A DNA stretch of 64,000 bases, taken from positions 992,001 through 1,056,000 of the forward strand of contig NZ_ASWD01000001.1 of assembly GCF_000407485.1 (NCBI RefSeq), read 5' to 3'. Below the pieces are notes generated by a model. It ran no database searches. It was not told where the DNA came from and saw nothing but the letters and a program-made list of their open reading frames with translations. The position numbers and the translations under genes are program-made. The stretch comes from Enterococcus pallens ATCC BAA-351. GTDB lineage: Bacteria > Bacillota > Bacilli > Lactobacillales > Enterococcaceae. This document shows positions 1 through 64,000 of the stretch, piece by piece. Each line of letters opens with the position of its first letter. Position 1 is the stretch's first letter.

Positions 1-143
1 AAAGGAGTTGAAGTAAAGCGATTGAGTATTTCCCGCAATCGATTCCCAGCAGCCTTTTGCAGCCCGTCACCTAAATACTTAATCCCAAACAGAAAAATTC
101 CTAAGCCGCCTAAAAACATAAAAAACATCTCTTGATAAGACAC
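1..143 (-). CDS. Na/Pi cotransporter family protein (N-terminus, cut by window edge)
   Basis: Only the first ~47 codons are present; the gene runs off the left end of the window. Reading leftward from a GTG at 143, the peptide begins VSYQEMFFMFLGGLGIFLFG and continues with IKYLGDGLQKAAG. This is the characteristic first membrane segment of the NptA/YjbB Na+/phosphate cotransporter family, which imports phosphate across the cytoplasmic membrane. A GGAGG lies just upstream of the GTG. A well-formed promoter lies 40-70 bases farther upstream (183-211). Family assignment is from recognition of the N-terminal motif only. Whether the gene carries the C-terminal PhoU-like domain cannot be seen. Confidence 0.8.
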   Translation of the reverse strand, partial: MSYQEMFFMFLGGLGIFLFGIKYLGDGLQKAAGNRLREILNRFTSTP

Positions 144-182
144 GGCACAACCTCCATCACATCTTTTAAAACCACCACTCTA

Positions 183-211
183 AACATAATCAAAAAATCG
201 CCTCATGTAAA
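183..211 (-). promoter_or_regulatory. Predicted sigma-A promoter of the Na/Pi cotransporter gene
   Basis: On the minus strand TTTACA and TATGTT are separated by exactly 17 bases, about 40 bases upstream of the ribosome site of the Na/Pi cotransporter gene. Seen by eye; no start site is known. Confidence 0.5.
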
Positions 212-382
212 CCATTTTTTTCAATTAAAGTAAATTTATTTTAGAAAATAAACGACGAAATACCTTGCATGACCTTTAGCTGATTTTTTAAGGAATTTAC
301 CCGTTCGTTTATTTTGTCTTTTTGACGTATTTCGGCTAATCTAGTGAAAGAACGCAAATATATAATTAAGGGGAAATCGCAG

Positions 383-700
383 ATGAAAGTTGTATTCCAT
401 GTCGATGAGTTAGGCAAGCTTAGTGAAGCCCGTCGTAATATTCAAAACCTGTTAGCAGCAGACAAAAACGCCACAATTGCTCTAGTAGTAAATGGGGAGG
501 CGATTCAAGGCTATCTGCTGCCGGCTCAAATTGAATTTTTGAAGGAGTGTCCTACAGTTAGTTATCTTGCCTGTAACAACGCCATGAATGCTCATCATAT
601 CAAAAAAGAAGATCTAGCAGAAGGAATCGAAGTCGTACCAGCTGGTGTAATGGCACTGGTTCGTCTCCAGCATGAAGGCTATGCGTATATCAAACCATAA
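383..700 (+). CDS. DsrE/DsrF-like family protein
   Basis: Small cytosolic protein of 105 residues that begins MKVVFHVDELGK and continues with an alpha/beta DsrE-type fold: a LVVNGEAI strand-turn, then ACNNAMN, then VVPAGVMALVRLQ near the end. DsrE-family proteins are linked to sulfur relay or redox chemistry in some bacteria. The ACNNAMNAHHI stretch carries the cysteine that is usual in the family (C-x-N). I chose ATG 383 rather than 344 because AAGGGGAA sits 8-9 bases before it and family members start here. Monocistronic, followed directly by a strong terminator. The substrate is unknown. Confidence 0.75.
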   Translation: MKVVFHVDELGKLSEARRNIQNLLAADKNATIALVVNGEAIQGYLLPAQIEFLKECPTVSYLACNNAMNAHHIKKEDLAEGIEVVPAGVMALVRLQHEGYAYIKP

Positions 701-701
701 C

Positions 702-737
702 AAATCGCCGAACTAGTTAGATAGTTCGGCGATTTTT
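702..737 (+). terminator. Intrinsic terminator after the DsrE-like gene
   Basis: A 12-bp perfect stem (AAATCGCCGAAC / GTTCGGCGATTT) ends in a T-run one base after the stop codon. Confidence 0.9.
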
Positions 738-954
738 CCGTAGTTGAAAAACTTTTCTTCTATAGAATATGCAGGATCTATCCCAAGGTATCTTAATCAC
801 ACGATCTAACATTTTTTGCCTCCGCCAAATAGTGTGAAAAAGAAGTATGATGGTGAAAGGATAGTTGAAAAACTGACCAATGACTAAAATTCATGAGTAC
901 AAGGGGAAAAAATTGGATAAGACAACTCCACGATAGGTCATCCACTAGCCTAAC

Positions 955-983
955 AAAAAAAGCCGTGCTCAAACAGCACGGCT
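955..983 (-). terminator. Intrinsic terminator overlapping the stop of the small minus-strand gene
   Basis: AGCCGTGCT / AGCACGGCT is a perfect 9-bp stem with a 5-base loop. On the minus strand it is followed by a T-run (954-960). The hairpin overlaps the stop codon of the gene at 982. Confidence 0.85.
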
Positions 984-1155
984 AACGGTTCTCATTCCAT
1001 TTTTTCGGACTCCAGATATTTCCCTCTAAAGCCACCTGCAAACTTTCATTATCATCCTCTAATTGTTCAATGTAACGCAGCGTTTCTTCGATTACAAGCT
1101 GATTTTGCTCAGTCTTTAAGGCCTGCAGCTGTTCAGCCAGCCAAGTATTACGCAT
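982..1155 (-). CDS. Small hypothetical protein, Glu/Gln-rich helix
   Basis: A 57-residue protein starting MRNTWLAEQLQAL, predicted largely helical and acidic (…LEDDNESLQVALEG…). I do not recognise a family. ATG 1155 is preferred over GTG 1164 because GAGGTG sits 6 bases before it and would overlap the GTG. Its own terminator overlaps its stop. It is divergent from the CsbD gene, so the two share a ~140-base upstream region. Confidence 0.6.
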   Translation of the reverse strand: MRNTWLAEQLQALKTEQNQLVIEETLRYIEQLEDDNESLQVALEGNIWSPKKWNENR

Positions 1156-1235
1156 GATCTTCACCTCATGACGAGTGTAACATAAGCTGATTCATCCGTG
1201 CTGTTTCCTGCTTGTTCATTTGCGAGCACATCTTT

Positions 1236-1263
1236 AGGACAAGGATTGGTTCAAGCGTATAAT
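1236..1263 (+). promoter_or_regulatory. Possible promoter of the CsbD-like gene
   Basis: AGGACA and a perfect TATAAT are 16 bases apart, ~30 bases before the CsbD start. The -35 match is only moderate. No clear sigma-B consensus was seen, although the CsbD family is sigma-B controlled in Bacillus. Confidence 0.45.
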
Positions 1264-1292
1264 TAGAGATGTAAAAACAGGAGGGAAACAAC

Positions 1293-1484
1293 ATGACAAA
1301 CAAAGAAGAAATCAAAGGAAAATTAAATGAAGCTAAAGGTAAAGCAACTGGTGACAATAAAGATGAACTAAAAGGCAAGATTCAGCAAGGGATGGGCAAG
1401 GCAAAAGAAAAAGCAGAAGACACAGCCGATGACGCTGCGGGAAAAATGAACAAAAAGATCGATGAACATAGAGAAAAAGAGTAA
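1293..1484 (+). CDS. CsbD family stress-response protein
   Basis: A 63-residue, highly charged, Lys/Glu/Ala-rich protein. It contains the CsbD signature: IKGKLNEAKGKATGD, then DELKGKIQQGMGKAKEKAED. Members are small cytosolic proteins induced by general stress (sigma-B in Bacillus) whose molecular function is unknown. AGGAGGG lies 7-8 bases before the ATG. Monocistronic, followed by a long-stem terminator at 1531-1580. Confidence 0.92.
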   Translation: MTNKEEIKGKLNEAKGKATGDNKDELKGKIQQGMGKAKEKAEDTADDAAGKMNKKIDEHREKE

Positions 1485-1530
1485 CAGAAATACCTGTTAG
1501 CTCTAGATAAAAACTATCAACCAAAAATTA

Positions 1531-1580
1531 ATCTACTAAGCCAACTTGAGCGATCAAAAACCGGCTTAGTAGATTTTTTT
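1531..1580 (+). terminator. Intrinsic terminator after the CsbD-like gene
   Basis: ATCTACTAAGCC pairs perfectly with GGCTTAGTAGAT across a 20-base loop and is followed by seven T. The remaining bases up to the next gene at 1855 show no further gene. Confidence 0.85.
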
Positions 1581-1854
1581 GGCTGAACAAGGCAATTCTT
1601 GTATGTCAAACTCCGATTTCGCAGCAGCAATACTTTTGATAGAAAAGGCGAGCCAAGAAAATTCCTATGCCTAGCTGTTCCTTTATAAATACCTTGGAAA
1701 ATAGAAAAATTACAATAAGATCATAAGAAAAAAGTGGTAAATTGAGAAGAAGTATTCAATTGTTCGTCTTGTTTCGGTAAAATGAAATAAAGCTTCATGT
1801 TTCAATAGCAAAAAAGGAATGAACTGCTTCCAGATGTCAGAAGGAGATTGAACT

Positions 1855-2520
1855 GTGAGAAAATGGAATAAGAAATTTTACCGCGATAAATACTTTTGGA
1901 TAGGGATTCTCTGTATCACTTTAGCAGTGGCTTCCTATACTTATTTTAAGCAGCCTGTACACTCAGTGACCAATACTACGAGCACAAGCGGATCAGAATC
2001 TTCAGAGTTAGGTGATCATGTAAACGAAAAGATTGGGTCCGTTAGCGAATTACGAGAGTCTTTTGAAGCGATTCAGGTTGGAAACGAGAAAACAGGTGAA
2101 GGTGGAAGCACAAAGAAGCAGATCAATTCTTCTTTAGGCTCTCCTAATATGAAAATGGAAGATTATTTAGAGGGTGAGAAGGTATTCACCTATACTTGGC
2201 ATAACTTTCCATGGGAGTCTCCTATGCCTATGCTTAGTGTCAGTTATAAGAATGACAAGGTGGTCAACAAAAGTTTATACTTTAGCAATGAAAAAATGAA
2301 GGATCAACTGTTCAATCAAGCAGAATTTGATGGCCTTCAGCTAACAGACACGTATACTCGAGAAGATTTAGTTGAACGCTTCGGCTATCCCGACCTGGAA
2401 ACCGTTGCTCATTCTGAAATGGGCGTCTATGAGTACTATAATTGGTTTCGTTCGAACGGTACCTATAGCATTAATTTGCAAGACAATCAGCTGAAGGAAA
2501 AGCGACACAATACAGATTAA
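1855..2520 (+). CDS. Membrane-anchored protein with tandem BLIP/DUF3862-like repeats
   Basis: A 221-residue protein with GTG start and AAGGAG 7 bases before it. Residues ~13-32 form one membrane anchor (FWIGILCITLAVASYTYF). A Ser/Thr-rich linker follows, then ~150 extracellular residues. The extracellular part has two related units, each with a short 'LG-P' or 'FGYPD' turn and a YTWHNFPW or YEYYNWF strand. This resembles the BLIP/SmpA-like fold (DUF3862) of many small Firmicute surface or lipoprotein-like proteins. Function is unknown. It stands alone between two terminators and is convergent with the ROK gene. Family assignment rests on pattern only. Confidence 0.55.
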   Translation: MRKWNKKFYRDKYFWIGILCITLAVASYTYFKQPVHSVTNTTSTSGSESSELGDHVNEKIGSVSELRESFEAIQVGNEKTGEGGSTKKQINSSLGSPNMKMEDYLEGEKVFTYTWHNFPWESPMPMLSVSYKNDKVVNKSLYFSNEKMKDQLFNQAEFDGLQLTDTYTREDLVERFGYPDLETVAHSEMGVYEYYNWFRSNGTYSINLQDNQLKEKRHNTD

Positions 2521-2584
2521 TGACAATTTCTTAATCAAGTTTCCTATTTTCCCCAAAGAGTATAAAATTTTTAACTCGTTTAGT

Positions 2585-2632
2585 AAGATGATTTCAACGT
2601 TCCTCTTTGGAAAATTGAAATCATCTTTTTCC
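2585..2632 (+). terminator. Intrinsic terminator between convergent genes
   Basis: AAGATGATTTCAA / TTGAAATCATCTT is a 13-bp perfect stem followed by T's. It serves the gene ending at 2520. On the minus strand an A-rich partner gives only weak bidirectional potential for the ROK gene. Confidence 0.85.
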
Positions 2633-2652
2633 GTGGATTGAAGCTTTTTTTG

Positions 2653-3639
2653 CTAAAAGTTAATCTCTTGAGAAACCAGCCAGAACAAACCGGTCTCAAT
2701 ACTATCAGCAACCTGGTCATCGAAGTTAAAGTGGGGTTTGTTGGGCTGTTGAAGCAAGGTCTCGTTTTGAGTCAAGGTATGACTTAACTTTGACAAGGAA
2801 GCCTCTCCGGCAAAAATTACAAAATATTTGGGAGCAATAACTACATTGTAAATTGAAACGAGATTTACCAGGTTCTTCAGGAACGTCTCCTCAGAAACGG
2901 GCAGCTTCAAATCCATTAGAAACGGCAGAAATTTTGCCTCCCCAGCTAACGATTTTTCCCCTTCAATTAACTGACCATCAGATAGTATGGTTACTCCAGG
3001 CATACTGTAGGGAGGATAGTATACACCAACAATAGTATTTCCCTCCATTATGTCTTGATTCAGTGAATAGCCAAGGGTAAACAAATGAGCATCATTTTGA
3101 ACATGGATAGGTGCATCAGTTAGTTTGGCTAAATCCTCTACGATATTCCAATCATTTAATTCTTCCTTCCAGCTAGAGATCAGGGTTCCTTGGAAGATTT
3201 TTCCCGGAATAGAAATACCAATGGAGGTAATAGGAACATTTGCAGAGTGAATGACTTCCTTTAATTTCTCCAGCAGATCAGCCTTAGTTAATTTGTCCAA
3301 TGCTAGTGAACCATACCGACTTTCTTGCTTATTTAAATTAACAATTTTATGAGTAAGCAGCGTTGTACCATTCACTTCTTCGATAATGATCAGCAGATAA
3401 TGGGCTAAATCATAATTAAAATGATACTCTACTGCCGGTCGACCAAACCTTTGCTGGATCAGCTCACCTTCGATAAAGATAGATTGCTTCACCAAATCCT
3501 TCACCAAAGAATTAACAGTGACAGTGCTTATACCAGTTTCTTCGGCCATTTTAGGTTTAATCGCAGAGCCCTGCTCAAACAGAAAGCGGGACAAACGCTG
3601 TAAATTCTTCTCACGAATAGGATTCATTTCCTCAGGCAT
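2653..3639 (-). CDS. ROK-family transcriptional repressor
   Basis: A 328-residue protein. Residues ~10-65 form a MarR/ROK-type winged helix (…FLFEQGSAIKPKMAEETGIS, VTVNSLVKDLVK). The rest is a ROK-like sensor domain, with GISIPGKI near residue 140 and VQNDAHLFTLGY near 185. The ROK glucokinase Zn motif (CxCGxxGC) is absent, and ISIPG replaces the usual phosphate-loop context, so this is probably a sensor rather than a kinase. AAAGGAG lies 7 bases before ATG 3639. Divergent from the small gene at 3838. The intergenic region holds a perfect palindrome (3773-3812) and a related half-site (3662-3675) by its own start, which suggests repression plus autoregulation. Confidence 0.85.
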   Translation of the reverse strand: MPEEMNPIREKNLQRLSRFLFEQGSAIKPKMAEETGISTVTVNSLVKDLVKQSIFIEGELIQQRFGRPAVEYHFNYDLAHYLLIIIEEVNGTTLLTHKIVNLNKQESRYGSLALDKLTKADLLEKLKEVIHSANVPITSIGISIPGKIFQGTLISSWKEELNDWNIVEDLAKLTDAPIHVQNDAHLFTLGYSLNQDIMEGNTIVGVYYPPYSMPGVTILSDGQLIEGEKSLAGEAKFLPFLMDLKLPVSEETFLKNLVNLVSIYNVVIAPKYFVIFAGEASLSKLSHTLTQNETLLQQPNKPHFNFDDQVADSIETGLFWLVSQEINF

Positions 3640-3772
3640 TTTTAAACTCCTTTATTTAATCTATTTAATTAAGTATAAAGTGAAGACTGAATTTTGTAAA
3701 CAGAGTACGAGCTTAAAGAATGAGTGAAAGCTAGTATAGAAAAGATTTATCTTTACAAAAATCACCAGCAGC

Positions 3773-3812
3773 TATATAATTAAACTACTTAATTAAGTAG
3801 TTTAATTATATA
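3773..3812 (+). promoter_or_regulatory. Perfect 40-bp palindromic operator
   Basis: Each 20-base arm is the exact reverse complement of the other, centred between 3792 and 3793 on TTAATTAA, with an inner CTACTTAATTAAGTAG core. The 11-mer TTAATTAAGTA recurs at 3665-3675, next to the ROK gene start. The palindrome ends ~25 bases before the ATG of the 3838 gene, so a bound repressor would cover its promoter. The palindrome is seen directly; the ligand (the ROK protein) is inferred from position. Confidence 0.75.
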
Positions 3813-3837
3813 AAAGATATCAAAGGAGGAACACACA

Positions 3838-4152
3838 ATGAGCATTCAAAATGTTTTGCTGCTGCAGGAGCATCCCTTCAAATGGAACAGTCCCCCAAGA
3901 ATTTTGGCCAATATTTTAAAAGGTGAGTTCGATTCCAATCATCTCCGCATCAAAGTAGCGGATTATCAAAAACTCAAACAACAAAAAGTTTCTGCCAACT
4001 TAATCCTAATTGAGCCCACCGCCAAATATCTAAAGCCGCATGTAGAACGGCTTTATGGCAATCAAGCAAAGGTGGAAGTAATGGAATTGAACGCCTACAC
4101 TGCGCTAAATGCGCCATTATTAATCCAGCAGATACAAGAAAATTTAACTTAG
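3838..4152 (+). CDS. Small EIIB-like protein without the active-site cysteine
   Basis: A 104-residue cytosolic protein; AAAGGAGGA lies 7-8 bases before the ATG. The C-terminal half (ANLILIEPTAKYLKPHV, then KVEVMELNAYTALNA) matches the pattern of lactose/cellobiose-class PTS EIIB (D-V-L-L-G-P-x-x-x-Y, then V-E-V-I-x-x-x-x-Y). At the N-terminus the usual phosphorylation loop C-x-x-G-M-S is replaced by LLLQEHPFKWNSPP, and the protein has no cysteine at all. It cannot act as a standard phosphocarrier. It is transcribed alone from a promoter under a palindromic operator and ends in a hairpin. A regulatory or scaffold EIIB paralogue is my inference. Confidence 0.6.
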   Translation: MSIQNVLLLQEHPFKWNSPPRILANILKGEFDSNHLRIKVADYQKLKQQKVSANLILIEPTAKYLKPHVERLYGNQAKVEVMELNAYTALNAPLLIQQIQENLT

Positions 4153-4168
4153 AACGACTAAAAGAAAA

Positions 4169-4207
4169 AGCTGCATCAACGAAAATGAGTTTCCGTGGAT
4201 GCAGCTT
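4169..4207 (+). terminator. Hairpin terminator after the EIIB-like gene
   Basis: AAGCTGCATC / GATGCAGCTT with a partly paired inner loop. The T-rich tract starts ~8 bases after the stem, so termination strength is uncertain. Confidence 0.65.
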
Positions 4208-4433
4208 GTGTAATTTTTATTGCCCCTTCTCCAACTCATACGCTTTATAGCTCTTTGACTCATATAAATCCTTGTTTTAAATTCATCGCATAAAATCATT
4301 TTAGTGTCGAAGCTTAGACATCAATCTCAAAATTAAAGGTTATCCTTTGACCACTGAAGTAAATAAATTGAAAGGGGAAGAAAGATGAATCAAATACTAA
4401 AGGTTGAAGGAAAGTAAGGAGGATGTAAGAGAC

Positions 4434-4541
4434 ATGTATCCAGCAACTGGCTTTGTAATAGATGGCATGTTTGGTCATCACTATCTAAAGGATTATCGTT
4501 GAATTTTTGATTTTGATACGATGGAAATGAGCTTGGATTAA
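4434..4541 (+). pseudogene. Possible remnant of a retropepsin-like aspartic protease gene
   Basis: Within an otherwise gene-free stretch (4208-4718), AAGGAGG precedes an ATG at 4434. The short reading frame MYPATGFVIDGMFGHHYLKD ends at an in-frame TGA (4500) and continues in the same frame with IFDFDTMEMSLD to a TAA. The 'IDGMFGHHYLKDY-x-IFDF' pattern resembles the C-terminal end of small retropepsin-like proteins in Firmicutes (G-I-x-G-x-x-F-L-x-x-x-x-x-x-I-D-F). Only ~35 codons remain. Identification is tentative. The rest of the gap shows no gene. Confidence 0.3.
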
Positions 4542-4718
4542 TAGAATCGAGACAGTAAAAAATAGAGATTTCATCTGGCTGTACAGGATATCTGATTCTA
4601 GATATCTCGTACAGTCGTCAGGTTTACCTATGTTATAATGAAAAAAATTTGATTCGCAAAGGCTTTAACTGAGTGATTTTTCTGGAATAACTAATGATCG
4701 ATTCACGGGATTTCATAA

Positions 4719-6206
4719 ATGGTGGTGAGAACAATACGAACTTTTTTGACGAAAACATCGCAAAAGAAAATAAAGCTGATCAACTTTCTTCTTGAAGCAG
4801 AGGGGTGGCGAACAATTAGCGAAGCTCAAAAATATTTAGGAGTCTCTAGTAAATCGATTCTGCTTTACATAAAAGAATTAGTTGAATTATTCGAACAATT
4901 CCATGGGAAAATCATCTTAAGAAACGATAATAATCAACGGTTTCTTATCCAAAAGGAAGAAGATTTCCCGATGTACAGTATCTATCTTCCCTATTATAAA
5001 GAATCCTATAATTACCAATTAATTGATTTTATGTTTAAACAGCCTGAAAAGAAGTTAGAGGATTTTGCAGAAAATCAGTATACAAGCACCTCCACTGTTT
5101 TTCGATATGCCAAATTGTTGGTTCCCTATTTTAAACGATATAATCTGACTTTCCATTCCTATAAGCTGGAGATTGAAGGGGCTGAAACAGAGATTAGAAG
5201 TTTTTATTATTACTTTTACTGGGATTCAACAAGAGATGGCGGTTGGCCTTTTCTTGTGGGTCGCAATCAGGTAAAGGAATACATAGCTGAATTTGAGTTC
5301 GTTTACGATATAAAGCTGGATGCTTTGCAGAAAAAAATTTTCAGCTATTGGTTAGCTATTATTATTGGAAGAGCGAAAACTAACTGTCTTCAATTAGATA
5401 AATCAGTCAAGGAAACCATTGCTGGGGATGCAGCATTCAATTTAATTGTGGCCTGGTTAAAAAGGATTCAACTAGACTTACCAGATGAAGAAAGCTATTT
5501 CTTATATCGAGTGATCTATGCTTTCGGAATAATTGATGGCAGCAAGCCGTATGAAAGTGCAGCTGCTGAGGCTCATGAGAAGAGTCGGAGCTTAGCCTAC
5601 CGTTCAGCAATCCTCCTGCGTGCTGCACTGAAGCAAGGCTATGATTTTGACTTAGATTTAACGGACAAAACTACTTTATTCAATCTAATTGCTTTCCATG
5701 AAAGAAGTTATTTTCTTTTTGGAAATCCCGATATTTTTTTTAATAAATCTTATCCAACTGAATTAGAAAAGTTAGATCCTCATCTTTACTTAGAGGTGAA
5801 GCATTTTTACGACTTAGTTCAGCAGCTGGCCCCTGATGATCTGTTGTCGAGCTTGAAAAATGTGAATCAGCTATTTCTGAATTATTATTACCTATTGGAC
5901 TACCTAGGGGTTTTAATGAAGAATCTTTTCCCAATAAAAATTTTAATTACAGATGATTTGCATCATACACATCGGCTATGGCTGATGAATAAAATCAGAG
6001 TTTTATTCAGCAATTCTTATGCGATTTCATTTTTTGACTATGACACAGCCTTTGAAGAGGTAGATTTGGTCATTTCCAATTATTATCTAGATACAAAGGG
6101 AACGCCTCTATTATTAATGAAGAATATTCCTACCCCACGAAATTGGCGAAATTTAGAGCAGGTTTTATATCAATTAAATAAAACCATCGGAAAGCAGAAC
6201 CCCTAA
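4719..6206 (+). CDS. Mga-family helix-turn-helix transcriptional regulator
   Basis: A 495-residue protein with two N-terminal helix-turn-helix units. The first is near residues 15-65 (KIKLINFLLEAEGWRTISEA, YLGVSSKSILLYIKEL). The second is near 100-150 (KKLEDFAENQYTSTSTVFRY). A long central region with PRD-like helices follows, then a C-terminal EIIB-like stretch (IKILITDD… LVISNYYLD). This is the layout of Mga/AtxA regulators, which control surface and virulence genes and can be modulated by PTS phosphorylation. It lies directly upstream of the WxL operon in the same direction but is separated from it by a terminator, so it is probably its activator. The start is uncertain: no clear ribosome site precedes ATG 4719. 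Confidence 0.85.
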   Translation: MVVRTIRTFLTKTSQKKIKLINFLLEAEGWRTISEAQKYLGVSSKSILLYIKELVELFEQFHGKIILRNDNNQRFLIQKEEDFPMYSIYLPYYKESYNYQLIDFMFKQPEKKLEDFAENQYTSTSTVFRYAKLLVPYFKRYNLTFHSYKLEIEGAETEIRSFYYYFYWDSTRDGGWPFLVGRNQVKEYIAEFEFVYDIKLDALQKKIFSYWLAIIIGRAKTNCLQLDKSVKETIAGDAAFNLIVAWLKRIQLDLPDEESYFLYRVIYAFGIIDGSKPYESAAAEAHEKSRSLAYRSAILLRAALKQGYDFDLDLTDKTTLFNLIAFHERSYFLFGNPDIFFNKSYPTELEKLDPHLYLEVKHFYDLVQQLAPDDLLSSLKNVNQLFLNYYYLLDYLGVLMKNLFPIKILITDDLHHTHRLWLMNKIRVLFSNSYAISFFDYDTAFEEVDLVISNYYLDTKGTPLLLMKNIPTPRNWRNLEQVLYQLNKTIGKQNP

Positions 6207-6243
6207 TATTTTTGAGTTACTAACAAATGACTCCTTAGCCAGC

Positions 6244-6272
6244 AAAAAGCTCGATTTTCGAGCTTTTTTTTA
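6244..6272 (+). terminator. Intrinsic terminator after the Mga-like gene
   Basis: AAAAGCTCGA / TCGAGCTTTT hairpin followed by a T-run. It isolates the regulator from the WxL operon. The ~190 bases after it, up to 6466, should carry the WxL promoter, but I did not recognise a clear -35/-10 pair. Confidence 0.85.
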
Positions 6273-6466
6273 TGGTGGAAAAAGAAAGACATGAATAACT
6301 TGCAAACCAATTAGGAAGCGAGTAAGCAATTTTTATAACGGGTTTCTTGAAAGGACTTTTAATTTTTTTCTGATTTTAGAATTTATTTGAACTTTTTTAT
6401 TCTTTGAAAGGGTGTAAGAATTGAGGTTGGTCAAATAAGACTAATTATCATTTAGGAGGAAAAAGC

Positions 6467-7156
6467 ATGAAGAAACAAGTAACTATGACAGCCGCTTTGG
6501 CTTTGTCAGCGTTGAGTTTATCAGGATCAATGGCCCTTGCGGCTGAGCAGGAGGAGGGGACCACTGCTCAAGTAACTAATAAAGCAGAGGTTACATTAAA
6601 GGCGGGATCAGGTACGGATGTGACCCCGGTCGTTCCAGATGATACCCACGATGATGATCCAAGTACAGGAAATACAGGAGCTTTATCGATTCCCTTTGCT
6701 TCAAATATTACTTTTGGTGAGCAAGAGATTCAACCAGAAGATACAGACTATTTTGCCTTAAATAAAAAACCCTTTGTACAAGTAAATGACACACGAGGTG
6801 GAGCAAAGGGATGGACATTAGGAGCAGCCATTTCCCCCTTTACCTCAACGGATAGTGAGCAATCTGAACTGGTGGGAGCCCAATTATCTTTAGGAAATGG
6901 AAAAATTGTTACGAAAAATAACTCTTCCAAACAGCCTGAGCTGTTTCAAGCAGCAGCTAATACCTTTGTTCTAAACGACAACAATCAAACAATTATGCAA
7001 GCCGCAAAAGGAGAAGGGGCCGGGGCTTTTGCTGCAGTATTTGAAGGACAAGACGGAAAAAATGAAAATGTAAAATTGCATGTTCCGCGAGCAGGCGTGG
7101 AAGCAAAAAATTATACTGCAGAAATTACATGGACATTGACCGATGCTCCAGCATAA
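6467..7156 (+). CDS. WxL-domain surface protein (small)
   Basis: A 229-residue secreted protein. Residues 1-26 are a signal peptide ending ALAAEQ. A short acidic Asp/Thr linker follows (DDTHDDDPSTG), then a WxL domain with both diagnostic motifs: GWTLGA near residue 125 and the terminal WTLTDAPA. WxL domains bind peptidoglycan non-covalently at the cell surface. AGGAGG lies 7 bases before the ATG. It is first in a four-gene operon: the next gene starts inside its last codons (14-base overlap), which implies translational coupling with its WxL-interacting partner. Confidence 0.95.
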   Translation: MKKQVTMTAALALSALSLSGSMALAAEQEEGTTAQVTNKAEVTLKAGSGTDVTPVVPDDTHDDDPSTGNTGALSIPFASNITFGEQEIQPEDTDYFALNKKPFVQVNDTRGGAKGWTLGAAISPFTSTDSEQSELVGAQLSLGNGKIVTKNNSSKQPELFQAAANTFVLNDNNQTIMQAAKGEGAGAFAAVFEGQDGKNENVKLHVPRAGVEAKNYTAEITWTLTDAPA

Positions 7157-8174
7157 AGACAAACAAAGATGGAGATTTCCGCTCTCCATCTTTTTTATCA
7201 TAAGCGTTGGTATGTTGTACCTCAATCCTGCTAGTAGCTTGGCGGCACAAAATAAAGTGAATTTTGAAGCGGAGGCCCTTTTGCCCGAAAATCAGAAATC
7301 AACAGCCAGCTATTATGATCTAAAGGTAGAGCCCGGTCAAATACAGGATTTGACTATTAAGCTGAAGAATACCAGTGACGAAAAAGTTACAGTCAAGGTA
7401 GAAGCCAACAATGCAATAACAAATAAGAATGGTGTGCTGGATTATTCACAGCATGGTCAACCCTTATTGGAGGGTCCAGCGTTTGAAGCGATGATCTCGC
7501 CACCGCAAGCAATTGACCTGGGACCGAAGGAAGAAAAAAATGTTTCCTTTCAATTAAGGATTCCATCAGAAGGATTTGCTGGAACCGTCTTAGGCGGGTT
7601 TTATTGCTATGAAGACAAACCAGAGAATCAGGAAGAACAATCAAGCTTTAGCTTAGCCAATAAATTCGCTTATACCATCGGAGTACAATTAAATGAATCA
7701 GATAAAAAGCTAAACCCCAAGCTGCAGCTGACGAAAATTAAACCAGGCTTGGAAAATGGCTATTTGACAGTATTTGCTACACTTGAAAATCAGCAGCCGC
7801 TAATTATGAGTCAGCTTGAAATGAATGCCATTGTGACAAAGAAGGGACATAAGGAAACCCTGCGTGAATTAAACAAAACAGTTTCCTTAGCCCCTAGAAG
7901 TCGATTCACCTTCCCGATTAATTGGGAAAATGAACCATTAAAAAAAGGAAACTACGAATTAAAGATCAACCTGAAGGATACTACAGGAAAAACGTGGCAG
8001 CTGAAAAAGGATTTTACAATTGAAGGAAAAGATGAAGACTTAAACAAGAAAGCAGTCGACGTGAAAGAAGCATCTAATCATTCAATAGTCTATCTTTCCC
8101 TTATGATTGTGGTCTGTCTAGCGATTATTGGTGTCTTGCTTGGGTATATAGCGAAAATACGAAAGAAAAATTAA
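7143..8174 (+). CDS. WxL-interacting protein (DUF916 + DUF3324), membrane-anchored
   Basis: A 343-residue protein. A signal segment ends near residue 34 (…SSLAAQN). A DUF916 domain (~40-160) contains YYDLKVEPGQIQDLTIKLKN and FAGTVLGGFY. A DUF3324 domain (~165-300) follows, then a C-terminal membrane helix (~315-335) and a basic tail (AKIRKKN). In other Firmicutes such proteins bind WxL proteins and host or peptidoglycan ligands. The start at 7143 lies inside the end of the WxL gene and has no ribosome site of its own, so coupled translation is likely. An internal ATG at 7212 would cut into the signal segment. Confidence 0.92.
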   Translation: MLQHKDKQRWRFPLSIFFIISVGMLYLNPASSLAAQNKVNFEAEALLPENQKSTASYYDLKVEPGQIQDLTIKLKNTSDEKVTVKVEANNAITNKNGVLDYSQHGQPLLEGPAFEAMISPPQAIDLGPKEEKNVSFQLRIPSEGFAGTVLGGFYCYEDKPENQEEQSSFSLANKFAYTIGVQLNESDKKLNPKLQLTKIKPGLENGYLTVFATLENQQPLIMSQLEMNAIVTKKGHKETLRELNKTVSLAPRSRFTFPINWENEPLKKGNYELKINLKDTTGKTWQLKKDFTIEGKDEDLNKKAVDVKEASNHSIVYLSLMIVVCLAIIGVLLGYIAKIRKKN

Positions 8175-8195
8175 GGACAACAGGAAGTGACTAAA

Positions 8196-8519
8196 ATGAA
8201 AAAAGTGCTCGCTTTAGGATCAGTTGTGGCTTCCTTGCTGCTTTTTCCTTTGCAAGGATTTGCGGCTGACCAAGTAAATAGTGAGGTTGGAATCAGCTTT
8301 TACCAACCAACTTCAGCGAATCAGATCGTACCAATGGTCAAGGTAAAGCGAACTAAGGAGCCTGATCGTTTTGTAAAAGGTGTAGAGCAATTTAACGAGT
8401 CTGGCCGCTACCCTAAAACAAATGAGAAAGAACGGGTCAGACTTACTTTAATAGGACTGCTGCTTTTTATTATTAGTTTTATAGTAATAGTAAGAAAGAG
8501 GAGTCGCTATGCAGATTAA
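8196..8519 (+). CDS. Small WxL-operon protein with degenerate sortase signal
   Basis: A 107-residue protein. An N-terminal signal peptide ends GFAADQ near residue 25. A ~50-residue exposed part follows, then YPKTNE, a hydrophobic helix (LTLIGLLLFIISFIVIV) and the basic tail RKRSRYAD. Layout and position match the small LPxTG protein found in WxL operons, but the sorting motif is YPKTNE instead of LPxTG. It may be a poor sortase substrate or simply membrane-anchored. ATG 8196 is preferred over GTG 8187 because AGGAAG is better spaced. It overlaps the next gene by 11 bases. Confidence 0.75.
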   Translation: MKKVLALGSVVASLLLFPLQGFAADQVNSEVGISFYQPTSANQIVPMVKVKRTKEPDRFVKGVEQFNESGRYPKTNEKERVRLTLIGLLLFIISFIVIVRKRSRYAD

Positions 8520-10593
8520 GATGAGAAAATATGTATTATCATTTTTTTTGCTGCTGATTTGCTTGTTTCTGTACCCTAAAAATGCTTCGGCAGCTGACAG
8601 TATAACCAATCTTCCGTATTTCAGATATGCCAACAGCATTCATACCCCAGCTGAAAATACTTTCGTGATGCACTATGGAAAGGATACCAGTGTAGAAGCT
8701 CTCAAGGGCAGCTATTCCGATGACGAATTGAGGGTAAATAAGAATACGCCAGAAAGTATTGCGTTAATAAAAAATGTCGGGTACTTCAACGGAAAAAGGA
8801 TTAGTGCTAAAGTCACTTTGAAAAAGAAAACAGGGGAGGCAGGTGGGCACATTAGTTTAGCAGACAGTGAAAGTTTTCTTAGTATGTATATTGAAGGTGA
8901 AATGACAGTTACGTACGAATTTCAAGATGAACAAGGAAATGAAATACCCGTGGAAACATCTTTCAACTATTATGGTTTAAACCGTAATAAATGCGTTGGC
9001 TACAATCACTTTACTAATTATGTCAAATATCTGGTCGCTAGCAATCCTACAAATATCAGATATCATAGCCAAGAAAATGAGAATGATTGTTGGGTTTACT
9101 TTGAGAATAATAAGTCTAGTCAGTGGAAAGATCCGGTACAGGCTTTTCAAATTATCACTAAACCAGTAAGCAGGATAGAAACCGTTGTAAAGAATTTAGA
9201 CAGTACCCCTTCCTCATTAATGTATGACACAGATTTCTTAGCTAGTCCGGAATTTTCCAATGCCGAGGCAGTTGATACGACAGTTGAAAATGCTGGAGAT
9301 TCGGTGAGTTTGCATGCGATGCAAACAATGCCCAATATAAACCATGGAAATGCCATCAATAATATGGAAGTGGATTTTTCCTTAGACAACTTCAATAGTC
9401 GTGCTCAATACAAAGTAAAAGACTTTAGCGTAACACGATTTGATGGAGAGGATGTGACTGCCTTATTCGATGGGCAGTCGCAAGATGGAAAAAATTACCA
9501 AATCAAAGCGAACGCGCCAGCAAACACCAAGCTTTATGATACGGTCCTGAATTATCAAGTGAACCTCGAATGGATTGGAAGCCCCGAAAATCCTGTAGAT
9601 AAACAAACACTAGAAAATAACTATTTGAAATTACCTTTTACTGTTGCAACCACCATTAATGATAAGGTGAAGCCCTCTAGCCATGCGACGACAGCAGTTT
9701 ATTACATTAGTGGGATCAACTTAAGCTACTTGGATGAGCATAATTCAGCGCTATCAAGTTCTACGCAGCTATCGGGTATTATTACGGATCCCTTTGATTT
9801 GTCAGACCAATATCCTGAGATTAAGGGATACTATCCAGTAGAAGAAGCGGCGTTAGATCACGGAATTTTTAAACCGGAAATCCAAAATTTAGTCCATTAT
9901 TATCGAAAAGGAGAACCTATCCAATTTTCCTTGGAAAATGCGGAGAACCCACTGAAAATCTCTCGGTTCACCAGAGACAGGAAATTAGCATTTCATTTCT
10001 CCCATGGAAATCAAGAGAATGTTCGATTGATGGCTAAATGCGGAAATGAGGAAAAAGAGCTAAAGAGATATTTAGCGGATGAAACGCAAGGTGAAGATAC
10101 CGTGATATTCCAGGTTCCCGAGAAATGGTTGGATAAAGAAGTCATTTTTTATATGGAAAGTGATACAGGAAAAAAATCGAAAGAAGAACAACGCCAGTTA
10201 GCTTTAGACGGCGGTGTTGAACTGATCCTTCCAGAACGGCTTTCGTTTGGCGAACAAGAAATACCCTCAAGGGACAAAACGATTCAAGCAGAAAACCAAA
10301 AAGATGTTCAGATCAGGGATAACAGTACGCTGGATCAAAGTCATTGGACCATCAAAGTCAAAGCTGAAAAACCACTAGCTAGTAAAAATGGCAACAGCTT
10401 AAATGATGCTCTTCAGTTTAGATTACAAGGAAAAGAAGAACGAATTAATTCCGCGGATCGAATTGTTTGGCAAGGAAGCGGGAGTACTGGGTTAACGGAT
10501 CAGGATGCGATTCAATTACTACTCTTGCCTTCAGACGAAGCTGACCATTACGAAGGTGTCTTAACATGGACGGTGGAGGATGCTCCTAAATAG
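8509..10593 (+). CDS. Large WxL-domain surface protein
   Basis: A 694-residue secreted protein. The signal peptide ends ASAADS near residue 29. About 530 residues of beta-rich, Asn/Asp-rich sequence have no domain I recognise. A C-terminal WxL domain follows (~580-694) with motifs HWTIKV and WTVEDAP. It should be displayed on the wall through its WxL domain together with the small WxL protein and the DUF916 partner; the N-terminal part is presumably the adhesive or effector portion. GAGGAG precedes ATG 8509, which lies inside the previous gene. This is the last gene of the operon. No clear terminator was seen. Confidence 0.92.
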   Translation: MQIKMRKYVLSFFLLLICLFLYPKNASAADSITNLPYFRYANSIHTPAENTFVMHYGKDTSVEALKGSYSDDELRVNKNTPESIALIKNVGYFNGKRISAKVTLKKKTGEAGGHISLADSESFLSMYIEGEMTVTYEFQDEQGNEIPVETSFNYYGLNRNKCVGYNHFTNYVKYLVASNPTNIRYHSQENENDCWVYFENNKSSQWKDPVQAFQIITKPVSRIETVVKNLDSTPSSLMYDTDFLASPEFSNAEAVDTTVENAGDSVSLHAMQTMPNINHGNAINNMEVDFSLDNFNSRAQYKVKDFSVTRFDGEDVTALFDGQSQDGKNYQIKANAPANTKLYDTVLNYQVNLEWIGSPENPVDKQTLENNYLKLPFTVATTINDKVKPSSHATTAVYYISGINLSYLDEHNSALSSSTQLSGIITDPFDLSDQYPEIKGYYPVEEAALDHGIFKPEIQNLVHYYRKGEPIQFSLENAENPLKISRFTRDRKLAFHFSHGNQENVRLMAKCGNEEKELKRYLADETQGEDTVIFQVPEKWLDKEVIFYMESDTGKKSKEEQRQLALDGGVELILPERLSFGEQEIPSRDKTIQAENQKDVQIRDNSTLDQSHWTIKVKAEKPLASKNGNSLNDALQFRLQGKEERINSADRIVWQGSGSTGLTDQDAIQLLLLPSDEADHYEGVLTWTVEDAPK

Positions 10594-10965
10594 CTTTGAG
10601 CTGCATTAACGAATAGATAGAAGAGAGTGTGTCTAGCTGCCTAAACACCAATAATCAAATTTTGTGCCGCTATTTCGGATTTATTTTGGCAATGGTCAAA
10701 ATCGACAGAAGAAATTCATTTTAGGAATGAAGATTTTGTGCTTGGAAATCTTTGCAACACGAGAGAATAAGGACATAATAAAAATGGATCATTTGATGCT
10801 TGAATTTACTTAGATAATATCCACAGATTCAAAAAATTTGATTTCTATTTTCTAGTGGGAAAACGCTATTTAATTTTTTTATACGCTAGATTTATCTGAG
10901 CGGATTAATTAAAAAGCCGTGATACAATGCTCTTTATTAGAGATCATGAAAGGCGTTGGCAAAGT
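10594..10965 (+). other. Intergenic stretch without recognised gene
   Basis: AT-rich, with no open frame supported by a ribosome site and no hairpin with a T-run. It may hold the promoter of the VbhA-like gene (AT-rich tract ~10860-10925). Confidence 0.5.
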
Positions 10966-11217
10966 ATGTCTGATTACAAATACTCGGTAAAGAACACAAC
11001 TAAAATAGAGCGGGAAAAGCTCCGCAATATTGCTTTAAGCTATTCAACTTTAGATGCTGCGGAACCTTCAGATGATACGATGAAGTTAGTTGAAGAATAT
11101 GTAGCAGGCAATATGGAAATTTCCGATGCCCTAGCAACCGTTAGTGAAAAATATCGGGCAATGGGTTTAAAAAATGCTTGCTCCATAGTTAGTCCCAGAC
11201 ACCTATACAATCAATGA
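10966..11217 (+). CDS. Antitoxin VbhA-like family protein (orphan)
   Basis: An 83-residue protein, MSDYKYSVKNTTKIEREKL…, with a C-terminal helical unit KLVEEYVAGNMEISDALAT. This matches the pattern of VbhA-type antitoxins, which normally inhibit a Fic-domain AMP-transferase encoded immediately downstream. No Fic gene follows here, so it is an orphan antitoxin or has another role. I chose ATG 10966 because homologues begin MSDY; the ribosome site (AAAGG) is far, ~12 bases, and weak. A terminator shared in sequence with two other places in the window follows at 11351. Confidence 0.65.
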   Translation: MSDYKYSVKNTTKIEREKLRNIALSYSTLDAAEPSDDTMKLVEEYVAGNMEISDALATVSEKYRAMGLKNACSIVSPRHLYNQ

Positions 11218-11350
11218 TTTTTAGATGGGATATTATTGTAACTAAAGCCTTGTTCTGATTTGCAATAAGCTTCAAGCACACTTTTGAGAAAAGTGCTGTT
11301 GCCAAGATAAAGATTGAATATCCCTGAAGCTAGCTTTAAAAGAATAATTC

Positions 11351-11391
11351 AAAAACTGAGCAGGGTGTCTAAAAACATCTGCTCAGTTTTT
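11351..11391 (+). terminator. Terminator hairpin (family of three in the window)
   Basis: AAAAACTGAGCAG / CTGCTCAGTTTTT stem with T-run. An almost identical copy is at 19019-19059 and a related one at 26665-26705. On the opposite strand the A-run also gives T's, so it may end both the VbhA-like gene and the leftward membrane-protein gene. Confidence 0.85.
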
Positions 11392-11434
11392 TTACTATTG
11401 AGATTTTCTAAGCTGTTCGGTGGAGGCTGCTATT

Positions 11435-11890
11435 TTATCCTAAGCGCTTTTGTCCAAATTCACCAATAGAATATAAGGCACCAATAATTACGCCTATGAA
11501 AATAGTTGCAGAAACGAAAGTAAAACCTAAAACGGCAAGAAAGTGGACATCTGTTATTCCAGTGTATTTATCGCCATACAGAGAAAAATTTCTAACGCCA
11601 TTGATTATAGTTATAAGCAACCCGATAGCAATTGTTGAAGGTACAATGAATTTTTTCGTGTTCATCGGGTAATCAAAAGAGTTAAAACCCAAAGTTGAGC
11701 TTCGAATAGTAATGTAAAGGATCGCGATAGCCATAACGGCTAATTCAGCCGTATATTCTGAAGGTGACATGTCCCAAATATATGACTTAATAAATATCGA
11801 TAGGGCTAACAAGCCGATCATTAAAGCAAAGCCCTCACTTTGAATCTTGTTGTTCAGTTGCACCGTTCGTTCATCTTTATTCTTTTTCAT
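11435..11890 (-). CDS. Four-helix membrane protein paired with XRE regulator (copy 1, C-terminally truncated)
   Basis: A 151-residue protein starting MKKNKDERTVQLNN. It has four predicted membrane helices: SEGFALMIGLLALSIFIKSY, then LAVMAIAILYITI, FIVPSTIAIGLLITII and FLAVLGFTFVSATIFIGVII. The layout resembles uncharacterised membrane proteins (DUF6773-like) encoded next to small XRE regulators. GGGAGG lies 6 bases before ATG 11890; the start overlaps the end of the regulator gene, so the two are coupled. Compared with its paralogue at 19167 it ends GQKRLG instead of GQKRLEKKLQDEDK, because of the 88-bp deletion. Function unknown, possibly a membrane partner or target of the regulator. Confidence 0.7.
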   Translation of the reverse strand: MKKNKDERTVQLNNKIQSEGFALMIGLLALSIFIKSYIWDMSPSEYTAELAVMAIAILYITIRSSTLGFNSFDYPMNTKKFIVPSTIAIGLLITIINGVRNFSLYGDKYTGITDVHFLAVLGFTFVSATIFIGVIIGALYSIGEFGQKRLG

Positions 11891-12086
11891 ATTCATCCTC
11901 CCAAAATAAGTCATTCAATGTTTTATTCAGTGTTTTACAAATGGCAATGCAAAGCTTTAGTGTGGGGTTGTACTTGCCAGCCTCAATCAATCCGATTGTT
12001 TGGCGGGTGACCCCAATCGCATTAGCTAGCTCTTCCTGACTCACATCACACTCAATTCTAGCCATCTTCATTCGTTTATTCTTCAT
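11877..12086 (-). CDS. Small XRE-family transcriptional regulator (copy 1)
   Basis: A ~69-residue helix-turn-helix protein. MKNKRMKMARIECDVSQEEL is followed by ANAIGVTRQTIGLIEAGKYN, a standalone XRE/Cro-type domain of the kind that often represses its own operon. The end differs from copy 2: here the frame reads through …WEDEYEKE, while copy 2 stops at WED, so the overlap with the downstream gene is longer. The start is uncertain between GTG 12107 and ATG 12086; AAAGGA lies 12 bases before the latter. A perfect-spacing promoter is upstream (12124-12152). Confidence 0.85.
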   Translation of the reverse strand: MKNKRMKMARIECDVSQEELANAIGVTRQTIGLIEAGKYNPTLKLCIAICKTLNKTLNDLFWEDEYEKE

Positions 12087-12123
12087 GACATGAATAGTTC
12101 CTTTCACCAGATTTGATAAACCT

Positions 12124-12152
12124 AGTATATTTTATATCTGACTATTTGTAAA
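12124..12152 (-). promoter_or_regulatory. Promoter of XRE cassette copy 1
   Basis: On the minus strand TTTACA-17 bases-TATACT. Just upstream is the repeated element TGCATAATGCA, which could bind a regulator. The same arrangement occurs before copy 2. Confidence 0.7.
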
Positions 12153-12224
12153 GTATATATTGCATTATGCATTATATAAATTTCTTAAATGGGGATTGAT
12201 GTAACTTCAAAGGACCATAAAAAA

Positions 12225-12267
12225 CAAGGATCAAAATCACTTTTGCGATTTTGATCCTTGCTTTTTT
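12225..12267 (+). terminator. Strong hairpin with T-run
   Basis: A ~14-bp perfect stem (CAAGGATCAAAATC / GATTTTGATCCTTG) followed by six T's. No plus-strand gene lies just before it. It directly precedes the structured element at 12279, as would be expected for the insulated left end of an IS200-type element. Confidence 0.75.
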
Positions 12268-12278
12268 ATATGCTTTGA

Positions 12279-12327
12279 AAACTACCTGCTATGCAGGTGG
12301 TTCCGGAGAGCTTCCAGCGTGGTAGTT
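12279..12327 (+). other. Compact three-way-junction element, possible IS200/IS605 left-end remnant
   Basis: Nested pairing: an outer stem AACTAC/GTAGTT (12280-12285 with 12322-12327), an inner hairpin CCTGC-TAT-GCAGG, and a second small hairpin GGAGAGCTTCC. Such structures sit at the left end or in the leader of IS200/IS605-family elements. No tnpA or tnpB reading frame follows, so if this is an IS it is only an end. The remaining bases to 12571 show no gene. Confidence 0.35.
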
Positions 12328-12571
12328 AAAAAAACTAGAATGTTAAACTGATGCTGGTTTCCCGACTAGGAGAAAAAACAAAAAGAAATAACCCGAAATT
12401 CTTTTAGAATCAGTGGGCAATACCGGATTGTTCGGAAAAAAGAAATTCAAAACAGCTGCTAGGACAGACGTCCGTTCGAGCTTTCGTTAATAATCGTCAG
12501 CTATAGATGCCCAATCGACGAATAGTTTCCGTATAAACACGAGCGTTAAGTCTAATTAGGGGATCATACTA

Positions 12572-12600
12572 TTTACAAATGATAGCGAATGTGCTATCGT
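12572..12600 (+). promoter_or_regulatory. Promoter with embedded operator for the toxin-antitoxin pair
   Basis: TTTACA and TATCGT are 17 bases apart. The palindrome GATAGC-GAATGT-GCTATC (12581-12598) lies across the spacer and -10. The -10 box ends only 6 bases before the proposed toxin ATG (12607), so the transcript should begin at or next to the start codon (leaderless). Autorepression by the XRE antitoxin at this palindrome is inferred. Confidence 0.65.
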
Positions 12601-12606
12601 CAAGGT

Positions 12607-12969
12607 ATGGAAAAGCCAAAGTTCGATTTTATTAGAAGGAAAGATGGATCAAGTGAATTTGAAGATTTTTTGAATTCAATTCCAGAAAAAGATGCTGCAA
12701 AACTTTTAGCAGTAATCAAAAGATCCGAAGAGCATGGATTGCTGGTTGCCCAAAGAATGGAGTGGGTAAAAAAACTAGATTCTGACTTGTATGAGCTTCG
12801 ATCAAAAGTCGGAAGTAATATTCAACGAGCAATCTATTTTCAAAAGGTCGGAAACGAATATCTTATAACTCATGGATTCACTAAAAAGCAGCAACGAACA
12901 CCCAGAAGTGAGATTGAACATGCTAGACGGATGCGTGAAGAATATGAGAAAGGAAATAATTATGAATAA
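12607..12969 (+). CDS. RelE/HigB-type toxin (phage Gp49-like family)
   Basis: A 120-residue protein beginning MEKPKFDFIRRKDG. Family-typical features are FEDFLNSIPEKDAAKLLAVI, the strand LYELRSKVGSNIQRAIYF and the motif LITHGFTKKQQRTP near residue 90. This is the Gp49/HigB-like group of ribosome-dependent mRNA interferases (established for the family; not shown here). I chose ATG 12607 over 12589 because the predicted transcription start falls at 12607. The antitoxin gene overlaps its last 8 bases, a toxin-first order typical of HigBA. Confidence 0.85.
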   Translation: MEKPKFDFIRRKDGSSEFEDFLNSIPEKDAAKLLAVIKRSEEHGLLVAQRMEWVKKLDSDLYELRSKVGSNIQRAIYFQKVGNEYLITHGFTKKQQRTPRSEIEHARRMREEYEKGNNYE

Positions 12970-13237
12970 GATTGATGAACTAATTGCAAAGAAAAAAGCG
13001 GAGAGTGCGACTTTCGCCGCTGAATATGAAAAAGAATCGCAACGTTTAGATGTTGCGGTTGCTTTGACACAGTTAAGAAGTGAGCTTGGTCTTTCTCAAA
13101 GAGAGTTAGCAGAACGAGTAGGCAAGCCACAAAGTACAATTGCTCGTATTGAAAATGGCTCAATGAACCCTAGTTTTAGCGTTCTCTATGAGATTGCTGC
13201 AAAAGTAGGTAAAGAACTGCATATTGAATTTAAATAG
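12962..13237 (+). CDS. HigA-type XRE antitoxin
   Basis: A 91-residue protein. A charged N-terminal helix (IDELIAKKKAESATFAAEYE) is followed by an XRE helix-turn-helix (LRSELGLSQRELAERVGKPQ, then STIARIENGSMNPSF). AAAGGA lies 7 bases before ATG 12962, which overlaps the toxin stop. It should neutralise the upstream RelE/HigB-like toxin and repress the operon, probably at the GATAGC palindrome. Confidence 0.85.
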   Translation: MNKIDELIAKKKAESATFAAEYEKESQRLDVAVALTQLRSELGLSQRELAERVGKPQSTIARIENGSMNPSFSVLYEIAAKVGKELHIEFK

Positions 13238-13372
13238 AATTAGATGGCTGTAAGTATTTTGTCACTTTTTGCGCTGCACTTTAAGAATCAAACTATCCAG
13301 TAGAAGCCTCAGTCCTACATGGAGGCTTCTTTGTCTTTCCCTTTTATACTTTAGTCAATCTAAAAAAGAAAC

Positions 13373-13401
13373 TTTACAGTAAAACGATAGTGTCGTATAA
13401 T
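13373..13401 (+). promoter_or_regulatory. Promoter of the tetR-like gene, followed by a putative operator
   Basis: TTTACA-17 bases-TATAAT. Immediately after it, AATGAC (13400-13405) and GGTCATT (13431-13437) form an inverted repeat on either side of the transcription start, a likely autoregulatory TetR site. Confidence 0.7.
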
Positions 13402-13454
13402 GACTGTAATGGACATATTTGGTCATTAAAGTCTTTTTGGAAAGTAGTGAGAAA

Positions 13455-14045
13455 ATGCCTAGAAGCTTAACTGAAAACGAGAAAGAACTGCAACGTCAAA
13501 ATTTTTTTAATCATGGCAAGAACTTAATTTTTCGTTATGGTCTTAGTCGTGTGAGTGTGGATGATATTGTAAAGGAAGCCGGTATGGCAAAGGGCAGTTT
13601 TTATAATTATTTTTCTTCAAAAGATGATTTTTTTTATCAACTGATTTTTCAAATTCATGAAGAAGGATTTATTCAAATCAAAGACCTGCTGCAAGCTGTC
13701 TCAAAATTACCTTCGAAAGAGAAACGAGTACAAATAAAAAAATTTTTTTGGGGGTTAATGAATAGTCCGATACAACAATTTATGCTGAATGAACACGATG
13801 AAATTGAAAAATATTTGGCGCGCTATTCAAAAGCAAGCCTAGCAGAATTAAAAGAAATGGAGCTGCAAAATTATCAAGATATTATTTCAAAACTAGATTT
13901 AACCGAAAAGAATCCAATGATTATTCACAATTACATCCATATCATTTTTTTCGGCGTAGGTCATAAGGAAATGTTAAACCTGGAATACGTGGAAGCGACA
14001 GTTGAAATTATGATTGAAGGATTGTTGAATTATCTTGATTTATAG
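13455..14045 (+). CDS. TetR/AcrR-family transcriptional regulator
   Basis: A 196-residue protein. Residues ~15-60 form the TetR DNA-binding domain (RYGLSRVSVDDIVKEAGMAK, then GSFYNYFSSKDDFFYQL). The C-terminal two-thirds is a helical ligand-binding part without a specific signature. I chose ATG 13455 (GGAAAG upstream) over 13419, which would fall next to the predicted transcription start. It lies upstream of, and codirectional with, an ABC/FtsX/HlyD exporter and probably represses it, by analogy with drug-responsive TetR-exporter pairs. Confidence 0.9.
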   Translation: MPRSLTENEKELQRQNFFNHGKNLIFRYGLSRVSVDDIVKEAGMAKGSFYNYFSSKDDFFYQLIFQIHEEGFIQIKDLLQAVSKLPSKEKRVQIKKFFWGLMNSPIQQFMLNEHDEIEKYLARYSKASLAELKEMELQNYQDIISKLDLTEKNPMIIHNYIHIIFFGVGHKEMLNLEYVEATVEIMIEGLLNYLDL

Positions 14046-14101
14046 AAGGGGATTTTGTTGGGATTGATATTTCCTGAAAAGAGTGGAAGGGAGGGAAATT
14101 T

Positions 14102-14293
14102 ATGCTAGTTGAGAGTACTTGGCTTCATTGCCCGATATGTAAAGCAAAAACACGAAACAAGATCTATCGAAATACCATCGTGAAAAACTTTCCACTTTTT
14201 TGCCCCAGGTGTAAAAACGAAAGCATTGTCGATGTGCTGAATAATCAAGTTACACGAATTAAAGAGCCGGACGCTAAGACGCAGAGCCAATAA
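14102..14293 (+). CDS. Cysteine-rich KTR domain protein
   Basis: A 63-residue protein with two Cys pairs, CPICKAKTR and CPRCKNES, ending in the characteristic IKEPDAKTQS. This is the KTR family, a zinc-ribbon-like small protein of unknown function that is common on integrative elements and near resistance genes in Firmicutes. GGAGGG lies ~8 bases before the ATG. Its final codons form the left arm of a terminator (14283-14331), so it is transcribed apart from, or attenuated before, the ABC genes. It may mark past mobile-element traffic. Confidence 0.85.
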   Translation: MLVESTWLHCPICKAKTRNKIYRNTIVKNFPLFCPRCKNESIVDVLNNQVTRIKEPDAKTQSQ

Positions 14294-14331
14294 CTAAAAG
14301 GAGAAAATCCTTGTGGTTGTTGGCTCTTTTT
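14283..14331 (+). terminator. Terminator overlapping the 3' end of the KTR gene
   Basis: AGAGCCAATAAC pairs with GTTGTTGGCTCT and is followed by TTTTT. The left arm lies in the coding sequence. It separates tetR/KTR from the transporter genes unless read through. Confidence 0.75.
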
Positions 14332-14359
14332 GTTTGGAAAAAATGGAGGAGAACAGGCT

Positions 14360-15061
14360 ATGTCATTTATTGAGTTGAAAAATGTCTGCCGCTATTACGA
14401 TGTGGGGACACAAGTTGTAAAAGCTGCTGAAGAGGTTTCTTTTGAAATATTAAAAGGAGAACTGTGTGTGGTATTAGGCCCTAGCGGTGCTGGGAAAACC
14501 ACTGTTCTTAATTTATTAGGTGGAATGGATACAGTTACCAGTGGGGAGGTGGTTGTCGATGGAAAACGAATTGATCAATTAAATGATTCAGAATTAACGA
14601 AATATCGGCGAACCGATGTCGGGTTTGTTTTTCAATTTTACAATTTGATGCCCAGCCTAACCGCTTTGGAAAATGTTGAATTGGCTCGACAGGTCAGTGA
14701 ACACGCTCTTGATCCAAAAGAGGTATTGGCGCGAGTTGGTTTGCAAGATCGGATGGATAATTTTCCAGCGCAATTATCCGGTGGGGAGCAGCAGCGGGTA
14801 TCAATTGCTAGAGCGCTATGTAAAAATCCATCGTTATTATTATGTGATGAGCCAACGGGTGCATTGGATTCTAAAACAGGTGCACAAGTCCTAAAAACCT
14901 TGAAGGACCTTAGTGAAAATTTCAATACAACGGTGGCGATTATCACCCATAATTCTCAAGTAGCACCCATCGCTCATCGTGTGATCCGTATGAAAAATGG
15001 GACAATTGACAGCATAGAATTAAACGAAAATCCTTTAGCAGTGGAGGAGATCATATGGTAA
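14360..15061 (+). CDS. ABC transporter ATP-binding protein (MacB/LolD type)
   Basis: A 233-residue ATPase: Walker A GPSGAGKTT (~residue 42), signature LSGGEQQRVSIARAL (~140), Walker B LLLCDEPTGALDS (~160), switch His in IITHN (~195). GGAGGA lies 9 bases before ATG 14360. It powers the FtsX-type permease whose gene overlaps by 7 bases (ATGGTAA). With the HlyD-like protein this makes a three-part exporter, probably for a peptide, lipid or drug. The TetR upstream is the likely regulator. Confidence 0.92.
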   Translation: MSFIELKNVCRYYDVGTQVVKAAEEVSFEILKGELCVVLGPSGAGKTTVLNLLGGMDTVTSGEVVVDGKRIDQLNDSELTKYRRTDVGFVFQFYNLMPSLTALENVELARQVSEHALDPKEVLARVGLQDRMDNFPAQLSGGEQQRVSIARALCKNPSLLLCDEPTGALDSKTGAQVLKTLKDLSENFNTTVAIITHNSQVAPIAHRVIRMKNGTIDSIELNENPLAVEEIIW

Positions 15062-17355
15062 AACAAATGCTGACAAAAAAACTCTTTCGAGATATGTGGG
15101 CAGCCAAATGGCAATTTTTATCAATTATTTTGTTAACTGCTTTGGGCGTCATGTTGTTTGTGGGGTTAGATGCGGGTTGGCGAGACATTAATTTGTCACT
15201 AAATAACTATTTCACTCAACAAAAATTGCCTGACTTATGGGTCTCCTCTGGGGACGTGGATCAAGCAACTATTTCAAAAATAGAAACGATAGAAGGCGTC
15301 AAATCCACTCAAACTAGAGGGAGTTATGAAGCACTCGCGAAAGATTTACCTAATGATCCTACCGTTATGCTAAATGCCTTTGATGGTGAAATGGAAATCA
15401 ATCAGCCTGTACTTATTAAGGGGAAAATGTTAGCAAAAAATGATACTCGTGGTGGCTTGATCGAAGAAAAATTTGCTAAAGCTCAAGGATTGAAACTGGG
15501 GGACACGATAAAATGTACACTGCAAAATATGGAGTATGATTTCTTAATCAAAGGAATGATCCGTAGTCCAGAGTATATTATGAGTGCCAACGACATCATG
15601 CCGAATGCAAAAAGGTTCGGATATATGTATGTCAATAGCGCTTCATTAACCCTGCCGTTAAATGAGGTGCTGGTGTCCGTTGAAAAAACTACCGATAGTG
15701 ATCGTGTAAAAAAGCAAATCGAAAAAGCGTTCCCTGCAGCTACGATTCAAGATCGTTCCGTGCATCGGAGCACCGATACGATTTTTACTGAAGTACAACA
15801 ATTTAAATCTTTTTCGTACGTGTTCCCGGTACTATTTTTTATCGTAGCAGCGTTAGTCGTCTTAACCACCATCTCTCGAATGGTTGATAACCAGCGGACG
15901 CAAATGGGGATTTTGAAAGCTTTAGGCTACAGCAGACAAAAATTGTATGTTCACTACCTAAGCTATGGCTTTTTTCCTTCGCTGATTGGTTCCTTATTGG
16001 GACTATTGATTGGGAAAACGCTGGTGGCCGATGTACTATGGCGGGCAGAAGAAGGTATTTATACCATGCCCACTCACTATGCAGCACCGATATCGATTTT
16101 ATCTTTTTTAGTATCGATCCTATCAATTCTGCTAGCAGTCGGTATTTGTTTTTTTAGTTGCCGCAAACAATTAAAAGAAACAGCTGCTGATTTATTACGA
16201 CCAAAGCCGCCAAAATCAGGTACCAGAATCATACTAGAAAGATTTACCCAACTATGGGGAAAAATGTCCTTTCATTCGAAACTCATTAGTCGAAATATGT
16301 TTCGAGCAAAAATTAGAAGCTTTATGGCACTGTTCGGTGTATTAAGTTGTACGGCGCTTTTGATTAGTGCTTTTGCCATGGACAATAGTTTTAGTAGTCT
16401 AGTAAATGTTTATTATGGTGAAACCTATACGTATGATATTAAGGCCAAACTGGAACAAAACCCTGGCTCGATTGAATCCTATAAAAAACGTGTTCCTGCA
16501 GAAACGGTCGAAGGCATTATGGAGCGCCCCGTTAGCTTATCTCACGATGGTGAAAGCCGGGCAATTAACATGACAATTGTCGATAACCATCAAACCATTA
16601 TTCATTTTTCGGATGAACATACGCAGCTACCCGATGAAGGTGTTGTGATTACAGAGAAGTTAGCTGAAACGATGGGCGTATCAAAAAATCAATCGGTTGA
16701 AATTACGCTATCAGGAGACAAACGACCGATCAAAACCTTTATCGCCGATTTTGCATCTTTCGGAACAGGGCAAGGGATTTTCCTATCTCGCAAATCATGG
16801 GATCGGATGGGGAAAGGTAACTTTATCCCGACGTCCTTATTAATCAAAAATCCTGAGACGAATATTTCTGAGTATTTAAATCGAACAGATACGATTGCTA
16901 GATGGTCTACAGTTGACACGCAAATAGCAGAAACACTCGTCTTAATGGACAGCATGCGAGGGGTGATCTTATTGCTGGGACTGTTTGCCTTGTTGCTGGC
17001 GTTCGTAGTGATCTATAACATGGGGATTTTAAACTTTGTAGAAAGAACCCGTGAATTTGCGACACTAAAAGTTTTAGGCTACTACAATTATGAAATCAGA
17101 AGCTTGATTATGAGGGAAAACACGATACTTAGTTTCTTAGGCGTGATGCTAGGAATCATTCCGGGAATTCTATTAGCTAATGTGGCGTTGAGAGTCGCTG
17201 AACCGGAGGATTTTGTGATTAGTATTGCTATTAAGCCCATTAGTATTGTTTTATCCTGTGTTATTACGTTTGCGTTTTCGATTATCGTTCAGCTGTTTTT
17301 GACCCGTAAAGTCGCAAAAATTGATATGGTATCCGCACTGAAAAGTGTTGAATAA
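15055..17355 (+). CDS. FtsX/MacB-type ABC permease
   Basis: A 766-residue membrane protein of the large type with two FtsX units. An N-terminal helix (~18-40, QFLSIILLTALGVMLFVGLD) and an extracellular domain to ~255 are followed by three helices (~262-370, containing ISRMVDNQRTQMGILKALGY). A second N-terminal-type helix (~430) and extracellular domain follow, then three helices (~640-760, containing ERTREFATLKVLGYYNYEIR). Such permeases act in the cytoplasmic membrane with the ATPase encoded just upstream. Overlapping start and stop indicate coupled synthesis. Confidence 0.92.
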   Translation: MVKQMLTKKLFRDMWAAKWQFLSIILLTALGVMLFVGLDAGWRDINLSLNNYFTQQKLPDLWVSSGDVDQATISKIETIEGVKSTQTRGSYEALAKDLPNDPTVMLNAFDGEMEINQPVLIKGKMLAKNDTRGGLIEEKFAKAQGLKLGDTIKCTLQNMEYDFLIKGMIRSPEYIMSANDIMPNAKRFGYMYVNSASLTLPLNEVLVSVEKTTDSDRVKKQIEKAFPAATIQDRSVHRSTDTIFTEVQQFKSFSYVFPVLFFIVAALVVLTTISRMVDNQRTQMGILKALGYSRQKLYVHYLSYGFFPSLIGSLLGLLIGKTLVADVLWRAEEGIYTMPTHYAAPISILSFLVSILSILLAVGICFFSCRKQLKETAADLLRPKPPKSGTRIILERFTQLWGKMSFHSKLISRNMFRAKIRSFMALFGVLSCTALLISAFAMDNSFSSLVNVYYGETYTYDIKAKLEQNPGSIESYKKRVPAETVEGIMERPVSLSHDGESRAINMTIVDNHQTIIHFSDEHTQLPDEGVVITEKLAETMGVSKNQSVEITLSGDKRPIKTFIADFASFGTGQGIFLSRKSWDRMGKGNFIPTSLLIKNPETNISEYLNRTDTIARWSTVDTQIAETLVLMDSMRGVILLLGLFALLLAFVVIYNMGILNFVERTREFATLKVLGYYNYEIRSLIMRENTILSFLGVMLGIIPGILLANVALRVAEPEDFVISIAIKPISIVLSCVITFAFSIIVQLFLTRKVAKIDMVSALKSVE

Positions 17356-17385
17356 AAAACGGATAAAAAGAGAGGAATTTTAAAT

Positions 17386-18015
17386 ATGAAAAAAAAGATA
17401 GCGATTGGCTTACTTGTTGTAGCTGTAATGGCCTCCTTGGTCCTTTCATGGTTGGCTTATTCACAAAAAAATAATGGGGAAACCTCTGCAGCAGATAAAG
17501 CAGCAGCTACACAGAAAACAGAAGCTGCAACATCCATGTTTGGTACTGTAGAGGCGACGGACAAATACACTGTATTTTCACCCTCAGCCGGAAAAGTATC
17601 CAATGTAAACTTGCTAAACGGACAAGAGGTAAAAAAACAAGAGACGCTTTTACAAATAACTACAGGTGAAGAGAGTAACGATGTTTCAGCAAAAACCGAG
17701 GGTGTAATAACAAAGCTGCTGGTTTCAGATGGTCAACCGATTCAAGAAGGACAAGCGTTACTAGAGATTGCCGATGATTCTAAGCAGCGGGTTGCAGTAG
17801 ATGCTGATGAAGTCGATGTAAAGGATATTAGAGTGGGTGATCTTGTGGATATTGAACTAGACAGTCAACCAAATGAAGAATACGAAGGTAAGATTGAATA
17901 CATTTCGTCAGTCGGAGAAAATCGGCAAAATGCCACGTATTATAAAGTCTATGTCAGCTTCAATCCAAATAAGGATGTATTGCTCGGGATGAGTGCGACT
18001 GTTTTTACTCGATAA
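17386..18015 (+). CDS. HlyD/MacA-like membrane-fusion protein
   Basis: A 209-residue protein. One N-terminal membrane helix (~5-25) is followed by a lipoyl/barrel-sandwich region (VFSPSAGKVSNVNLLNGQEV, then GVITKLLVSDGQPIQEGQAL) and a beta-barrel (VDVKDIRVGDLVDIELD). It is shorter than MacA because no long coiled coil is present, as is usual for Gram-positive exporters. AGAGGA precedes the ATG. Third gene of the exporter operon, followed by a terminator at 18047. Confidence 0.88.
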   Translation: MKKKIAIGLLVVAVMASLVLSWLAYSQKNNGETSAADKAAATQKTEAATSMFGTVEATDKYTVFSPSAGKVSNVNLLNGQEVKKQETLLQITTGEESNDVSAKTEGVITKLLVSDGQPIQEGQALLEIADDSKQRVAVDADEVDVKDIRVGDLVDIELDSQPNEEYEGKIEYISSVGENRQNATYYKVYVSFNPNKDVLLGMSATVFTR

Positions 18016-18046
18016 ATTCAGCTCTTTGAGTAACAAAAGTACTTTT

Positions 18047-18100
18047 AAGAAGGAATAGATAACAGCAGTCAAAACTTGCTTGTTACCTATTCTTCTTTTT
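18047..18100 (+). terminator. Terminator of the exporter operon
   Basis: A near-perfect long stem (AAGAAGGAATAGATAACA with TGTTACCTATTCTTCTT) followed by T's. The stretch to 18370 has no gene. Confidence 0.85.
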
Positions 18101-18370
18101 CAGCTTAATATTTTTATAAAGGGATATTCTTGATTTTTATGACTTTAAATTGGTAAGGAATATAGCATCCATTTTATCGAAGAAAAATCAGGGATGCTTT
18201 TATTAATGCGAAAGCAACAATGCTGTAAAAATATAGTAAGCATGGCCCCAAAGATATCTTTACTAAAAAAATTTTAAAAGTAAAGTCTTGGGCAGGGAAA
18301 ACTAATGCAACGTGAAGATTCAGTGCAGGATTGTCTCAATTAATTTAATCGACTTCACTATTGATAGAAC

Positions 18371-18400
18371 AAAAAACACTCAATAACAATTTGTTGAGTG
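18371..18400 (-). terminator. Terminator of the VOC gene
   Basis: CACTCAA/TTGAGTG hairpin followed on the minus strand by TTTTTTG, ~50 bases after the VOC stop codon. Confidence 0.75.
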
Positions 18401-18450
18401 AAATACCTTTTTTCGGTAAATAATTGAATGCCATGCTTTGAAAATTTCAT

Positions 18451-18876
18451 CTAATATTCAACGCGTTTACTCATAGGATGATCTTTATCAAATTGAACTA
18501 AATCCCATAAATTTCCGTATAAGTCTTTGAATACCGCAACAGTACCATAATCAGCTTTTTTAGGTTCTCTAACGAATTTAACTCCCTTTGAAAGCATACG
18601 GTGATAGTCCCGATCAAAATCATCAGTGCCTAGAAACAGAAAAACTCTGCCACCTGCTTGATTGCCGATAAAGTCGTGCTGTACTGGTTTAGAAGCCTTG
18701 GCTAGCAAAATGGTTGTTCCTCTTGAACCTCTTGGTGACACAACAACCCAGCGTTTATCTTGTTCTGCTTGATAAGTATCTTCGATTAATTCGAAATCAA
18801 GTACTTGGGTATAAAACTCGATTGCTTCATCATAATCTTCTACAACTAATGCGATATGGACAATACTTTGTTTCAT
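18451..18876 (-). CDS. VOC-family protein (glyoxalase/dioxygenase fold)
   Basis: A 141-residue protein with the paired beta-alpha-beta-beta-beta layout: IVHIALVVEDYDEAIEFYTQ, then VLDFELIED, and in the second half FDRDYHRMLSKGVKFVREP and AVFKDLYGNLWDLVQF. Candidate metal ligands are His7 and the Glu/Asp-bearing strands, as in glyoxalase I or fosfomycin/bleomycin-resistance relatives. The substrate is unknown. AAGGAG lies 8 bases before ATG 18876. A closely related fragment occurs at 26460-26552. Confidence 0.88.
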   Translation of the reverse strand: MKQSIVHIALVVEDYDEAIEFYTQVLDFELIEDTYQAEQDKRWVVVSPRGSRGTTILLAKASKPVQHDFIGNQAGGRVFLFLGTDDFDRDYHRMLSKGVKFVREPKKADYGTVAVFKDLYGNLWDLVQFDKDHPMSKRVEY

Positions 18877-19166
18877 GATACATTCTCCTTACTTCATCTT
18901 TTAGGCTTGCGATAAACATAGCTAGTGATAGACGGTATAAAAATAGTATATCTTTAAACCTTCAATGCGGAAATAAATCTTTGTTAGCTTGGCGAAACCA
19001 AACGTAAAAGAATAATTCAAAAACTGAGCAGGGTGTCTAAAAACATCTGCTCAGTTTTTTTGCTATTGAGATTTTCTAAGCTGTTCAGTAGAGGCTGCTA
19101 GTTTATCCTAAGCGCTTTTTTTCAATTGCTACTAGAGCTTTGCTTCTCATAAGCACAAGTCCGAAA

Positions 19167-19646
19167 TTACTTATCTTCATCCTGCAGTTTTTTTTCTAAT
19201 CGCTTTTGTCCAAATTCGCCAACAGAATACAAAACGCCAATAATTACGCCGATGAAAATAGTTGACGAGACGAAAGTAAATCCTAATGCAGCAAGGAAGT
19301 GACCATCCGTTATTCCAGTGTACTTATCACCATACAGTGAAAAATTTCTAATCCCACTAACGACAGTTATAAGCAATCCAAGAGCAATTGATGAAGGGAT
19401 AATTAATTTTTTCATGTTTATCGGATAATCAAAAGAGTTGAAGCCCAAAATCGAGCTGCGAATCGTAATGTAAAGGACAGCAATAGCCATAACGACTAAT
19501 TCGGCTATATATCCTGAAGCTGACATGTCTAAAATATATGTCTTAATAAATATGGATATAGATAATAAACCAATCACTAAAGCAAAGCCTTCACTTTGAA
19601 TTTTGTTGTTCAGTTGCACCGTTCGTTCATCTTTATTCTTTTTCAT
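19167..19646 (-). CDS. Four-helix membrane protein paired with XRE regulator (copy 2, full length)
   Basis: A 159-residue protein, about 85-90% identical by eye to the protein at 11435, with the same four membrane helices and a longer charged C-terminus (GQKRLEKKLQDEDK). GGGAGG lies ~6 bases before ATG 19646, immediately after the XRE stop codon (19648). DUF6773-like is my best family guess. It probably works with the XRE regulator, but function is unknown. Confidence 0.7.
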   Translation of the reverse strand: MKKNKDERTVQLNNKIQSEGFALVIGLLSISIFIKTYILDMSASGYIAELVVMAIAVLYITIRSSILGFNSFDYPINMKKLIIPSSIALGLLITVVSGIRNFSLYGDKYTGITDGHFLAALGFTFVSSTIFIGVIIGVLYSVGEFGQKRLEKKLQDEDK

Positions 19647-19647
19647 A

Positions 19648-19842
19648 TTAATCCTCCCAAAATAAGTCATTCAATGTTTTATTCAGTGTTTTACAAATGG
19701 CAATGCAAAGCTTTAGTGTGGGGTTGTACTTGCCAGCCTCAATCAATCCGATTGTTTGTCGGGTGACACCAATCGCATTGGCTAGGTCTTCCTGACTCAC
19801 ATCACACTCAATTCTAGCCATCTTCATTCGTTTATTTTTCAT
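19648..19842 (-). CDS. Small XRE-family transcriptional regulator (copy 2)
   Basis: A 64-residue paralogue of the regulator at 11877, with VSQEDLANAIGVTRQTIGLI. It stops at …LNDLFWED, the form usual for this family. The upstream in-frame ATG at 19863 has no ribosome site, so I use ATG 19842, although its AAAGGA is ~12 bases away. Because the helix-turn-helix is nearly identical to copy 1, the two proteins should cross-regulate both promoters. Confidence 0.85.
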   Translation of the reverse strand: MKNKRMKMARIECDVSQEDLANAIGVTRQTIGLIEAGKYNPTLKLCIAICKTLNKTLNDLFWED

Positions 19843-19879
19843 GAAATGAACAGTTCCTTTCATCAGATTTGATAAACCT

Positions 19880-19908
19880 AGTATATTTTATATCTGACTA
19901 TTTGTAAA
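19880..19908 (-). promoter_or_regulatory. Promoter of XRE cassette copy 2
   Basis: Same TTTACA-17-TATACT promoter as copy 1. The upstream element differs by one base (TGCAAAATGCA instead of TGCATAATGCA), which would weaken its symmetry. Confidence 0.7.
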
Positions 19909-19962
19909 GTATATATTGCATTTTGCATTATATAAATTTCTCGAATGGGGATTAATGTAACT

Positions 19963-20507
19963 CACCAGTCCGTTTTTTTCTATAACTGTTGCTCTGAGGT
20001 CAAATTTTATTGCATTATCAAAGCTATCACTCTCTTCTCTACATGTTTCACCCAGATTTTACTAGCCAGCATGGAAGAAAAATCTCGATTTATCTATATT
20101 ATTACTTCAGTTTGGGATAAAACTAAAGTAGCTCTGATATGCGGGGTGTTTCAAGAAGATTTAGTTTTTTGAATTTTAAGATGAATTAGGAAATATATGG
20201 ACTTACATTGAGGAAAATTGGAATAGATAGTTCAAGAAACAAAAAATAGTTTAGCTAATTTTATAAAGTAATAGCTGCCAAAGATAGATATCTATTACAC
20301 TGATGCTACTAAAGAGAACATACTATATTATGTTCAGGTGAATCCTGTTTTTTTCAAGTGTGATAAAACTTTTTATTTCAAAACAAGAGGATTTCTTATA
20401 TAGAAAATAAGCCTGTCTCTAAAATCTTCAGTAGATTTTAAAGACAGGTCTATTGTTCGTCTATTTTTAAATTTATTTGTGCATTAGCTAGTTAGTTTAA
20501 AATTGAA
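19963..20507. other. Intergenic stretch with a terminator hairpin
   Basis: No supported gene. At 20411-20450 a 17-base imperfect stem (GCCTGTCTCTAAAATCT with AGATTTTAAAGACAGGT) lies ~60 bases beyond the stop of the P-type ATPase gene and probably ends that minus-strand transcript. Confidence 0.6.
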
Positions 20508-22835
20508 TTAGACACGTTTTGGAATCATTATCCTAAACTTCATTTTGCTTGTTTTTCCATATAAAACAGACCACAAAAGGACATTGATGATCATAAACAC
20601 TGCAGTATATAAAACGATGTGTAAGCTTAATGGATCAATACTTAGCAGTGAATGGAACAACAGAACAGCTGTAAAAGTACCAATTGTTGTGGTGACAGAT
20701 AAAAACAGCCGTAATGGATTGAATGGCTGACAGGACTTAACCACCGCATAGCAGCTGATTCCAATCAACAAGTAATACATTAATGTTCGACTCTCTGAAG
20801 AACCCAGCCAGCCAATGCTGCCTAACATCCAGACAAGGGCAATATTTAGAGTAACCAGTAATCCGCTAGGCAGCGCATATCGAAATGCAGAAGGTAAAAA
20901 ATGTTCGGCCACTTTTTTCGGATTTTCCTCAAAGGACAAGAAGAAGGAAGGGTATCCCTCAATCGCCAAATCGATTAATGTGATTTGCAGCGGAATAAAA
21001 GGAAATGCCGATGCTGTAAGAATACAAAATAGTGTGACCAATAATGAATAAATGGTCTTAATAAAAAACACACCGGATGAACGAGTGATATTGTTAATGA
21101 CCCGTCTACCCTCAAAAATTACCTGCGGCAAGGAAACAAAGTTTGAATCCAACAAAATCAAGTCTGAAATTTGACGTGTGGCGCCATCACCTTCAGCCAT
21201 AGCAATCGAAATATCAGCTTCTCTTAAAGCCAAAATGTCGTTCACGCCGTCACCAGTCATGCCCACCGTTTGTCCGGAATCCTTCAGTTCCTTGACTAAA
21301 ATCTTTTTCTGATGTGGCGTTACGCGACCAAAAACAGCATATTGATGAGCAGCTGCTTGAATTTCTTTTTCCTCTGTGTAGCCTGATAAATCAATTGCAT
21401 TAGAAAAATCAGAAAAACCGGCTTTTTCAGCAATAGCGGCCACTGTTTTAGGGTGATCACCGGAAATGATTTTTAATTCTACTTCCTGTTCCTTAAAGAA
21501 ATCTAGCGCCTCTTTAACATTTTTTCGAATAGGATCACTCAAGACAATAAAGGCAATCGGTTGAACCTGAGTCGGCTCTTTTTGATTGCTGGGATCAATC
21601 GCAATCAATAGGACACGCATACCTTTGTCTTGATAAGTAAGCATCACTCGAGGCAGTTGATCTGGTTTCATTAAATTTTCTGGAGAACCTAAATAAAATG
21701 TACCAAAATCTTTAAAACGGACCGAGCCATATTTTCTTTCAGAAGAAAAGGCACTTAATTCTTCCGCGTGATAAAGTTCGTTTTCTTCAAAATAAGCCTT
21801 CAATGCCTTAGAAGTTGCATTGTTGTCAGTGGAAGCCGCTAAATAGCTGCCGATCAAGTCAAGGACTTTGTAACGATAATCTTCATTGAGCACATAAATG
21901 TCTTCCACCATCATTTTTCCTTCAGTTAGCGTTCCGGTTTTGTCCAAGCACAACGTATCCATACGTGCTAAAGTCTCAATTGCATACATATTTTGAACCA
22001 GAACATTGCGTTTAGCCAGCTTCATTACACCAGTGGTTAGAGCCAAACTAATTAAAAGTACCAGACCCTTCGGCAGCATACCAATCAGCGCTGCTACAGA
22101 AGTAACGACAGCCATGGTTGTGGAGCTTCCTCGAAGGAAGAAGCCCTCTAAAAATAGAATTAATCCAAGAGGAATAATTACCCAGCTGGTGAAGGTAGAA
22201 ATTTTTTGAATCGAAGCCATCAATTCTGAAGTGATCGGCTTAGTCTTTTTGGTTTCATCAATAATTTTTGTCGCATAATTATCGGCACCGACATGTTCAA
22301 CTTTAGCAATGACTTTTCCGCTTGTTAAGTAGCTGCCGGATAAAAGCTCACTGTCAATCGTTTTTGGAATACTGTCCGATTCACCTGTCAGCATGGATTC
22401 ATTGACTTCTGCTGCTCCGTCAATGACCAGCAAATCGCTGGGCACCTGATCGCCAGCTTCTAAAACAATCAAATCCTCCATCACCAGATCCTGAGGGGTG
22501 ATCTCCTGCAGCAGACTGTTGCGAATCACAGTGACTTTCTTTTGAGAGATTAACGTTAATTTTTCTACCATATTTCGTGCGCGAATTTCCTGAATAATTC
22601 CTATCAAGATATTTACCATGATGATCAGGATAAAAAACATGTTTGAATAGGCTTTTACCAAGAGTAAACAGCCTGCCAGCAAAAAGTTCAGTAAATTAAA
22701 CAAAGTCATCACATTTTTCCGGACAATTGATCCGGTAGATTTTGTAACAGTTGACTGATAGTTGTTGACCTGACCTTCTTCTATGTGTTTTTTCACTTCA
22801 TCATCGGTAAGGCCTTTGTAGAGAGACGTTTCCAT
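20508..22835 (-). CDS. Cation-translocating P-type ATPase (CtpE-like)
   Basis: A 775-residue enzyme with all P-type signatures: TGES in the actuator domain (~residue 150), the phosphorylation motif DKTGTLTEG (~297), SGDHPKT (~460) and TGDGVND (~530). Membrane helix 4 carries GMLPKGLVLL, the variant seen in the CtpE group (Ca2+ uptake in mycobacteria), rather than CPC of heavy-metal pumps or PEGLP of SERCA-type pumps. There is no N-terminal metal-binding domain. Calcium is the best guess for the ion, but this is inference. A ribosome site (GGAGG) precedes ATG 22835. The gene follows the TVP38-like gene by 18 bases, an operon. Confidence 0.88.
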   Translation of the reverse strand: METSLYKGLTDDEVKKHIEEGQVNNYQSTVTKSTGSIVRKNVMTLFNLLNFLLAGCLLLVKAYSNMFFILIIMVNILIGIIQEIRARNMVEKLTLISQKKVTVIRNSLLQEITPQDLVMEDLIVLEAGDQVPSDLLVIDGAAEVNESMLTGESDSIPKTIDSELLSGSYLTSGKVIAKVEHVGADNYATKIIDETKKTKPITSELMASIQKISTFTSWVIIPLGLILFLEGFFLRGSSTTMAVVTSVAALIGMLPKGLVLLISLALTTGVMKLAKRNVLVQNMYAIETLARMDTLCLDKTGTLTEGKMMVEDIYVLNEDYRYKVLDLIGSYLAASTDNNATSKALKAYFEENELYHAEELSAFSSERKYGSVRFKDFGTFYLGSPENLMKPDQLPRVMLTYQDKGMRVLLIAIDPSNQKEPTQVQPIAFIVLSDPIRKNVKEALDFFKEQEVELKIISGDHPKTVAAIAEKAGFSDFSNAIDLSGYTEEKEIQAAAHQYAVFGRVTPHQKKILVKELKDSGQTVGMTGDGVNDILALREADISIAMAEGDGATRQISDLILLDSNFVSLPQVIFEGRRVINNITRSSGVFFIKTIYSLLVTLFCILTASAFPFIPLQITLIDLAIEGYPSFFLSFEENPKKVAEHFLPSAFRYALPSGLLVTLNIALVWMLGSIGWLGSSESRTLMYYLLIGISCYAVVKSCQPFNPLRLFLSVTTTIGTFTAVLLFHSLLSIDPLSLHIVLYTAVFMIINVLLWSVLYGKTSKMKFRIMIPKRV

Positions 22836-22853
22836 TGTTTCATTCCTCCATTT

Positions 22854-23453
22854 TTATAAAAATCGTTGAATCAAAGCAGTAATGACAGTTCCGTATAAGT
22901 AGATGGAGATTGGTTTACCCAGTACTATCGTTAAGACAAAGGTCCGAAACTTCATTGTGCTCAGGCCGGCAATCATACATAATAAATCATCTGGGGCAAC
23001 AGGGAAAAGAATAGCAAAAATAAAGAATCGAGTGAATTTCTTCTTGTTGTCAAGATAAGCAAGGTACTTTTTTGCTGTTTTTTCCGAAACAAAAATCCGC
23101 AGCAAGGATTTGCCAAAATGCCGAATCAACAAAAAAGACAAGATAGATCCCAAGACAATTCCGATGTAGTTATACACGAAGCCAATCCACTGACCAAATG
23201 CCAAGATACCGATACTTAAACTCGTTCCACCTGGTAAAATGGGCAAAACAACTTGAGCTATTTGGAAAAGAATGAAAATAAAAGGCCCCCAAAACCCAGT
23301 TTTTTTGACAATCTGATACAATAGTTGAGTCACATGTTTCATTCCATAATGAATGGTATAAAATAAGAGAAACAACAAAATTAAGACGCCCAAAAATTTA
23401 AAGATAGTTTTTAGATGACCTAGAATTCGATAGACTGTTTTTTGATCTGACAT
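22854..23453 (-). CDS. TVP38/TMEM64 (DedA-superfamily) membrane protein
   Basis: A 199-residue membrane protein with five to six helices. It has the family core GFWGPFIFILFQIAQVVLPI, the G-rich re-entrant LPGGTSLSIGILAFG, and LFPVAPDDLLCMIAGLS. DedA/VTT-domain relatives act in lipid-carrier flipping or membrane homeostasis in other bacteria. GGTGAG lies 3-5 bases before the ATG, a short spacing. It is first in an operon with the P-type ATPase and divergent from the two-component system at 23613. Confidence 0.88.
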   Translation of the reverse strand: MSDQKTVYRILGHLKTIFKFLGVLILLFLLFYTIHYGMKHVTQLLYQIVKKTGFWGPFIFILFQIAQVVLPILPGGTSLSIGILAFGQWIGFVYNYIGIVLGSILSFLLIRHFGKSLLRIFVSEKTAKKYLAYLDNKKKFTRFFIFAILFPVAPDDLLCMIAGLSTMKFRTFVLTIVLGKPISIYLYGTVITALIQRFL

Positions 23454-23612
23454 ATTCTCACCTGATTTCCCTATCTATTCTTTAAGCATACAAGGCAAAA
23501 GCAAACGAACAGGAGTAAAAAGTTAAACAATTTATCAACAAATGATCAACATTCCATGCGAGTTGAGATTTCTTAGCTTATAAGCTTTATGATGAGACAA
23601 GGAGGGGTTCAG

Positions 23613-25058
23613 ATGACGATACGCAAACGTTTGTATATATCCAATGTTTTAATGATTATTACACCTGTAATGTTGACATTGCTGACTCTAGCAGTACTTT
23701 TTTTATCGTTCTCTGAGCTTTTCGGTAATGAAATCTACGCTCATTGGAAGGAAAATGAGCGTTATTCAGAGCTTTATGAAGATGTAGAAAAAGTAAGAGA
23801 TCACTGGAACGAAAACGATTCAATAAATGACTTATCTCAAAGGATGACGACAGTTTACTCACATCATGAAAATCCATCGCTTAGCTTGTTCATTTATGAC
23901 AATCAAGGAAATTTGGTTAAAAAAAAGGGAGAATATCAACTGGATCCTACGCTATTAAAAACGATGGAAGGAAAACAGATAATCGTCATTGACAATGTAC
24001 TGCTTCAAAGTCTTTCGTTTAGCCAGAATAAAGTAATAGTAGTAAATCAAAACTATCATTTAAATTTAGAAGAACAGATTTTGGATAATAAACATGTGGT
24101 GATTGCTATTCTAATAGGAAGCTTTTTTTTAGCCATCGTGTTTGTATTGCTGACGAATTACATTTTGGCACGCTTTGTTTTTCAGCCGATTAATCAGGCG
24201 CTTGATACTTTAGTCTATGGAGTCCAACAAATTCGAGATGGTAATCTTTCCTGGAGAATCAGCTATGAAGGCAAGGACGAGTTTGTTTCCGTGGTTGACA
24301 GCTTCAATGAAATGGCTCTTCGTTTGCAGCGTATGGTAGAGGAACAAGAAAGAAATACGAAGAATCGACAGGAATTGATTGCTGGAATTTCTCATGATTT
24401 GCGCACACCGCTGACCGCAATCAAAGCTTATGTAGAAGGATTGGAAAAAGGGGTAGCTCAAACGCCTAAAATGCAGCAAAAATATCTTGGAACCATCGCA
24501 AAAAAGACCGATGACTTAAACCATCTAGTCAGTCAGCTGTTTCTTTTTTCCAAACTGGATGTAGGGGAATTCCCGCTCCAGTTAGAACGCATCAATATCG
24601 GACAGTTTCTTGGCACGTTTTATCATGAAGTTCGTGAGGAATATGCTGAAAGAGGATTGAGGATTCAGCTAGCAGCCAGCTCCTATCACACAGAAATCTA
24701 TGGAGACAAGCTGCAGCTGCGCAATGTGTTTGTTAACATTCTGGAAAACACGTTAAAATACGGCAATCAAATAGATAATCAACTGGAAATGGTTCAATAT
24801 GAGTTGAACGGGAAAGTCGTGATTGAATTCAATGACAATGGACCAGGAGTCACTGAAGAGGAGCAGAGTAAGTTATTTGAAGTTTTTTACAGAAGTGACA
24901 AATCACGGACACAACCAGAAAGAGGCAGTGGTCTCGGTTTAGCGATAGCTAAAAAAATCATCGAAAAACAAGAAGGACAGATACAAGCGAAAAAATCTGC
25001 AAAAAATGGACTGCAAATTGAAATTCGACTGCCAATAACGGAGGATTTAAATGAATAA
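23613..25058 (+). CDS. Sensor histidine kinase
   Basis: A 481-residue membrane kinase with two membrane helices (~10-35 and ~155-180) flanking a ~120-residue extracellular sensor. A HAMP domain (~180-235) is followed by HisKA with ISHDLRTPLTAIKAYVEGLE (His ~265) and HATPase with N, G1 and G2 boxes (NILENTLKYG, DNGPGV, GSGLGLAIAKKI). I chose ATG 23613 because AAGGAGGGG sits 7 bases before it. The response-regulator gene overlaps by 8 bases. The signal is unknown. The neighbouring PAP2 phosphatase suggests a cell-envelope stimulus, which is inference. Confidence 0.93.
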   Translation: MTIRKRLYISNVLMIITPVMLTLLTLAVLFLSFSELFGNEIYAHWKENERYSELYEDVEKVRDHWNENDSINDLSQRMTTVYSHHENPSLSLFIYDNQGNLVKKKGEYQLDPTLLKTMEGKQIIVIDNVLLQSLSFSQNKVIVVNQNYHLNLEEQILDNKHVVIAILIGSFFLAIVFVLLTNYILARFVFQPINQALDTLVYGVQQIRDGNLSWRISYEGKDEFVSVVDSFNEMALRLQRMVEEQERNTKNRQELIAGISHDLRTPLTAIKAYVEGLEKGVAQTPKMQQKYLGTIAKKTDDLNHLVSQLFLFSKLDVGEFPLQLERINIGQFLGTFYHEVREEYAERGLRIQLAASSYHTEIYGDKLQLRNVFVNILENTLKYGNQIDNQLEMVQYELNGKVVIEFNDNGPGVTEEEQSKLFEVFYRSDKSRTQPERGSGLGLAIAKKIIEKQEGQIQAKKSAKNGLQIEIRLPITEDLNE

Positions 25059-25743
25059 AATTTTAATCATTGAAGATGATCAAGCAATTGCGGAAATTGA
25101 ACAAGATTTTTTAGCAATGAATGGATTCCAAAGCGACATACACAGTGACGGACAAAAAGGAATGGAGGCTGCTTTGACAGGAAGCTATGACTTAATTTTA
25201 TTGGATGTGATGTTACCGACTATCGACGGTATCGAAATTATTCGTCGCATTCGTAAAGAAATAAAAGTGCCTATATTAATGGTTTCTGCTAAAAGTGAAG
25301 AAGTAGACAAGCTTAGGGGTCTGGGCCTTGGAGCGGATGATTATATTAGTAAACCTTTTTCACCCACCGAACTTGTTGCTCGAGTGAAAGCCAATTTGGC
25401 TCAATATCAACGTTTGTCCAGCTTAACAGGTGAGAAGCCAGCAAGAAAAATCGACATTGCTGAGCTTTCTATTCAGCCTGAGGCTTACAAATTTTTTGTC
25501 AAAGGACAAGAAGTTGCCTTGAAGCACAAAGAGTTTGAACTGCTATTGTTTTTAATGGAAAATATCGACCATGTATTCAGCAAGGAAGAACTATACGAGC
25601 GTATTTGGGGGATGGATTCGCTGGGAGATTTGCGTACGGTAGCAGTTCATATTAATCGTCTGAGGGAAAAAATTGAAACTGATCCTGCAAATCCAAAGCA
25701 TCTTCAAACAGTATGGGGAGCAGGCTATCGATTTGTTCCTTAA
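25051..25743 (+). CDS. OmpR-family response regulator
   Basis: A 230-residue protein. The receiver domain has the acidic pair EDD near residue 8, phosphoacceptor Asp in LILLDVMLP (~53) and Lys in ISKPFSP (~103). The winged-helix DNA-binding domain (~130-230) ends RTVAVHINRLREKIE and VWGAGYRFVP. GGAGG lies 6 bases before ATG 25051, inside the kinase gene. Partner of the kinase at 23613. Confidence 0.95.
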   Translation: MNKILIIEDDQAIAEIEQDFLAMNGFQSDIHSDGQKGMEAALTGSYDLILLDVMLPTIDGIEIIRRIRKEIKVPILMVSAKSEEVDKLRGLGLGADDYISKPFSPTELVARVKANLAQYQRLSSLTGEKPARKIDIAELSIQPEAYKFFVKGQEVALKHKEFELLLFLMENIDHVFSKEELYERIWGMDSLGDLRTVAVHINRLREKIETDPANPKHLQTVWGAGYRFVP

Positions 25744-25827
25744 AGTTAATCCTTTGTTTATAGATGGATAATTGTTTGTTTACACTTCCTCGATATAGTA
25801 AAGAAAATACATGAGAGAAGTGAAGTT

Positions 25828-26397
25828 ATGGAAACTATAGACAATCAAGCATTTTATTTTATTAATCATTTTGCAGGACACATTCATTCAATTGATTTAA
25901 TTTTTGTAGACGTGGCAAAATATTCGCCGCTGCTTTTGGGCATTTATTTAATTTGGCTGTTTTTCTTTGATAAAAGTCAACCGAATACAAGAAAAAATGT
26001 TTTTCTTGCGTTGTTGTCATTTGTATTAGCAGAAGCAATTGCAAAAGTCGCTGGATTATTTTACGCTCATCCGCAGCCTTTTGTCTCTTTGAAGCATGTG
26101 CACCAGTTGATTGGTCACAGTATTGACAACGCGTTTCCTAGTGATCACACATTATTGTTTTTCTCCATTCTTGGTTTTTTATTTTTTCAACATCAAACAC
26201 GCTATCGTTGGGGTTATTTAGTTATTGCAGCAATTGTCGGAGTATCGCGGATTTGGGTAGGTGTACATTACCCAATTGATGTTTTAGGAGCAGCTTTGAT
26301 TGGAATGCTTAGCGGGTATCTTTTGTTTTATTGGAATCGTAGGAATGGAAAATGGCTACTTAGAATGGATAATAGAGTGAAGCACATTATTCATTAA
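25828..26397 (+). CDS. PAP2-family undecaprenyl-diphosphatase (BcrC-like)
   Basis: A 189-residue membrane protein with about five to six helices. It carries the PAP2 motifs in modified form: KVAGLFYAHPQPF where BcrC has K-x6-RP, then FPSDHTLLFFS (PSDH), and SRIWVGVHYPIDVLGA (SR-x5-H-x3-D). The catalytic His residues are intact; only the first motif lacks its Arg. BcrC-like enzymes recycle the lipid carrier of wall synthesis and can confer bacitracin tolerance. It lies 85 bases downstream of the two-component genes and may belong to their regulon. Confidence 0.85.
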   Translation: METIDNQAFYFINHFAGHIHSIDLIFVDVAKYSPLLLGIYLIWLFFFDKSQPNTRKNVFLALLSFVLAEAIAKVAGLFYAHPQPFVSLKHVHQLIGHSIDNAFPSDHTLLFFSILGFLFFQHQTRYRWGYLVIAAIVGVSRIWVGVHYPIDVLGAALIGMLSGYLLFYWNRRNGKWLLRMDNRVKHIIH

Positions 26398-26459
26398 ATT
26401 AGCCAATTATTTAAAACATAAAAAATTGAAGATTTTTGTAGCATGCTGTCGCATTTTTT

Positions 26460-26552
26460 GTCAATTATTGTGAAGTTAAGTACTTGGCTATAAAATTCAA
26501 TTGCTTCATGAAACATTCTTGATGCTTTATCTTTAGGTGCAGCTACCTGGAT
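26460..26552 (-). pseudogene. Remnant of a VOC-family gene
   Basis: On the minus strand an unbroken ~31-codon stretch reads IQVAAPKDKASRMFHEAIEF then YSQVLNFTIID. EAIEFYSQVLNF is nearly identical to EAIEFYTQVLDF of the intact VOC gene at 18451, at both protein and DNA level. No start, and no continuation of the fold, is present on either side, so this is a degenerate fragment. Confidence 0.6.
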
Positions 26553-26664
26553 TTACAAATACAAAAATTATTAGATACTTATAAATGGTTTGAGAATAAA
26601 CCGAGCATTGGGTTATGCTGTTTTTTCGCTATTTATAAGCGAAAGCAAACTAAAAAACAATTCA

Positions 26665-26705
26665 AAAGCTGAGCAGTCTATTCAAAAAAACTGCTCAGTT
26701 TTTTT
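26665..26705 (+). terminator. Third copy of the CTGAGCAG-type terminator
   Basis: AAGCTGAGCAG / CTGCTCAGTTTTTTT with a 15-base loop, like those at 11351 and 19019. No gene ends just before it other than the PAP2 gene (~270 bases away). The rest of 26397-27229 holds no supported gene. Confidence 0.75.
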
Positions 26706-27229
26706 GCTGTATCAACCTTTAAAGAGAGTACAACTTCATATTCAAGCTACCATAACAGTATGTTCTCAAGAGCCTAGTTACTTGTTCGTTTATGAAAAAG
26801 GGATCATCTTTTTGGACCCAAATACAGCTACTTCAATAAAATACTAGCAAAAACAAGATGTTATTTAATAAAGTATTCAGTATTTTTGAGAACACAAGCA
26901 TGTATAAACCATAACAATCAGTGTTATTACATGGATGCTATCGGGCACACCGAAATTTTTCATTGAAACAAGTGGACATTGATAATCAATAAACTATTTT
27001 GCACTGTTTTATAGTACAGGGATTCAACTTACATATGAAAACCAAAGAACATACAATAATAAATGAAAGGAGGGTAAACGAATTACAAGAAGTGGAAGAG
27101 AGAACATAGAGTATTCAATATTGAACAGAATGCTAAAAGTAGAAGGAACAGTAACCTTGATCTGACAAAATTCATTAGCTGTGCATGGTATCATAAGAAT
27201 ACAAAATAAAGATAACTAGGAGCGATAGT

Positions 27230-29299
27230 ATGCTGACGCTGAGAAGAAAAAACATGCTGAATGATTTGAAAAATTCATCTGACTATATCTCTGTAGAGAC
27301 ATTCATCCGAAAATATGCTGTCTCTAAGCGAACAGTTTATTATGATATCTCAAAAATCAATGAATGGTTGAGACAAAATCAGCTGGTTCCGATTCAGTAT
27401 TCGAAGATTTCTGGCTACTACCTTGAAGAAGCAACAGTTGAGAAGCTAAGCCTAGAACTCACAAATGAAGATAGTATAGTTACTAAATTTGATGCTGAAG
27501 AAAGAAAATTCCGTACGTTTTTATGCCTGTATTTTTCAAGCAAAGCTGTCACTATTTCTAGGCTTGAAGCGTTGAACTCAGTTACAAAGAATACTGTAAT
27601 GAAAGACTTAAAAACACTCTCGTCACAAGAGACTATCCAACTATCAGTGGATAAAAACGGTCATTACCTAAATTCGGAATCAGAAAAGCAAACGAGAAAA
27701 TTTCTTTTCAGAATACTGCAACAGTATGCACATCGCTTTCACTATGGGCTAGAAAAAATTTTGTCCGTATTTGATGAATTTATCGTCGAAGCAGATTCTT
27801 TTAGAGCAGATGTAACACGGTGCCTAGCCATCATTGATCACGCGAAAAGTGAATATGGCATTGTCTATACAGATGAGATCCGATACTTGCTGAGTATATT
27901 TGCCGCATTAATAAACATTCGAATCAATACTAACTTAATTGAAGATTCCCTCATTAATGAAGAGCAGACGCAGGCTGAATCCTTCGAAATAAAGATTGCC
28001 GAGCAGCTCTTAATGACTACTAAATCAGGTGAACTTCAATTTTTTGAAACCTTTTTGATTAGCGGACAGCTGAATGGATTAAGAAATCGAAAAAGAAATA
28101 CGTCGATTGATAAGGAATTATTCAGTATCACGGTAAGGATCGTTGCCTCATTTGAAAGATTGTCAGGTGTCTACATCAATCAAAAAGAAAGTTTTCTGGA
28201 AGAATTTTATTCTCATCTTTATGGGGCCTATTATCGGTTGATTTATGATATACCCAACGTCAATCCAATTTTGGACCAGTTGAAAAAAGAGTACCAAGAT
28301 ATCTTTACTATTGCTAAATTATCTGTTCAACCGTTAGAAGAGTATGCCAAAAGAAAGTTTTCAGAAGATGAGATTGGTTTCATCACGATTTATTTTGGCG
28401 GAGAAATCAAAAACCACGTTGAAAAGGCTGAAAAGAAGAAAGTGATTCTCGTTTGTGCCAGTGGAATAGGAACAGCCAATTTATTATCTATTCAACTGAC
28501 CAGTGAGGTACCAGAAATTAATGTCCTTGGACCATACTCGAAGGAAGAGTTTACACTTTTAGAACCATCAATGAACACCATTGACTTAGTTTTATCAACG
28601 ATTCATTTAGAAACGGCCACGAATCATCCATTCATGCAAATCGAACCATTCTTAGGGATTGATCAAATAAGGGCGATTCGGAAACAGTTAGGAACAGATA
28701 TCACAGGATATCAGATCAGACATTACATGGACGGGGTATTGGATATTATTGAAAACTATGCAACGATTCATGAGGAAGAAAAACTAAGAAAAGAATTGAC
28801 GAATTTTATATTTAATCGGACATCCGTAACTGCTGGAGGGAAACCTATGCTGAAAGATCTATTAATAGAAGAACATATCCAATTTTTACACTCAGTAGGA
28901 GATTGGAAAGAAGCGATCCAATTGGCTTCTGAACCACTGATTCAAGGAAAACAAATTGAAACGCGCTATGTTGAACAAATGATCGAGGATGTTGAAAAAT
29001 TCGGTCCATATGTGGTTATTGCACCAGGTGTAGCTATCCCGCATAGCCGACCAGAGAACGGCGTAAATCAGCTTGGGATGAGCTTGTTGAAGCTTGAAGA
29101 GGGCGTCTCTTTTGGAGAAAAGGGAGACGTGACTTTGATCTTTATTTTGGCAACAATCGATAATTCTTTGCACTTGAAAGCATTGGCGCAATTATCAGAA
29201 ATTCTTTCCGATGAAACAAAAACGGAAGAGTTGTTCAAATGTGAGAACAAACAGTCGATCATGGATTTGATCAAAGAAGGAGGAACAGAAAATGACTAA
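27230..29299 (+). CDS. BglG/MtlR-type PRD regulator with EIIB and EIIA domains
   Basis: A 689-residue multi-domain activator. N-terminal helix-turn-helix units (~5-70, YISVETFIRKYAVSKRTVYY; second ~95-150) are followed by two PRD domains (~190-390) that take regulatory phosphates. An EIIB-like domain has VILVCASGIGTANLL (Cys ~407), and a C-terminal EIIA (fructose/mannitol class) has APGVAIPHSRPENG (His ~605). AGGAG lies 7 bases before the ATG. The next gene, PTS IIB, overlaps its end by 8 bases. The neighbouring ascorbate-type PTS has no separate IIA, so this EIIA domain might also serve transport (inference). Confidence 0.92.
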   Translation: MLTLRRKNMLNDLKNSSDYISVETFIRKYAVSKRTVYYDISKINEWLRQNQLVPIQYSKISGYYLEEATVEKLSLELTNEDSIVTKFDAEERKFRTFLCLYFSSKAVTISRLEALNSVTKNTVMKDLKTLSSQETIQLSVDKNGHYLNSESEKQTRKFLFRILQQYAHRFHYGLEKILSVFDEFIVEADSFRADVTRCLAIIDHAKSEYGIVYTDEIRYLLSIFAALINIRINTNLIEDSLINEEQTQAESFEIKIAEQLLMTTKSGELQFFETFLISGQLNGLRNRKRNTSIDKELFSITVRIVASFERLSGVYINQKESFLEEFYSHLYGAYYRLIYDIPNVNPILDQLKKEYQDIFTIAKLSVQPLEEYAKRKFSEDEIGFITIYFGGEIKNHVEKAEKKKVILVCASGIGTANLLSIQLTSEVPEINVLGPYSKEEFTLLEPSMNTIDLVLSTIHLETATNHPFMQIEPFLGIDQIRAIRKQLGTDITGYQIRHYMDGVLDIIENYATIHEEEKLRKELTNFIFNRTSVTAGGKPMLKDLLIEEHIQFLHSVGDWKEAIQLASEPLIQGKQIETRYVEQMIEDVEKFGPYVVIAPGVAIPHSRPENGVNQLGMSLLKLEEGVSFGEKGDVTLIFILATIDNSLHLKALAQLSEILSDETKTEELFKCENKQSIMDLIKEGGTEND

Positions 29300-29567
29300 G
29301 AAAATATTAATTGTTTGTGGCAATGGGTTAGGCAGCAGCTTCATGGTCGAAATGAATATCAAAAAAGTTCTTGCTGAAATGGGTTTAGAGATGGAAGTAA
29401 GCCATACGGACTTAACTTCTGCGAAGGGTGAGGTTGCGGATCTTTATATTGGTGATAAATCAATTGTAGAAAATCTTGAAGATGGAAAGAAAAATATTCA
29501 AGGACTGGTCAATATGATGAGTAAAAAAGATCTGCAAACAGCAATTGAAAAAGGATTCGATTTATAA
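29292..29567 (+). CDS. PTS IIB subunit, ascorbate (SgaB/UlaB) class
   Basis: A 91-residue protein with phosphoacceptor Cys9 in the P-loop-like CGNGLGSSFMVEMN, and the family sequence SHTDLTSAKGEVADLYIG. It receives phosphate from an EIIA and passes it to sugar at IIC. GGAGGA precedes the ATG. Overlaps the regulator gene; 12 bases to the IIC gene. Confidence 0.93.
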   Translation: MTKKILIVCGNGLGSSFMVEMNIKKVLAEMGLEMEVSHTDLTSAKGEVADLYIGDKSIVENLEDGKKNIQGLVNMMSKKDLQTAIEKGFDL

Positions 29568-29579
29568 GGAGGGAAAAAA

Positions 29580-30830
29580 ATGCTCGATATTTTTGTACGC
29601 GATATTATAGGAACCCCTTCAATCTTGATTGGAATCTTCGTTTTCATCGGTTTATTGCTTTTGAAACAGCCCCTTACGAATATCCTAACTGGCACTATAA
29701 AAACGATTATGGGGTTCATTTTGTTGGGAGCTGGAGCGGGAATTATTTCGGGAACATTGACGATTTTTAACCAGATGTTCACGCAAGCTTTTGGGCTTCA
29801 AGGAGTGGTAACGAATACAGATGCGATGGGTGCCTTAACCAATGAAAAATACAGCACAGCAGCCTTTATTTTAATTTTTGGTATGGCAGTCAATTTGTTG
29901 ATTGCGAAGTTCACCCGCTTTAAATATATCTATTTGACCGGACACCTTACTATGTACATGTCTGGGATGCTCGCAATGATCTTTAGTGGAGTTACTCCGT
30001 GGCTGGCGGTAGTTATCGGTGCTATTATTCTAGGAGCTTACATGGCAATTGGGCCGGCACTCATCCAAAAGAATACCGTTTTAATAACAGATTCCGATGA
30101 TTTCGCAATTGGTCATTCAGGAACAGTATCTTATCTTCTCGCTTCGAAATTGGGCGGCCTGATTGGAAACAAGAGCAAATCGACAGAAGATATCAATGTG
30201 CCAAAAGGCTTATCCTTTCTAAGAGATTCTTCTATCGCAATTTCTCTGACGATGACCCTTCTATTTGTAATTGTTGGATTCTTTGCAGGACCTGCCTACA
30301 TTGAAACAGAATTAAGCTCAGGTCAATTCTTTGTCGTCTTTTCACTGATTCAGGGAATTACCTTTGCGGCAGGGGTTTATGTCGTATTAGCTGGTGTGAG
30401 AATGGCCTTAACTGAAATTGTCCCCGCATTCCAAGGGATCGCGGATAAAGTAATCGTGGGAGCAAAACCAGCTCTTGATTGCCCGGTTGTCTTTCCTTTT
30501 GCTCCAAATGCCGTAATTATTGGTTTTATCTCAAGCTTTTTAGCTGGCCTGTTGGGGATGCTGCTACTTAGCTTTTCAACATTACCAGTAATTGTTCCTG
30601 GCATGACACCACATTTTTTCACTGGAGCAACAGCGGCTATTTATGGCAATAGCACAGGGGGAAGAAGAGGAGCAGTTACAGGTGCAGTAATAAATGGATT
30701 AATCATTTCAATTTTGCCTGCTGTTTTTATGGCTGTGGTAGGCGGACTTTCACATAATATGACTTTTGGAGACCCCGATTTCACGGTCATTGGACTTTTC
30801 TCTGAACTAATTGCAAAACTACTAAACTAG
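29580..30830 (+). CDS. PTS IIC subunit, ascorbate (UlaA/SgaT) class
   Basis: A 416-residue permease with about ten membrane segments and the family sequences GTPSILIGIFVFIGLLLL (N-term), GLQGVVTNTDAMGAL, DSDDFAIGHSGTVSYLLASK and PHFFTGATAAIYGNSTGG. UlaA-class permeases carry L-ascorbate in E. coli, but related systems carry other acidic sugars or alditols. The SIS isomerase downstream does not fit a standard ascorbate pathway, so the substrate is open. A strong ribosome site (AGGAGGG) precedes the ATG. Confidence 0.93.
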   Translation: MLDIFVRDIIGTPSILIGIFVFIGLLLLKQPLTNILTGTIKTIMGFILLGAGAGIISGTLTIFNQMFTQAFGLQGVVTNTDAMGALTNEKYSTAAFILIFGMAVNLLIAKFTRFKYIYLTGHLTMYMSGMLAMIFSGVTPWLAVVIGAIILGAYMAIGPALIQKNTVLITDSDDFAIGHSGTVSYLLASKLGGLIGNKSKSTEDINVPKGLSFLRDSSIAISLTMTLLFVIVGFFAGPAYIETELSSGQFFVVFSLIQGITFAAGVYVVLAGVRMALTEIVPAFQGIADKVIVGAKPALDCPVVFPFAPNAVIIGFISSFLAGLLGMLLLSFSTLPVIVPGMTPHFFTGATAAIYGNSTGGRRGAVTGAVINGLIISILPAVFMAVVGGLSHNMTFGDPDFTVIGLFSELIAKLLN

Positions 30831-30841
30831 GAGGTAACAAC

Positions 30842-31423
30842 ATGACAAACACGAAAACATACATTGAGGAATATAATAAAGATTTTTTCCATGCGATCTC
30901 TGAAATTGATGTAACATTTATCGAAACGCTGAAGAATCAAATCAACCAAGCACGAGTAGAGGATCGTAAAATTTTTATGCTAGGAAATGGCGGGAGTGCC
31001 GCTTCTTCCAGCCATTGGGTAGCAGATTTCAGTAAAAATATTACGGTGGCGCAGGATAAGCGATTGCATATTCAGAGCTTAGTAGATAACAGCCCGCTTG
31101 TGACAGCGTTGTCCAATGATGTCGCTTATGAAGAGGTCTTTACCGAGCAATTGAAAAATTATCTAAAACCAAAGGATCTTGTTATTGGTTTATCCGTCTC
31201 AGGAAATTCACCGAATCTTGTCAGTGCGTTCAAATATGCCCAAAACAATGATGCGACGGTTTTTTCAATTTTAGGTGATTATAATGGTGAAATGAAAAAC
31301 TATTCGGATTACTGTGAAGTAATTAAGTCAAAAAATTATGGAGTAGTTGAGGATGCACACATGTATTTCTGTCACGTCATTTCTCAGCTATTGAAGAATG
31401 ATTCGGAAGAAAAATACGCGTAA
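30842..31423 (+). CDS. SIS-domain sugar-phosphate isomerase (GmhA/DiaA-like)
   Basis: A 193-residue protein of one SIS domain. It has the phosphosugar-binding loops GNGGSAASSSHWVADFSKN (~45), SNDVAYEEVFTEQL (~95) and SVSGNSPNLVSAFKYA (~120). Closest pattern: sedoheptulose-7-phosphate isomerases (GmhA) and the related DiaA. In a PTS operon it most likely isomerises the imported sugar phosphate. The expected heptose genes (kinases, nucleotidyltransferase) are absent, so a catabolic role is inferred. AGGAGG lies ~6 bases before the ATG. Last gene of the operon, before a terminator. Confidence 0.88.
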   Translation: MTNTKTYIEEYNKDFFHAISEIDVTFIETLKNQINQARVEDRKIFMLGNGGSAASSSHWVADFSKNITVAQDKRLHIQSLVDNSPLVTALSNDVAYEEVFTEQLKNYLKPKDLVIGLSVSGNSPNLVSAFKYAQNNDATVFSILGDYNGEMKNYSDYCEVIKSKNYGVVEDAHMYFCHVISQLLKNDSEEKYA

Positions 31424-31465
31424 TAGCCAATTCAGATGACATTTGTTTAAAAAAAGAGAGTAGGA

Positions 31466-31495
31466 GGCCGAGTCAACGATTGATTCGGTCTTTTT
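31466..31495 (+). terminator. Terminator of the ascorbate-type PTS operon
   Basis: GGCCGAGTC / GATTCGGTC hairpin with a G-T pair, then TTTTT. It falls before the true LevR start, which argues against the longer frame that would begin at 31480. Confidence 0.8.
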
Positions 31496-31605
31496 GGCGA
31501 CATATACAAGGTTCAAACCTTCATCTAGAAAATGAATATTTTTTGTTTACCAAATATGATAAGGTTAAGGAAATCGTTTTATTTTCAGAATGGGGAGGTT
31601 GTCCG

Positions 31606-34110
31606 ATGCATGAGCAAATTGTAAAGTATGTCAGAGAAAACACAAAAATCAATGAAAAAGATAAGTTGCTCATTTCTTTGGAAACGAAAGATATTACAGA
31701 TTCACTGGGGTTTGAGAGAACCAGAGTAAGTAAAGTATTAAATCAAGAAGTCAATGAGGAACGTTTTTTAAAGATTAAGGGAAAACCGGTCAAATATATT
31801 TACAACTTTTTGGCATTAGAGCAAACAACCTGGAGAGATGTGAATGATTTGTGGAAGGCTATCTTCTCTCACAAAAAGGAACACAAGGGAGAGGCTAAGC
31901 TGGATGCTTTCTCAAAGCTGATTGGCTACGATGGCAGTCTTTCCTATGCTGTTAACCAAGCGAAGGCTGCGATATTGTATCCACCTAGGGGAATCCATAC
32001 GTTGATTACGGGGCCAAGCGGTGTCGGAAAAACCACTTTTGCGAAGACGATGCATGAGTATGCCTTGGACATCGGACAATTAGGAGAGAACGCGCCGTAT
32101 GTTTATTATAATTGTGCGGATTATGCAGGGAATTCGCAGTTACTTCTCTCGTTCTTGTTTGGTCATGTAAAGGGAGCCTTTACAGGGGCGGACAAAGAAA
32201 AAAGCGGATTGGTGGATGCTGCGAATGGTGGGATCTTATTTTTGGATGAAATCCATCGACTCCCTCCTGAAGGGCAGGAAATGCTGTTTTCGATCCTTGA
32301 TAATGGGACGTTTCGCAGGCTTGGAGAAAATAATAATGAGCAGCATCAAGTGGATCTGTTATTAATTGGAGCAACTACAGAAAATGTTGATGAGAGTATC
32401 TTAGCGACTTTTCGACGACGTATACCGAATGTTATTCATCTAGAAGGTCTGAAAAGTAAAAAAACAGAAGAACGATTTCAGCTGATTGAGAGCTTTTTTA
32501 AATATGAATCCACCAAAATTCAAAATCAAATGAATGTTCACAAGGATGTGATCAAGTTTTTCTGTATTTATGACTGTGTGGGAAATATCGGACAGCTTAA
32601 AAATGATATTCAAATGATTTGTGCCCGTGCATTCGCAGAAGCGATTATTAGTGATGCACAAACGATTGAAGTCACCAGTGACCATATGCAAATGAATGAA
32701 GAACAACGCATTTTATTTGCTAAAGAAAAGCGCAATGCCGTAGTAACAAGCAACTTTTTGGATAGCGTGGGCTCTCAAATATTTTCTAATGGGAAGAATA
32801 TCAGTCGTGAGACGATCGGCGGCAGCTCCCTTGCGATTGATACCTATCAAGAGGAGCAAGTGCTTTATCAAAGTATCTTGAATATGTACTCTGAAATGGC
32901 GAGTGCGGATCAAGCCTTTGAGACGACCGACATTAAAAGGAAATTGGAAGAGTTTTTCTCCATCGAATTGCCAGTCGATAATAAAGCCTTTCAATTAGGC
33001 AAAATAATCTCTCCAGAAGTATTCGACGGAGTAAAAGAATTATTTGATCGGCTAAGTAGAGAAAGAAAACTGTTATTTGATAATCAAGTTCGGTATAGCT
33101 TGGCTCTTCACATTGAATCAGTAAAGGTGAAGCTAAAGTCTGGGCGCTTAGAATCACCCGCAAAAACGCGAGAAAAAACGTATTCCGACCGCTTTGAGAT
33201 TTATCAACTGGTACACGATTCTTTAGGAAAACATCTCAATATCCAATTACCGGATCATGAAATCTTGGCCATCTGCATGTTTTTAGAAGCAGTACAGGTC
33301 TCAAAGCAAAACAATGGTGTTGGAATTCTGATTGTCATGCATGGAGACAGCACAGGCAGCAGTATGGCGAAGGTAGCAAACGATTTGCTGGATTGTGACC
33401 ATGCGAAAGCGATAGACATGCGATTAACGGACTCTTTCACTGACTTAGTTAAGCAAGTTGTTAGAGAAGTAAAAAAGGAAAACTATCATAAGGGACTGTT
33501 GCTACTTGTAGATATGGGGTCATTAGTGAGTTTAGACCGAATTGTTTCAGAGCGCACCGGGCAGGAGGTTAGGCTAATCAGTTCAGTTAGCACACCGATT
33601 GTTTTAGAAGCTACGAGGAAATCATTGCTTCCTGGGATGACGTTAAATGAACTGACTAAACAAATTGCTCATGATGCAGCTTATCTGGAAGGAGCAAAGG
33701 CAGCTTCAGTTATCAGTGCCTATAAAGACGAAAAAAATGATTTAGTGGATATTTTACGCTACGATGCCCGAATTTTTGAGTTAATCAAAGATTCAACCAA
33801 CTTCATTGATACAAAAAAATCAATTCCACTAATAAATGAAGCCATTAGTAAAATATGCAGCCATTTGAAATTAGTCATCACAGATGCCGTCTACATCAAG
33901 ATGCAGTTTCATTGCCACAGTATGATTGAACGAGGGATTCGGAAAGAACCTCTAGTTAATCCAAGAACGGCTGAGGATATTTCACAGCATGCACACATCT
34001 ACAAAGTTCTTCGTAAAGAAATGATTTTAATTGAAAATGCGTACACAATTAAACTCAGCGACGATGAAATGGCGTATCTGATTGAGATAATTATCAATCT
34101 CGAGGATTAG
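31606..34110 (+). CDS. LevR-type sigma-54-dependent PRD activator
   Basis: An 834-residue regulator. An N-terminal winged helix (~1-75, SLGFERTRVSKVLNQEV) precedes an AAA+ sigma-54 activator domain with Walker A GPSGVGKTTF (~136), the sigma-54 contact loop GAFTGA (~190) and Walker B ILFLDEIHR (~210). PRD1 (~490-560) is followed by a mannose-class EIIA-like domain (GILIVMHGDSTGSSMA, His ~578) and PRD2 (~740-834). I chose ATG 31606 because GGGAGG sits 7 bases before it and the longer frame starts inside a terminator. It should activate the -24/-12 promoter at 34245 that drives the mannose-class PTS operon, with PTS phosphorylation reporting sugar supply. Confidence 0.93.
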   Translation: MHEQIVKYVRENTKINEKDKLLISLETKDITDSLGFERTRVSKVLNQEVNEERFLKIKGKPVKYIYNFLALEQTTWRDVNDLWKAIFSHKKEHKGEAKLDAFSKLIGYDGSLSYAVNQAKAAILYPPRGIHTLITGPSGVGKTTFAKTMHEYALDIGQLGENAPYVYYNCADYAGNSQLLLSFLFGHVKGAFTGADKEKSGLVDAANGGILFLDEIHRLPPEGQEMLFSILDNGTFRRLGENNNEQHQVDLLLIGATTENVDESILATFRRRIPNVIHLEGLKSKKTEERFQLIESFFKYESTKIQNQMNVHKDVIKFFCIYDCVGNIGQLKNDIQMICARAFAEAIISDAQTIEVTSDHMQMNEEQRILFAKEKRNAVVTSNFLDSVGSQIFSNGKNISRETIGGSSLAIDTYQEEQVLYQSILNMYSEMASADQAFETTDIKRKLEEFFSIELPVDNKAFQLGKIISPEVFDGVKELFDRLSRERKLLFDNQVRYSLALHIESVKVKLKSGRLESPAKTREKTYSDRFEIYQLVHDSLGKHLNIQLPDHEILAICMFLEAVQVSKQNNGVGILIVMHGDSTGSSMAKVANDLLDCDHAKAIDMRLTDSFTDLVKQVVREVKKENYHKGLLLLVDMGSLVSLDRIVSERTGQEVRLISSVSTPIVLEATRKSLLPGMTLNELTKQIAHDAAYLEGAKAASVISAYKDEKNDLVDILRYDARIFELIKDSTNFIDTKKSIPLINEAISKICSHLKLVITDAVYIKMQFHCHSMIERGIRKEPLVNPRTAEDISQHAHIYKVLRKEMILIENAYTIKLSDDEMAYLIEIIINLED

Positions 34111-34113
34111 CTT

Positions 34114-34206
34114 AATGCACACAAGTTAGAATGCGATCTTTACGCATGCACACATATGAGAGAATAAATGCACACATCGAGCGAAGCCTCCTCGATGTGT
34201 GCATTT
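34114..34206 (+). promoter_or_regulatory. TGCACACA repeat cluster and 16-bp inverted repeat upstream of the sigma-54 promoter
   Basis: ATGCACACA occurs at 34115, 34146 and 34168, and as its complement TGTGTGCAT at 34196-34204. The last two form a perfect 16-bp inverted repeat (34166-34181 with 34191-34206). Spacing of ~40-130 bases before the -24/-12 promoter is right for an upstream activating sequence bound by the LevR-type protein. The inverted repeat, followed by TTTGTTTTTT, may also end the levR transcript. Confidence 0.65.
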
Positions 34207-34244
34207 TGTTTTTTAGACGTGTGCTGAAGCGCGTTTTAGCAAGT

Positions 34245-34261
34245 TGGCACGATACTTGCTT
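34245..34261 (+). promoter_or_regulatory. Sigma-54 (-24/-12) promoter
   Basis: TGGCAC-5 bases-TTGCTT, an essentially perfect match to the consensus TGGCAC-N5-TTGCW, ~33 bases before the IIB start. Together with the LevR-type gene upstream this makes sigma-54 control of the following operon highly likely. Confidence 0.92.
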
Positions 34262-34293
34262 TTAGTAAGGTAACAAGCAAAGGAGGAAAAATC

Positions 34294-34767
34294 ATGAAAA
34301 ACATTGTTTATTCTAGAGTTGATGATCGTTTGGTACACGGACAGGTCATGACAGCGTGGGTTCAAACGACTGGAGCCAATTGTGTAGTCATTATTGATAA
34401 TCAAGTAGCCAAGGATACATTTTTACAAATGGTTATGAAGCAGTCGATGCCTGGAAAGATTAAATTAGAGGTATTAACGATTGAACAAGCAGTTGACTAT
34501 CTGAGTAAGGATGACCCAAAACTAAAACTATTTATTCTTGTAAAAACACCTAATGTAGTCCTTGAGCTGGTTGAAAAGGGTGTCGATTTTCGAAGTTTAG
34601 GGGTTGGTGGAATGGGCGCCAAACCGGAAAGAAGTCCATTGTATCGTAATATTTCAGCTTCAGAGGATGAAAAAGCTGCCTTGGTTAAGCTGCAAGAAAA
34701 AGGATTGGATGTCTTTTTCCAAGTAACACCGGATACCAATAAAGTTCAGCTTTCATCAGTTCTTTAA
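34294..34767 (+). CDS. PTS IIB subunit, mannose/fructose/sorbose class
   Basis: A 157-residue cytosolic phosphocarrier with the active-site His15 in RVDDRLVHGQVMTAW. Conserved LGVGGMGAKPERSPLYRN (~105) is typical. AAAGGAGG lies 7 bases before the ATG. First gene of the sigma-54 operon: IIB-IIC-IID-dehydrogenase-dehydrogenase-IIA-epimerase. Phosphate should come from the separate IIA at 38762. Confidence 0.95.
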   Translation: MKNIVYSRVDDRLVHGQVMTAWVQTTGANCVVIIDNQVAKDTFLQMVMKQSMPGKIKLEVLTIEQAVDYLSKDDPKLKLFILVKTPNVVLELVEKGVDFRSLGVGGMGAKPERSPLYRNISASEDEKAALVKLQEKGLDVFFQVTPDTNKVQLSSVL

Positions 34768-34782
34768 AGAGGGGGAACCAAC

Positions 34783-35547
34783 ATGCAAATTTCACTTATT
34801 CAAGCATTTCTAATCGGTGTTCTATATTATTTTACAGTCGCCAATAGTCCTTGGTTGACTGGTTTGACCAGTGTATCTGTCCGGCAGCCGATTGTGGCGG
34901 GTACGATCGTAGGTATTATCTTAGGAGACCCGTTAACCGGCTTAATTATTGGTGCGACAATCAATGGATTCTTTATTGGTTTTATTTCGCCGGGAGGCTC
35001 TGTTTCCAGTGAACCAGGTATTGCCGGAATTGTCGGGACCGCTTTAGCCATTATGTCCAACTCTTCACCCGAAGTAGCGATTTCCCTGGCAGTTCCCTTT
35101 GGATTAGTTGGAACGCTGATCTGGAATGTTAGACAAACCATCAATTCATTTTTTGTTCAATGGATGGATCGGATGGTAGAAAAAGAAACCTATCATAAAA
35201 TCATGTTTATTCATTTAGTTCCGTCTCAATTATGTACGTTTGCGATTAGCGCGATTCCTGTGATGTTGATTCTAAAACTGGGAGGCAGCTCCGTTTCTTC
35301 CTTATTAACGTTTCTAGAAGGAACACCGATGAGTATTCTTAGCGCTATCGGAGGGGTCTTGCCAGCTCTAGGGATTGCCTTAACCCTTAAAGTCATTATG
35401 AATCGAAAAGGAATCATTCCGTTATTCCTGTTGGGCTATTTCTTAGTGGTTTATGCAGAATTGCCAATGATGTTATTAGCGGTTTTTGCCACGATTATTG
35501 CCTACTTCTATGCAGACTTAAAATTTAAAGATGAAGCGGAGGTCTAA
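34783..35547 (+). CDS. PTS IIC subunit, mannose/fructose/sorbose class
   Basis: A 254-residue permease subunit with about seven membrane segments and the family sequences RQPIVAGTIVGIILGDPLTG and PGGSVSSEPGIAGIVGTALA. With IID it forms the membrane channel. Ribosome site AGAGGGGGAA lies before the ATG; 15 bases separate it from IIB and 2 bases from IID. Confidence 0.95.
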   Translation: MQISLIQAFLIGVLYYFTVANSPWLTGLTSVSVRQPIVAGTIVGIILGDPLTGLIIGATINGFFIGFISPGGSVSSEPGIAGIVGTALAIMSNSSPEVAISLAVPFGLVGTLIWNVRQTINSFFVQWMDRMVEKETYHKIMFIHLVPSQLCTFAISAIPVMLILKLGGSSVSSLLTFLEGTPMSILSAIGGVLPALGIALTLKVIMNRKGIIPLFLLGYFLVVYAELPMMLLAVFATIIAYFYADLKFKDEAEV

Positions 35548-35549
35548 AA

Positions 35550-36407
35550 ATGGACAATCAAATGAACGAAATGGTTTTTGATGAATCCCGTAAATTAACT
35601 GGAACAGATTTAAACAAAGCCTTTATTTATTGGACCAGCTTAGCACAAGCGACTTATTCATGGGAGCGCATGCAGGGGCCGGCAATGGCAGGAGCAATGA
35701 TTCATGTAATGGAACGCTTGTACCCAGATGCCGATAAATATAAGCAGGAAAGAAAAGAAATGATGGCTCGCCATATGGAGTTTTATAATACCGAGCCTTG
35801 GTTAACCGGACCATTCATTTTAGCCGTTATTCTCTCAATGGAAGAAGAAAAGGCCGCCGGTGTTCCGATTGAAAGTGAAGATATTTCAGGGATGAAGACT
35901 GGTTTGATGGGCCCTATGGCAGGGGTCGGGGATACCCTGCGGCAAGCAACGCTAATTCCAATTGTCGGCTCCATTGCGATTGCGCTGGGTACCAGCGGGA
36001 GCTACTTTGGACCAATCCTTTATATGGTAGCAACGCTAGGGATTAACTACGGCATTTCTTACTTCGGATTTCGGAAATTATTTACAAAAGGAAAAGAAGG
36101 CATTAGTGAAATTTTTTCTGGCGGTCTATTAGAAAAGTATATGACGATTGCAACCAGTGTCGGAGCGGTGACCATCGGCGGTTTAGCTGCAAATACCGTG
36201 AAGCTATCCTCCTCAGCGGTCATTAATTTAGGAGAGAACAAGATGGTTGTCCAAGAACTGTTCGATAAGATTATTTTGGGAATTTTACCATTGTCGATTA
36301 TTTTTCTTACCTTGTATTTGTTAATGAAGAAGAATCTTAGCTCTACCAAATTGCTGTTAATGTTAGTCGTGATTGCAGTCGTAGGTGTGTTGATTGGATT
36401 TATTTAG
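35550..36407 (+). CDS. PTS IID subunit, mannose/fructose/sorbose class
   Basis: A 285-residue subunit with N-terminal cytosolic FIYWTSLAQATYSWERMQG, the signature MKTGLMGPMAGVGDTLRQAT (~115) and C-terminal membrane helices (…FIY… VIAVVGVLIGFI). Partner of IIC in the channel. The start has GGAGG 6-7 bases upstream, inside the end of IIC. Confidence 0.95.
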   Translation: MDNQMNEMVFDESRKLTGTDLNKAFIYWTSLAQATYSWERMQGPAMAGAMIHVMERLYPDADKYKQERKEMMARHMEFYNTEPWLTGPFILAVILSMEEEKAAGVPIESEDISGMKTGLMGPMAGVGDTLRQATLIPIVGSIAIALGTSGSYFGPILYMVATLGINYGISYFGFRKLFTKGKEGISEIFSGGLLEKYMTIATSVGAVTIGGLAANTVKLSSSAVINLGENKMVVQELFDKIILGILPLSIIFLTLYLLMKKNLSSTKLLLMLVVIAVVGVLIGFI

Positions 36408-36425
36408 AACTGGGAGGAACGGTTG

Positions 36426-37622
36426 ATGAAGGCAATTATTATAGGGGCAGGTAGAATAGGAAGAGGATTTGTGGCATCGCTATTAAAACACAATCAAGTG
36501 GAGCTGACTTTTTTTGATGTGAATCCATCAGTGGTGGAGCAGCTAAATGAGTATAAAAAGTACACGGTTCATGTTCTGGGAAACCCAGAAAAGGATACGG
36601 TTATCGATAATTATCAGGCATATTTACTCTCTGACAAGGAACGATTGGTCACAGAATTAGTAGAATCAGCTTTTGTTTTCACCTCAGTAGGAGGTAAAAA
36701 CTTGGCAAGTGTAGGAGAAAAAATTTCAGAAGCTTACCATGAACTGTATCAACAAAATCAGCTTCCTAAAAATGTGTTTATCACCTGTGAGAATTGGCTC
36801 ACGCCAGCGGAGGAGCTTCGCGAAGCGATTCTTAATGGGTTATCTGAAGAGGAGCAAAATAAATTTGACGACGGAAATGATGTCAGTCAAGCCGTCATTC
36901 GAGCTTCAGGAACCTCAGCTCCATCTGATTTTGATTTAAAAAATCAGATGGATACCTGGGTGCAGGATTATTGGGAGATTCCCGTTGATCAAGCGCGAAT
37001 AACGGTCAATCAGCTGCCTGACTGGCAATATTTTAAGTTTGATCCGCAATTTGGCAAGATGCTGTACCAAAAAATTTACACCAACAATACAAGTGTCGCC
37101 TTAATTGCTTATTTAGGTTCGCTAAAAGGGTATACACTATTAAGTGATGCAGCGAATGATCCCGAGATAGTAGAACTCCTTGATCAAGGATACGATGAGA
37201 TCAATCGAGCGTTAATCGCTCAGCTGCAGGTATCAGAGGAGAGTCAGCTGGAATTTTCGCGGATCGCTAAAGAAAAATACCAAAGTCGAACAATCATTGA
37301 TGACGTGGATCGTATTGCTAGAGATCCGATTCGCAAGTTATCGCCTACCGATCGCTTAATCGGCCCTGCGAAGATGGCCTTAGACTCTGGGTTTGAGCCT
37401 AGGGCACTGGCTAAAGCAATCGCAGCTGCGCTTTACTATGATAACAAGGAAGATCAGCTATCTGTGAAACTGCAGGAAATGAGAGCAGCAAAAGGGGATA
37501 TCAAAACGTTGGAAGAACTGTCTGGCTTAAAAGAAAATGACCCTTTATTAAAGTTAGTACTTGCAGCGATTGAGGAACTGAAAGAAAAAGAATGGATAAA
37601 GCAGGTGAATGAAGATGAATAA
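36426..37622 (+). CDS. Mannitol-1-phosphate dehydrogenase-like oxidoreductase (paralogue A)
   Basis: A 398-residue cytosolic NAD(P)-dependent enzyme. The Rossmann motif GAGRIGRGF (~7) is followed by TSVGGKNL, CENWLTPAEEL and the helical C-terminal half. In the catalytic helix the usual K-x4-N-x-G-H of polyol dehydrogenases reads KIYTNNTSVA: Lys and Asn are kept, but Gly-His is lost. It probably oxidises the imported alditol phosphate, or reduces a ketose phosphate, with unusual specificity. ATG 36426 has GGGAGG 8 bases upstream. It overlaps the next, related gene. Confidence 0.85.
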   Translation: MKAIIIGAGRIGRGFVASLLKHNQVELTFFDVNPSVVEQLNEYKKYTVHVLGNPEKDTVIDNYQAYLLSDKERLVTELVESAFVFTSVGGKNLASVGEKISEAYHELYQQNQLPKNVFITCENWLTPAEELREAILNGLSEEEQNKFDDGNDVSQAVIRASGTSAPSDFDLKNQMDTWVQDYWEIPVDQARITVNQLPDWQYFKFDPQFGKMLYQKIYTNNTSVALIAYLGSLKGYTLLSDAANDPEIVELLDQGYDEINRALIAQLQVSEESQLEFSRIAKEKYQSRTIIDDVDRIARDPIRKLSPTDRLIGPAKMALDSGFEPRALAKAIAAALYYDNKEDQLSVKLQEMRAAKGDIKTLEELSGLKENDPLLKLVLAAIEELKEKEWIKQVNEDE

Positions 37623-38748
37623 AGTAGTCATTTTTGGTGCAGGTCAGACAGGTAGAGGCTACACCGCACGATATTTAGCTGAGAAAAACGTAGAAATTGC
37701 CTTCGTTGATCAGGATAAGGAACTGATCCAGCGAATCAACCAAGATCGTTTTTTCTCCATTCATTTTTACAATAAAGATCGCACCCCTTTTATTGTAGAA
37801 AAGATTAAAGGGTATCATGTGGAGGATGATTTATCCGAAATTTTAGCAACAGCAGATATTATTTTTACTGCGGTAGGGGAGCAAAACTTAAAAGCAGTTG
37901 CCACAACAATCCGAAAAAATTGGCAGTCGGACAGCCATTTACCACAACTATTAACCTGTGAGAACGGTATTAACCCGGGAAAGGTGCTCCACGAAGCATT
38001 AGTAGAAGCATTTGGAAAGGATTTGAAGGTGAATGTTTCGCAAACAGCGGTATTTTGTTCAACAATCAATCTAGAACAAACGCGGTTGGATATCTTGTCG
38101 CAAAATATCACGCATTTCCCTTATGATACCGATCATTTTGATGGAGAGCTTGATTTTAACGGAGCGGAAAAGATCCATGATTTTGAAAACTATTTAAAAC
38201 GTAAAATTTATACGTATAATTGTTTTGCTGGGATCATAAGCTATTTAGGGTATCTCAAAGGCTACGAATTATTTGGTGATGCCGCAAATGACCCTGAGAT
38301 TTTGACAATGATCGATCAACTTCAGGAAAGCTTAAATCCTAGCTTGGCAAAATATTTTAACATTCCCTTAGAGGAGCAGAAAGACTTTTCTGACAAAGCG
38401 ATGACTAAGTTTAAGGATCGGGCAATTATCGATTTCTGTATCAAAAACGGCCGGGCAGCCAAACGCAAGCTTGGCAAGACAGAACGCATCTATGCACCAT
38501 ATACCATCATTAGACAAAATGATTTAGATACAGAGATTTTACCTTTTAATGCAGCTGCGGCACTGGTCTATTGGGAAGAATTACAAGGCATCACAGAACC
38601 TGAACTGCCTAGTGACCACCGAAAATTGCTGGCTGAGCTGTTAGAAATTAACGAAGATGCACCTTATATAGAAAAGACCCTGTATTATTATCAAAAAATC
38701 AAAAAGAATCGAGAAGCTATTCAATTGCTAAATTTATTGAATAAATAA
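37615..38748 (+). CDS. Mannitol-1-phosphate dehydrogenase-like oxidoreductase (paralogue B)
   Basis: A 377-residue paralogue of the preceding gene, overlapping it by 8 bases. Rossmann motif GAGQTGRGY (~7), TAVGEQNL, CENGINPGKVL. The catalytic helix reads KIYTYNCFAG, again keeping Lys and Asn but lacking Gly-His. Both share YLG-x-LKGYxLxxDAANDPEI after it. Two tandem copies could form a heteromer, or oxidise and reduce at different carbons to epimerise an alditol phosphate. ATG 37615 is preferred over 37609 because AGGTG is 7 bases away. Confidence 0.85.
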   Translation: MNKVVIFGAGQTGRGYTARYLAEKNVEIAFVDQDKELIQRINQDRFFSIHFYNKDRTPFIVEKIKGYHVEDDLSEILATADIIFTAVGEQNLKAVATTIRKNWQSDSHLPQLLTCENGINPGKVLHEALVEAFGKDLKVNVSQTAVFCSTINLEQTRLDILSQNITHFPYDTDHFDGELDFNGAEKIHDFENYLKRKIYTYNCFAGIISYLGYLKGYELFGDAANDPEILTMIDQLQESLNPSLAKYFNIPLEEQKDFSDKAMTKFKDRAIIDFCIKNGRAAKRKLGKTERIYAPYTIIRQNDLDTEILPFNAAAALVYWEELQGITEPELPSDHRKLLAELLEINEDAPYIEKTLYYYQKIKKNREAIQLLNLLNK

Positions 38749-38761
38749 GGGAGTGAGAAGA

Positions 38762-39199
38762 TTGATTGATATTGTCGTTGCTACACATGGACCGCTAAGT
38801 AAAGCTTTTGAAGAAACAGTAGCTCTCATTGTCGGAGATGCAACCCCCATCAACTATGTTGGTTTCTTTCATGGAGATGATGTAGAGCATTTAGAACAAG
38901 AAATTCAATCGAAAATTTTTACTTCTTTAGAGCAAAAAAGACAAGTTCTAGTTTTTATTGACCTGCTGGGGGGCAGTCCATCGAATCGGAGTGCGTTAAT
39001 TCTAAATAAATTAAACGAGAAGACTCCCCATGTCGAGTTCATAACTGGTGTGAATCTCCCCATGTTAATAGAGGCTGTCGTAAATCGCCAGACAGCCGGA
39101 AGTGTTCAAGAACTTAAAGAACAGGCGATCACCGCAGGCAGAGCAGGTATTACCGACTTGAAGCAAATATTTAATGTGATTGGAGGAGATCCGTCGTGA
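38762..39199 (+). CDS. PTS IIA subunit, mannose class
   Basis: A 145-residue EIIA with the phosphoacceptor His9 in VVATHGPLSKAF and the dimer-core sequence VLVFIDLLGGSPSNRSA (~65). I chose the TTG at 38762 because AAGGGAG is 6-8 bases upstream, whereas GTG 38753 would overlap that ribosome site. It supplies phosphate to IIB (34294). Its product may also phosphorylate or dephosphorylate the LevR-type activator in response to flux. It overlaps the epimerase gene by 4 bases. Confidence 0.92.
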   Translation: MIDIVVATHGPLSKAFEETVALIVGDATPINYVGFFHGDDVEHLEQEIQSKIFTSLEQKRQVLVFIDLLGGSPSNRSALILNKLNEKTPHVEFITGVNLPMLIEAVVNRQTAGSVQELKEQAITAGRAGITDLKQIFNVIGGDPS

Positions 39200-39852
39200 A
39201 ATTGTTGCCTTCGTTGATGTGCCTCGATTTTTCTCAGGTTGATTCGGAAATTAAAAAGCTAGATGAAGCAGGTGTCGATGGCTACCACATTGATGTGATA
39301 GATGGACATTTCGTCAAAACCTTTGGATTAGGACAGCAGGATATTCAAGCGGTCAAAAGAGTTTCCAAAAAACCACTAGATGTCCACTTAATGACCGATG
39401 CCCCTTATCAGTTTATCGATTATTTCGACTTGGTCCCCGGTGACATGGTTCATATCCATCCAGAGGTAGATCCCGAACCAAGTAAAACCATTCAAAAATT
39501 AAAAGAAAAAGGGCTTAAAGCAAGCATTGTTTTAAGTCCAAGCACTGCTATTTGTACCGTTCAAGAGCTGTTGCCAATTGTTGATGCCGTTCTAGTAATG
39601 ACGGTTAATTTAGGCTTTGCTGGACAAAAATATCTTGATTTTGTCGATGCAAAAATTCAACAGCTGGCTGATTTAAGAGAGGAAAAAAACTATTCCTTTG
39701 AAATCTATACAGATGGGGCAATATCACCGGATAAGATAAAGAACCAGCTTAAAATGAGTGTTGATGGCTTTGTCCTTGGAACCTCTGCTTTATTTAAAAA
39801 AGAGGAGACTTACGATAATCTAGTTAAATCCTTGAGAAGCTTAAACGGATAA
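39196..39852 (+). CDS. Ribulose-/allulose-phosphate 3-epimerase family protein
   Basis: A 218-residue TIM-barrel enzyme with GTG start and GGAGG upstream. Family motifs: LPSLMCLDF (N-term), DGYHIDVIDGHFV with the metal His and Asp (~30), DVHLMTDAPYQFID (~65), VMTVNLGFAGQKY (~135) and EIYTDGAIS (~178). It interconverts ketose phosphates at C3: Rpe acts on ribulose-5-P, AlsE on allulose-6-P. In an operon with alditol-phosphate dehydrogenases and a PTS it most likely delivers the product to glycolysis or the pentose-phosphate pathway. Last gene before the terminator. Confidence 0.9.
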   Translation: MKLLPSLMCLDFSQVDSEIKKLDEAGVDGYHIDVIDGHFVKTFGLGQQDIQAVKRVSKKPLDVHLMTDAPYQFIDYFDLVPGDMVHIHPEVDPEPSKTIQKLKEKGLKASIVLSPSTAICTVQELLPIVDAVLVMTVNLGFAGQKYLDFVDAKIQQLADLREEKNYSFEIYTDGAISPDKIKNQLKMSVDGFVLGTSALFKKEETYDNLVKSLRSLNG

Positions 39853-39995
39853 CGCTACTGTTCCTAAGGTTGCTTTTAGCTTTTGACCTTTTAAAGCAAT
39901 TACGGTTTCTTGTTGAAAAAACTCATAAAACGATTGACCACACTAAAAACTATGCAAGAAAGTAGTCCATTAGCTGAAAATAAAGGTTAGACATT

Positions 39996-40037
39996 ACGGC
40001 TCTAAGGAAATTAGCAAGTTCCTTGAGTCGTTTTTTT
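39996..40037 (+). terminator. Terminator of the sigma-54 PTS operon
   Basis: ACGGCTCTAAGGAA / TTCCTTGAGTCGT stem with one mismatch pair, then seven T's. Confidence 0.85.
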
Positions 40038-40499
40038 GGTTGAAAAATTTCAAATTTGAATCAAAAAAATAAAGAGACTAAGGTCAGCGGATTCAACAGT
40101 AAACCAAACCCAATTCGCTCGTTAAGCCAACTCCTTATTTTACTTTTCATTTCAAAAAATCCTAATTTCACTTAATAACTGCAATCTAACTTATCCTTTT
40201 TGTTCTATCGACGGTATTGGCTGATAAAACACACATCCTCGAAGATCAGGAAGCTTTTTGATTCCCTGTTTTTGAATTATTTTTGTAAAACTTATTGGTA
40301 GTCCCCTACGTTTTACAGCTTGGAAAAATTTCAGGAATAGATTCGACCAATTGACAATTGCTATAGAGACTTTTCAGCTAGAAAAATTCATTATTGGAGC
40401 TGTTCTTTGGTATAAGGGCTTAGTTTTTAATGCAAATGCAGGGCGTATCCATTAAACTGTTAAGTAAAGATGTTCTCGTGTTTAGAAGGGATTGATTAG
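40038..40499. other. Intergenic stretch without recognised gene
   Basis: AT-rich, with no open frame with a ribosome site and no clear hairpin. The last ~80 bases should carry the promoter of the ion-channel pair. Confidence 0.5.
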
Positions 40500-40859
40500 G
40501 TGATTGGCTTTATTTTATTGTTTAGAAATATGTGGCACATTTTGAAAATACTCTTTAAGCAAGAAGAACAAAAAACGATCATGATTGCTTTGGTGGTGAT
40601 CTTAACGATTGGTACGTTCTTTTACCACAATGTGGAGGCTATGTCGTATCTAGATGCACTTTATTTTTCTGTGATGACCTTGGCAACTGTTGGTTACGGG
40701 GACTTGGCACCTACTACTGCCTTAGGTAAGTTATTTTCTATTTTTTATGTGTTGATTGGTGTTGGACTGCTATCGGCGGTCATCGTCAATATGAATCGGG
40801 CATTAATGGAATACCATAAAACCAAGCCGCATCATTTGCGAAAAAAGGAGCTGCCATAA
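40500..40859 (+). CDS. Two-helix potassium channel protein
   Basis: A 119-residue membrane protein. An N-terminal amphipathic stretch precedes helix 1 (~25-45), the pore loop with the K+ filter TVGYGD in TLATVGYGDLAP (~66), and helix 2 (~75-97, FSIFYVLIGVGLLSAVIV). A short basic tail has no RCK domain. Four copies should form a KcsA/MthK-like pore. GTG start with AAGGGA ~9 bases upstream. The stop TAA overlaps the ATG of the chloride-channel gene (TAATG), so the two are coupled. Confidence 0.9.
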   Translation: MIGFILLFRNMWHILKILFKQEEQKTIMIALVVILTIGTFFYHNVEAMSYLDALYFSVMTLATVGYGDLAPTTALGKLFSIFYVLIGVGLLSAVIVNMNRALMEYHKTKPHHLRKKELP

Positions 40860-42088
40860 TGCGTTTTCCAAGTATATTTCTAGTTTATTGCGGGTTCATG
40901 GGTTTTATGGTTGGTGTTTTATCTGCGCTGTTTTTAACAACGGTTAATTTTTTCATCCATGGTATTTGGACAGTTATTCCTACTTACTTTGCATTGGGAA
41001 GGTATTACCCCTTACTTGCTGGAATTGTTGGGGGACTATTAGTAGGGCTGCTGCAAACAAAAGTTGGCGATTATCCAAAAACGATGCACGAAACACTTCA
41101 TGAATTCAAAACCAATAAGACAGTCCCTTACAAGCATCGACTGCTCCCTAGTTTCATCTCGGCGCTTGTCGTTTTAATGTTTGGAGCAAGCTTAGGACCA
41201 GAGGCAGCCTTGGCGAGTATTTTGGGCGGCTTGATCAGCTGGCTAGGGAATCAAATGAAATGGACCTTAGCTAGAAAAGAAGAATTGCTGGAATTAAGTA
41301 TGGGTGCCATGGTAGCGGCTGTTTTTCGGGCACCATTGGCTGGATTAGCCGATCCCCTTGACCAAAAATTGCATAACGGAGTCATCAAGGTCAAATGGAA
41401 AAAGCTGGTGCTATATGGATGGACAACTATTTTCGGATTGCTGGGCTACCTGGTCGTTCAACAGCTGTTTCCAGCAGAAACAATTTTTGCTCTGCATCTT
41501 CCGGTGATTAACTGGGATATTCGTGCTCTGCTGCTGATTTTACCAGCGTTTATTTTAGGAACTGCTTTTGGCTATGCCTTTTTAGTAATGGAAAAAATTA
41601 GCGACTCACTTGCATTGAAGCTGACCAGTCACTATCAACGGGCAATAATAAGCGGTATCCTAATCGGTCTTTTTGGCATGTTATCGCCGTATTTTCTATT
41701 TTCAGGGGAGCACCAATTAATGTCCCTGTCTCAAGATTATTCAAAAATCGGTACACTTGCTCTAGTTCTTTTAGCTTTGGGGAAAGCCTTTTTGACGAAT
41801 GCTTGTTTTGCGGCAGGTTGGCGAGGCGGGAAAATTTTTCCAGCTATTTTTGCCAGTGTTGCCATCGGTTGTGCACTAGCAAATCTCTTTCCTTTTATGC
41901 CCGGGTTGCTTGTGGGCATCACCGTAGCAGCCAGCGTGACGGTTATTTTACAACAGCCCATTGCGACGGCGGCTTTGCTGCTGTTTTTACTGCCCGTCCA
42001 GCTTTTTCCGGCAGTTCTCTTGTCCTGCTTAGGTGCTCACTGGGTAAGTAAAGGACTTTCGCAAAAATTTCCTGTAGGCGGTGATTGA
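40859..42088 (+). CDS. ClC-family chloride channel/transporter
   Basis: A 409-residue membrane protein with ~10 or more helices. The ClC core loop reads GASLGPEAALASILGGLI (~105), which keeps the gating glutamate position but replaces the canonical GREGP. A second conserved loop is GWRGGKIFPAIFASVAIGC (~320), the counterpart of G-x-F-x-P. There is no C-terminal CBS domain. It may be an ion channel or an H+/anion exchanger. Translationally coupled to the K+ channel, which suggests charge-balanced osmotic or pH adjustment (inference). Confidence 0.87.
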   Translation: MRFPSIFLVYCGFMGFMVGVLSALFLTTVNFFIHGIWTVIPTYFALGRYYPLLAGIVGGLLVGLLQTKVGDYPKTMHETLHEFKTNKTVPYKHRLLPSFISALVVLMFGASLGPEAALASILGGLISWLGNQMKWTLARKEELLELSMGAMVAAVFRAPLAGLADPLDQKLHNGVIKVKWKKLVLYGWTTIFGLLGYLVVQQLFPAETIFALHLPVINWDIRALLLILPAFILGTAFGYAFLVMEKISDSLALKLTSHYQRAIISGILIGLFGMLSPYFLFSGEHQLMSLSQDYSKIGTLALVLLALGKAFLTNACFAAGWRGGKIFPAIFASVAIGCALANLFPFMPGLLVGITVAASVTVILQQPIATAALLLFLLPVQLFPAVLLSCLGAHWVSKGLSQKFPVGGD

Positions 42089-42172
42089 GCTTAAAGCGGA
42101 GTGTTCGAAAGCTATGTTGATGCCTTTTTTATGTGCAGGTAAGCAGTATTCGATTTTCAAGGATCAAAGCCT

Positions 42173-42242
42173 CTACTCAGATCAGAGGTGCCGCGCGCTG
42201 GCACCTCAGTAGCACTGTTTAAGACAGTGACTGTGAGAGTAG
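42173..42242. ncRNA. Compact three-way-junction RNA element beside the holin-like toxin
   Basis: Closing stem CTACTC/GAGTAG (42173-42178 with 42237-42242), hairpin GAGGTGCC/GGCACCTC with loop GCGCGCT (42185-42207), and hairpin CACTGT/ACAGTG (42213-42229). It begins 4 bases after the toxin stop on the minus strand, so it could be the toxin mRNA 3' structure or part of an antisense RNA from the plus strand. It is not a T-run terminator on either strand. The structure was worked out by eye; transcription is unproven. Confidence 0.5.
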
Positions 42243-42245
42243 AAA

Positions 42246-42326
42246 CTATTTCTTCTGGTGTCGATCAAGGGTAATGATCAAGGTCGCAAAGGCAATTGCC
42301 AATGTCAACGCCTGATACACAGTCAT
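42246..42326 (-). CDS. Putative holin-like toxin, type I toxin-antitoxin (26 residues)
   Basis: A tiny hydrophobic peptide with N-terminus MTVYQALTLAIAFATLI, a charged stretch DRHQKK at the end, and one membrane helix. This is the hallmark of the putative holin-like toxin family (Hol_Tox/BsrE-like), whose members damage membranes and are restrained by antisense RNA. AAAGGA lies 9 bases before the ATG. The ATG overlaps the stop of a 10-codon leader frame (ATGA). It sits downstream of the DUF2922 gene on the same strand. The antitoxin RNA is not identified with certainty; the structured element at 42173 is the candidate region. Confidence 0.75.
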   Translation of the reverse strand: MTVYQALTLAIAFATLIITLDRHQKK

Positions 42327-42355
42327 GGCGGGTGTTCCTTTCCTAGGATGAACAT
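42323..42355 (-). CDS. Leader peptide frame coupled to the toxin
   Basis: A ten-codon frame (MFILGKEHPP) preceded by a strong AAAGGAG site, ending in TGA that overlaps the toxin ATG. Its last codons contain the toxin ribosome site, so translation of the leader would open or restart at the toxin. A second similar ribosome-site block (AAAGGGGGTGATGCCGC) lies ~70 bases upstream without an ATG. The coding nature is inferred from the arrangement. Confidence 0.45.
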   Translation of the reverse strand: MFILGKEHPP

Positions 42356-42451
42356 AGCAGCATCACTCCTTTCTTAGAGTTCAGCCACCGCCAGAAACAC
42401 TGCTAAATGCGGCATCACCCCCTTTACGACAGCTCAGATTAGGGAGAAGAC

Positions 42452-43108
42452 TTAGCGTTTCTTCTTCGTCTTCTTTTTCTTCTTGGCTTCATGAAAGGCT
42501 CGGACACGGTCGATCTGAGCCTTCCTTGGATTGACCGGTTTATCCGGGACTTCGGGTTCTTCTGATTTAGCGGCGTCAAGCAGTTGTTTAGCCGAATCAT
42601 TTGGCAGCTTCTTCGCTTTTATTTCTTCAGGAACAGCTGCTGTTGGAACAGAGACTTTTGCCGGACTAGCGGCTGGAACGGTTTTCTTTACATCTGCCTC
42701 TAATTTTTCTTCTATTGAAACAGGGACGACTGGCTTTTGTTCTGCTGGTTTAACTGCTTCTACTGGTTTTACAGTCTTTTCTTCCTTCACTTCAGTAACT
42801 TCTTCAGAGACTTGGGGTACTGCTTCGGTAATAAATTGTGGTGCGAACACGTTGTTAGGATCTGCTACATAAGCTTGTGGGTCTGGTTTTGATAAATCGA
42901 ACAATGGTGTTTCAATGGTTTCGACGAATTTAGCAGAAACCACCTTTTGGAATTGCTTCACATTGTCTTTCTCAAATAATTTTAGGGTAGTTAAGGTTTC
43001 TAAGGATGTACGAATTTCCTCAGGTGTTAGATTTGGGTTGGGTTCATTGTAGGACCAAGGATGTCTTTTCCCCAGTTCATCTTCAAATGACGCTTTTAGT
43101 TTTAACAT
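42452..43108 (-). CDS. DUF2922 protein with long Pro/Lys/Glu-rich tail
   Basis: A 218-residue protein. The N-terminal ~70 residues are DUF2922-like (WSYNEPNPNLTPEEIRTSL, FVETIETPLFDL). A disordered Val/Pro/Glu/Lys-rich tail follows and ends in the very basic AKKKKKTKKKR. The tail is unusual for the family, which is normally ~75 residues. AGGAGAG precedes the ATG. Last gene of a leftward block starting with DUF1659. It is a paralogue of the short DUF2922 gene at 43584. Function unknown; the basic tail could bind nucleic acid or anionic polymers (inference). Confidence 0.7.
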   Translation of the reverse strand: MLKLKASFEDELGKRHPWSYNEPNPNLTPEEIRTSLETLTTLKLFEKDNVKQFQKVVSAKFVETIETPLFDLSKPDPQAYVADPNNVFAPQFITEAVPQVSEEVTEVKEEKTVKPVEAVKPAEQKPVVPVSIEEKLEADVKKTVPAASPAKVSVPTAAVPEEIKAKKLPNDSAKQLLDAAKSEEPEVPDKPVNPRKAQIDRVRAFHEAKKKKKTKKKR

Positions 43109-43135
43109 ACATATCTCTCCTCGTTTTTATTTTAT

Positions 43136-43519
43136 TCAGGAGCTTTCCGCTGCAGTCGGAACGGCTCCAAGGGTAATGGCTTCAGTAACTTCAACTAATT
43201 CAGTGGCAACAGGTTCAGTGGGGAAACACCGAGCAGACAGCTTTTTCCACTCATCTTGGGTGAAATAGTCCGCAAAGAAAAAGAAATAGCGGCGAAGGGC
43301 TCGGTTAATCGTGGCCTTGGCAAACAAATGCCGTACCAATTCTTTCATGAATAAATTAAAGCTCGTATCCCCTAGCTGATAACGGACTTTTGCGGCTAAT
43401 AATACTTGAATCGTTGTCCCGCTGTCTTGTGTTTGTTGATAAAACGTTAGAATCGCTTCCTCCAATCTTTCTTTTTTTGAATGAAACAGCTGATGAGGGG
43501 TAAAGGGCTGCTCTGACAT
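43136..43519 (-). CDS. Hypothetical protein between the two DUF2922 genes
   Basis: A 127-residue cytosolic protein, not recognised. It looks helical (FLHSKKERLEEAILTFYQQT-like start; LFMKELVRHLFAKATINRAL; YFFFFADYFTQDEWKKLSAR) with a low-complexity acidic C-terminus. Size and helix content would fit a small sigma-factor-like or regulatory protein, but no signature supports this. A strong ribosome site (AAGGAGG, 6 bases before the ATG). Part of the DUF1659-DUF2922 block. Confidence 0.6.
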   Translation of the reverse strand: MSEQPFTPHQLFHSKKERLEEAILTFYQQTQDSGTTIQVLLAAKVRYQLGDTSFNLFMKELVRHLFAKATINRALRRYFFFFADYFTQDEWKKLSARCFPTEPVATELVEVTEAITLGAVPTAAESS

Positions 43520-43535
43520 CGATTTTCCTCCTTAA

Positions 43536-43571
43536 GCTCCCGCAGGACTCAGACTGCGGGGGCTATTTTTT
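43536..43571. terminator. Hairpin inside the DUF2922 block
   Basis: AGCTCCCGCAG / CTGCGGGGGCT hairpin. The T-run (ATTTTTTTG) follows it on the plus strand, i.e. against the direction of the flanking genes. On the minus strand it lacks T's and may instead stabilise or process the mRNA. Confidence 0.55.
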
Positions 43572-43583
43572 TGATTTTAGTGA

Positions 43584-43802
43584 CTAAAAAATAGTTGTTT
43601 CTTGGGTGGTGATAAATTCAGCGCTTTGCAACGCCGCAAACTGACGAATGCCATGCTTTTGAAATAGGTTCAGCTGGGTCAATCTTGCCAGCGTTGCTTT
43701 GATTTCTTCCGGTGTCTTATCGGTGTTGGGTGACTCATAACTCCACACTTGATTTTTTCCATTTTCTGTTTGGAAGACAGCGACTAATTTTGTTGTGGGC
43801 AT
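43584..43802 (-). CDS. DUF2922 family protein
   Basis: A 72-residue protein starting MPTTKLVAVFQTENGKNQVW, with TPEEIKATLARLTQLNLFQ and ending AEFITTQETTIF: the family size and pattern. ATG 43802 has AAGGAGGAG 5-6 bases upstream. DUF1659 and DUF2922 genes are commonly adjacent in Firmicutes. Their functions are not established. Confidence 0.85.
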   Translation of the reverse strand: MPTTKLVAVFQTENGKNQVWSYESPNTDKTPEEIKATLARLTQLNLFQKHGIRQFAALQSAEFITTQETTIF

Positions 43803-43815
43803 AGGCTCCTCCTTT

Positions 43816-44022
43816 TTAATGGGTAACACGAGTTTGATTGGTGACAATCACACTATCCAATGAGCTGCCATCAGGTGCCAGATCCGCCATCACTTCGCCT
43901 AAAGCTAAGATGTCGGCTTCCGCTGGATTATTGACGATATTGCTGAAATTCACTTTCTTTTGTTTGTCTTCGCCAGCTTGTTCAATTTGGACTTGCAATT
44001 TGGTTCCTAAAAGTTGGATCAT
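43816..44022 (-). CDS. DUF1659 family protein
   Basis: A 68-residue protein: LGTKLQVQIEQAGEDKQKKV, NIVNNPAEADILALGEVMAD, VIVTNQTRVTH. This matches DUF1659, usually encoded just before DUF2922. A strong ribosome site (AGGAGG) lies before ATG 44022. It heads the leftward block; a promoter match is at 44169-44197. Confidence 0.85.
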   Translation of the reverse strand: MIQLLGTKLQVQIEQAGEDKQKKVNFSNIVNNPAEADILALGEVMADLAPDGSSLDSVIVTNQTRVTH

Positions 44023-44168
44023 TTTTCGTTCCTCCTGTGTTGTTGTTTTATTTTTCGCTTTTGTTTCCCGGCCGGTGACTAAACAATAAATAATTTTCCA
44101 AAAAAAAGCTATAGGAACCAGAGAGCAAAAACAGGGATTAAACGACCTTTTGAAAAAACTAAAACCTT

Positions 44169-44197
44169 GATATAATAGGCTTTTGATTTTTTAACAA
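44169..44197 (-). promoter_or_regulatory. Promoter of the DUF1659-DUF2922 block
   Basis: On the minus strand TTGTTA-17 bases-TATATC, ~150 bases before the DUF1659 start. Downstream of it the leader contains AAAA-GGTCG-TTTA, close to a ComK AT-box (A4-N5-T4), so control by the neighbouring ComK-like protein is possible. The rest of 44023-44449 has no supported gene. Confidence 0.5.
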
Positions 44198-44449
44198 GCA
44201 AAAAAAGGGCCTCTAGTACCAGAAAAGTTTTTTTAAGCCGGGTTTATCCTTTTTACTGAAAAAGTCAGATAAAGGCTGGTATAACAATAAAAAATGGATT
44301 AGGAAAATTCTTGAAAAAAATAAAAAATAACAGAATGAGAAAAGAAAAGGGGCAAACGAATAGGCAGCTTCGCCTGAGGATAGGAAAACTGCCTGCTTTT
44401 TCTAGTTATTTAATTTTGGATAGATGGATTATTTCTCCAGAGGGCGTAT

Positions 44450-45202
44450 CTAAAAATGATAAAACGATTGTGTTTCCTCAAGATATTGAGTAGTCCAGCG
44501 CTGCGAATACTGATGATAGTAAATACCAGATTCGAAAGGAAACTGTTGCAGCACTTTCTGCTTACTTAGCTGAAGGCCAAACGGGGTGTCTGGCACCTGT
44601 ACATAGTCTAGAGGGGTTCCGTAACGAGAGCGTTTGGTTGGCCAAGGCAGATCCCGTTCCGAGCAGGCAAAAGCTAAGGCAGCATTGGCCGCATATTTCA
44701 GAATGGTTTTCTCGCGGATGGTGACACTTGTCCCTGGACCGGTGGCCATTTTGATGTAGGTTCGGCCGGACTCCTCCCAAACCTCATCAATAGATAAAGG
44801 ATTGATCCAAATAGTATGCTCAATGGTCGTTAAAGGAAAGAGCACATACAGCGCATTGACCATCGGATGTAAACGAGTTTGAAAAACGTTTAAATGTTGG
44901 TGTAAATAATTAAATACCTGACTGGTAAGAGGGTAATCATAGAAGGTTAAGGCTTCTTCCTTTCGACGTAAGGTTGTTAACGTCTTAAACGGAGAATGAT
45001 AGCACTGATCATCATCATAAAAGGTGAGGGTCTCATTTCTACCAGGAACAGGCAGGACGAGATGAGTCTGCATAATATCCAACGCAGGATAGGCAGGCTG
45101 GGCACGACGTAATTCACGTTCCCAGGCAGGGGACCATTCCTGATAATTCATAAAAATATCGCTTTCATTTTTTCTTAATTCTTCAAATTCAACAGTTGAC
45201 AT
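44450..45202 (-). CDS. ComK-like competence transcription factor
   Basis: A 250-residue protein. The central part matches ComK: LHPMVNALYVLFPLTTIEHT and IWINPLSIDEV, then GTSVTIREKTILKYAANAAL. A non-conserved N-terminal ~60 residues and a C-terminal tail of ~70 make it longer than Bacillus ComK (~190). ComK proteins bind A4-N5-T4 boxes and, in bacilli, switch on DNA uptake genes. Enterococci are not known to be naturally competent, so here it may instead govern local genes. GTG/ATG choice: ATG 45202, with GGAGTG upstream. Its leader extends toward the invertible segment. Confidence 0.75.
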   Translation of the reverse strand: MSTVEFEELRKNESDIFMNYQEWSPAWERELRRAQPAYPALDIMQTHLVLPVPGRNETLTFYDDDQCYHSPFKTLTTLRRKEEALTFYDYPLTSQVFNYLHQHLNVFQTRLHPMVNALYVLFPLTTIEHTIWINPLSIDEVWEESGRTYIKMATGPGTSVTIREKTILKYAANAALAFACSERDLPWPTKRSRYGTPLDYVQVPDTPFGLQLSKQKVLQQFPFESGIYYHQYSQRWTTQYLEETQSFYHF

Positions 45203-45245
45203 TGAGTTTCACTCCGATCTTTCTCTAAGTTATACTTTTTCTACT

Positions 45246-45305
45246 TGTCCCGACATTTTTACAGGGACACTAATATATTAACTCAGGTGTCTACTTTTGT
45301 GTAGA
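45246..45305 (-). promoter_or_regulatory. Two hairpins in the comK-like leader; ComK-box-like site farther upstream
   Basis: TGTCCC/GGGACA (45246-45269) and GTCTAC/GTAGAT (~45289-45305) form two hairpins without T-runs between comK and the left inversion site. Farther upstream, near 45394-45407, AAAA-ATGCA-TTTT fits the ComK-box pattern, which suggests autoregulation. Patterns are seen directly; function is inferred. Confidence 0.4.
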
Positions 45306-45486
45306 TACAAATAAATAAAGAACATGAGGTTGTAATAGTTGTAAACTGAAAAATTCACAAACTATTTTTTGTCATTCCTAATGAAAAATGCATTTTGATT
45401 ATAATTAAATGAGAAAAATTTAAGGTAAATAGGCTATTTTAAGGTGAAGTAGTTATAAAAATGTATTGAATCCGAGGTGAATATGT

Positions 45487-45507
45487 CTTAGTCTTAACAA
45501 GACTAAG
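45487..45507 (+). repeat. Left inversion site
   Basis: CTTAGTCTT-AAC-AAGACTAAG: 9-bp arms around an asymmetric 3-base centre. The central 17 bases equal the reverse complement of the right site. Paired arms around a short asymmetric centre are what tyrosine recombinases bind. Confidence 0.75.
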
Positions 45508-45562
45508 AGGTGCTGGAAAATCAAAACGAAATAAGTTGTAATAATTACTCTTGGCTAGATTA

Positions 45563-45591
45563 ATTATAGAATATACATCTAAAATACGCAA
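45563..45591 (-). promoter_or_regulatory. Outward-facing promoter inside the invertible segment
   Basis: On the minus strand TTGCGT-17 bases-TATAAT (perfect -10). It points left, across the left inversion site toward comK (leader ~350 bases). After inversion it would point right into the DUF1149-adhesin operon (leader ~220 bases). Promoter activity is inferred from sequence only. Confidence 0.6.
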
Positions 45592-45725
45592 TATCTTTTA
45601 AAAAATTAATTAATATGGGTCGTTTTGTTTATTCTTAGAAAGAAACTAAATAAAGAATGGCGTTATAATAGGGTTCTCTATGTACCGTCAAAAATTCCGT
45701 CATTCTATAGAAAGGAAAAATAATA

Positions 45726-46835
45726 ATGCGTAGAGGAGAAAACATTTATTGGAGGAAGGACAAGCGCTGGGAAGGAAGATATTGTGTTGGAAAAAAACCG
45801 AACGGCAGACCAAAATACCGTTCCGTGTACGGGAAATCCCTTCAGGAAGTCCGCCAGAAATTATACCCGCTGAAATTAAAGTATCAATTAATTAAAGAAA
45901 CGCAGGGAGATGTGTGTCTCTTATTAGAAGATTGGGGCCAACAATGGCTAAATGAGGCCATGGAAAATGTGAAGCAATCAACCTATGCCAATTATCATCA
46001 CAAGCTAACTCATTATGTCTTACCTGTTATTGGAAAATACGCATTAAATGAGCTAGATGAAGAAGTTGGTTTGAAACTGTTAGCGTCATTAAAACAACGG
46101 GAGTTGAAACCTTCAACGATCCAAGTCATTTTCCGAATTTTGAATCAATGTATTCACCAAGCAGTCAGTAAGAAGCTTTTAAAAGCCAATCCATTTACGA
46201 CCATTAAATTGCCTAAAGTGGTGAAAAACAAGCATCAGGCATTGACGAAAAAAGAACAAAAATCGTTAGAGCAGGTGGCTTTAACAGAAAAAACCAGCAA
46301 AGGGTTACCTATTTTATTGGCTCTTCATGCTGGCTTAAGAATTGGAGAAACCTCCGCGTTAGCTTGGCGGGATATCGACTTTGATACCAATACCATTCAT
46401 GTTCATTCGACCTTTCAACGGGTGTTTTCTGTGTTTGATCAGGACAGTAAAACGGAACTTATTCACACCAGCTCTAAAACAGAAGCTTCTGCTCGGTTTA
46501 TTCCAATGAGCAATCTGTTGCGAGAAGTATTACTTAAGCATAAAGCAGATTCAACAGGAGAGTTTGTTTTTTCTACTAAAGAAAACCCGTCAGAGCCGCG
46601 TTTGTTAACTTATCATTTTCATAAACTGCGGGTAAAAGCCAAGCTGGAACACATCCATTTCCACCAGCTCCGCCATACATTTGCGACTCGCTGTATTGAA
46701 AGCAAAGGAGACATTAAAAGTGTTAGCCAGCTCATGGGCCACAGTTCGGCAAAGCTAACTTTAGACACCTATACCGATTCCATGTTGGAGCAGCGGATTA
46801 AAGTCGTTCAACAGATGGAACGAGCCATCAGCTAA
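45726..46835 (+). CDS. Tyrosine recombinase (phage-integrase family)
   Basis: A 369-residue recombinase. An N-terminal arm-binding-like region (~1-50, WEGRYCVGKKPNGRPKYRSV) is followed by a SAM-like core-binding domain (~65-155) and a catalytic domain with Arg in GLRIGE (~203), HFHQLRHTFATR (His-x-x-Arg, ~310), the GHSS His (~338) and nucleophile Tyr in LDTYTDS (~347). All catalytic residues are present. AAAGGA lies ~8 bases before the ATG. No excisionase, relaxase or phage genes are nearby, so it is not part of a larger element. It is flanked by inverted sites and so probably acts as an invertase. Confidence 0.92.
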   Translation: MRRGENIYWRKDKRWEGRYCVGKKPNGRPKYRSVYGKSLQEVRQKLYPLKLKYQLIKETQGDVCLLLEDWGQQWLNEAMENVKQSTYANYHHKLTHYVLPVIGKYALNELDEEVGLKLLASLKQRELKPSTIQVIFRILNQCIHQAVSKKLLKANPFTTIKLPKVVKNKHQALTKKEQKSLEQVALTEKTSKGLPILLALHAGLRIGETSALAWRDIDFDTNTIHVHSTFQRVFSVFDQDSKTELIHTSSKTEASARFIPMSNLLREVLLKHKADSTGEFVFSTKENPSEPRLLTYHFHKLRVKAKLEHIHFHQLRHTFATRCIESKGDIKSVSQLMGHSSAKLTLDTYTDSMLEQRIKVVQQMERAIS

Positions 46836-47059
46836 TAAAAATACTTACAAAAAGTAAGCTTTGAGGACTTATAGGGCAGGCTTATTTTGCCATTTTTAAG
46901 AAAGCGCTTACTATATTGATTTAAATAACTTCTTTCTTGGAATACTTACACTTAAGGCTTTTACTCCTCAAATGTCTCTTGAAAATAGCAATTATAGCGA
47001 CTTTGTTTTTCTCATTATTTATTAATTTTTCTTCGTTTTTTTATTCACAAACTTTTTAA

Positions 47060-47096
47060 ACCGTCAAAGACCGTCAGTTGGCGGTTTTTTGTTGGT
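47060..47096 (+). terminator. Terminator after the recombinase, inside the invertible segment
   Basis: AACCGTC pairs with GGCGGTT and is followed by TTTTTTG. The loop contains the repeated CCGTCA hexamers. It would stop recombinase transcription from reaching the downstream operon in the present orientation. Confidence 0.65.
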
Positions 47097-47117
47097 TTCA
47101 TTGAGTTTTCCAATAGT

Positions 47118-47144
47118 TTTCATAGTCTTGTTAAGACTATGAAA
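47118..47144 (-). repeat. Right inversion site
   Basis: TTTCATAGTCTT-GTT-AAGACTATGAAA: 12-bp arms with the asymmetric centre GTT, the complement of AAC in the left site. It has the opposite orientation to the left site, as needed for inversion rather than excision. Between here and 47297 there is a small hairpin (GCTCTT/AAGAGC, ~47187) and only a weak promoter-like match (TTGAAT-18-TAAATT). Confidence 0.75.
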
Positions 47145-47296
47145 AAATATCAATTATAAAGTGATGAAAGGTGACGTTGCTTCAGCGCTCTTACTAAGAG
47201 CAGGTGGTTTTTCATCAGGTATTGTTAGCATAATAATTTGAATTTCAGTTAAATGATTAACTAAATTAACGAATAATAAAGCCAGGAGGACAGGCA

Positions 47297-47710
47297 ATGG
47301 ACGTTCACAGACGACAACCAGTAGTAGAAGCTTTTCATTACGATCGAGTACAGGAAGAGGCAAAAGAACAACTACTTAACTTAAGCGTTCTTCCTTTAGA
47401 AACAGAGCATCCAGAATCCTTGGAACGCCAAACAAGCACGATTGGAACTAGATTAGATTTCTCATTAACGGTTAATAAATTTAGGGTTTCTGGTGTCATA
47501 ACCCAAATTATTCACATCAAGCAGAAACGTGTAGAAGCTCAAGAAGATCTGACTGAGGCTGAACTTGCGGAATTAGCCACCCCCTTATTAGCACTTGTAC
47601 AGCGATTAACCTACGAAGTCAGTGAAATTTCCTTGAATGAACCTGGGACTTCTTTAGACTTTACTCAAATCAGCAAGCCACATGTAACTACAGATACATT
47701 AACTATATAG
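47297..47710 (+). CDS. DUF1149 (SecB-like) family protein
   Basis: A 137-residue cytosolic protein of the DUF1149 type: N-terminal VVEAFHYDRVQ, central TRLDFSLTVNKFRVSGVITQ and the signature ELATPLLALVQRLTYEVSEI near residue 110. The family shares the SecB export-chaperone fold. As first gene of an operon that ends in very large secreted adhesins, it may keep those precursors unfolded before export (inference). AGGAGGA lies ~6 bases before the ATG. It is the first gene beyond the right inversion site. Confidence 0.85.
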   Translation: MDVHRRQPVVEAFHYDRVQEEAKEQLLNLSVLPLETEHPESLERQTSTIGTRLDFSLTVNKFRVSGVITQIIHIKQKRVEAQEDLTEAELAELATPLLALVQRLTYEVSEISLNEPGTSLDFTQISKPHVTTDTLTI

Positions 47711-47781
47711 AAATAAAGCATGTTGTTCAAGCGCGCAGGTTCATTCGCAAGATGACTGAAAAATGATGGGAGAGAAATGAC

Positions 47782-49419
47782 TTGATAAGAAACCAAAGAT
47801 ATCAGCAAATTTGGGAAAAAGAAATCTTTCGTTCACGGAGTAAACACCCGAAATTGAAGAAAGGCATCATCGGAACTACGACACTGTTGGGCTCTGCATC
47901 TATTGCCCTAAATAGTACTTCTATTATAACGCACGCAGCAGAGGAAACCGTGGTGACTGAAAACAAAGCAGATACATCGAAGACAACAACTACTTGTGTC
48001 GCTACCTTTGAATCTACAATGCCAGTTGGAACACAGGTAGCTGCTTCTCCGCAAAAAGAATTAACTGAAAAAGTGGAGACAAATGCAGTAGAAACAGCAG
48101 ATACAAATACGGAAGAAGCAGAACCAGTAGTACCCGGTACAACGGAACAAGAAAATCCAACATCGAATCTTGGAGACGATGAAGAAACTCCTACTCCTGA
48201 TGATAAAGATGAAGGAGAGCAGCCGATGCCTATTCCTAAACCAGAGGAAGAAAAGCCAGCTCCAATACCAGAACCAGAAAAACCAAAGCCTGAGCAACCA
48301 AAACCAGAACCGGAAGCTCCAAAGCCAGAAAAACCAGCTGAATCGGAAAAAGAGACTACAAAAGCTGAACCAGAATTTGAAGTGATTTACGTGCAACAGC
48401 CGGTTGAACAACCGGTACAAGAACCAGAACCTGAACCGATTGTTGTTCACTCACCCGAAAATGTTGTCCCGGTTGGCCCCCAACAGACGACAGTGAGTCA
48501 TGGTTCTATCAAGTTTGATCGGAATCTAACAACGTCGGAGTTCATTGAAGAAATCGGGGAAGCCGCAAGAGAAGTCGGACAGGAACATGACTTGTATGCC
48601 TCAGTCATGATTGCTCAGGCCATTCTAGAATCCGGTTCTGGGGGCAGTCAATTGGCACAAGCGCCGAATTACAATTTATTCGGTATTAAGGGTGAACACG
48701 AAGGTAAGAGTGTCAGCTTTGCGACTCAAGAAGACACGGGCGGCGGTAATATGACTACCATTCAAGCCAGCTTCAGAGCCTATGACGATTATGAGGACTG
48801 TTTTGAGGATTATGCCAAGCTATTGAAAGAAGGGATTTCAGGTAACTCTGATTTTTATAAGGGTGCTTGGAAGACTACAACAGAGAATTATGAAGAGGCC
48901 ACAGCCTTCTTAACTGGCAAGTATGCAACAGACACTTCTTACAACAAGAAACTGAATGGGCTAATTGAAACCTACAATTTAACCCAATACGATCATCCGA
49001 AAGAAGAGGGGACAGCAACTAATCAAGTAGCTTCATCTGGTTATTTGCTTCCCTTAAATGATTTCATTGTCTCCAGTTCTTTTGGGATGCGGGGCAGTGA
49101 ATTCCATCGTGGGATTGACTTAGCAGCGGGTGAAGGGATGCCTATCTTTGCCAGTAAGAGCGGAACGGTCTTAATCGCAGAATACCATTATTCTTGGGGA
49201 AATTATGTCGTAATCCAACATGACAATGGTGAAGCAACCTTGTATGCGCACCAACGCAACTTTGCAGTCAATGCAGGCGAACGAGTGGAGCAAGGACAAA
49301 TGATCGGCTTTGTTGGTTCAACCGGGAATAGTACCGGCAGCCATTTGCACTTTGAAGTGTGCTTAGATTCAACCTTAGCAGTGGAACGACTGGTTGATCC
49401 AGCAACAGTATTGTTTTAG
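47782..49419 (+). CDS. Secreted bifunctional wall hydrolase: glucosaminidase + M23 endopeptidase
   Basis: A 545-residue protein with TTG start and GGGAGAG upstream. The signal region (~25-52, ending THAAEE) is followed by a disordered Thr/Glu/Pro-rich wall-spanning stretch (~55-225, with EKPKPEQPKPEPEAPKPEKP-type runs). A glucosaminidase domain (~245-410) has MIAQAILESGSGGSQLAQ with the catalytic Glu. The C-terminal M23 peptidase (~425-545) has FHRGIDLAAG and GSHLHFEV, which carry the zinc ligands. It should cut both glycan and peptide bonds of the wall. Within this operon a role in opening the wall for giant adhesins is plausible (inference). Confidence 0.9.
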   Translation: MIRNQRYQQIWEKEIFRSRSKHPKLKKGIIGTTTLLGSASIALNSTSIITHAAEETVVTENKADTSKTTTTCVATFESTMPVGTQVAASPQKELTEKVETNAVETADTNTEEAEPVVPGTTEQENPTSNLGDDEETPTPDDKDEGEQPMPIPKPEEEKPAPIPEPEKPKPEQPKPEPEAPKPEKPAESEKETTKAEPEFEVIYVQQPVEQPVQEPEPEPIVVHSPENVVPVGPQQTTVSHGSIKFDRNLTTSEFIEEIGEAAREVGQEHDLYASVMIAQAILESGSGGSQLAQAPNYNLFGIKGEHEGKSVSFATQEDTGGGNMTTIQASFRAYDDYEDCFEDYAKLLKEGISGNSDFYKGAWKTTTENYEEATAFLTGKYATDTSYNKKLNGLIETYNLTQYDHPKEEGTATNQVASSGYLLPLNDFIVSSSFGMRGSEFHRGIDLAAGEGMPIFASKSGTVLIAEYHYSWGNYVVIQHDNGEATLYAHQRNFAVNAGERVEQGQMIGFVGSTGNSTGSHLHFEVCLDSTLAVERLVDPATVLF

Positions 49420-49429
49420 GAGGAGTTCA

Positions 49430-50248
49430 ATGAAATTTGATTCAGACAAGATTAAGAAAACCACGTTTCCTGTAGCATCCTTTTCCGGTTATCGGAAATA
49501 TGATGTCGACGATTTCCTGCACTATGTAGCGAAGGATTATCGGCGTTTCGAGCAGGACAAGGAAGACCTGCAAGAAGACATCGAAATGATTGCCGCTCAA
49601 CAAAAGAAGCAAGAGGACGAGTTCAGCAAGGAACGTTCTCGTTATGTGATTGAGCTGCATGAACAAAAGAAGCGGATGGAGGAATTAGAAGGGCGCTTAA
49701 AACAATTAATTTGTGAAAGGGAACAAGAGGCTACCAACAAGCAGACCAGCACTACCTTCCAAGAAGCCATTTTGATTTCACAAGAAACGGCCTTAGAAAT
49801 TGAGCGAAGTGCCGAAAGAGAAGGTGCCAAGATCATTGAAGAGGCCCATGTCGAACGGGGCCGAATTATTAAAGAGGCGAAGGAAGAAAAGCAGACCATT
49901 TTAAACGAAGCCGAAGAGAAGCGTCACGTCATCGAGCAGCGGGCCGATCAACTCTTAACAGAAGCAGAGCAACGGAAACAAGAAGTAGAAGCCCATTGCC
50001 AACAAGAACTGATGAAGCTGGAACAAGAGAAAGAAGCGATGCTGCAGCAGGCCAAGCACGAATTAAATCTCTTAGCTGAAGAAATGGCACAGACTAAACA
50101 GGAAATTGAAGCTGCTAAACGGGAAGAAATCAATTTCCGTGACACGTTAATTTACGATTACAAAGCCGCCTTAGCTAAGCTCAACGACGTAAAATGGCAA
50201 AACTGGGAACGCGCATTTGAAGACCAGCTGCATCAAATCCAAGCATAG
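49430..50248 (+). CDS. DivIVA-domain coiled-coil protein (paralogue 1)
   Basis: A 272-residue cytosolic protein. The N-terminus DKIKKTTFPVASFSGYRKYD followed by VDDFL is the DivIVA/GpsB lipid-binding motif (F-x-x-x-x-R/G-Y-x-x-x-D-V-D-x-F-L). Residues ~35-255 are a nearly continuous coiled coil rich in Glu, Lys and Gln. DivIVA proteins mark curved membrane at septa and poles. ATG 49430 is chosen because GGAGGAG is upstream and the longer frame begins inside the previous gene. Its presence in an adhesin operon suggests spatial control of secretion or wall hydrolysis (inference). Confidence 0.82.
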   Translation: MKFDSDKIKKTTFPVASFSGYRKYDVDDFLHYVAKDYRRFEQDKEDLQEDIEMIAAQQKKQEDEFSKERSRYVIELHEQKKRMEELEGRLKQLICEREQEATNKQTSTTFQEAILISQETALEIERSAEREGAKIIEEAHVERGRIIKEAKEEKQTILNEAEEKRHVIEQRADQLLTEAEQRKQEVEAHCQQELMKLEQEKEAMLQQAKHELNLLAEEMAQTKQEIEAAKREEINFRDTLIYDYKAALAKLNDVKWQNWERAFEDQLHQIQA

Positions 50249-50262
50249 AGAGGAAGAAATCA

Positions 50263-51102
50263 ATGAATTTTGAAGCAGTCGAGCTGCGTAAGCTCACCTT
50301 TAAGAGGAATGCCCTAGGTGGTTTTCGGCAAACGGATGTTAATGATTTTTTGCGGAATGTTGCCGATGATTATGAAACCTATGATGAACGAGTCCGACGA
50401 TTGATTGAGGATAAGGAACGGATGGAAACAGAGCTAGCAGCAAAAGAAGCTGGTCATCAACGAAGAACCATACAATTAGAAAATGAAATTAATGAACTTC
50501 TGCAGACAATTAAAAATCTGGAAGTCGAACTCAATCAATTAAGAACCCAAAAAGCCGAGTGGGATCAATTTGAACAGCAGCATTTAGACTATCGGGACAT
50601 TGCAAAAATGAAACGCATTGCTCAACAAACCTTGGAAGCAGCTGAGAAAGCCGCCAATAAATTATTGGAAGAAGCGGAACAAAAGAAAGCCGCCATTGTT
50701 GCAGCAGCTGAGCATCACAAGCAGTCTTTATTAACAGAAGCAGAAAAACAAAAGCAAGCATTAATGAATCAAGCAGAAGAAGAACGGCTGCAAAACCTTT
50801 TCAATAGTAAATTGGAAATCAGCACCTTGCAGAGAGAACAGGACGAACGAGCTGTCGAATTAGATGCACGACAACAGCTGTTAGAAGGCAAACAGCGGGA
50901 GTTACAGCAGCTGAGAGCAGACATTCATGAGGAAGTTAAAACCTTCGCTGGGATGATGACAGCGACCAGACAAGAAATCAGCCAAGAATATACTCACAGC
51001 ATTGAGGCCCTGACGAAGAAAAACGAAGCGGTACGAAAGGAAACCACTATTCAACAACAACCAGTCATTCATGTGCTGGAACCGGAAAAAGAGGTTATGT
51101 AA
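50263..51102 (+). CDS. DivIVA-domain coiled-coil protein (paralogue 2)
   Basis: A 279-residue paralogue of the preceding gene. N-terminus ELRKLTFKRNALGGFRQTDV followed by NDFLRNVADDYE, then a long coiled coil with Ala/Glu/Gln-rich heptads (…AAEKAANKLLEEAEQKKAAI…). The two proteins could form mixed coils. GAGGAAG lies ~8 bases before the ATG; 14 bases separate it from the previous gene. The cell's housekeeping DivIVA, encoded near the division genes, is presumably elsewhere. Confidence 0.82.
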   Translation: MNFEAVELRKLTFKRNALGGFRQTDVNDFLRNVADDYETYDERVRRLIEDKERMETELAAKEAGHQRRTIQLENEINELLQTIKNLEVELNQLRTQKAEWDQFEQQHLDYRDIAKMKRIAQQTLEAAEKAANKLLEEAEQKKAAIVAAAEHHKQSLLTEAEKQKQALMNQAEEERLQNLFNSKLEISTLQREQDERAVELDARQQLLEGKQRELQQLRADIHEEVKTFAGMMTATRQEISQEYTHSIEALTKKNEAVRKETTIQQQPVIHVLEPEKEVM

Positions 51103-51276
51103 GTGAAGAAAGAGGAGCCGCAGCTGACATCCATCTATGATCCTTTCGTGCTGCGTTATCTCACGCTGGTGAATAAATTCAATCACAAGGTTGTATTTCT
51201 CTATGACTTCAAGGAATACAAGACCCTCAAGGAGATCCTGTTGTTGGCGGATCGAGTGAAGGAGCTGAGGCGATGA
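51103..51276 (+). CDS. Small hypothetical protein in the adhesin operon
   Basis: A 57-codon frame that starts with GTG directly after the previous stop (AGAGGT 7 bases upstream) and ends in TGA overlapping the next ATG (ATGATGATG). The peptide is charged (VKKEEPQLTSIYDPFVLRYL, …FLYDFKEYKTLKEILLLADR…) with no membrane segment or signal. Tight packing on both sides supports it being real. Not recognised; possibly a small cytosolic adaptor for its membrane neighbour. Confidence 0.6.
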   Translation: MKKEEPQLTSIYDPFVLRYLTLVNKFNHKVVFLYDFKEYKTLKEILLLADRVKELRR

Positions 51277-51587
51277 TGATGCAAGTGATTCAAACTGCAT
51301 GGCTTTCCTCTATTAGTGTAGCAGCAGGTGCTGGTGGATTCAACTTTAGACGAATCCTTATCTCCCTCACCTTTACCATGATGGCAGTTCGTTATCTGCA
51401 AAATCGATGGAAGCATCGACAAATCACAGAAGAGGAAGAGATTCGGAAGATTGAAGCAACCTACGAAAAGGATGAGAATGGTTTTTACCCATGGGAAGTA
51501 GATACGGATGACAGCCCAAATCGGGTAACCCCAGAGAGTAAACCAATGGTGAATAGCTGGGGACCGAAACGCGGTCGTTGGCGATAA
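51273..51587 (+). CDS. Small single-helix membrane protein in the adhesin operon
   Basis: A 104-residue protein. One hydrophobic segment lies near the N-terminus (~8-42, SSISVAAGAGGFNF then RRILISLTFTMMAVRYL). A charged cytosolic stretch follows (EEEEIRKIEATYEKDENGFY) and a basic C-terminus (GPKRGRWR). Overlaps the preceding small gene by 4 bases. Not recognised. It could link the DivIVA-like proteins to the membrane (inference). Confidence 0.6.
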   Translation: MMMQVIQTAWLSSISVAAGAGGFNFRRILISLTFTMMAVRYLQNRWKHRQITEEEEIRKIEATYEKDENGFYPWEVDTDDSPNRVTPESKPMVNSWGPKRGRWR

Positions 51588-51627
51588 ACAACGGCAAGAA
51601 GATTGTTGGAGAAGGGAACGTTTTTGA

Positions 51628-53277
51628 GTGGAGCAACAAGTAACGAAGCTGGAACGATTAGTCAAACAAGTGCCGATTGAGACAAATGAACGACACCTAT
51701 TCTTATCTGTTTCCAAGGGCAATGAGCGAGCCAAGGTAAAAAATATCCGAACAGCAAACTTAGAGGGGTGTATCGATTGGTTAAAAAAAGAACTAGCAAA
51801 AGCCGATAGTAAGAAGCAGTACATTCGAGTAGACGTAGTCAAAACCATTGAAGAATGTAGCTATCTAGAATTAATGCGAAAGTTTTCCGTTGTTACGCGG
51901 AATAATTATTTTCGCAGAGGGATTGCTTTTGACAAGAAGTTCAACACAGCTTTTCTAGCAGAAGAATTGATGGGCAATGCACTAATTAAGCCTTCAGCCA
52001 ATCACAAGGTAGGGTTCAATTCGCCAGAATTGTCTTTTGATCAGAAAAATATCGACAGCTACATGAAGAAAAAATACGGACAAACACTAAAGAACAAAAT
52101 TCCCCAACGCAAATTCTATGTGTTTGATACCCAAGGGTATTACCTGGAAGAAGGCAATTGGTTAACCTTATCTACTCAACCTGATCAAGCAGGGATGCGT
52201 ACCGTGGACTACAAGACATTGCCACCATCCATTGATTACACAATTGAACAGGGTGCCGCTTTTCTTCAACGACAAATACAGGATTCTGGGCAGTTCATTT
52301 ACGGATACTATCCAACCTATGATTACCAGCTGACCGGCTACAATTCTGTGCGCCATTTTTCTAGTTTGTATGCCTTATTGGAAGCGCAGGAGTACTTGAA
52401 GCAAATGGAAGAATTGAAGGCTTCAGAACAAGGCTTGGATTGGGGATTATCCAATCTCACCATTCAGACAGACGATGCGTTGTATATCAAAGAAAAGGCT
52501 GCATCAGGAATTTCGGTCAAGCTGGGTGCGCAAGCCTTAGCCGTTTTAGCATTAGCGAAGTTTCAATTGATTACTGGGAATACCAAGTATGAAACAGCGA
52601 TTAATCAATTGATTTTAGGCATGGAACGCCACTTTGTCGATGAAAAAGGTGAGACTACCCACATCTTAGATGAAAACCTTGAGACTAAGAAGAAGTTCAA
52701 CATCATTTACTACGATGGAGAAGCTGTTTTCAGTATTTTGCGAGGCTATGCCATCACGAAAAATCCGCAGCATCTGGCATTAGCAAAAAAATTATTCGAT
52801 CGCTTTGTAGCCAAAAACTATGAACGATACCACGATCACTGGTTGAGCTACGCCACCAATGAGATTTTGTTGTACCTAAAAGAACAAAAATACTACGAGT
52901 TTGGTTTAAAGAATGCCTTTGAGAATTTAAATTTTATCGAGCATCGCGATACCGCCTATCCAACGCTGTTGGAATTACTAATGGCAGCCATCAAAATGAC
53001 GGATCAGTTGAAAGCATCCGATGACTATAAAAAGGGCAAGTTTACTCAATTTGTCTCAAAAACTGATTTCTGGCGCTTACAACAAGTGGCCATCAAACGA
53101 GCCGTAATCGAAATTGAAAAAGGGGTCATGCATCCTGAAATGGCGATGTTTATGAAACGGCCAGATAAAATCGTCAATGGCTTCTACACCAGACACGACA
53201 AATTCCGGATGCGGATTGATGATCAGGAACATTTCCTAAGCGGACTGATCAATTTCTATACCTATTTCTATAAATAA
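51628..53277 (+). CDS. Protein with C-terminal alpha-helical barrel (six-hairpin glycosidase-like), unknown function
   Basis: A 549-residue protein without signal peptide, so cytosolic. The N-terminal ~190 residues (TANLEGCIDWLKKELAKADS; LMRKFSVVTRNNYFRRGIAF) are unfamiliar. Residues ~200-549 show repeated helical hairpins with Tyr/His/Asp-rich turns (QDSGQFIYGYYPTYDYQ; YYDGEAVFSILRGYAITKNP; YHDHWLSYATNEILLYL), as in (alpha/alpha)6-barrel enzymes. GTG start, AAGGGAA ~9 bases upstream. Immediately before the SD-repeat adhesins, it might modify them or their glycans (inference). Adhesin SD stalks are glycosylated by unrelated enzymes in staphylococci. Confidence 0.5.
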   Translation: MEQQVTKLERLVKQVPIETNERHLFLSVSKGNERAKVKNIRTANLEGCIDWLKKELAKADSKKQYIRVDVVKTIEECSYLELMRKFSVVTRNNYFRRGIAFDKKFNTAFLAEELMGNALIKPSANHKVGFNSPELSFDQKNIDSYMKKKYGQTLKNKIPQRKFYVFDTQGYYLEEGNWLTLSTQPDQAGMRTVDYKTLPPSIDYTIEQGAAFLQRQIQDSGQFIYGYYPTYDYQLTGYNSVRHFSSLYALLEAQEYLKQMEELKASEQGLDWGLSNLTIQTDDALYIKEKAASGISVKLGAQALAVLALAKFQLITGNTKYETAINQLILGMERHFVDEKGETTHILDENLETKKKFNIIYYDGEAVFSILRGYAITKNPQHLALAKKLFDRFVAKNYERYHDHWLSYATNEILLYLKEQKYYEFGLKNAFENLNFIEHRDTAYPTLLELLMAAIKMTDQLKASDDYKKGKFTQFVSKTDFWRLQQVAIKRAVIEIEKGVMHPEMAMFMKRPDKIVNGFYTRHDKFRMRIDDQEHFLSGLINFYTYFYK

Positions 53278-53327
53278 CCACTAGATACAAAGGGAGAAAA
53301 TAGCAAAAAAGGGGAGTTGCAAAACGT

Positions 53328-56300
53328 ATGAGTAAGAGAAGGAAAATGGTTTATCGGCATGAGCCAATCAAGAAATACCGGATGCACAAGGTGAAAAAGA
53401 ATTGGGTAGTTAAAGGCGGCGTTGCTGGGGCAATGTTGGTCAGTACGGTTGCAGTTCCGGCAAGTAATATGGTTGCTCATGCGACAGAGAATGAGGTAGC
53501 AGATGCCACGACTGGTGAAGAGATAGATACTATTGCCAGTAGTGATCCAGTGGAGGAAGTTGCGCCGCAGGGAGGAGAAGTTGCTGCATTAGGAACGGAT
53601 GTCTCGCAACGACCACAGCTACAGGCGTCGGATAATCCAGAGGGTACGAAAACGTGGACTGCAAATGTTGACGATGAAGTAACCGTTTCGAATATACAAA
53701 GAATTAAGCAAAATGGTAGTCCTGCTGCATCAGCGTATACAATTGAAAAATATGATGCTGGAATTTCATTTGTAATTGATATTGATAATAGTCAGGGTGT
53801 TTTCAGTATTGGAGATAAAATTATTGTACCAATTACTGGAAATGGTACAGAAAATAATGGTTTACCTGTATTTAATCAACTTGCTGGTACTTTATCAGGG
53901 GTCGGTAATATTCGTTACGTTTCGGATAATGTGGGATTCGAACTCGTTATAACAGAAAATTTTACTAATAAAATTAGAGGAAATATGATAATGAGTGGGA
54001 CAACGTGGGATTTTCCTAAGTTTTACAATGAAGTCACGGGGAAACTTGAATGCCATTCTATAGATATTTTTTTCCTAGATCAAAAAATAGAAACAATAAC
54101 AACTACTTTTTCTAAAACAGCAACAGCCGCATCTAAAAGGAACTTGCTTTCTGGTACAGCGGCACGAGCGGATACAGTTAGATCCATACATGCTTATAAC
54201 AATTGGGAAAAGCTAGCAAGTATAGTGAAAGGTTTAGAACCACTACCTGAGAAGGATTCATTAATTCAAATATCACGAGCAACTATAGAATCAAATTCCC
54301 CTATTTCCAGTTATGTTGGGGATGATAAGCAAGACAAAAATAATGAGAACTGGTTTATGCTAGCAGTACCTTCTCCTGATGGTTCAGGTAATCTTTTCAC
54401 TTCTGTTGGAGTCAATAGTGGCTATGTATTACGTTACATCGATGTACCACAGGACGCGACTAACGAACAAATAACAGAAGCTCTGGAATTAGCAGGTCCA
54501 AATTCCTATACATCAACTAAAAATTCTGACGGAACATTTACTTTCGCAAGTAATACAGGGACAGGGAAAAATGGTGTTAAATTAGTCGATACGAATCAGT
54601 ATAAAAATAGTGGAGCTACTACACCTGTTGAATATATTGAACAAAGAACTGGTTTAGTATATGAAGATGCAGAATTAATTAAAAAAATTAATGATGTCTA
54701 TAGTAGTCAAACTTTAGCATACAATAACGAATTTTATATCTTTTTTGAAGATAGTTCTGTTTCTCATAAGATTACAACAGAATATACTGATTCTGAAGGA
54801 AATAGTTTTTCTAGATCTTCAACTTCCACTCCAAATGCGGTTACTATTGAGGAAAACTCCACCTTGAATATTAACTATCTTGAATCCGGAACTAATCGAG
54901 TGGTTCAAGCAGCAACTCAATTATCAGGTTTTAAAGATGAAACAGCAACAATATCTCCAGAAGATATTGATTTAACCACACTTGGTTACGATTTAGATTT
55001 AACTAATTTACCAGAAGGAGCAAGCACAACAGATGGTTCATTAACGTATATATTCCCAGAAGCGGGTACACCTAAGGAAATAACGTATTACTACACACCT
55101 CGGGAATATAAAACAGAAGTAAAATACTTATTTGACCCAGACGGAACTAGGACTAACATGACAGAGATCATTCCTAGTCAAAAACTATCTGGAACGACTG
55201 GTCAAGAAGAATACATCTTTTCAGAAGATTACCGCGATAAAGAATATGTCTTAGTTGAGCAACCGGACATGACTGTTACTTTTGGTCCAGATACAAAAGA
55301 ATCCTATAATTTCATTTATCAGAAAGTCGGTAAACTAAGCTACGACACAACAGCCTATAAAGGACCAGCCAAAGATTTAACCCAAATGACCATCAATAGT
55401 GGGTCTTATACAATTAATGATGATTTAGAAACTGTAGAAAATATCAAACTAGTCGGCATACCAGATGGTTATCACTTAGAAGATGGGGATAAAACTTCTT
55501 ATCATAATAATAGTGAGTTTAGTCCAGCAAATCCGGTAGAAAATACAACCCTCACGCTGGTACCAAACTTAGCAACTGTAAAGCACACATATGTAGATGA
55601 TCAAGGAAAAGCATTGGAAGGAATCTCTACGATTGTAGACCCAAGTCTTGTAGGAAATGATATTGAAGACAAAGCGCAAGTAGTAACGGGCTATTATCTA
55701 ACAGATAAAACCGTTACAGGGCATGAGTCAAGCGATACAAGTGGTTTAGGGAAAGTTGGCGCAACAGGTCAAGTAGAAGTCAAATATACCTATAAAGAAA
55801 TGGGCAGTTATGTCTTTATAAATGAGGATGGTACAACTCCACCAGAGTCCATTAAATATGAGAACCATCCAACAGATCCTACACAAAAGAATCCAAATCA
55901 AGTGATTCCATATTTAGGAGAAGGGTATACAGCAGTCGATAGTGAAGGAACACCGTTGGAATGGGAGGACCCTGAAGATGAGACAAAAGGTTATAAAGCA
56001 CCAAAAGTAACCTCGTTAGATGAAGACACTGAAATTAAGTACCAATTAAACGATGATGAAAGCGATTCGGATTCTGATAGTGACTCAGACTCGGATAGCG
56101 ATTCAGATTCTGATAGTGATTCAGACTCGGACAGCGATTCAGATTCAGACAGTGATTCGGACTCAGACAGTGACTCAGATTCAGACAGTGATTCGGACTC
56201 GGATAGCGATTCAGATTCCGATAGCGACTCAGATTCGGACAGTGATTCAGATTCCGATAGTGACTCAGACTCGGATAGCGATTCAGACTCAGATAGTGAT

Positions 56301-59300
56301 TCAGATTCTGATAGTGACTCGGACTCAGACAGCGACTCAGATTCAGACAGTGATTCGGATTCCGATAGTGATTCAGACTCAGACAGTGACTCAGATTCAG
56401 ACAGTGATTCAGATTCCGATAGTGACTCAGACTCAGACAGCGATTCAGACTCAGATTCGGACAGTGATTCAGATTCCGATAGTGACTCAGACTCCGATAG
56501 CGACTCAGATTCAGACAGTGATTCGGACTCAGACAGCGATTCAGATTCCGATAGTGACTCGGATTCAGACAGCGACAGTGACTCAGATTCTGATAGTGAT
56601 TCAGATTCGGACAGCGATTCGGACTCCGATAGTGACTCGGATTCAGACAGCGACAGTGACTCAGATTCTGATAGTGATTCAGATTCGGACTCGGATAGCG
56701 ATTCAGATTCCGATAGTGATTCGGATTCGGATAGCGACTCAGATTCGGACAGCGATTCGGATTCCGATAGTGACTCAGATTCGGACAGCGATTCGGACTC
56801 TGATAGTGACTCAGATTCGGACAGCGATTCAGATTCCGATAGTGACTCAGATTCAGACAGCGATTCAGATTCCGATAGTGACTCGGATTCAGACAGTGAT
56901 TCAGACTCAGACAGTGACTCAGATTCAGACAGTGATTCGGACTCAGACAGCGATTCAGATTCCGATAGTGACTCAGATTCAGACAGCGATTCAGATTCTG
57001 ATAGTGACTCAGATTCAGACAGCGATTCAGATTCCGATAGCGATTCGGACTCAGACAGTGACTCAGATTCTGATAGTGATTCGGACTCAGACAGCGATTC
57101 AGATTCCGATAGCGATTCGGACTCAGACAGTGACTCAGATTCTGATAGTGATTCAGACTCGGACAGTGACTCGGATTCTGATAGTGATTCGGACTCAGAC
57201 AGCGATTCAGATTCCGATAGTGATTCGGATTCGGACAGCGATTCGGACTCGGATAGCGACTCAGATTCAGACAGTGATTCGGACTCGGATAGCGATTCAG
57301 ATTCCGATAGTGACTCAGACTCGGATAGCGACTCAGATTCGGACAGCGATTCAGATTCTGATAGCGATTCGGACTCGGATAGCGACTCAGATTCTGATAG
57401 TGATTCAGATTCAGATTCAGATTCCGATAGCGATTCAGACTCAGACAGTGACTCAGACTCGGACAGTGATTCGGACTCAGACAGCGATTCAGATTCCGAT
57501 AGTGACTCAGATTCAGACAGCGATTCAGATTCTGATAGCGACTCGGACTCCGATAGTGATTCAGATTCAGACAGCGACTCAGACTCGGATAGTGACTCAG
57601 ACTCGGATAGCGACTCAGATTCAGACAGTGACTCAGACTCGGATAGCGACTCAGATTCAGACAGTGATTCAGACTCAGACAGTGACTCAGATTCCGATAG
57701 CGATTCGGACTCGGATAGCGACTCGGACTCCGATAGTGATTCAGATTCAGACAGCGATTCGGACTCGGATAGTGACTCAGACTCGGACAGCGATTCAGAT
57801 TCAGACAGTGATTCAGACTCAGACAGTGACTCAGATTCCGATAGCGATTCGGACTCGGATAGCGACTCGGATTCCGATAGTGATTCAGATTCCGATAGCG
57901 ATTCGGACTCGGATAGCGACTCAGATTCTGATAGTGACTCAGACTCGGATAGCGACTCAGATTCTGATAGCGATTCAGACTCAGACAGTGACTCAGACTC
58001 GGACAGCGATTCGGACTCAGACAGCGATTCAGATTCCGATAGTGACTCAGATTCCGATAGCGACTCGGACTCCGATAGTGATTCAGATTCAGACAGCGAC
58101 TCAGATTCAGACAGTGATTCGGACTCAGACAGCGACTCAGATTCAGACAGTGATTCAGACTCAGACAGTGACTCAGACTCGGATAGCGATTCAGATTCAG
58201 ACAGTGATTCAGACTCAGACAGTGACTCAGATTCCGATAGCGATTCGGACTCGGATAGCGATTCGGACTCCGATAGTGATTCAGATTCAGACAGCGATTC
58301 AGATTCCGATAGTGATTCGGACTCAGACAGCGACAGTGATTCAGACTCCGATAGTGACTCAGACTCGGACAGTGATTCGGACTCAGACAGCGATTCAGAT
58401 TCCGATAGTGACTCAGATTCAGACAGTGATTCGGACTCAGACAGCGATTCAGATTCCGATAGTGACTCAGATTCAGACAGCGATTCAGATTCCGATAGTG
58501 ACTCAGATTCCGACAGCGATTCAGATTCTGATAGCGACTCGGACTCCGATAGTGATTCAGATTCAGACAGCGACTCAGACTCGGATAGTGACTCAGACTC
58601 GGATAGCGACTCAGATTCCGACAGTGATTCAGACTCAGACAGTGATTCGGACTCAGACTCGGATAGCGATTCAGATTCAGACAGTGATTCAGACTCAGAC
58701 AGTGACTCAGATTCCGATAGTGATTCAGATTCGGACTCGGATAGCGACTCGGACTCCGATAGTGATTCAGATTCCGACAGCGATTCAGATTCCGATAGTG
58801 ACTCAGATTCCGATAGTGATTCAGATTCGGACAGCGACTCAGATTCAGACAGTGATTCGGACTCAGACAGCGACTCAGATTCCGATAGTGATTCAGATTC
58901 GGACAGTGATTCAGATTCCGATAGCGATTCAGACTCGGATAGTGATTCAGATTCTGATAGTGATTCAGACTCAGACTCCGATAGTGACTCAGACTCGGAC
59001 AGTGATTCAGACTCAGACAGCGATTCGGATTCCGACAGTGATTCAGACTCAGACAGTGACTCAGATTCTGATAGTGATTCGGATTCAGACAGTGACTCAG
59101 ATTCTGATAGTGATTCAGACTCCGACAGTGACTCAGATTCCGACAGTGATTCGGACTCGGATAGTGACTCAGATTCCGACAGTGATTCGGACTCGGATAG
59201 TGATTCAGACTCTGATAGTGATTCAGACTCGGACAGTGATTCAGATTCGGACAGTGATTCAGATTCCGATAGTGACTCAGATTCGGACAGCGATTCGGAC

Positions 59301-61091
59301 TCGGATAGTGACTCAGATTCTGATAGTGATTCAGACTCGGACAGTGATTCAGACTCAGACAGCGATTCGGATTCGGACAGTGATTCAGACTCCGACAGTG
59401 ACTCAGATTCTGATAGTGATTCGGATTCAGACAGTGACTCAGATTCTGATAGTGATTCAGACTCCGACAGTGACTCAGATTCCGACAGTGATTCGGACTC
59501 GGATAGTGATTCAGACTCGGACAGTGATTCAGATTCGGACAGCGATTCAGATTCCGATAGTGACTCAGATTCGGACAGCGATTCGGACTCGGATAGTGAT
59601 TCAGACTCCGACAGCGATTCGGATTCGGACAGTGATTCAGACTCCGACAGTGACTCAGATTCTGATAGTGATTCGGATTCAGACAGTGACTCAGATTCTG
59701 ATAGTGATTCAGATTCCGATAGCGACTCAGATTCCGACAGTGATTCGGACTCAGACAGCGATTCAGATTCGGACAGCGATTCGGACTCGGACAGCGATTC
59801 CGATAGTGATTCGGACTCGGATAGTGATTCGGACTCGGATAGTGATTCAGACTCCGACAGTGACTCAGATTCCGATAGTGATTCAGACTCCGACAGTGAC
59901 TCAGATTCCGATAGTGATTCGGACTCGGATAGTGATTCAGACTCGGATAGTGATTCAGACTCAGATAGCGATTCTGATTCCGATAGTGATTCGGACTCAG
60001 ACAGCGACAGTGATTCCGATAGTGACTCGGATTCCGATAGCGATTCAGATTCCGACAGCGATTCAGATTCCGATAGTGACTCGGATTCAGACAGTGATTC
60101 AGATTCCGATAGTGACTCAGATTCAGACAGTGACTCAGATTCCGATAGTGATTCGGACTCAGACAGTGATTCGGACTCGGATAGCGATTCAGATTCCGAT
60201 AGTGACTCAGACTCGGATAGCGACTCAGATTCCGATAGTGATTCAGACTCAGATAGCGACAGTGATTCCGATAGTGATTCGGACTCAGACAGCGACAGTG
60301 ATTCCGATAGTGACTCAGATTCAGACAGCGATTCAGACTCAGACTCCGATAGTGATGCAGATGCTGATTACGATCATTGGGTGGTCAATCCACCAGCATT
60401 AAATCCTAATAAAGCTGGAGATACGATTATTTCTGGAAGTGTACCAAGTCAAAGCATGGATTATGATCGGACTTACACAGTGGATATCTATGTGAATGAT
60501 CAATTGATCGTTAGTGGAATAGCGGTCGATCCAGGTGGAAACTTCTATTATGATTTAGCTGAAATTGCCAATGAATACGTAAGATTGACTGGAAGAGTGC
60601 TTGAAGAAGGCGATATTGTGACTGCTATTGTAAAAGGGCATCAAGAGGGTAAAGAAGACAAGGAAAGCCAAAGTTCAAGTATTGTAGTTCAAGGCGATTC
60701 TGAATCAGACTCGGATAGCGACTCAGATTCAGACAGTGATTCGGATTCCGATAGTGATTCAGACTCAGACAGTGATTCGGATTCCGATAGTGATTCAGAC
60801 TCAGACTCGGATAGCGACTCAGATTCAGACAGTGATTCGGATTCGGACAGTGATTCGGATTCCGATAGTGACTCAGACAGCGATTCGGATTCAGATAAAC
60901 CTAAAACACTTCCAGGCACAGGGACAAGCGGTTCATCAGGAAATTCTTTGAACAAAAAATCACTTCCTAGCACTGGTACAGAAGATAATCAACTGCTTTA
61001 TTCTGTTGCTGGGTTAGGAATGGTTGGATTGGGGCTTACTTTCTATGACGTTTCGAATAAGAAAAAAAGAAGAAACGAGAAAACAGAATAA
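53328..61091 (+). CDS. Giant LPxTG-anchored SD-repeat adhesin (adhesin 1)
   Basis: 2587 residues. A long KxYKxGKxW-like signal ([17 protein letters not shown], cleavage near HATENE, ~55) is followed by an A-region (~60-500), MucBP-type repeats (~500-900; [30 protein letters not shown]), and a serine-aspartate stalk (~911-2343, ~1430 residues of SD). An Ig-like unit (~2344-2456, [20 protein letters not shown]) separates it from a second short SD run (~2457-2522). The end carries LPGTG (~2527) and LPSTG (~2545), a membrane helix and KKKRRNEK. Sortase A should join it to peptidoglycan. Last part of the proposed phase-variable operon; the ribosome site GGGGAG is rather far (12 bases). Confidence 0.92.
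56060..60357 (+). repeat. SD-coding hexanucleotide tract of adhesin 1
   Basis: About 4.3 kb of GAY-TCN or AGY codon pairs encoding uninterrupted Ser-Asp. Third positions vary (GATTCA, GACTCG, GATAGC, GACAGT and others), and blocks of 30-70 bases recur in different orders, a sign of repeated unequal recombination. A second tract is at 60697-60894. Confidence 0.95.
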
Positions 61092-61187
61092 GTAGGCAGT
61101 TCATGTGATTGATTAATGAATGAAGTTGCACAACTAGAGCTAGATTAGCTTGTGTAGCTTCATTTTCTCAAAGGGAGGAAAGTGTTG

Positions 61188-64000
61188 ATGGATTTAAATG
61201 GGATGAAACGGGAATATCAACCATTGAGTGAAAGGACGATCATTTATCGAAGAACCGGAAAGAAAATAGTATTAGCCAGTAGTCCATTGTTGACGCTGTT
61301 CTTAAGCTCCTTAACTGTTAGCAATGTATATGCTGCTACATCTACTCCTCAAGCTCCAATCGGGAGTTTTCCAGATTATACATTTGAGACGGTTGGCGAG
61401 TTCATTTCGCTGAGTAATGAGATAGGTACACAATCTACAGATTACTTTGAAGAGCCAGAAGATATTTCTACCTCTCCAAATCGGAAGAAAATCTGGGTAC
61501 AAATCGTCCTTCCAGCTTTGGAGAGGACTGGCGTGTTGATTAATGAACCCGGAGTTATTGAAAAAATAGAAAATCTGCTGCAGATTAGAACAGATAATCC
61601 TTTAAACGAGGGTATAGTTAAGGCTGCCGCAGATGAATTAGATGCTGCTGTTGCCGAAGCGAGGGATCTAAGAAACAAAGCGATGTCTGATGCAATGGCA
61701 GAGATTAGGTTAGATAAAAGAAATCCTACAGGTGGAAGGTCTACCTATTATAATTTCATAGGTGAGGCTTTTGACACACTTAATACAACGTATGACCAAA
61801 CGAGTACCAATCCACCAACTAAAACTACTAAAGACTTGGAAGAGGCTACAGCAGCGCATGCTGAATTGAGAATTTTAGTTGATGCCGAAATCAGAGCTTA
61901 CAAAGGCAAACCAGGTCCTCTTTCCGACCAGTGGGTAGCGAAAGCTAATGTCACCTACAGCTATATAGATACGTTTGGTAACACGATTGCTAATGATGCC
62001 ACTCTTGAAGCAGAAGTCGGTACTGCAGTTCCTGAGAATAAAAAAGAGATTCTTAACTATACCTTCAAGGAAGTTCAAGAAGGCTCGGCAGAAACTGTTT
62101 TAGAAAATGATGCCTCACAAGTAACTTATGTTTATGAGGGAAATCCAACCACAGTTACTTATCGATATTTAAGTGACACTGGAAAGGAATTAACTGAAGA
62201 TGAAGTCGATTCTGACTATAGAGTGGGACAAGCGATCGCTGAACCGGAAGCAAAGACATTTGATCATTATAGCTTTGTCAGAAGAGAAGGCGACACTGCT
62301 GCGGGGGCAAATGGTTCATCGGTCATCACCTATATCTATGAAGGAAATGCATCAACAGTAACGTATCGATACCTTAATCAACATGGAGATGAAATCTATC
62401 CACAAGTAACGGATACGCAACGATTTGATGATCTAGTTGCCAACAAGCAAGAAACAATTCATGGTTACGATTTTGTTCAAACGGACAGTAATTCAGAAAC
62501 CGTATTAGCAGATGATCAAACGATTGTTACCTATATCTATGATGGACAGGAAAAAACTATTAATTACAATTATGTGGATAGAAATGGTCAAACGATCCAT
62601 ACAGATAGTCAAACAGCAAAAGTCGGCGACAACATTACAGATAAGGTTCAAGTAGTCGAGGGGTATATCTATGTAGATAAACAAGAAGGATCATCAGAAG
62701 GAATCATTGGAGCAGACGATACACCAACTGTTACCTATGTCTATGGTCAATTAGGTCAATACATCATTGAAAAAGATGGGGAAGAGACGTTTGTTGACTA
62801 TGTCAATGACCCAGAAGATCCAAGGGGCATTCTGGAAGGCCCTGAAATTCCTTATGAACCCGGTTATACAGTAACACAAGACGGGGAAGATTTAGAGCTA
62901 ATTAGTGAAGAGAATCCTAGCCTTGGATACAAAAAGAAAGACGTAACTAATCCAGAAGAAAACACCAGAATCACTTATGTGAAAGATGATGACTCAGAAT
63001 CCGATTCCGATAGCGATTCAGACTCAGATAGTGATTCAGACAGCGACAGTGACTCAGACTCGGATAGTGATTCGGACAGTGACTCAGACTCAGACAGCGA
63101 TTCAGATTCTGATAGTGATTCAGATTCAGACTCGGACAGCGATTCAGACTCCGATAGTGACTCAGATTCAGACAGCGATTCAGACTCAGACAGTGACTCA
63201 GATTCTGATAGTGACTCGGACTCAGACAGCGACTCAGATTCTGATAGTGATTCAGATTCAGACAGTGACTCAGATTCTGATAGTGATTCAGATTCAGACA
63301 GTGATTCAGATTCTGATAGTGATTCGGACTCAGACAGTGACTCAGATTCTGATAGCGATTCAGATTCAGACAGTGATTCGGACTCAGACAGCGACTCAGA
63401 TTCGGACAGTGATTCAGACTCCGATAGCGATTCGGATTCTGATAGTGACTCAGATTCGGATTCGGACAGCGATTCAGATTCTGATAGTGATTCGGATTCT
63501 GATAGTGATTCAGACTCAGACAGCGACTCAGATTCCGATAGTGATTCGGACTCCGATAGTGACTCAGATTCTGATAGTGATTCAGACTCAGACAGTGACT
63601 CAGATTCCGATAGTGATTCAGACAGCGACAGTGATTCAGATTCGGATAGCGATTCGGACTCCGATAGTGACTCAGATTCCGATAGTGATTCAGACAGCGA
63701 CAGTGATTCAGATTCGGATAGCGATTCGGACTCCGATAGTGACTCAGATTCCGATAGTGATTCAGACTCAGATAGCGATTCGGACTCGGACAGTGACTCA
63801 GACTCGGATAGCGATTCGGACTCGGACAGCGATTCAGACTCGGACAGCGATTCAGACTCCGATAGTGATTCAGACTCCGATAGTGACTCAGATTCAGACA
63901 GTGATTCGGACTCGGATAGCGATTCAGACTCAGACAGCGACTCAGATTCTGATAGTGATTCAGATTCAGACAGTGATTCAGACTCAGATAGCGATTCGGA
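61188..64000 (+). CDS. Second SD-repeat adhesin (adhesin 2), cut by the window end
   Basis: The frame opens at ATG 61188 (GGGAGG 9 bases upstream) and is still open at 64000 (937 codons seen). A signal-like N-terminus ([20 protein letters not shown], ending NVYAATS, ~50) is followed by a helical A-region (~55-260, [20 protein letters not shown]), about four to five MucBP-type repeats of ~65 residues (~265-595, with [39 protein letters not shown]), and an SD stalk from residue ~602 onward. The LPxTG end lies outside the window. It differs from adhesin 1 in its A-region but shares the stalk. 96 bases after adhesin 1, with no clear terminator between. Confidence 0.9.
62991..64000 (+). repeat. 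SD-coding hexanucleotide tract of adhesin 2 (continues past the window)
   Basis: About 1 kb of the same Ser-Asp codon-pair repeat as in adhesin 1. The long shared sequence in direct orientation invites recombination between the two adhesin genes. Confidence 0.95.

What the first reader, a model, noticed from the sequence alone, without database searches (positions are those of the whole stretch)
45487..47144. Recombinase-encoding segment bounded by inverted 17-bp sites: a candidate DNA inversion switch
TAGTCTTAACAAGACTA at 45489 and its exact reverse complement at 47123 flank a complete tyrosine recombinase gene. Each site is a pair of inverted arms around an asymmetric 3-base centre, and the two centres (AAC and GTT) are in opposite orientation. 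That geometry predicts inversion, not excision. No phage, plasmid or conjugation genes accompany the recombinase. A simple self-inverting module between two divergent surface/regulatory gene blocks is the most economical reading.
Basis: partly seen in the sequence, partly recalled or inferred. Interest (0 to 1): 0.92.

Follow-up and report, generated by a model that had tools for sequence, protein, structure and literature searches.

The report
Self-flipping recombinase switch upstream of adhesins
This Enterococcus-like bacterium carries 26 copies of a small DNA cassette that encodes its own flipping enzyme and sits next to genes for surface structures, which suggests that each structure is switched on or off independently by flipping its own private cassette.

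Summary
Confirmed, and larger than reported. The window cassette is one of 26 in this 5.44-Mb Enterococcus-like genome: a lambda/Tn1549-type tyrosine recombinase gene between two inverted, palindromic, roughly 25-bp sites. Sites located from their arms alone have identical inverted 7-nt cores in 97 of 101 loci, 26 of 26 here, with 24 distinct cores; in 45 of 60 close pairs both core copies changed together. A promoter-like sequence points outward from the recombinase's 5' end (94 of 107); none of that form lies within 250 nt on the operon side (0 of 96). Neighbouring operons, typed from representatives, are surface systems: WxL, pilin, accessory Sec, glucosaminidase/LPXTG. Natural inversions exist: one cassette here against its paralogue, one in another species with both flanks collinear, and a relic. 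Best model: inversion aims the promoter at the operon (ON) or away (OFF, the common state, 144 of 146). Expression, enzyme activity and flipping within a culture are inferred; no reads were available. New variant of a known kind: promoter inversion in a Hin-like layout.

The parts
45486..45508 (.). Left (5') recombination site, palindrome with 10-nt arms; 7-nt core TTAACAA at 45494-45500
45563..45591 (-). Outward promoter-like sequence TTGCGT-17-TATAAT on the minus strand, pointing left out of the cassette; in the flipped state it would point at the right operon
   Evidence: TTG-17-TAnnAT in 94 of 107 family loci, shuffled 9 of 107
45685..45701 (+). Tandem CCGTC pair (candidate arm-type binding sites) 5' of the recombinase
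   Evidence: at least one CCGTC in 99 of 107; shuffled 3
45726..46835 (+). Tyrosine recombinase, 369 aa: three-strand-plus-helix N-domain, core-binding and catalytic domains; R205 K251 H313 R316 H339 Y349
47061..47075 (+). Tandem CCGTC pair 3' of the recombinase, same orientation as the 5' pair
   Evidence: at least one CCGTC in 96 of 107; shuffled 7
47059..47090 (+). Terminator-like hairpin plus T-run facing the right operon (-9.1 kcal/mol)
   Evidence: E<=-5 in 40 of 107 at this end, 21 of 107 at the other end, shuffled 4 of 107; not universal
47117..47145 (.). Right (3') recombination site, palindrome with 13-nt arms; inverted core TTGTTAA at 47128-47134
44450..45202 (-). Left divergent gene, 250 aa, no Pfam match itself; its family is weakly ComK-like (tentative)
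42452..43847 (-). Rest of the left block: 218-aa and 127-aa proteins and a DUF2922 protein; homologous left flanks at 36 loci
47297..53277 (+). Right block, candidate target operon: DUF1149, glucosaminidase/M23 hydrolase, a DivIVA-domain protein and a similar-looking neighbour (not scanned), 104-aa and 549-aa proteins without Pfam match
53328..61091 (+). 2587-aa Ser-Asp-repeat protein ending in an LPSTG sorting motif, at the end of the right block; co-transcription not shown

Best explanation
A self-contained phase-variation cassette. The recombinase acts on the two inverted palindromic sites that bound its own gene and inverts the 1.65-kb segment. The two cores must match, and most loci have their own core, so each cassette should act mainly on itself. 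The segment carries an outward promoter at the recombinase's 5' end and, in some loci including this one, a terminator-like hairpin at its 3' end. In the common orientation (present here) the promoter points left, away from the surface operon (operon OFF; the left block, where present, may be ON). After inversion it points into the operon (ON). Shown from sequence: site architecture, matched and mostly private cores, conserved promoter-like sequence and its direction, operon association, natural inversions. Inferred: recombinase activity, ON/OFF assignment, flipping within a population.
For: 26 paralogues in this genome at E<=1e-60, 26 of 26 with identical inverted cores, 24 distinct. Core mismatches 8 of 693 positions against 314 of 1782 in arms; 45 of 60 close pairs changed both cores in concert, including L107/L109, whose recombinases are 98.9% identical (pairs share loci and are not independent). 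Catalytic residues invariant in 18 of 18 aligned members. Outward promoter-like sequence in 94 of 107, the other three strand/side combinations 1-4 of 107, shuffled 9. None within 250 nt outside on the operon side, 0 of 96, shuffled 8. Inversions at the sites: L043 against L042 and L080, L263 against L254 and L240 with both flanks collinear; relic L185 has the left block on the other side. Operon types WxL, pilin, SecA/SecY, signal peptidase/glucosaminidase; the last leads into a BsaA-family SipW-dependent biofilm matrix gene in an annotated E. raffinosus record.
Against: Only 2 of 146 operon-typed cassettes are in the putative ON orientation, and five E. raffinosus megaplasmids show no orientation difference at the loci they share, so flipping could be rare. 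Terminator-like hairpins are in only 40 of 107 at the 3' end and also in 21 of 107 at the 5' end. The promoter-like sequence is less uniform in the second genus (22 of 38, shuffled 5). Two of the 24 cores are each shared by two loci. No reads, transcripts or enzyme assays. Candidate arm-type sites suggest an accessory protein might be needed; none was sought.
Confidence: 0.8

Rival explanations
1. Same inverting cassette, opposite polarity: the operon is ON in the common orientation by read-through from the recombinase transcript, and inversion turns it OFF.
For: The common orientation places the recombinase co-directional with and upstream of the operon in 144 of 146 typed loci; a terminator-like hairpin was detected in only 40 of 107.
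Against: The only conserved promoter-like sequence points the other way (94 of 107; toward the gene 4 of 107). The window and some type A/B cassettes carry a terminator-like hairpin before the operon.
Confidence: 0.13
2. A two-way toggle whose main role is to alternate between the left block (DUF2922 and weakly ComK-like genes) and the right surface operon. This is compatible with the main model and differs in what the common state is for.
For: Homologous left blocks at 36 left flanks, including the window; the outward promoter-like sequence points at them in the common orientation; few promoters of that form within 250 nt outside on the left (2 of 96).
Against: Most cassettes of the 120 lack this left block while 112 have a typed operon; left flanks are otherwise heterogeneous.
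Confidence: 0.25
3. A minimal mobile element or decayed ICE/prophage integrase with terminal repeats, dispersed by transposition.
For: The recombinase resembles Tn1549 and phage integrases; 26 copies in one genome; the authors of PMC10323788 read a xerC-type gene in a region with accessory-Sec genes in E. raffinosus as possible phage origin (passages seen).
Against: Cores are inverted, not direct. Cassettes keep one orientation and spacing to surface operons. The recombinase tree tracks operon type (25 changes against 67.0 shuffled), as expected if whole loci duplicate. No second ORF of 80 aa or more between the window sites.
Confidence: 0.04
4. Inversions were rare past events; the palindromes now serve only as operators or terminators for the recombinase gene.
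For: Strong orientation bias (2 of 146); A/T runs beside the palindromes.
Against: Concerted core change between close paralogues is hard to explain without recombination or selection for matched cores; intact catalytic residues.
Confidence: 0.08

Closest known systems
Hin / Gin type self-encoded invertible segments (details recalled; Hin within the segment is noted in PMC5903667, passage seen)
   Same: The recombinase gene lies inside the invertible segment, with a promoter that leaves one end toward an operon.
   Different: Hin is a serine recombinase with an enhancer (recalled); here the enzyme is a lambda/Tn1549-type tyrosine recombinase, and 26 cassettes with mostly private cores coexist.
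Invertible promoters (invertons) of Bacteroides and C. difficile (Mpi, Tsr, RecV; largely recalled, RecV and Mpi also in passages of PMC5903667)
   Same: Inverted repeats flank a promoter upstream of surface genes.
   Different: There one recombinase acts on several remote switches; here each switch holds its own recombinase. In the defined gut community of PMC11892184, Bacillus-like Firmicutes had a median of 0 invertons per genome (passages seen).
FimB/FimE and similar UPEC tyrosine invertases (recalled; PMC6083910 seen as a listing with abstract start only)
   Same: Tyrosine recombinase, promoter inversion, adhesin target.
   Different: Recombinase genes lie beside, not inside, the invertible element (recalled).
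Tn1549/Tn916-family and lambda integrases
   Same: Three-domain fold; best PDB matches are Tn1549 Int (6en2, TM 0.67 by query, 0.78 by target) and lambda Int; candidate arm-type repeats.
   Different: Core sites inverted, no transfer or excision genes in the window cassette, fixed position beside surface operons.

Membership tests
Tyrosine recombinase | Catalytic R-K-H-R-H-Y set and fold | tested here: met
   Pfam PF00589 4.2e-25; residues invariant in 18 of 18; fold match. Roles of the residues recalled.
Inverton / invertible promoter | Inverted repeats with identical crossover core bounding the segment | tested here: met
   97 of 101 loci
Inverton / invertible promoter | Promoter inside the segment pointing out across a repeat | tested here: inconclusive
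Inverton / invertible promoter | Both orientations seen at corresponding loci in related genomes | tested here: met
   L263 against L254/L240; L043 against L080 and paralogue L042. Not seen at the window locus itself (2 comparable copies, same orientation)
Inverton / invertible promoter | Both orientations within one clonal population | not testable with these tools
   No reads
Hin/Gin serine invertases | Serine recombinase domain | tested here: not met
   Matches at E<=0.001 are to tyrosine recombinase/integrase families
FimB/FimE switch | Recombinase outside the invertible element (recalled) | tested here: not met
   Recombinase lies between the sites
Tn916/Tn1549 conjugative transposon | Attachment sites in direct orientation giving excision (recalled) | tested here: not met
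   Own direct core identity 0 of 99
Tn916/Tn1549 conjugative transposon | Conjugation and excisionase genes in the element (recalled) | tested here: not met
   The recombinase is the only ORF of at least 80 aa between the window sites; shorter ORFs not assessed

The most novel reading that the evidence does not exclude
A distributed surface-state memory: about 26 self-encoding tyrosine-recombinase switches, insulated mainly by 7-bp core addresses rather than by recombinase specificity, independently set a large repertoire of surface operons. That would give a combinatorially large number of heritable surface states in one genome. The architecture recurs in other Enterococcus-type genomes and in a few other Lactobacillales genomes.
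Probability: 0.5. Interest if true: 0.9.

Novelty: new variant of a known kind. Interest (0 to 1): 0.82.

Why it matters
In one defined gut community, Bacillus-like Firmicutes had a median of 0 invertons per genome (PMC11892184, passages), yet this genome appears to hold 26 self-contained switches beside WxL, pilin, accessory-Sec and other surface loci. If they flip, large-genome enterococci carry an unusually dense phase-variation repertoire. The private-core rule would explain how dozens of similar recombinases coexist without scrambling the chromosome, and it is directly testable. In the annotated records I opened the genes are called only 'site-specific integrase', and one paper read such a gene as possibly of phage origin (PMC10323788, passages).

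Tried and rejected
Chance palindromes: rejected. Direct-repeat excision or mobile element: direct core identity 0 of 99. GTATAG[AT] as a general operon promoter: it occurs in type B leaders (21 of 33, shuffled 1) and in 1 of 71 flanks of the other four large types, with no -35 noticed by eye, so it is set aside as a type B leader element. Contig ends inside cassettes as a sign of mixed orientation: dropped, because repeats explain them equally. ComK identity of the left protein: only 2 of 34 members match at E<=0.01, plus a second left gene at L045; kept as tentative. E. raffinosus strain comparison: no flip found. A first scan for palindromes with perfect arms of 9 or more missed many sites and was replaced.

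Rows dropped: L051 (28% identity outgroup) from the site, promoter and orientation counts of the first set, but kept in the tree; 6 partial genes and 7 short-flank loci (107 of 120 used); one search tested 101 of 120, of which 99 had both arms (misses: L098, L104 by core; two others without both arms); 8 of 120 loci have no typed operon flank, and 6 of 40; 5 recombinase rows with stops at my inferred gene boundaries left the tree (110 rows kept); L082 and L131 of the 36 left-block loci are not in alignment A1. Searches were run without their own cross-locus null; direct-repeat scores of 16 or more occurred there in 3 of 29 and 5 of 40. Shuffles keep base composition only.

Literature: ten searches of an open-access library; no title or abstract start among the papers listed describes these cassettes. 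Some lists were capped (12 of 644, 15 of 18, 15 of 57). Subscription papers and preprints are largely not held, so this is not proof of absence.

Full report
Observation. The two 17-bp sites are exactly where reported (45489-45505 and 47123-47139), inverted, and flank a complete recombinase gene. They are the shared part of longer palindromes (45486-45508 and 47117-47145). No other exact copy was found in the genome; the three places with two mismatches lie beside paralogous recombinases.

A family, not a single element. The genome (G000, 5.44 Mb, 13 contigs) holds 26 recombinases of this family at E<=1e-60; 12 of 20 searched genomes of the genus, this one included, have 2 to 27. The nearest named relative is Enterococcus sp. 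665A, 85-86% identical. Of 72,556 plasmid records 9 match at E<=1e-40: five E. raffinosus and one E. gilvus megaplasmid (54-63%), one E. faecalis record (46%) and two other genera at about 33%. Phage records match only below 60%, the listed ones at about 26-33%. At order level 20 of 295 genomes match at E<=1e-30, twelve of them in a second genus of the same family. My first set is 120 family loci.

Site architecture. Local matching of the upstream flank to the reverse complement of the downstream flank scores >=16 in 88 of 107 loci, against 9 of 600 cross-locus pairings; for direct matches the numbers are 2 of 107 and 3 of 600, medians equal. Because that search favours matching cores, I repeated it blind to the core: a weight matrix of arm positions only, trained on one half of the loci and applied to the other. 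Of 101 loci, 99 had both sites by arms and 97 had identical 7-nt cores in inverted orientation; 0 of 99 matched directly and 34 of 2000 cross-locus pairs matched. The two exceptions were L098 and L104. All 26 cassettes of this genome pass, with 24 distinct cores; L028/L037 and L029/L030 share one each. Within a locus, 8 of 693 core positions differ against 314 of 1782 arm positions. Among 60 pairs of loci with recombinases >=80% identical and internally matched cores (61 pairs in all), 45 have different cores, so both copies changed together, and 15 have the same; in L107/L109 the recombinases are 98.9% identical. Pairs share loci and are not independent. This fits a tyrosine recombinase that needs core identity for strand exchange (established mechanism, recalled), and it makes the core an address.

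The enzyme. Pfam Phage_integrase 4.2e-25. R205, K251, H313, R316, H339 and Y349 are invariant in 18 aligned members. The model (15-row alignment, pLDDT 86.1, pTM 0.68) has an N-terminal three-strand-plus-helix domain; the best PDB matches are Tn1549 integrase (6en2, TM 0.67/0.78) and lambda integrase. CCGTC repeats in one orientation occur 5' (99 of 107) and 3' (96 of 107) of the gene, both in 89 of 107, with shuffled controls 3 and 7: candidate arm-type sites.

Promoter and terminator. A strongly conserved non-coding block lies 5' of the gene and reads, on the strand pointing away from it, TTGCGT-17-TATAAT (window 45563-45591). TTG-17-TAnnAT is present outward at the 5' side in 94 of 107 loci (shuffled 9), but in only 1 to 4 of 107 on the other three strand/side combinations. 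In 96 loci with enough flank it is inside the cassette in 84, within 250 nt outside on the operon side in 0 and on the left side in 2 (shuffled 3, 8 and 5). A terminator-like hairpin is found at the 3' end in 40 of 107, including the window, but also at the 5' end in 21 of 107 (shuffled 4). In 38 loci of the second set the promoter form is less uniform, 22 of 38 (shuffled 5).

What is next door. Outward flank comparison groups the 3'-side flanks into operon types: signal peptidase/glucosaminidase/DivIVA-like (33), WxL (27), pilin-type SpaA (20), regulator plus SecA/SecY (15), the window type with DUF1149 and glucosaminidase/M23 (9) and three small groups (3, 2, 2). That is 111 on the recombinase 3' side and 1 (L043) on the 5' side; 8 of 120 loci are untyped. 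Names of the five large types rest on Pfam matches of one representative each. In an annotated E. raffinosus record whose right flank falls in the first type, the operon runs on into a cell wall protein and a BsaA-family SipW-dependent biofilm matrix protein. Homologous left blocks occur at 36 left flanks; the adjacent protein family is only weakly ComK-like, 2 of 34 members. The recombinase tree follows operon type (25 changes against a shuffled mean of 67.0), so cassette and operon appear to travel together; near-copies contribute to that clustering.

Both orientations exist. (i) L043 (G000 C9): the cassette aligns on one strand and the operon on the other against paralogue L042 (84% and 86%) and against L080 of a relative (87% and 96%), with the switch inside a 25-bp overlap at the site. 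(ii) L263: the cassette is reversed against both flanks, which are collinear, relative to L254 and L240; between its site and the left-flank alignment lie about 0.84 kb in L263 against about 0.26 kb in L254. (iii) Relic L185: broken recombinase with the left block on its 3' side. In the second set of 40 loci, 38 had inverted pairs and operon sides were 33 to 1, 6 untyped. Five E. raffinosus megaplasmids show no orientation difference at the loci they share. The two copies closest to the window (L052, L053, both in G013) have the common orientation to the operon, but their contigs end before the left site.

Interpretation. Inversion of a self-encoded promoter cassette is strongly supported by sequence. 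The ON/OFF assignment (flipped = ON) rests on promoter direction, the lack of a similar promoter on the operon side and partial terminator evidence, and is inferred. The common OFF-like orientation in assemblies would fit surface structures being mostly silent in culture, but could also mean flipping is rare.

Wider range. Of the 29 loci returned by the order-level search 26 have inverted pairs scoring >=16 (one is this genome's own, and many are refetched in the second set); outside the window's family 6 of 7 do (no null run for this set).

Prior knowledge. PMC5903667 (passages) says recombinases are occasionally within the segment, citing Hin. PMC11892184 (passages) reports a median of 0 invertons per Bacillus-like Firmicutes genome in its defined community. 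PMC10323788 (passages) mentions a xerC-type gene in an E. raffinosus megaplasmid region with accessory-Sec genes, absent from strain Er676, as possible phage origin; our accessory-Sec locus L178-L181 was likewise found in four of the five megaplasmids but not that of Er676, so it is probably the same locus (inferred). PMC8493755 (passages) describes promoter inversion at an L. plantarum adhesin; its authors suggest RecT might be involved. PMC7096588 was looked up by terms only. None of the papers listed by the ten searches describes these cassettes by title or abstract start.

Noticed in passing
window 53328-61091: 2587-aa ORF made largely of Ser-Asp repeats with an LPSTG end; a giant cell-wall protein at the end of the right block.
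   Followed up: no
Right flanks of L028-L030, L032-L037, L057-L059, L066, L067, L069-L075, about 16-39 nt beyond the 3' site: Conserved GTATAGA(T/G)...CAAA element in type B leaders (21 of 33, shuffled 1), no -35 noticed; possible leader RNA element.
   Followed up: partly
L029/L030 and L028/L037: Two paralogue pairs in one genome share the same core and could in principle recombine with each other and rearrange the genome.
   Followed up: no
L153 and L154, about 6.1-7.7 kb: About 1.5-kb insertion with a 7-bp overlap left of the site in two E. raffinosus megaplasmids relative to L152; IS-like, not identified.
   Followed up: no
L179 (NZ_CP104393 500269-501365): Frame-broken recombinase in E. 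raffinosus HG-5 while both sites and the promoter-like sequence are kept: possibly a naturally locked switch.
   Followed up: partly
L045:4324-5055: A left-block gene matches ComK (PF06338, 23.9 bits, cut-off 22.3), hinting that left blocks may encode regulators.
   Followed up: partly
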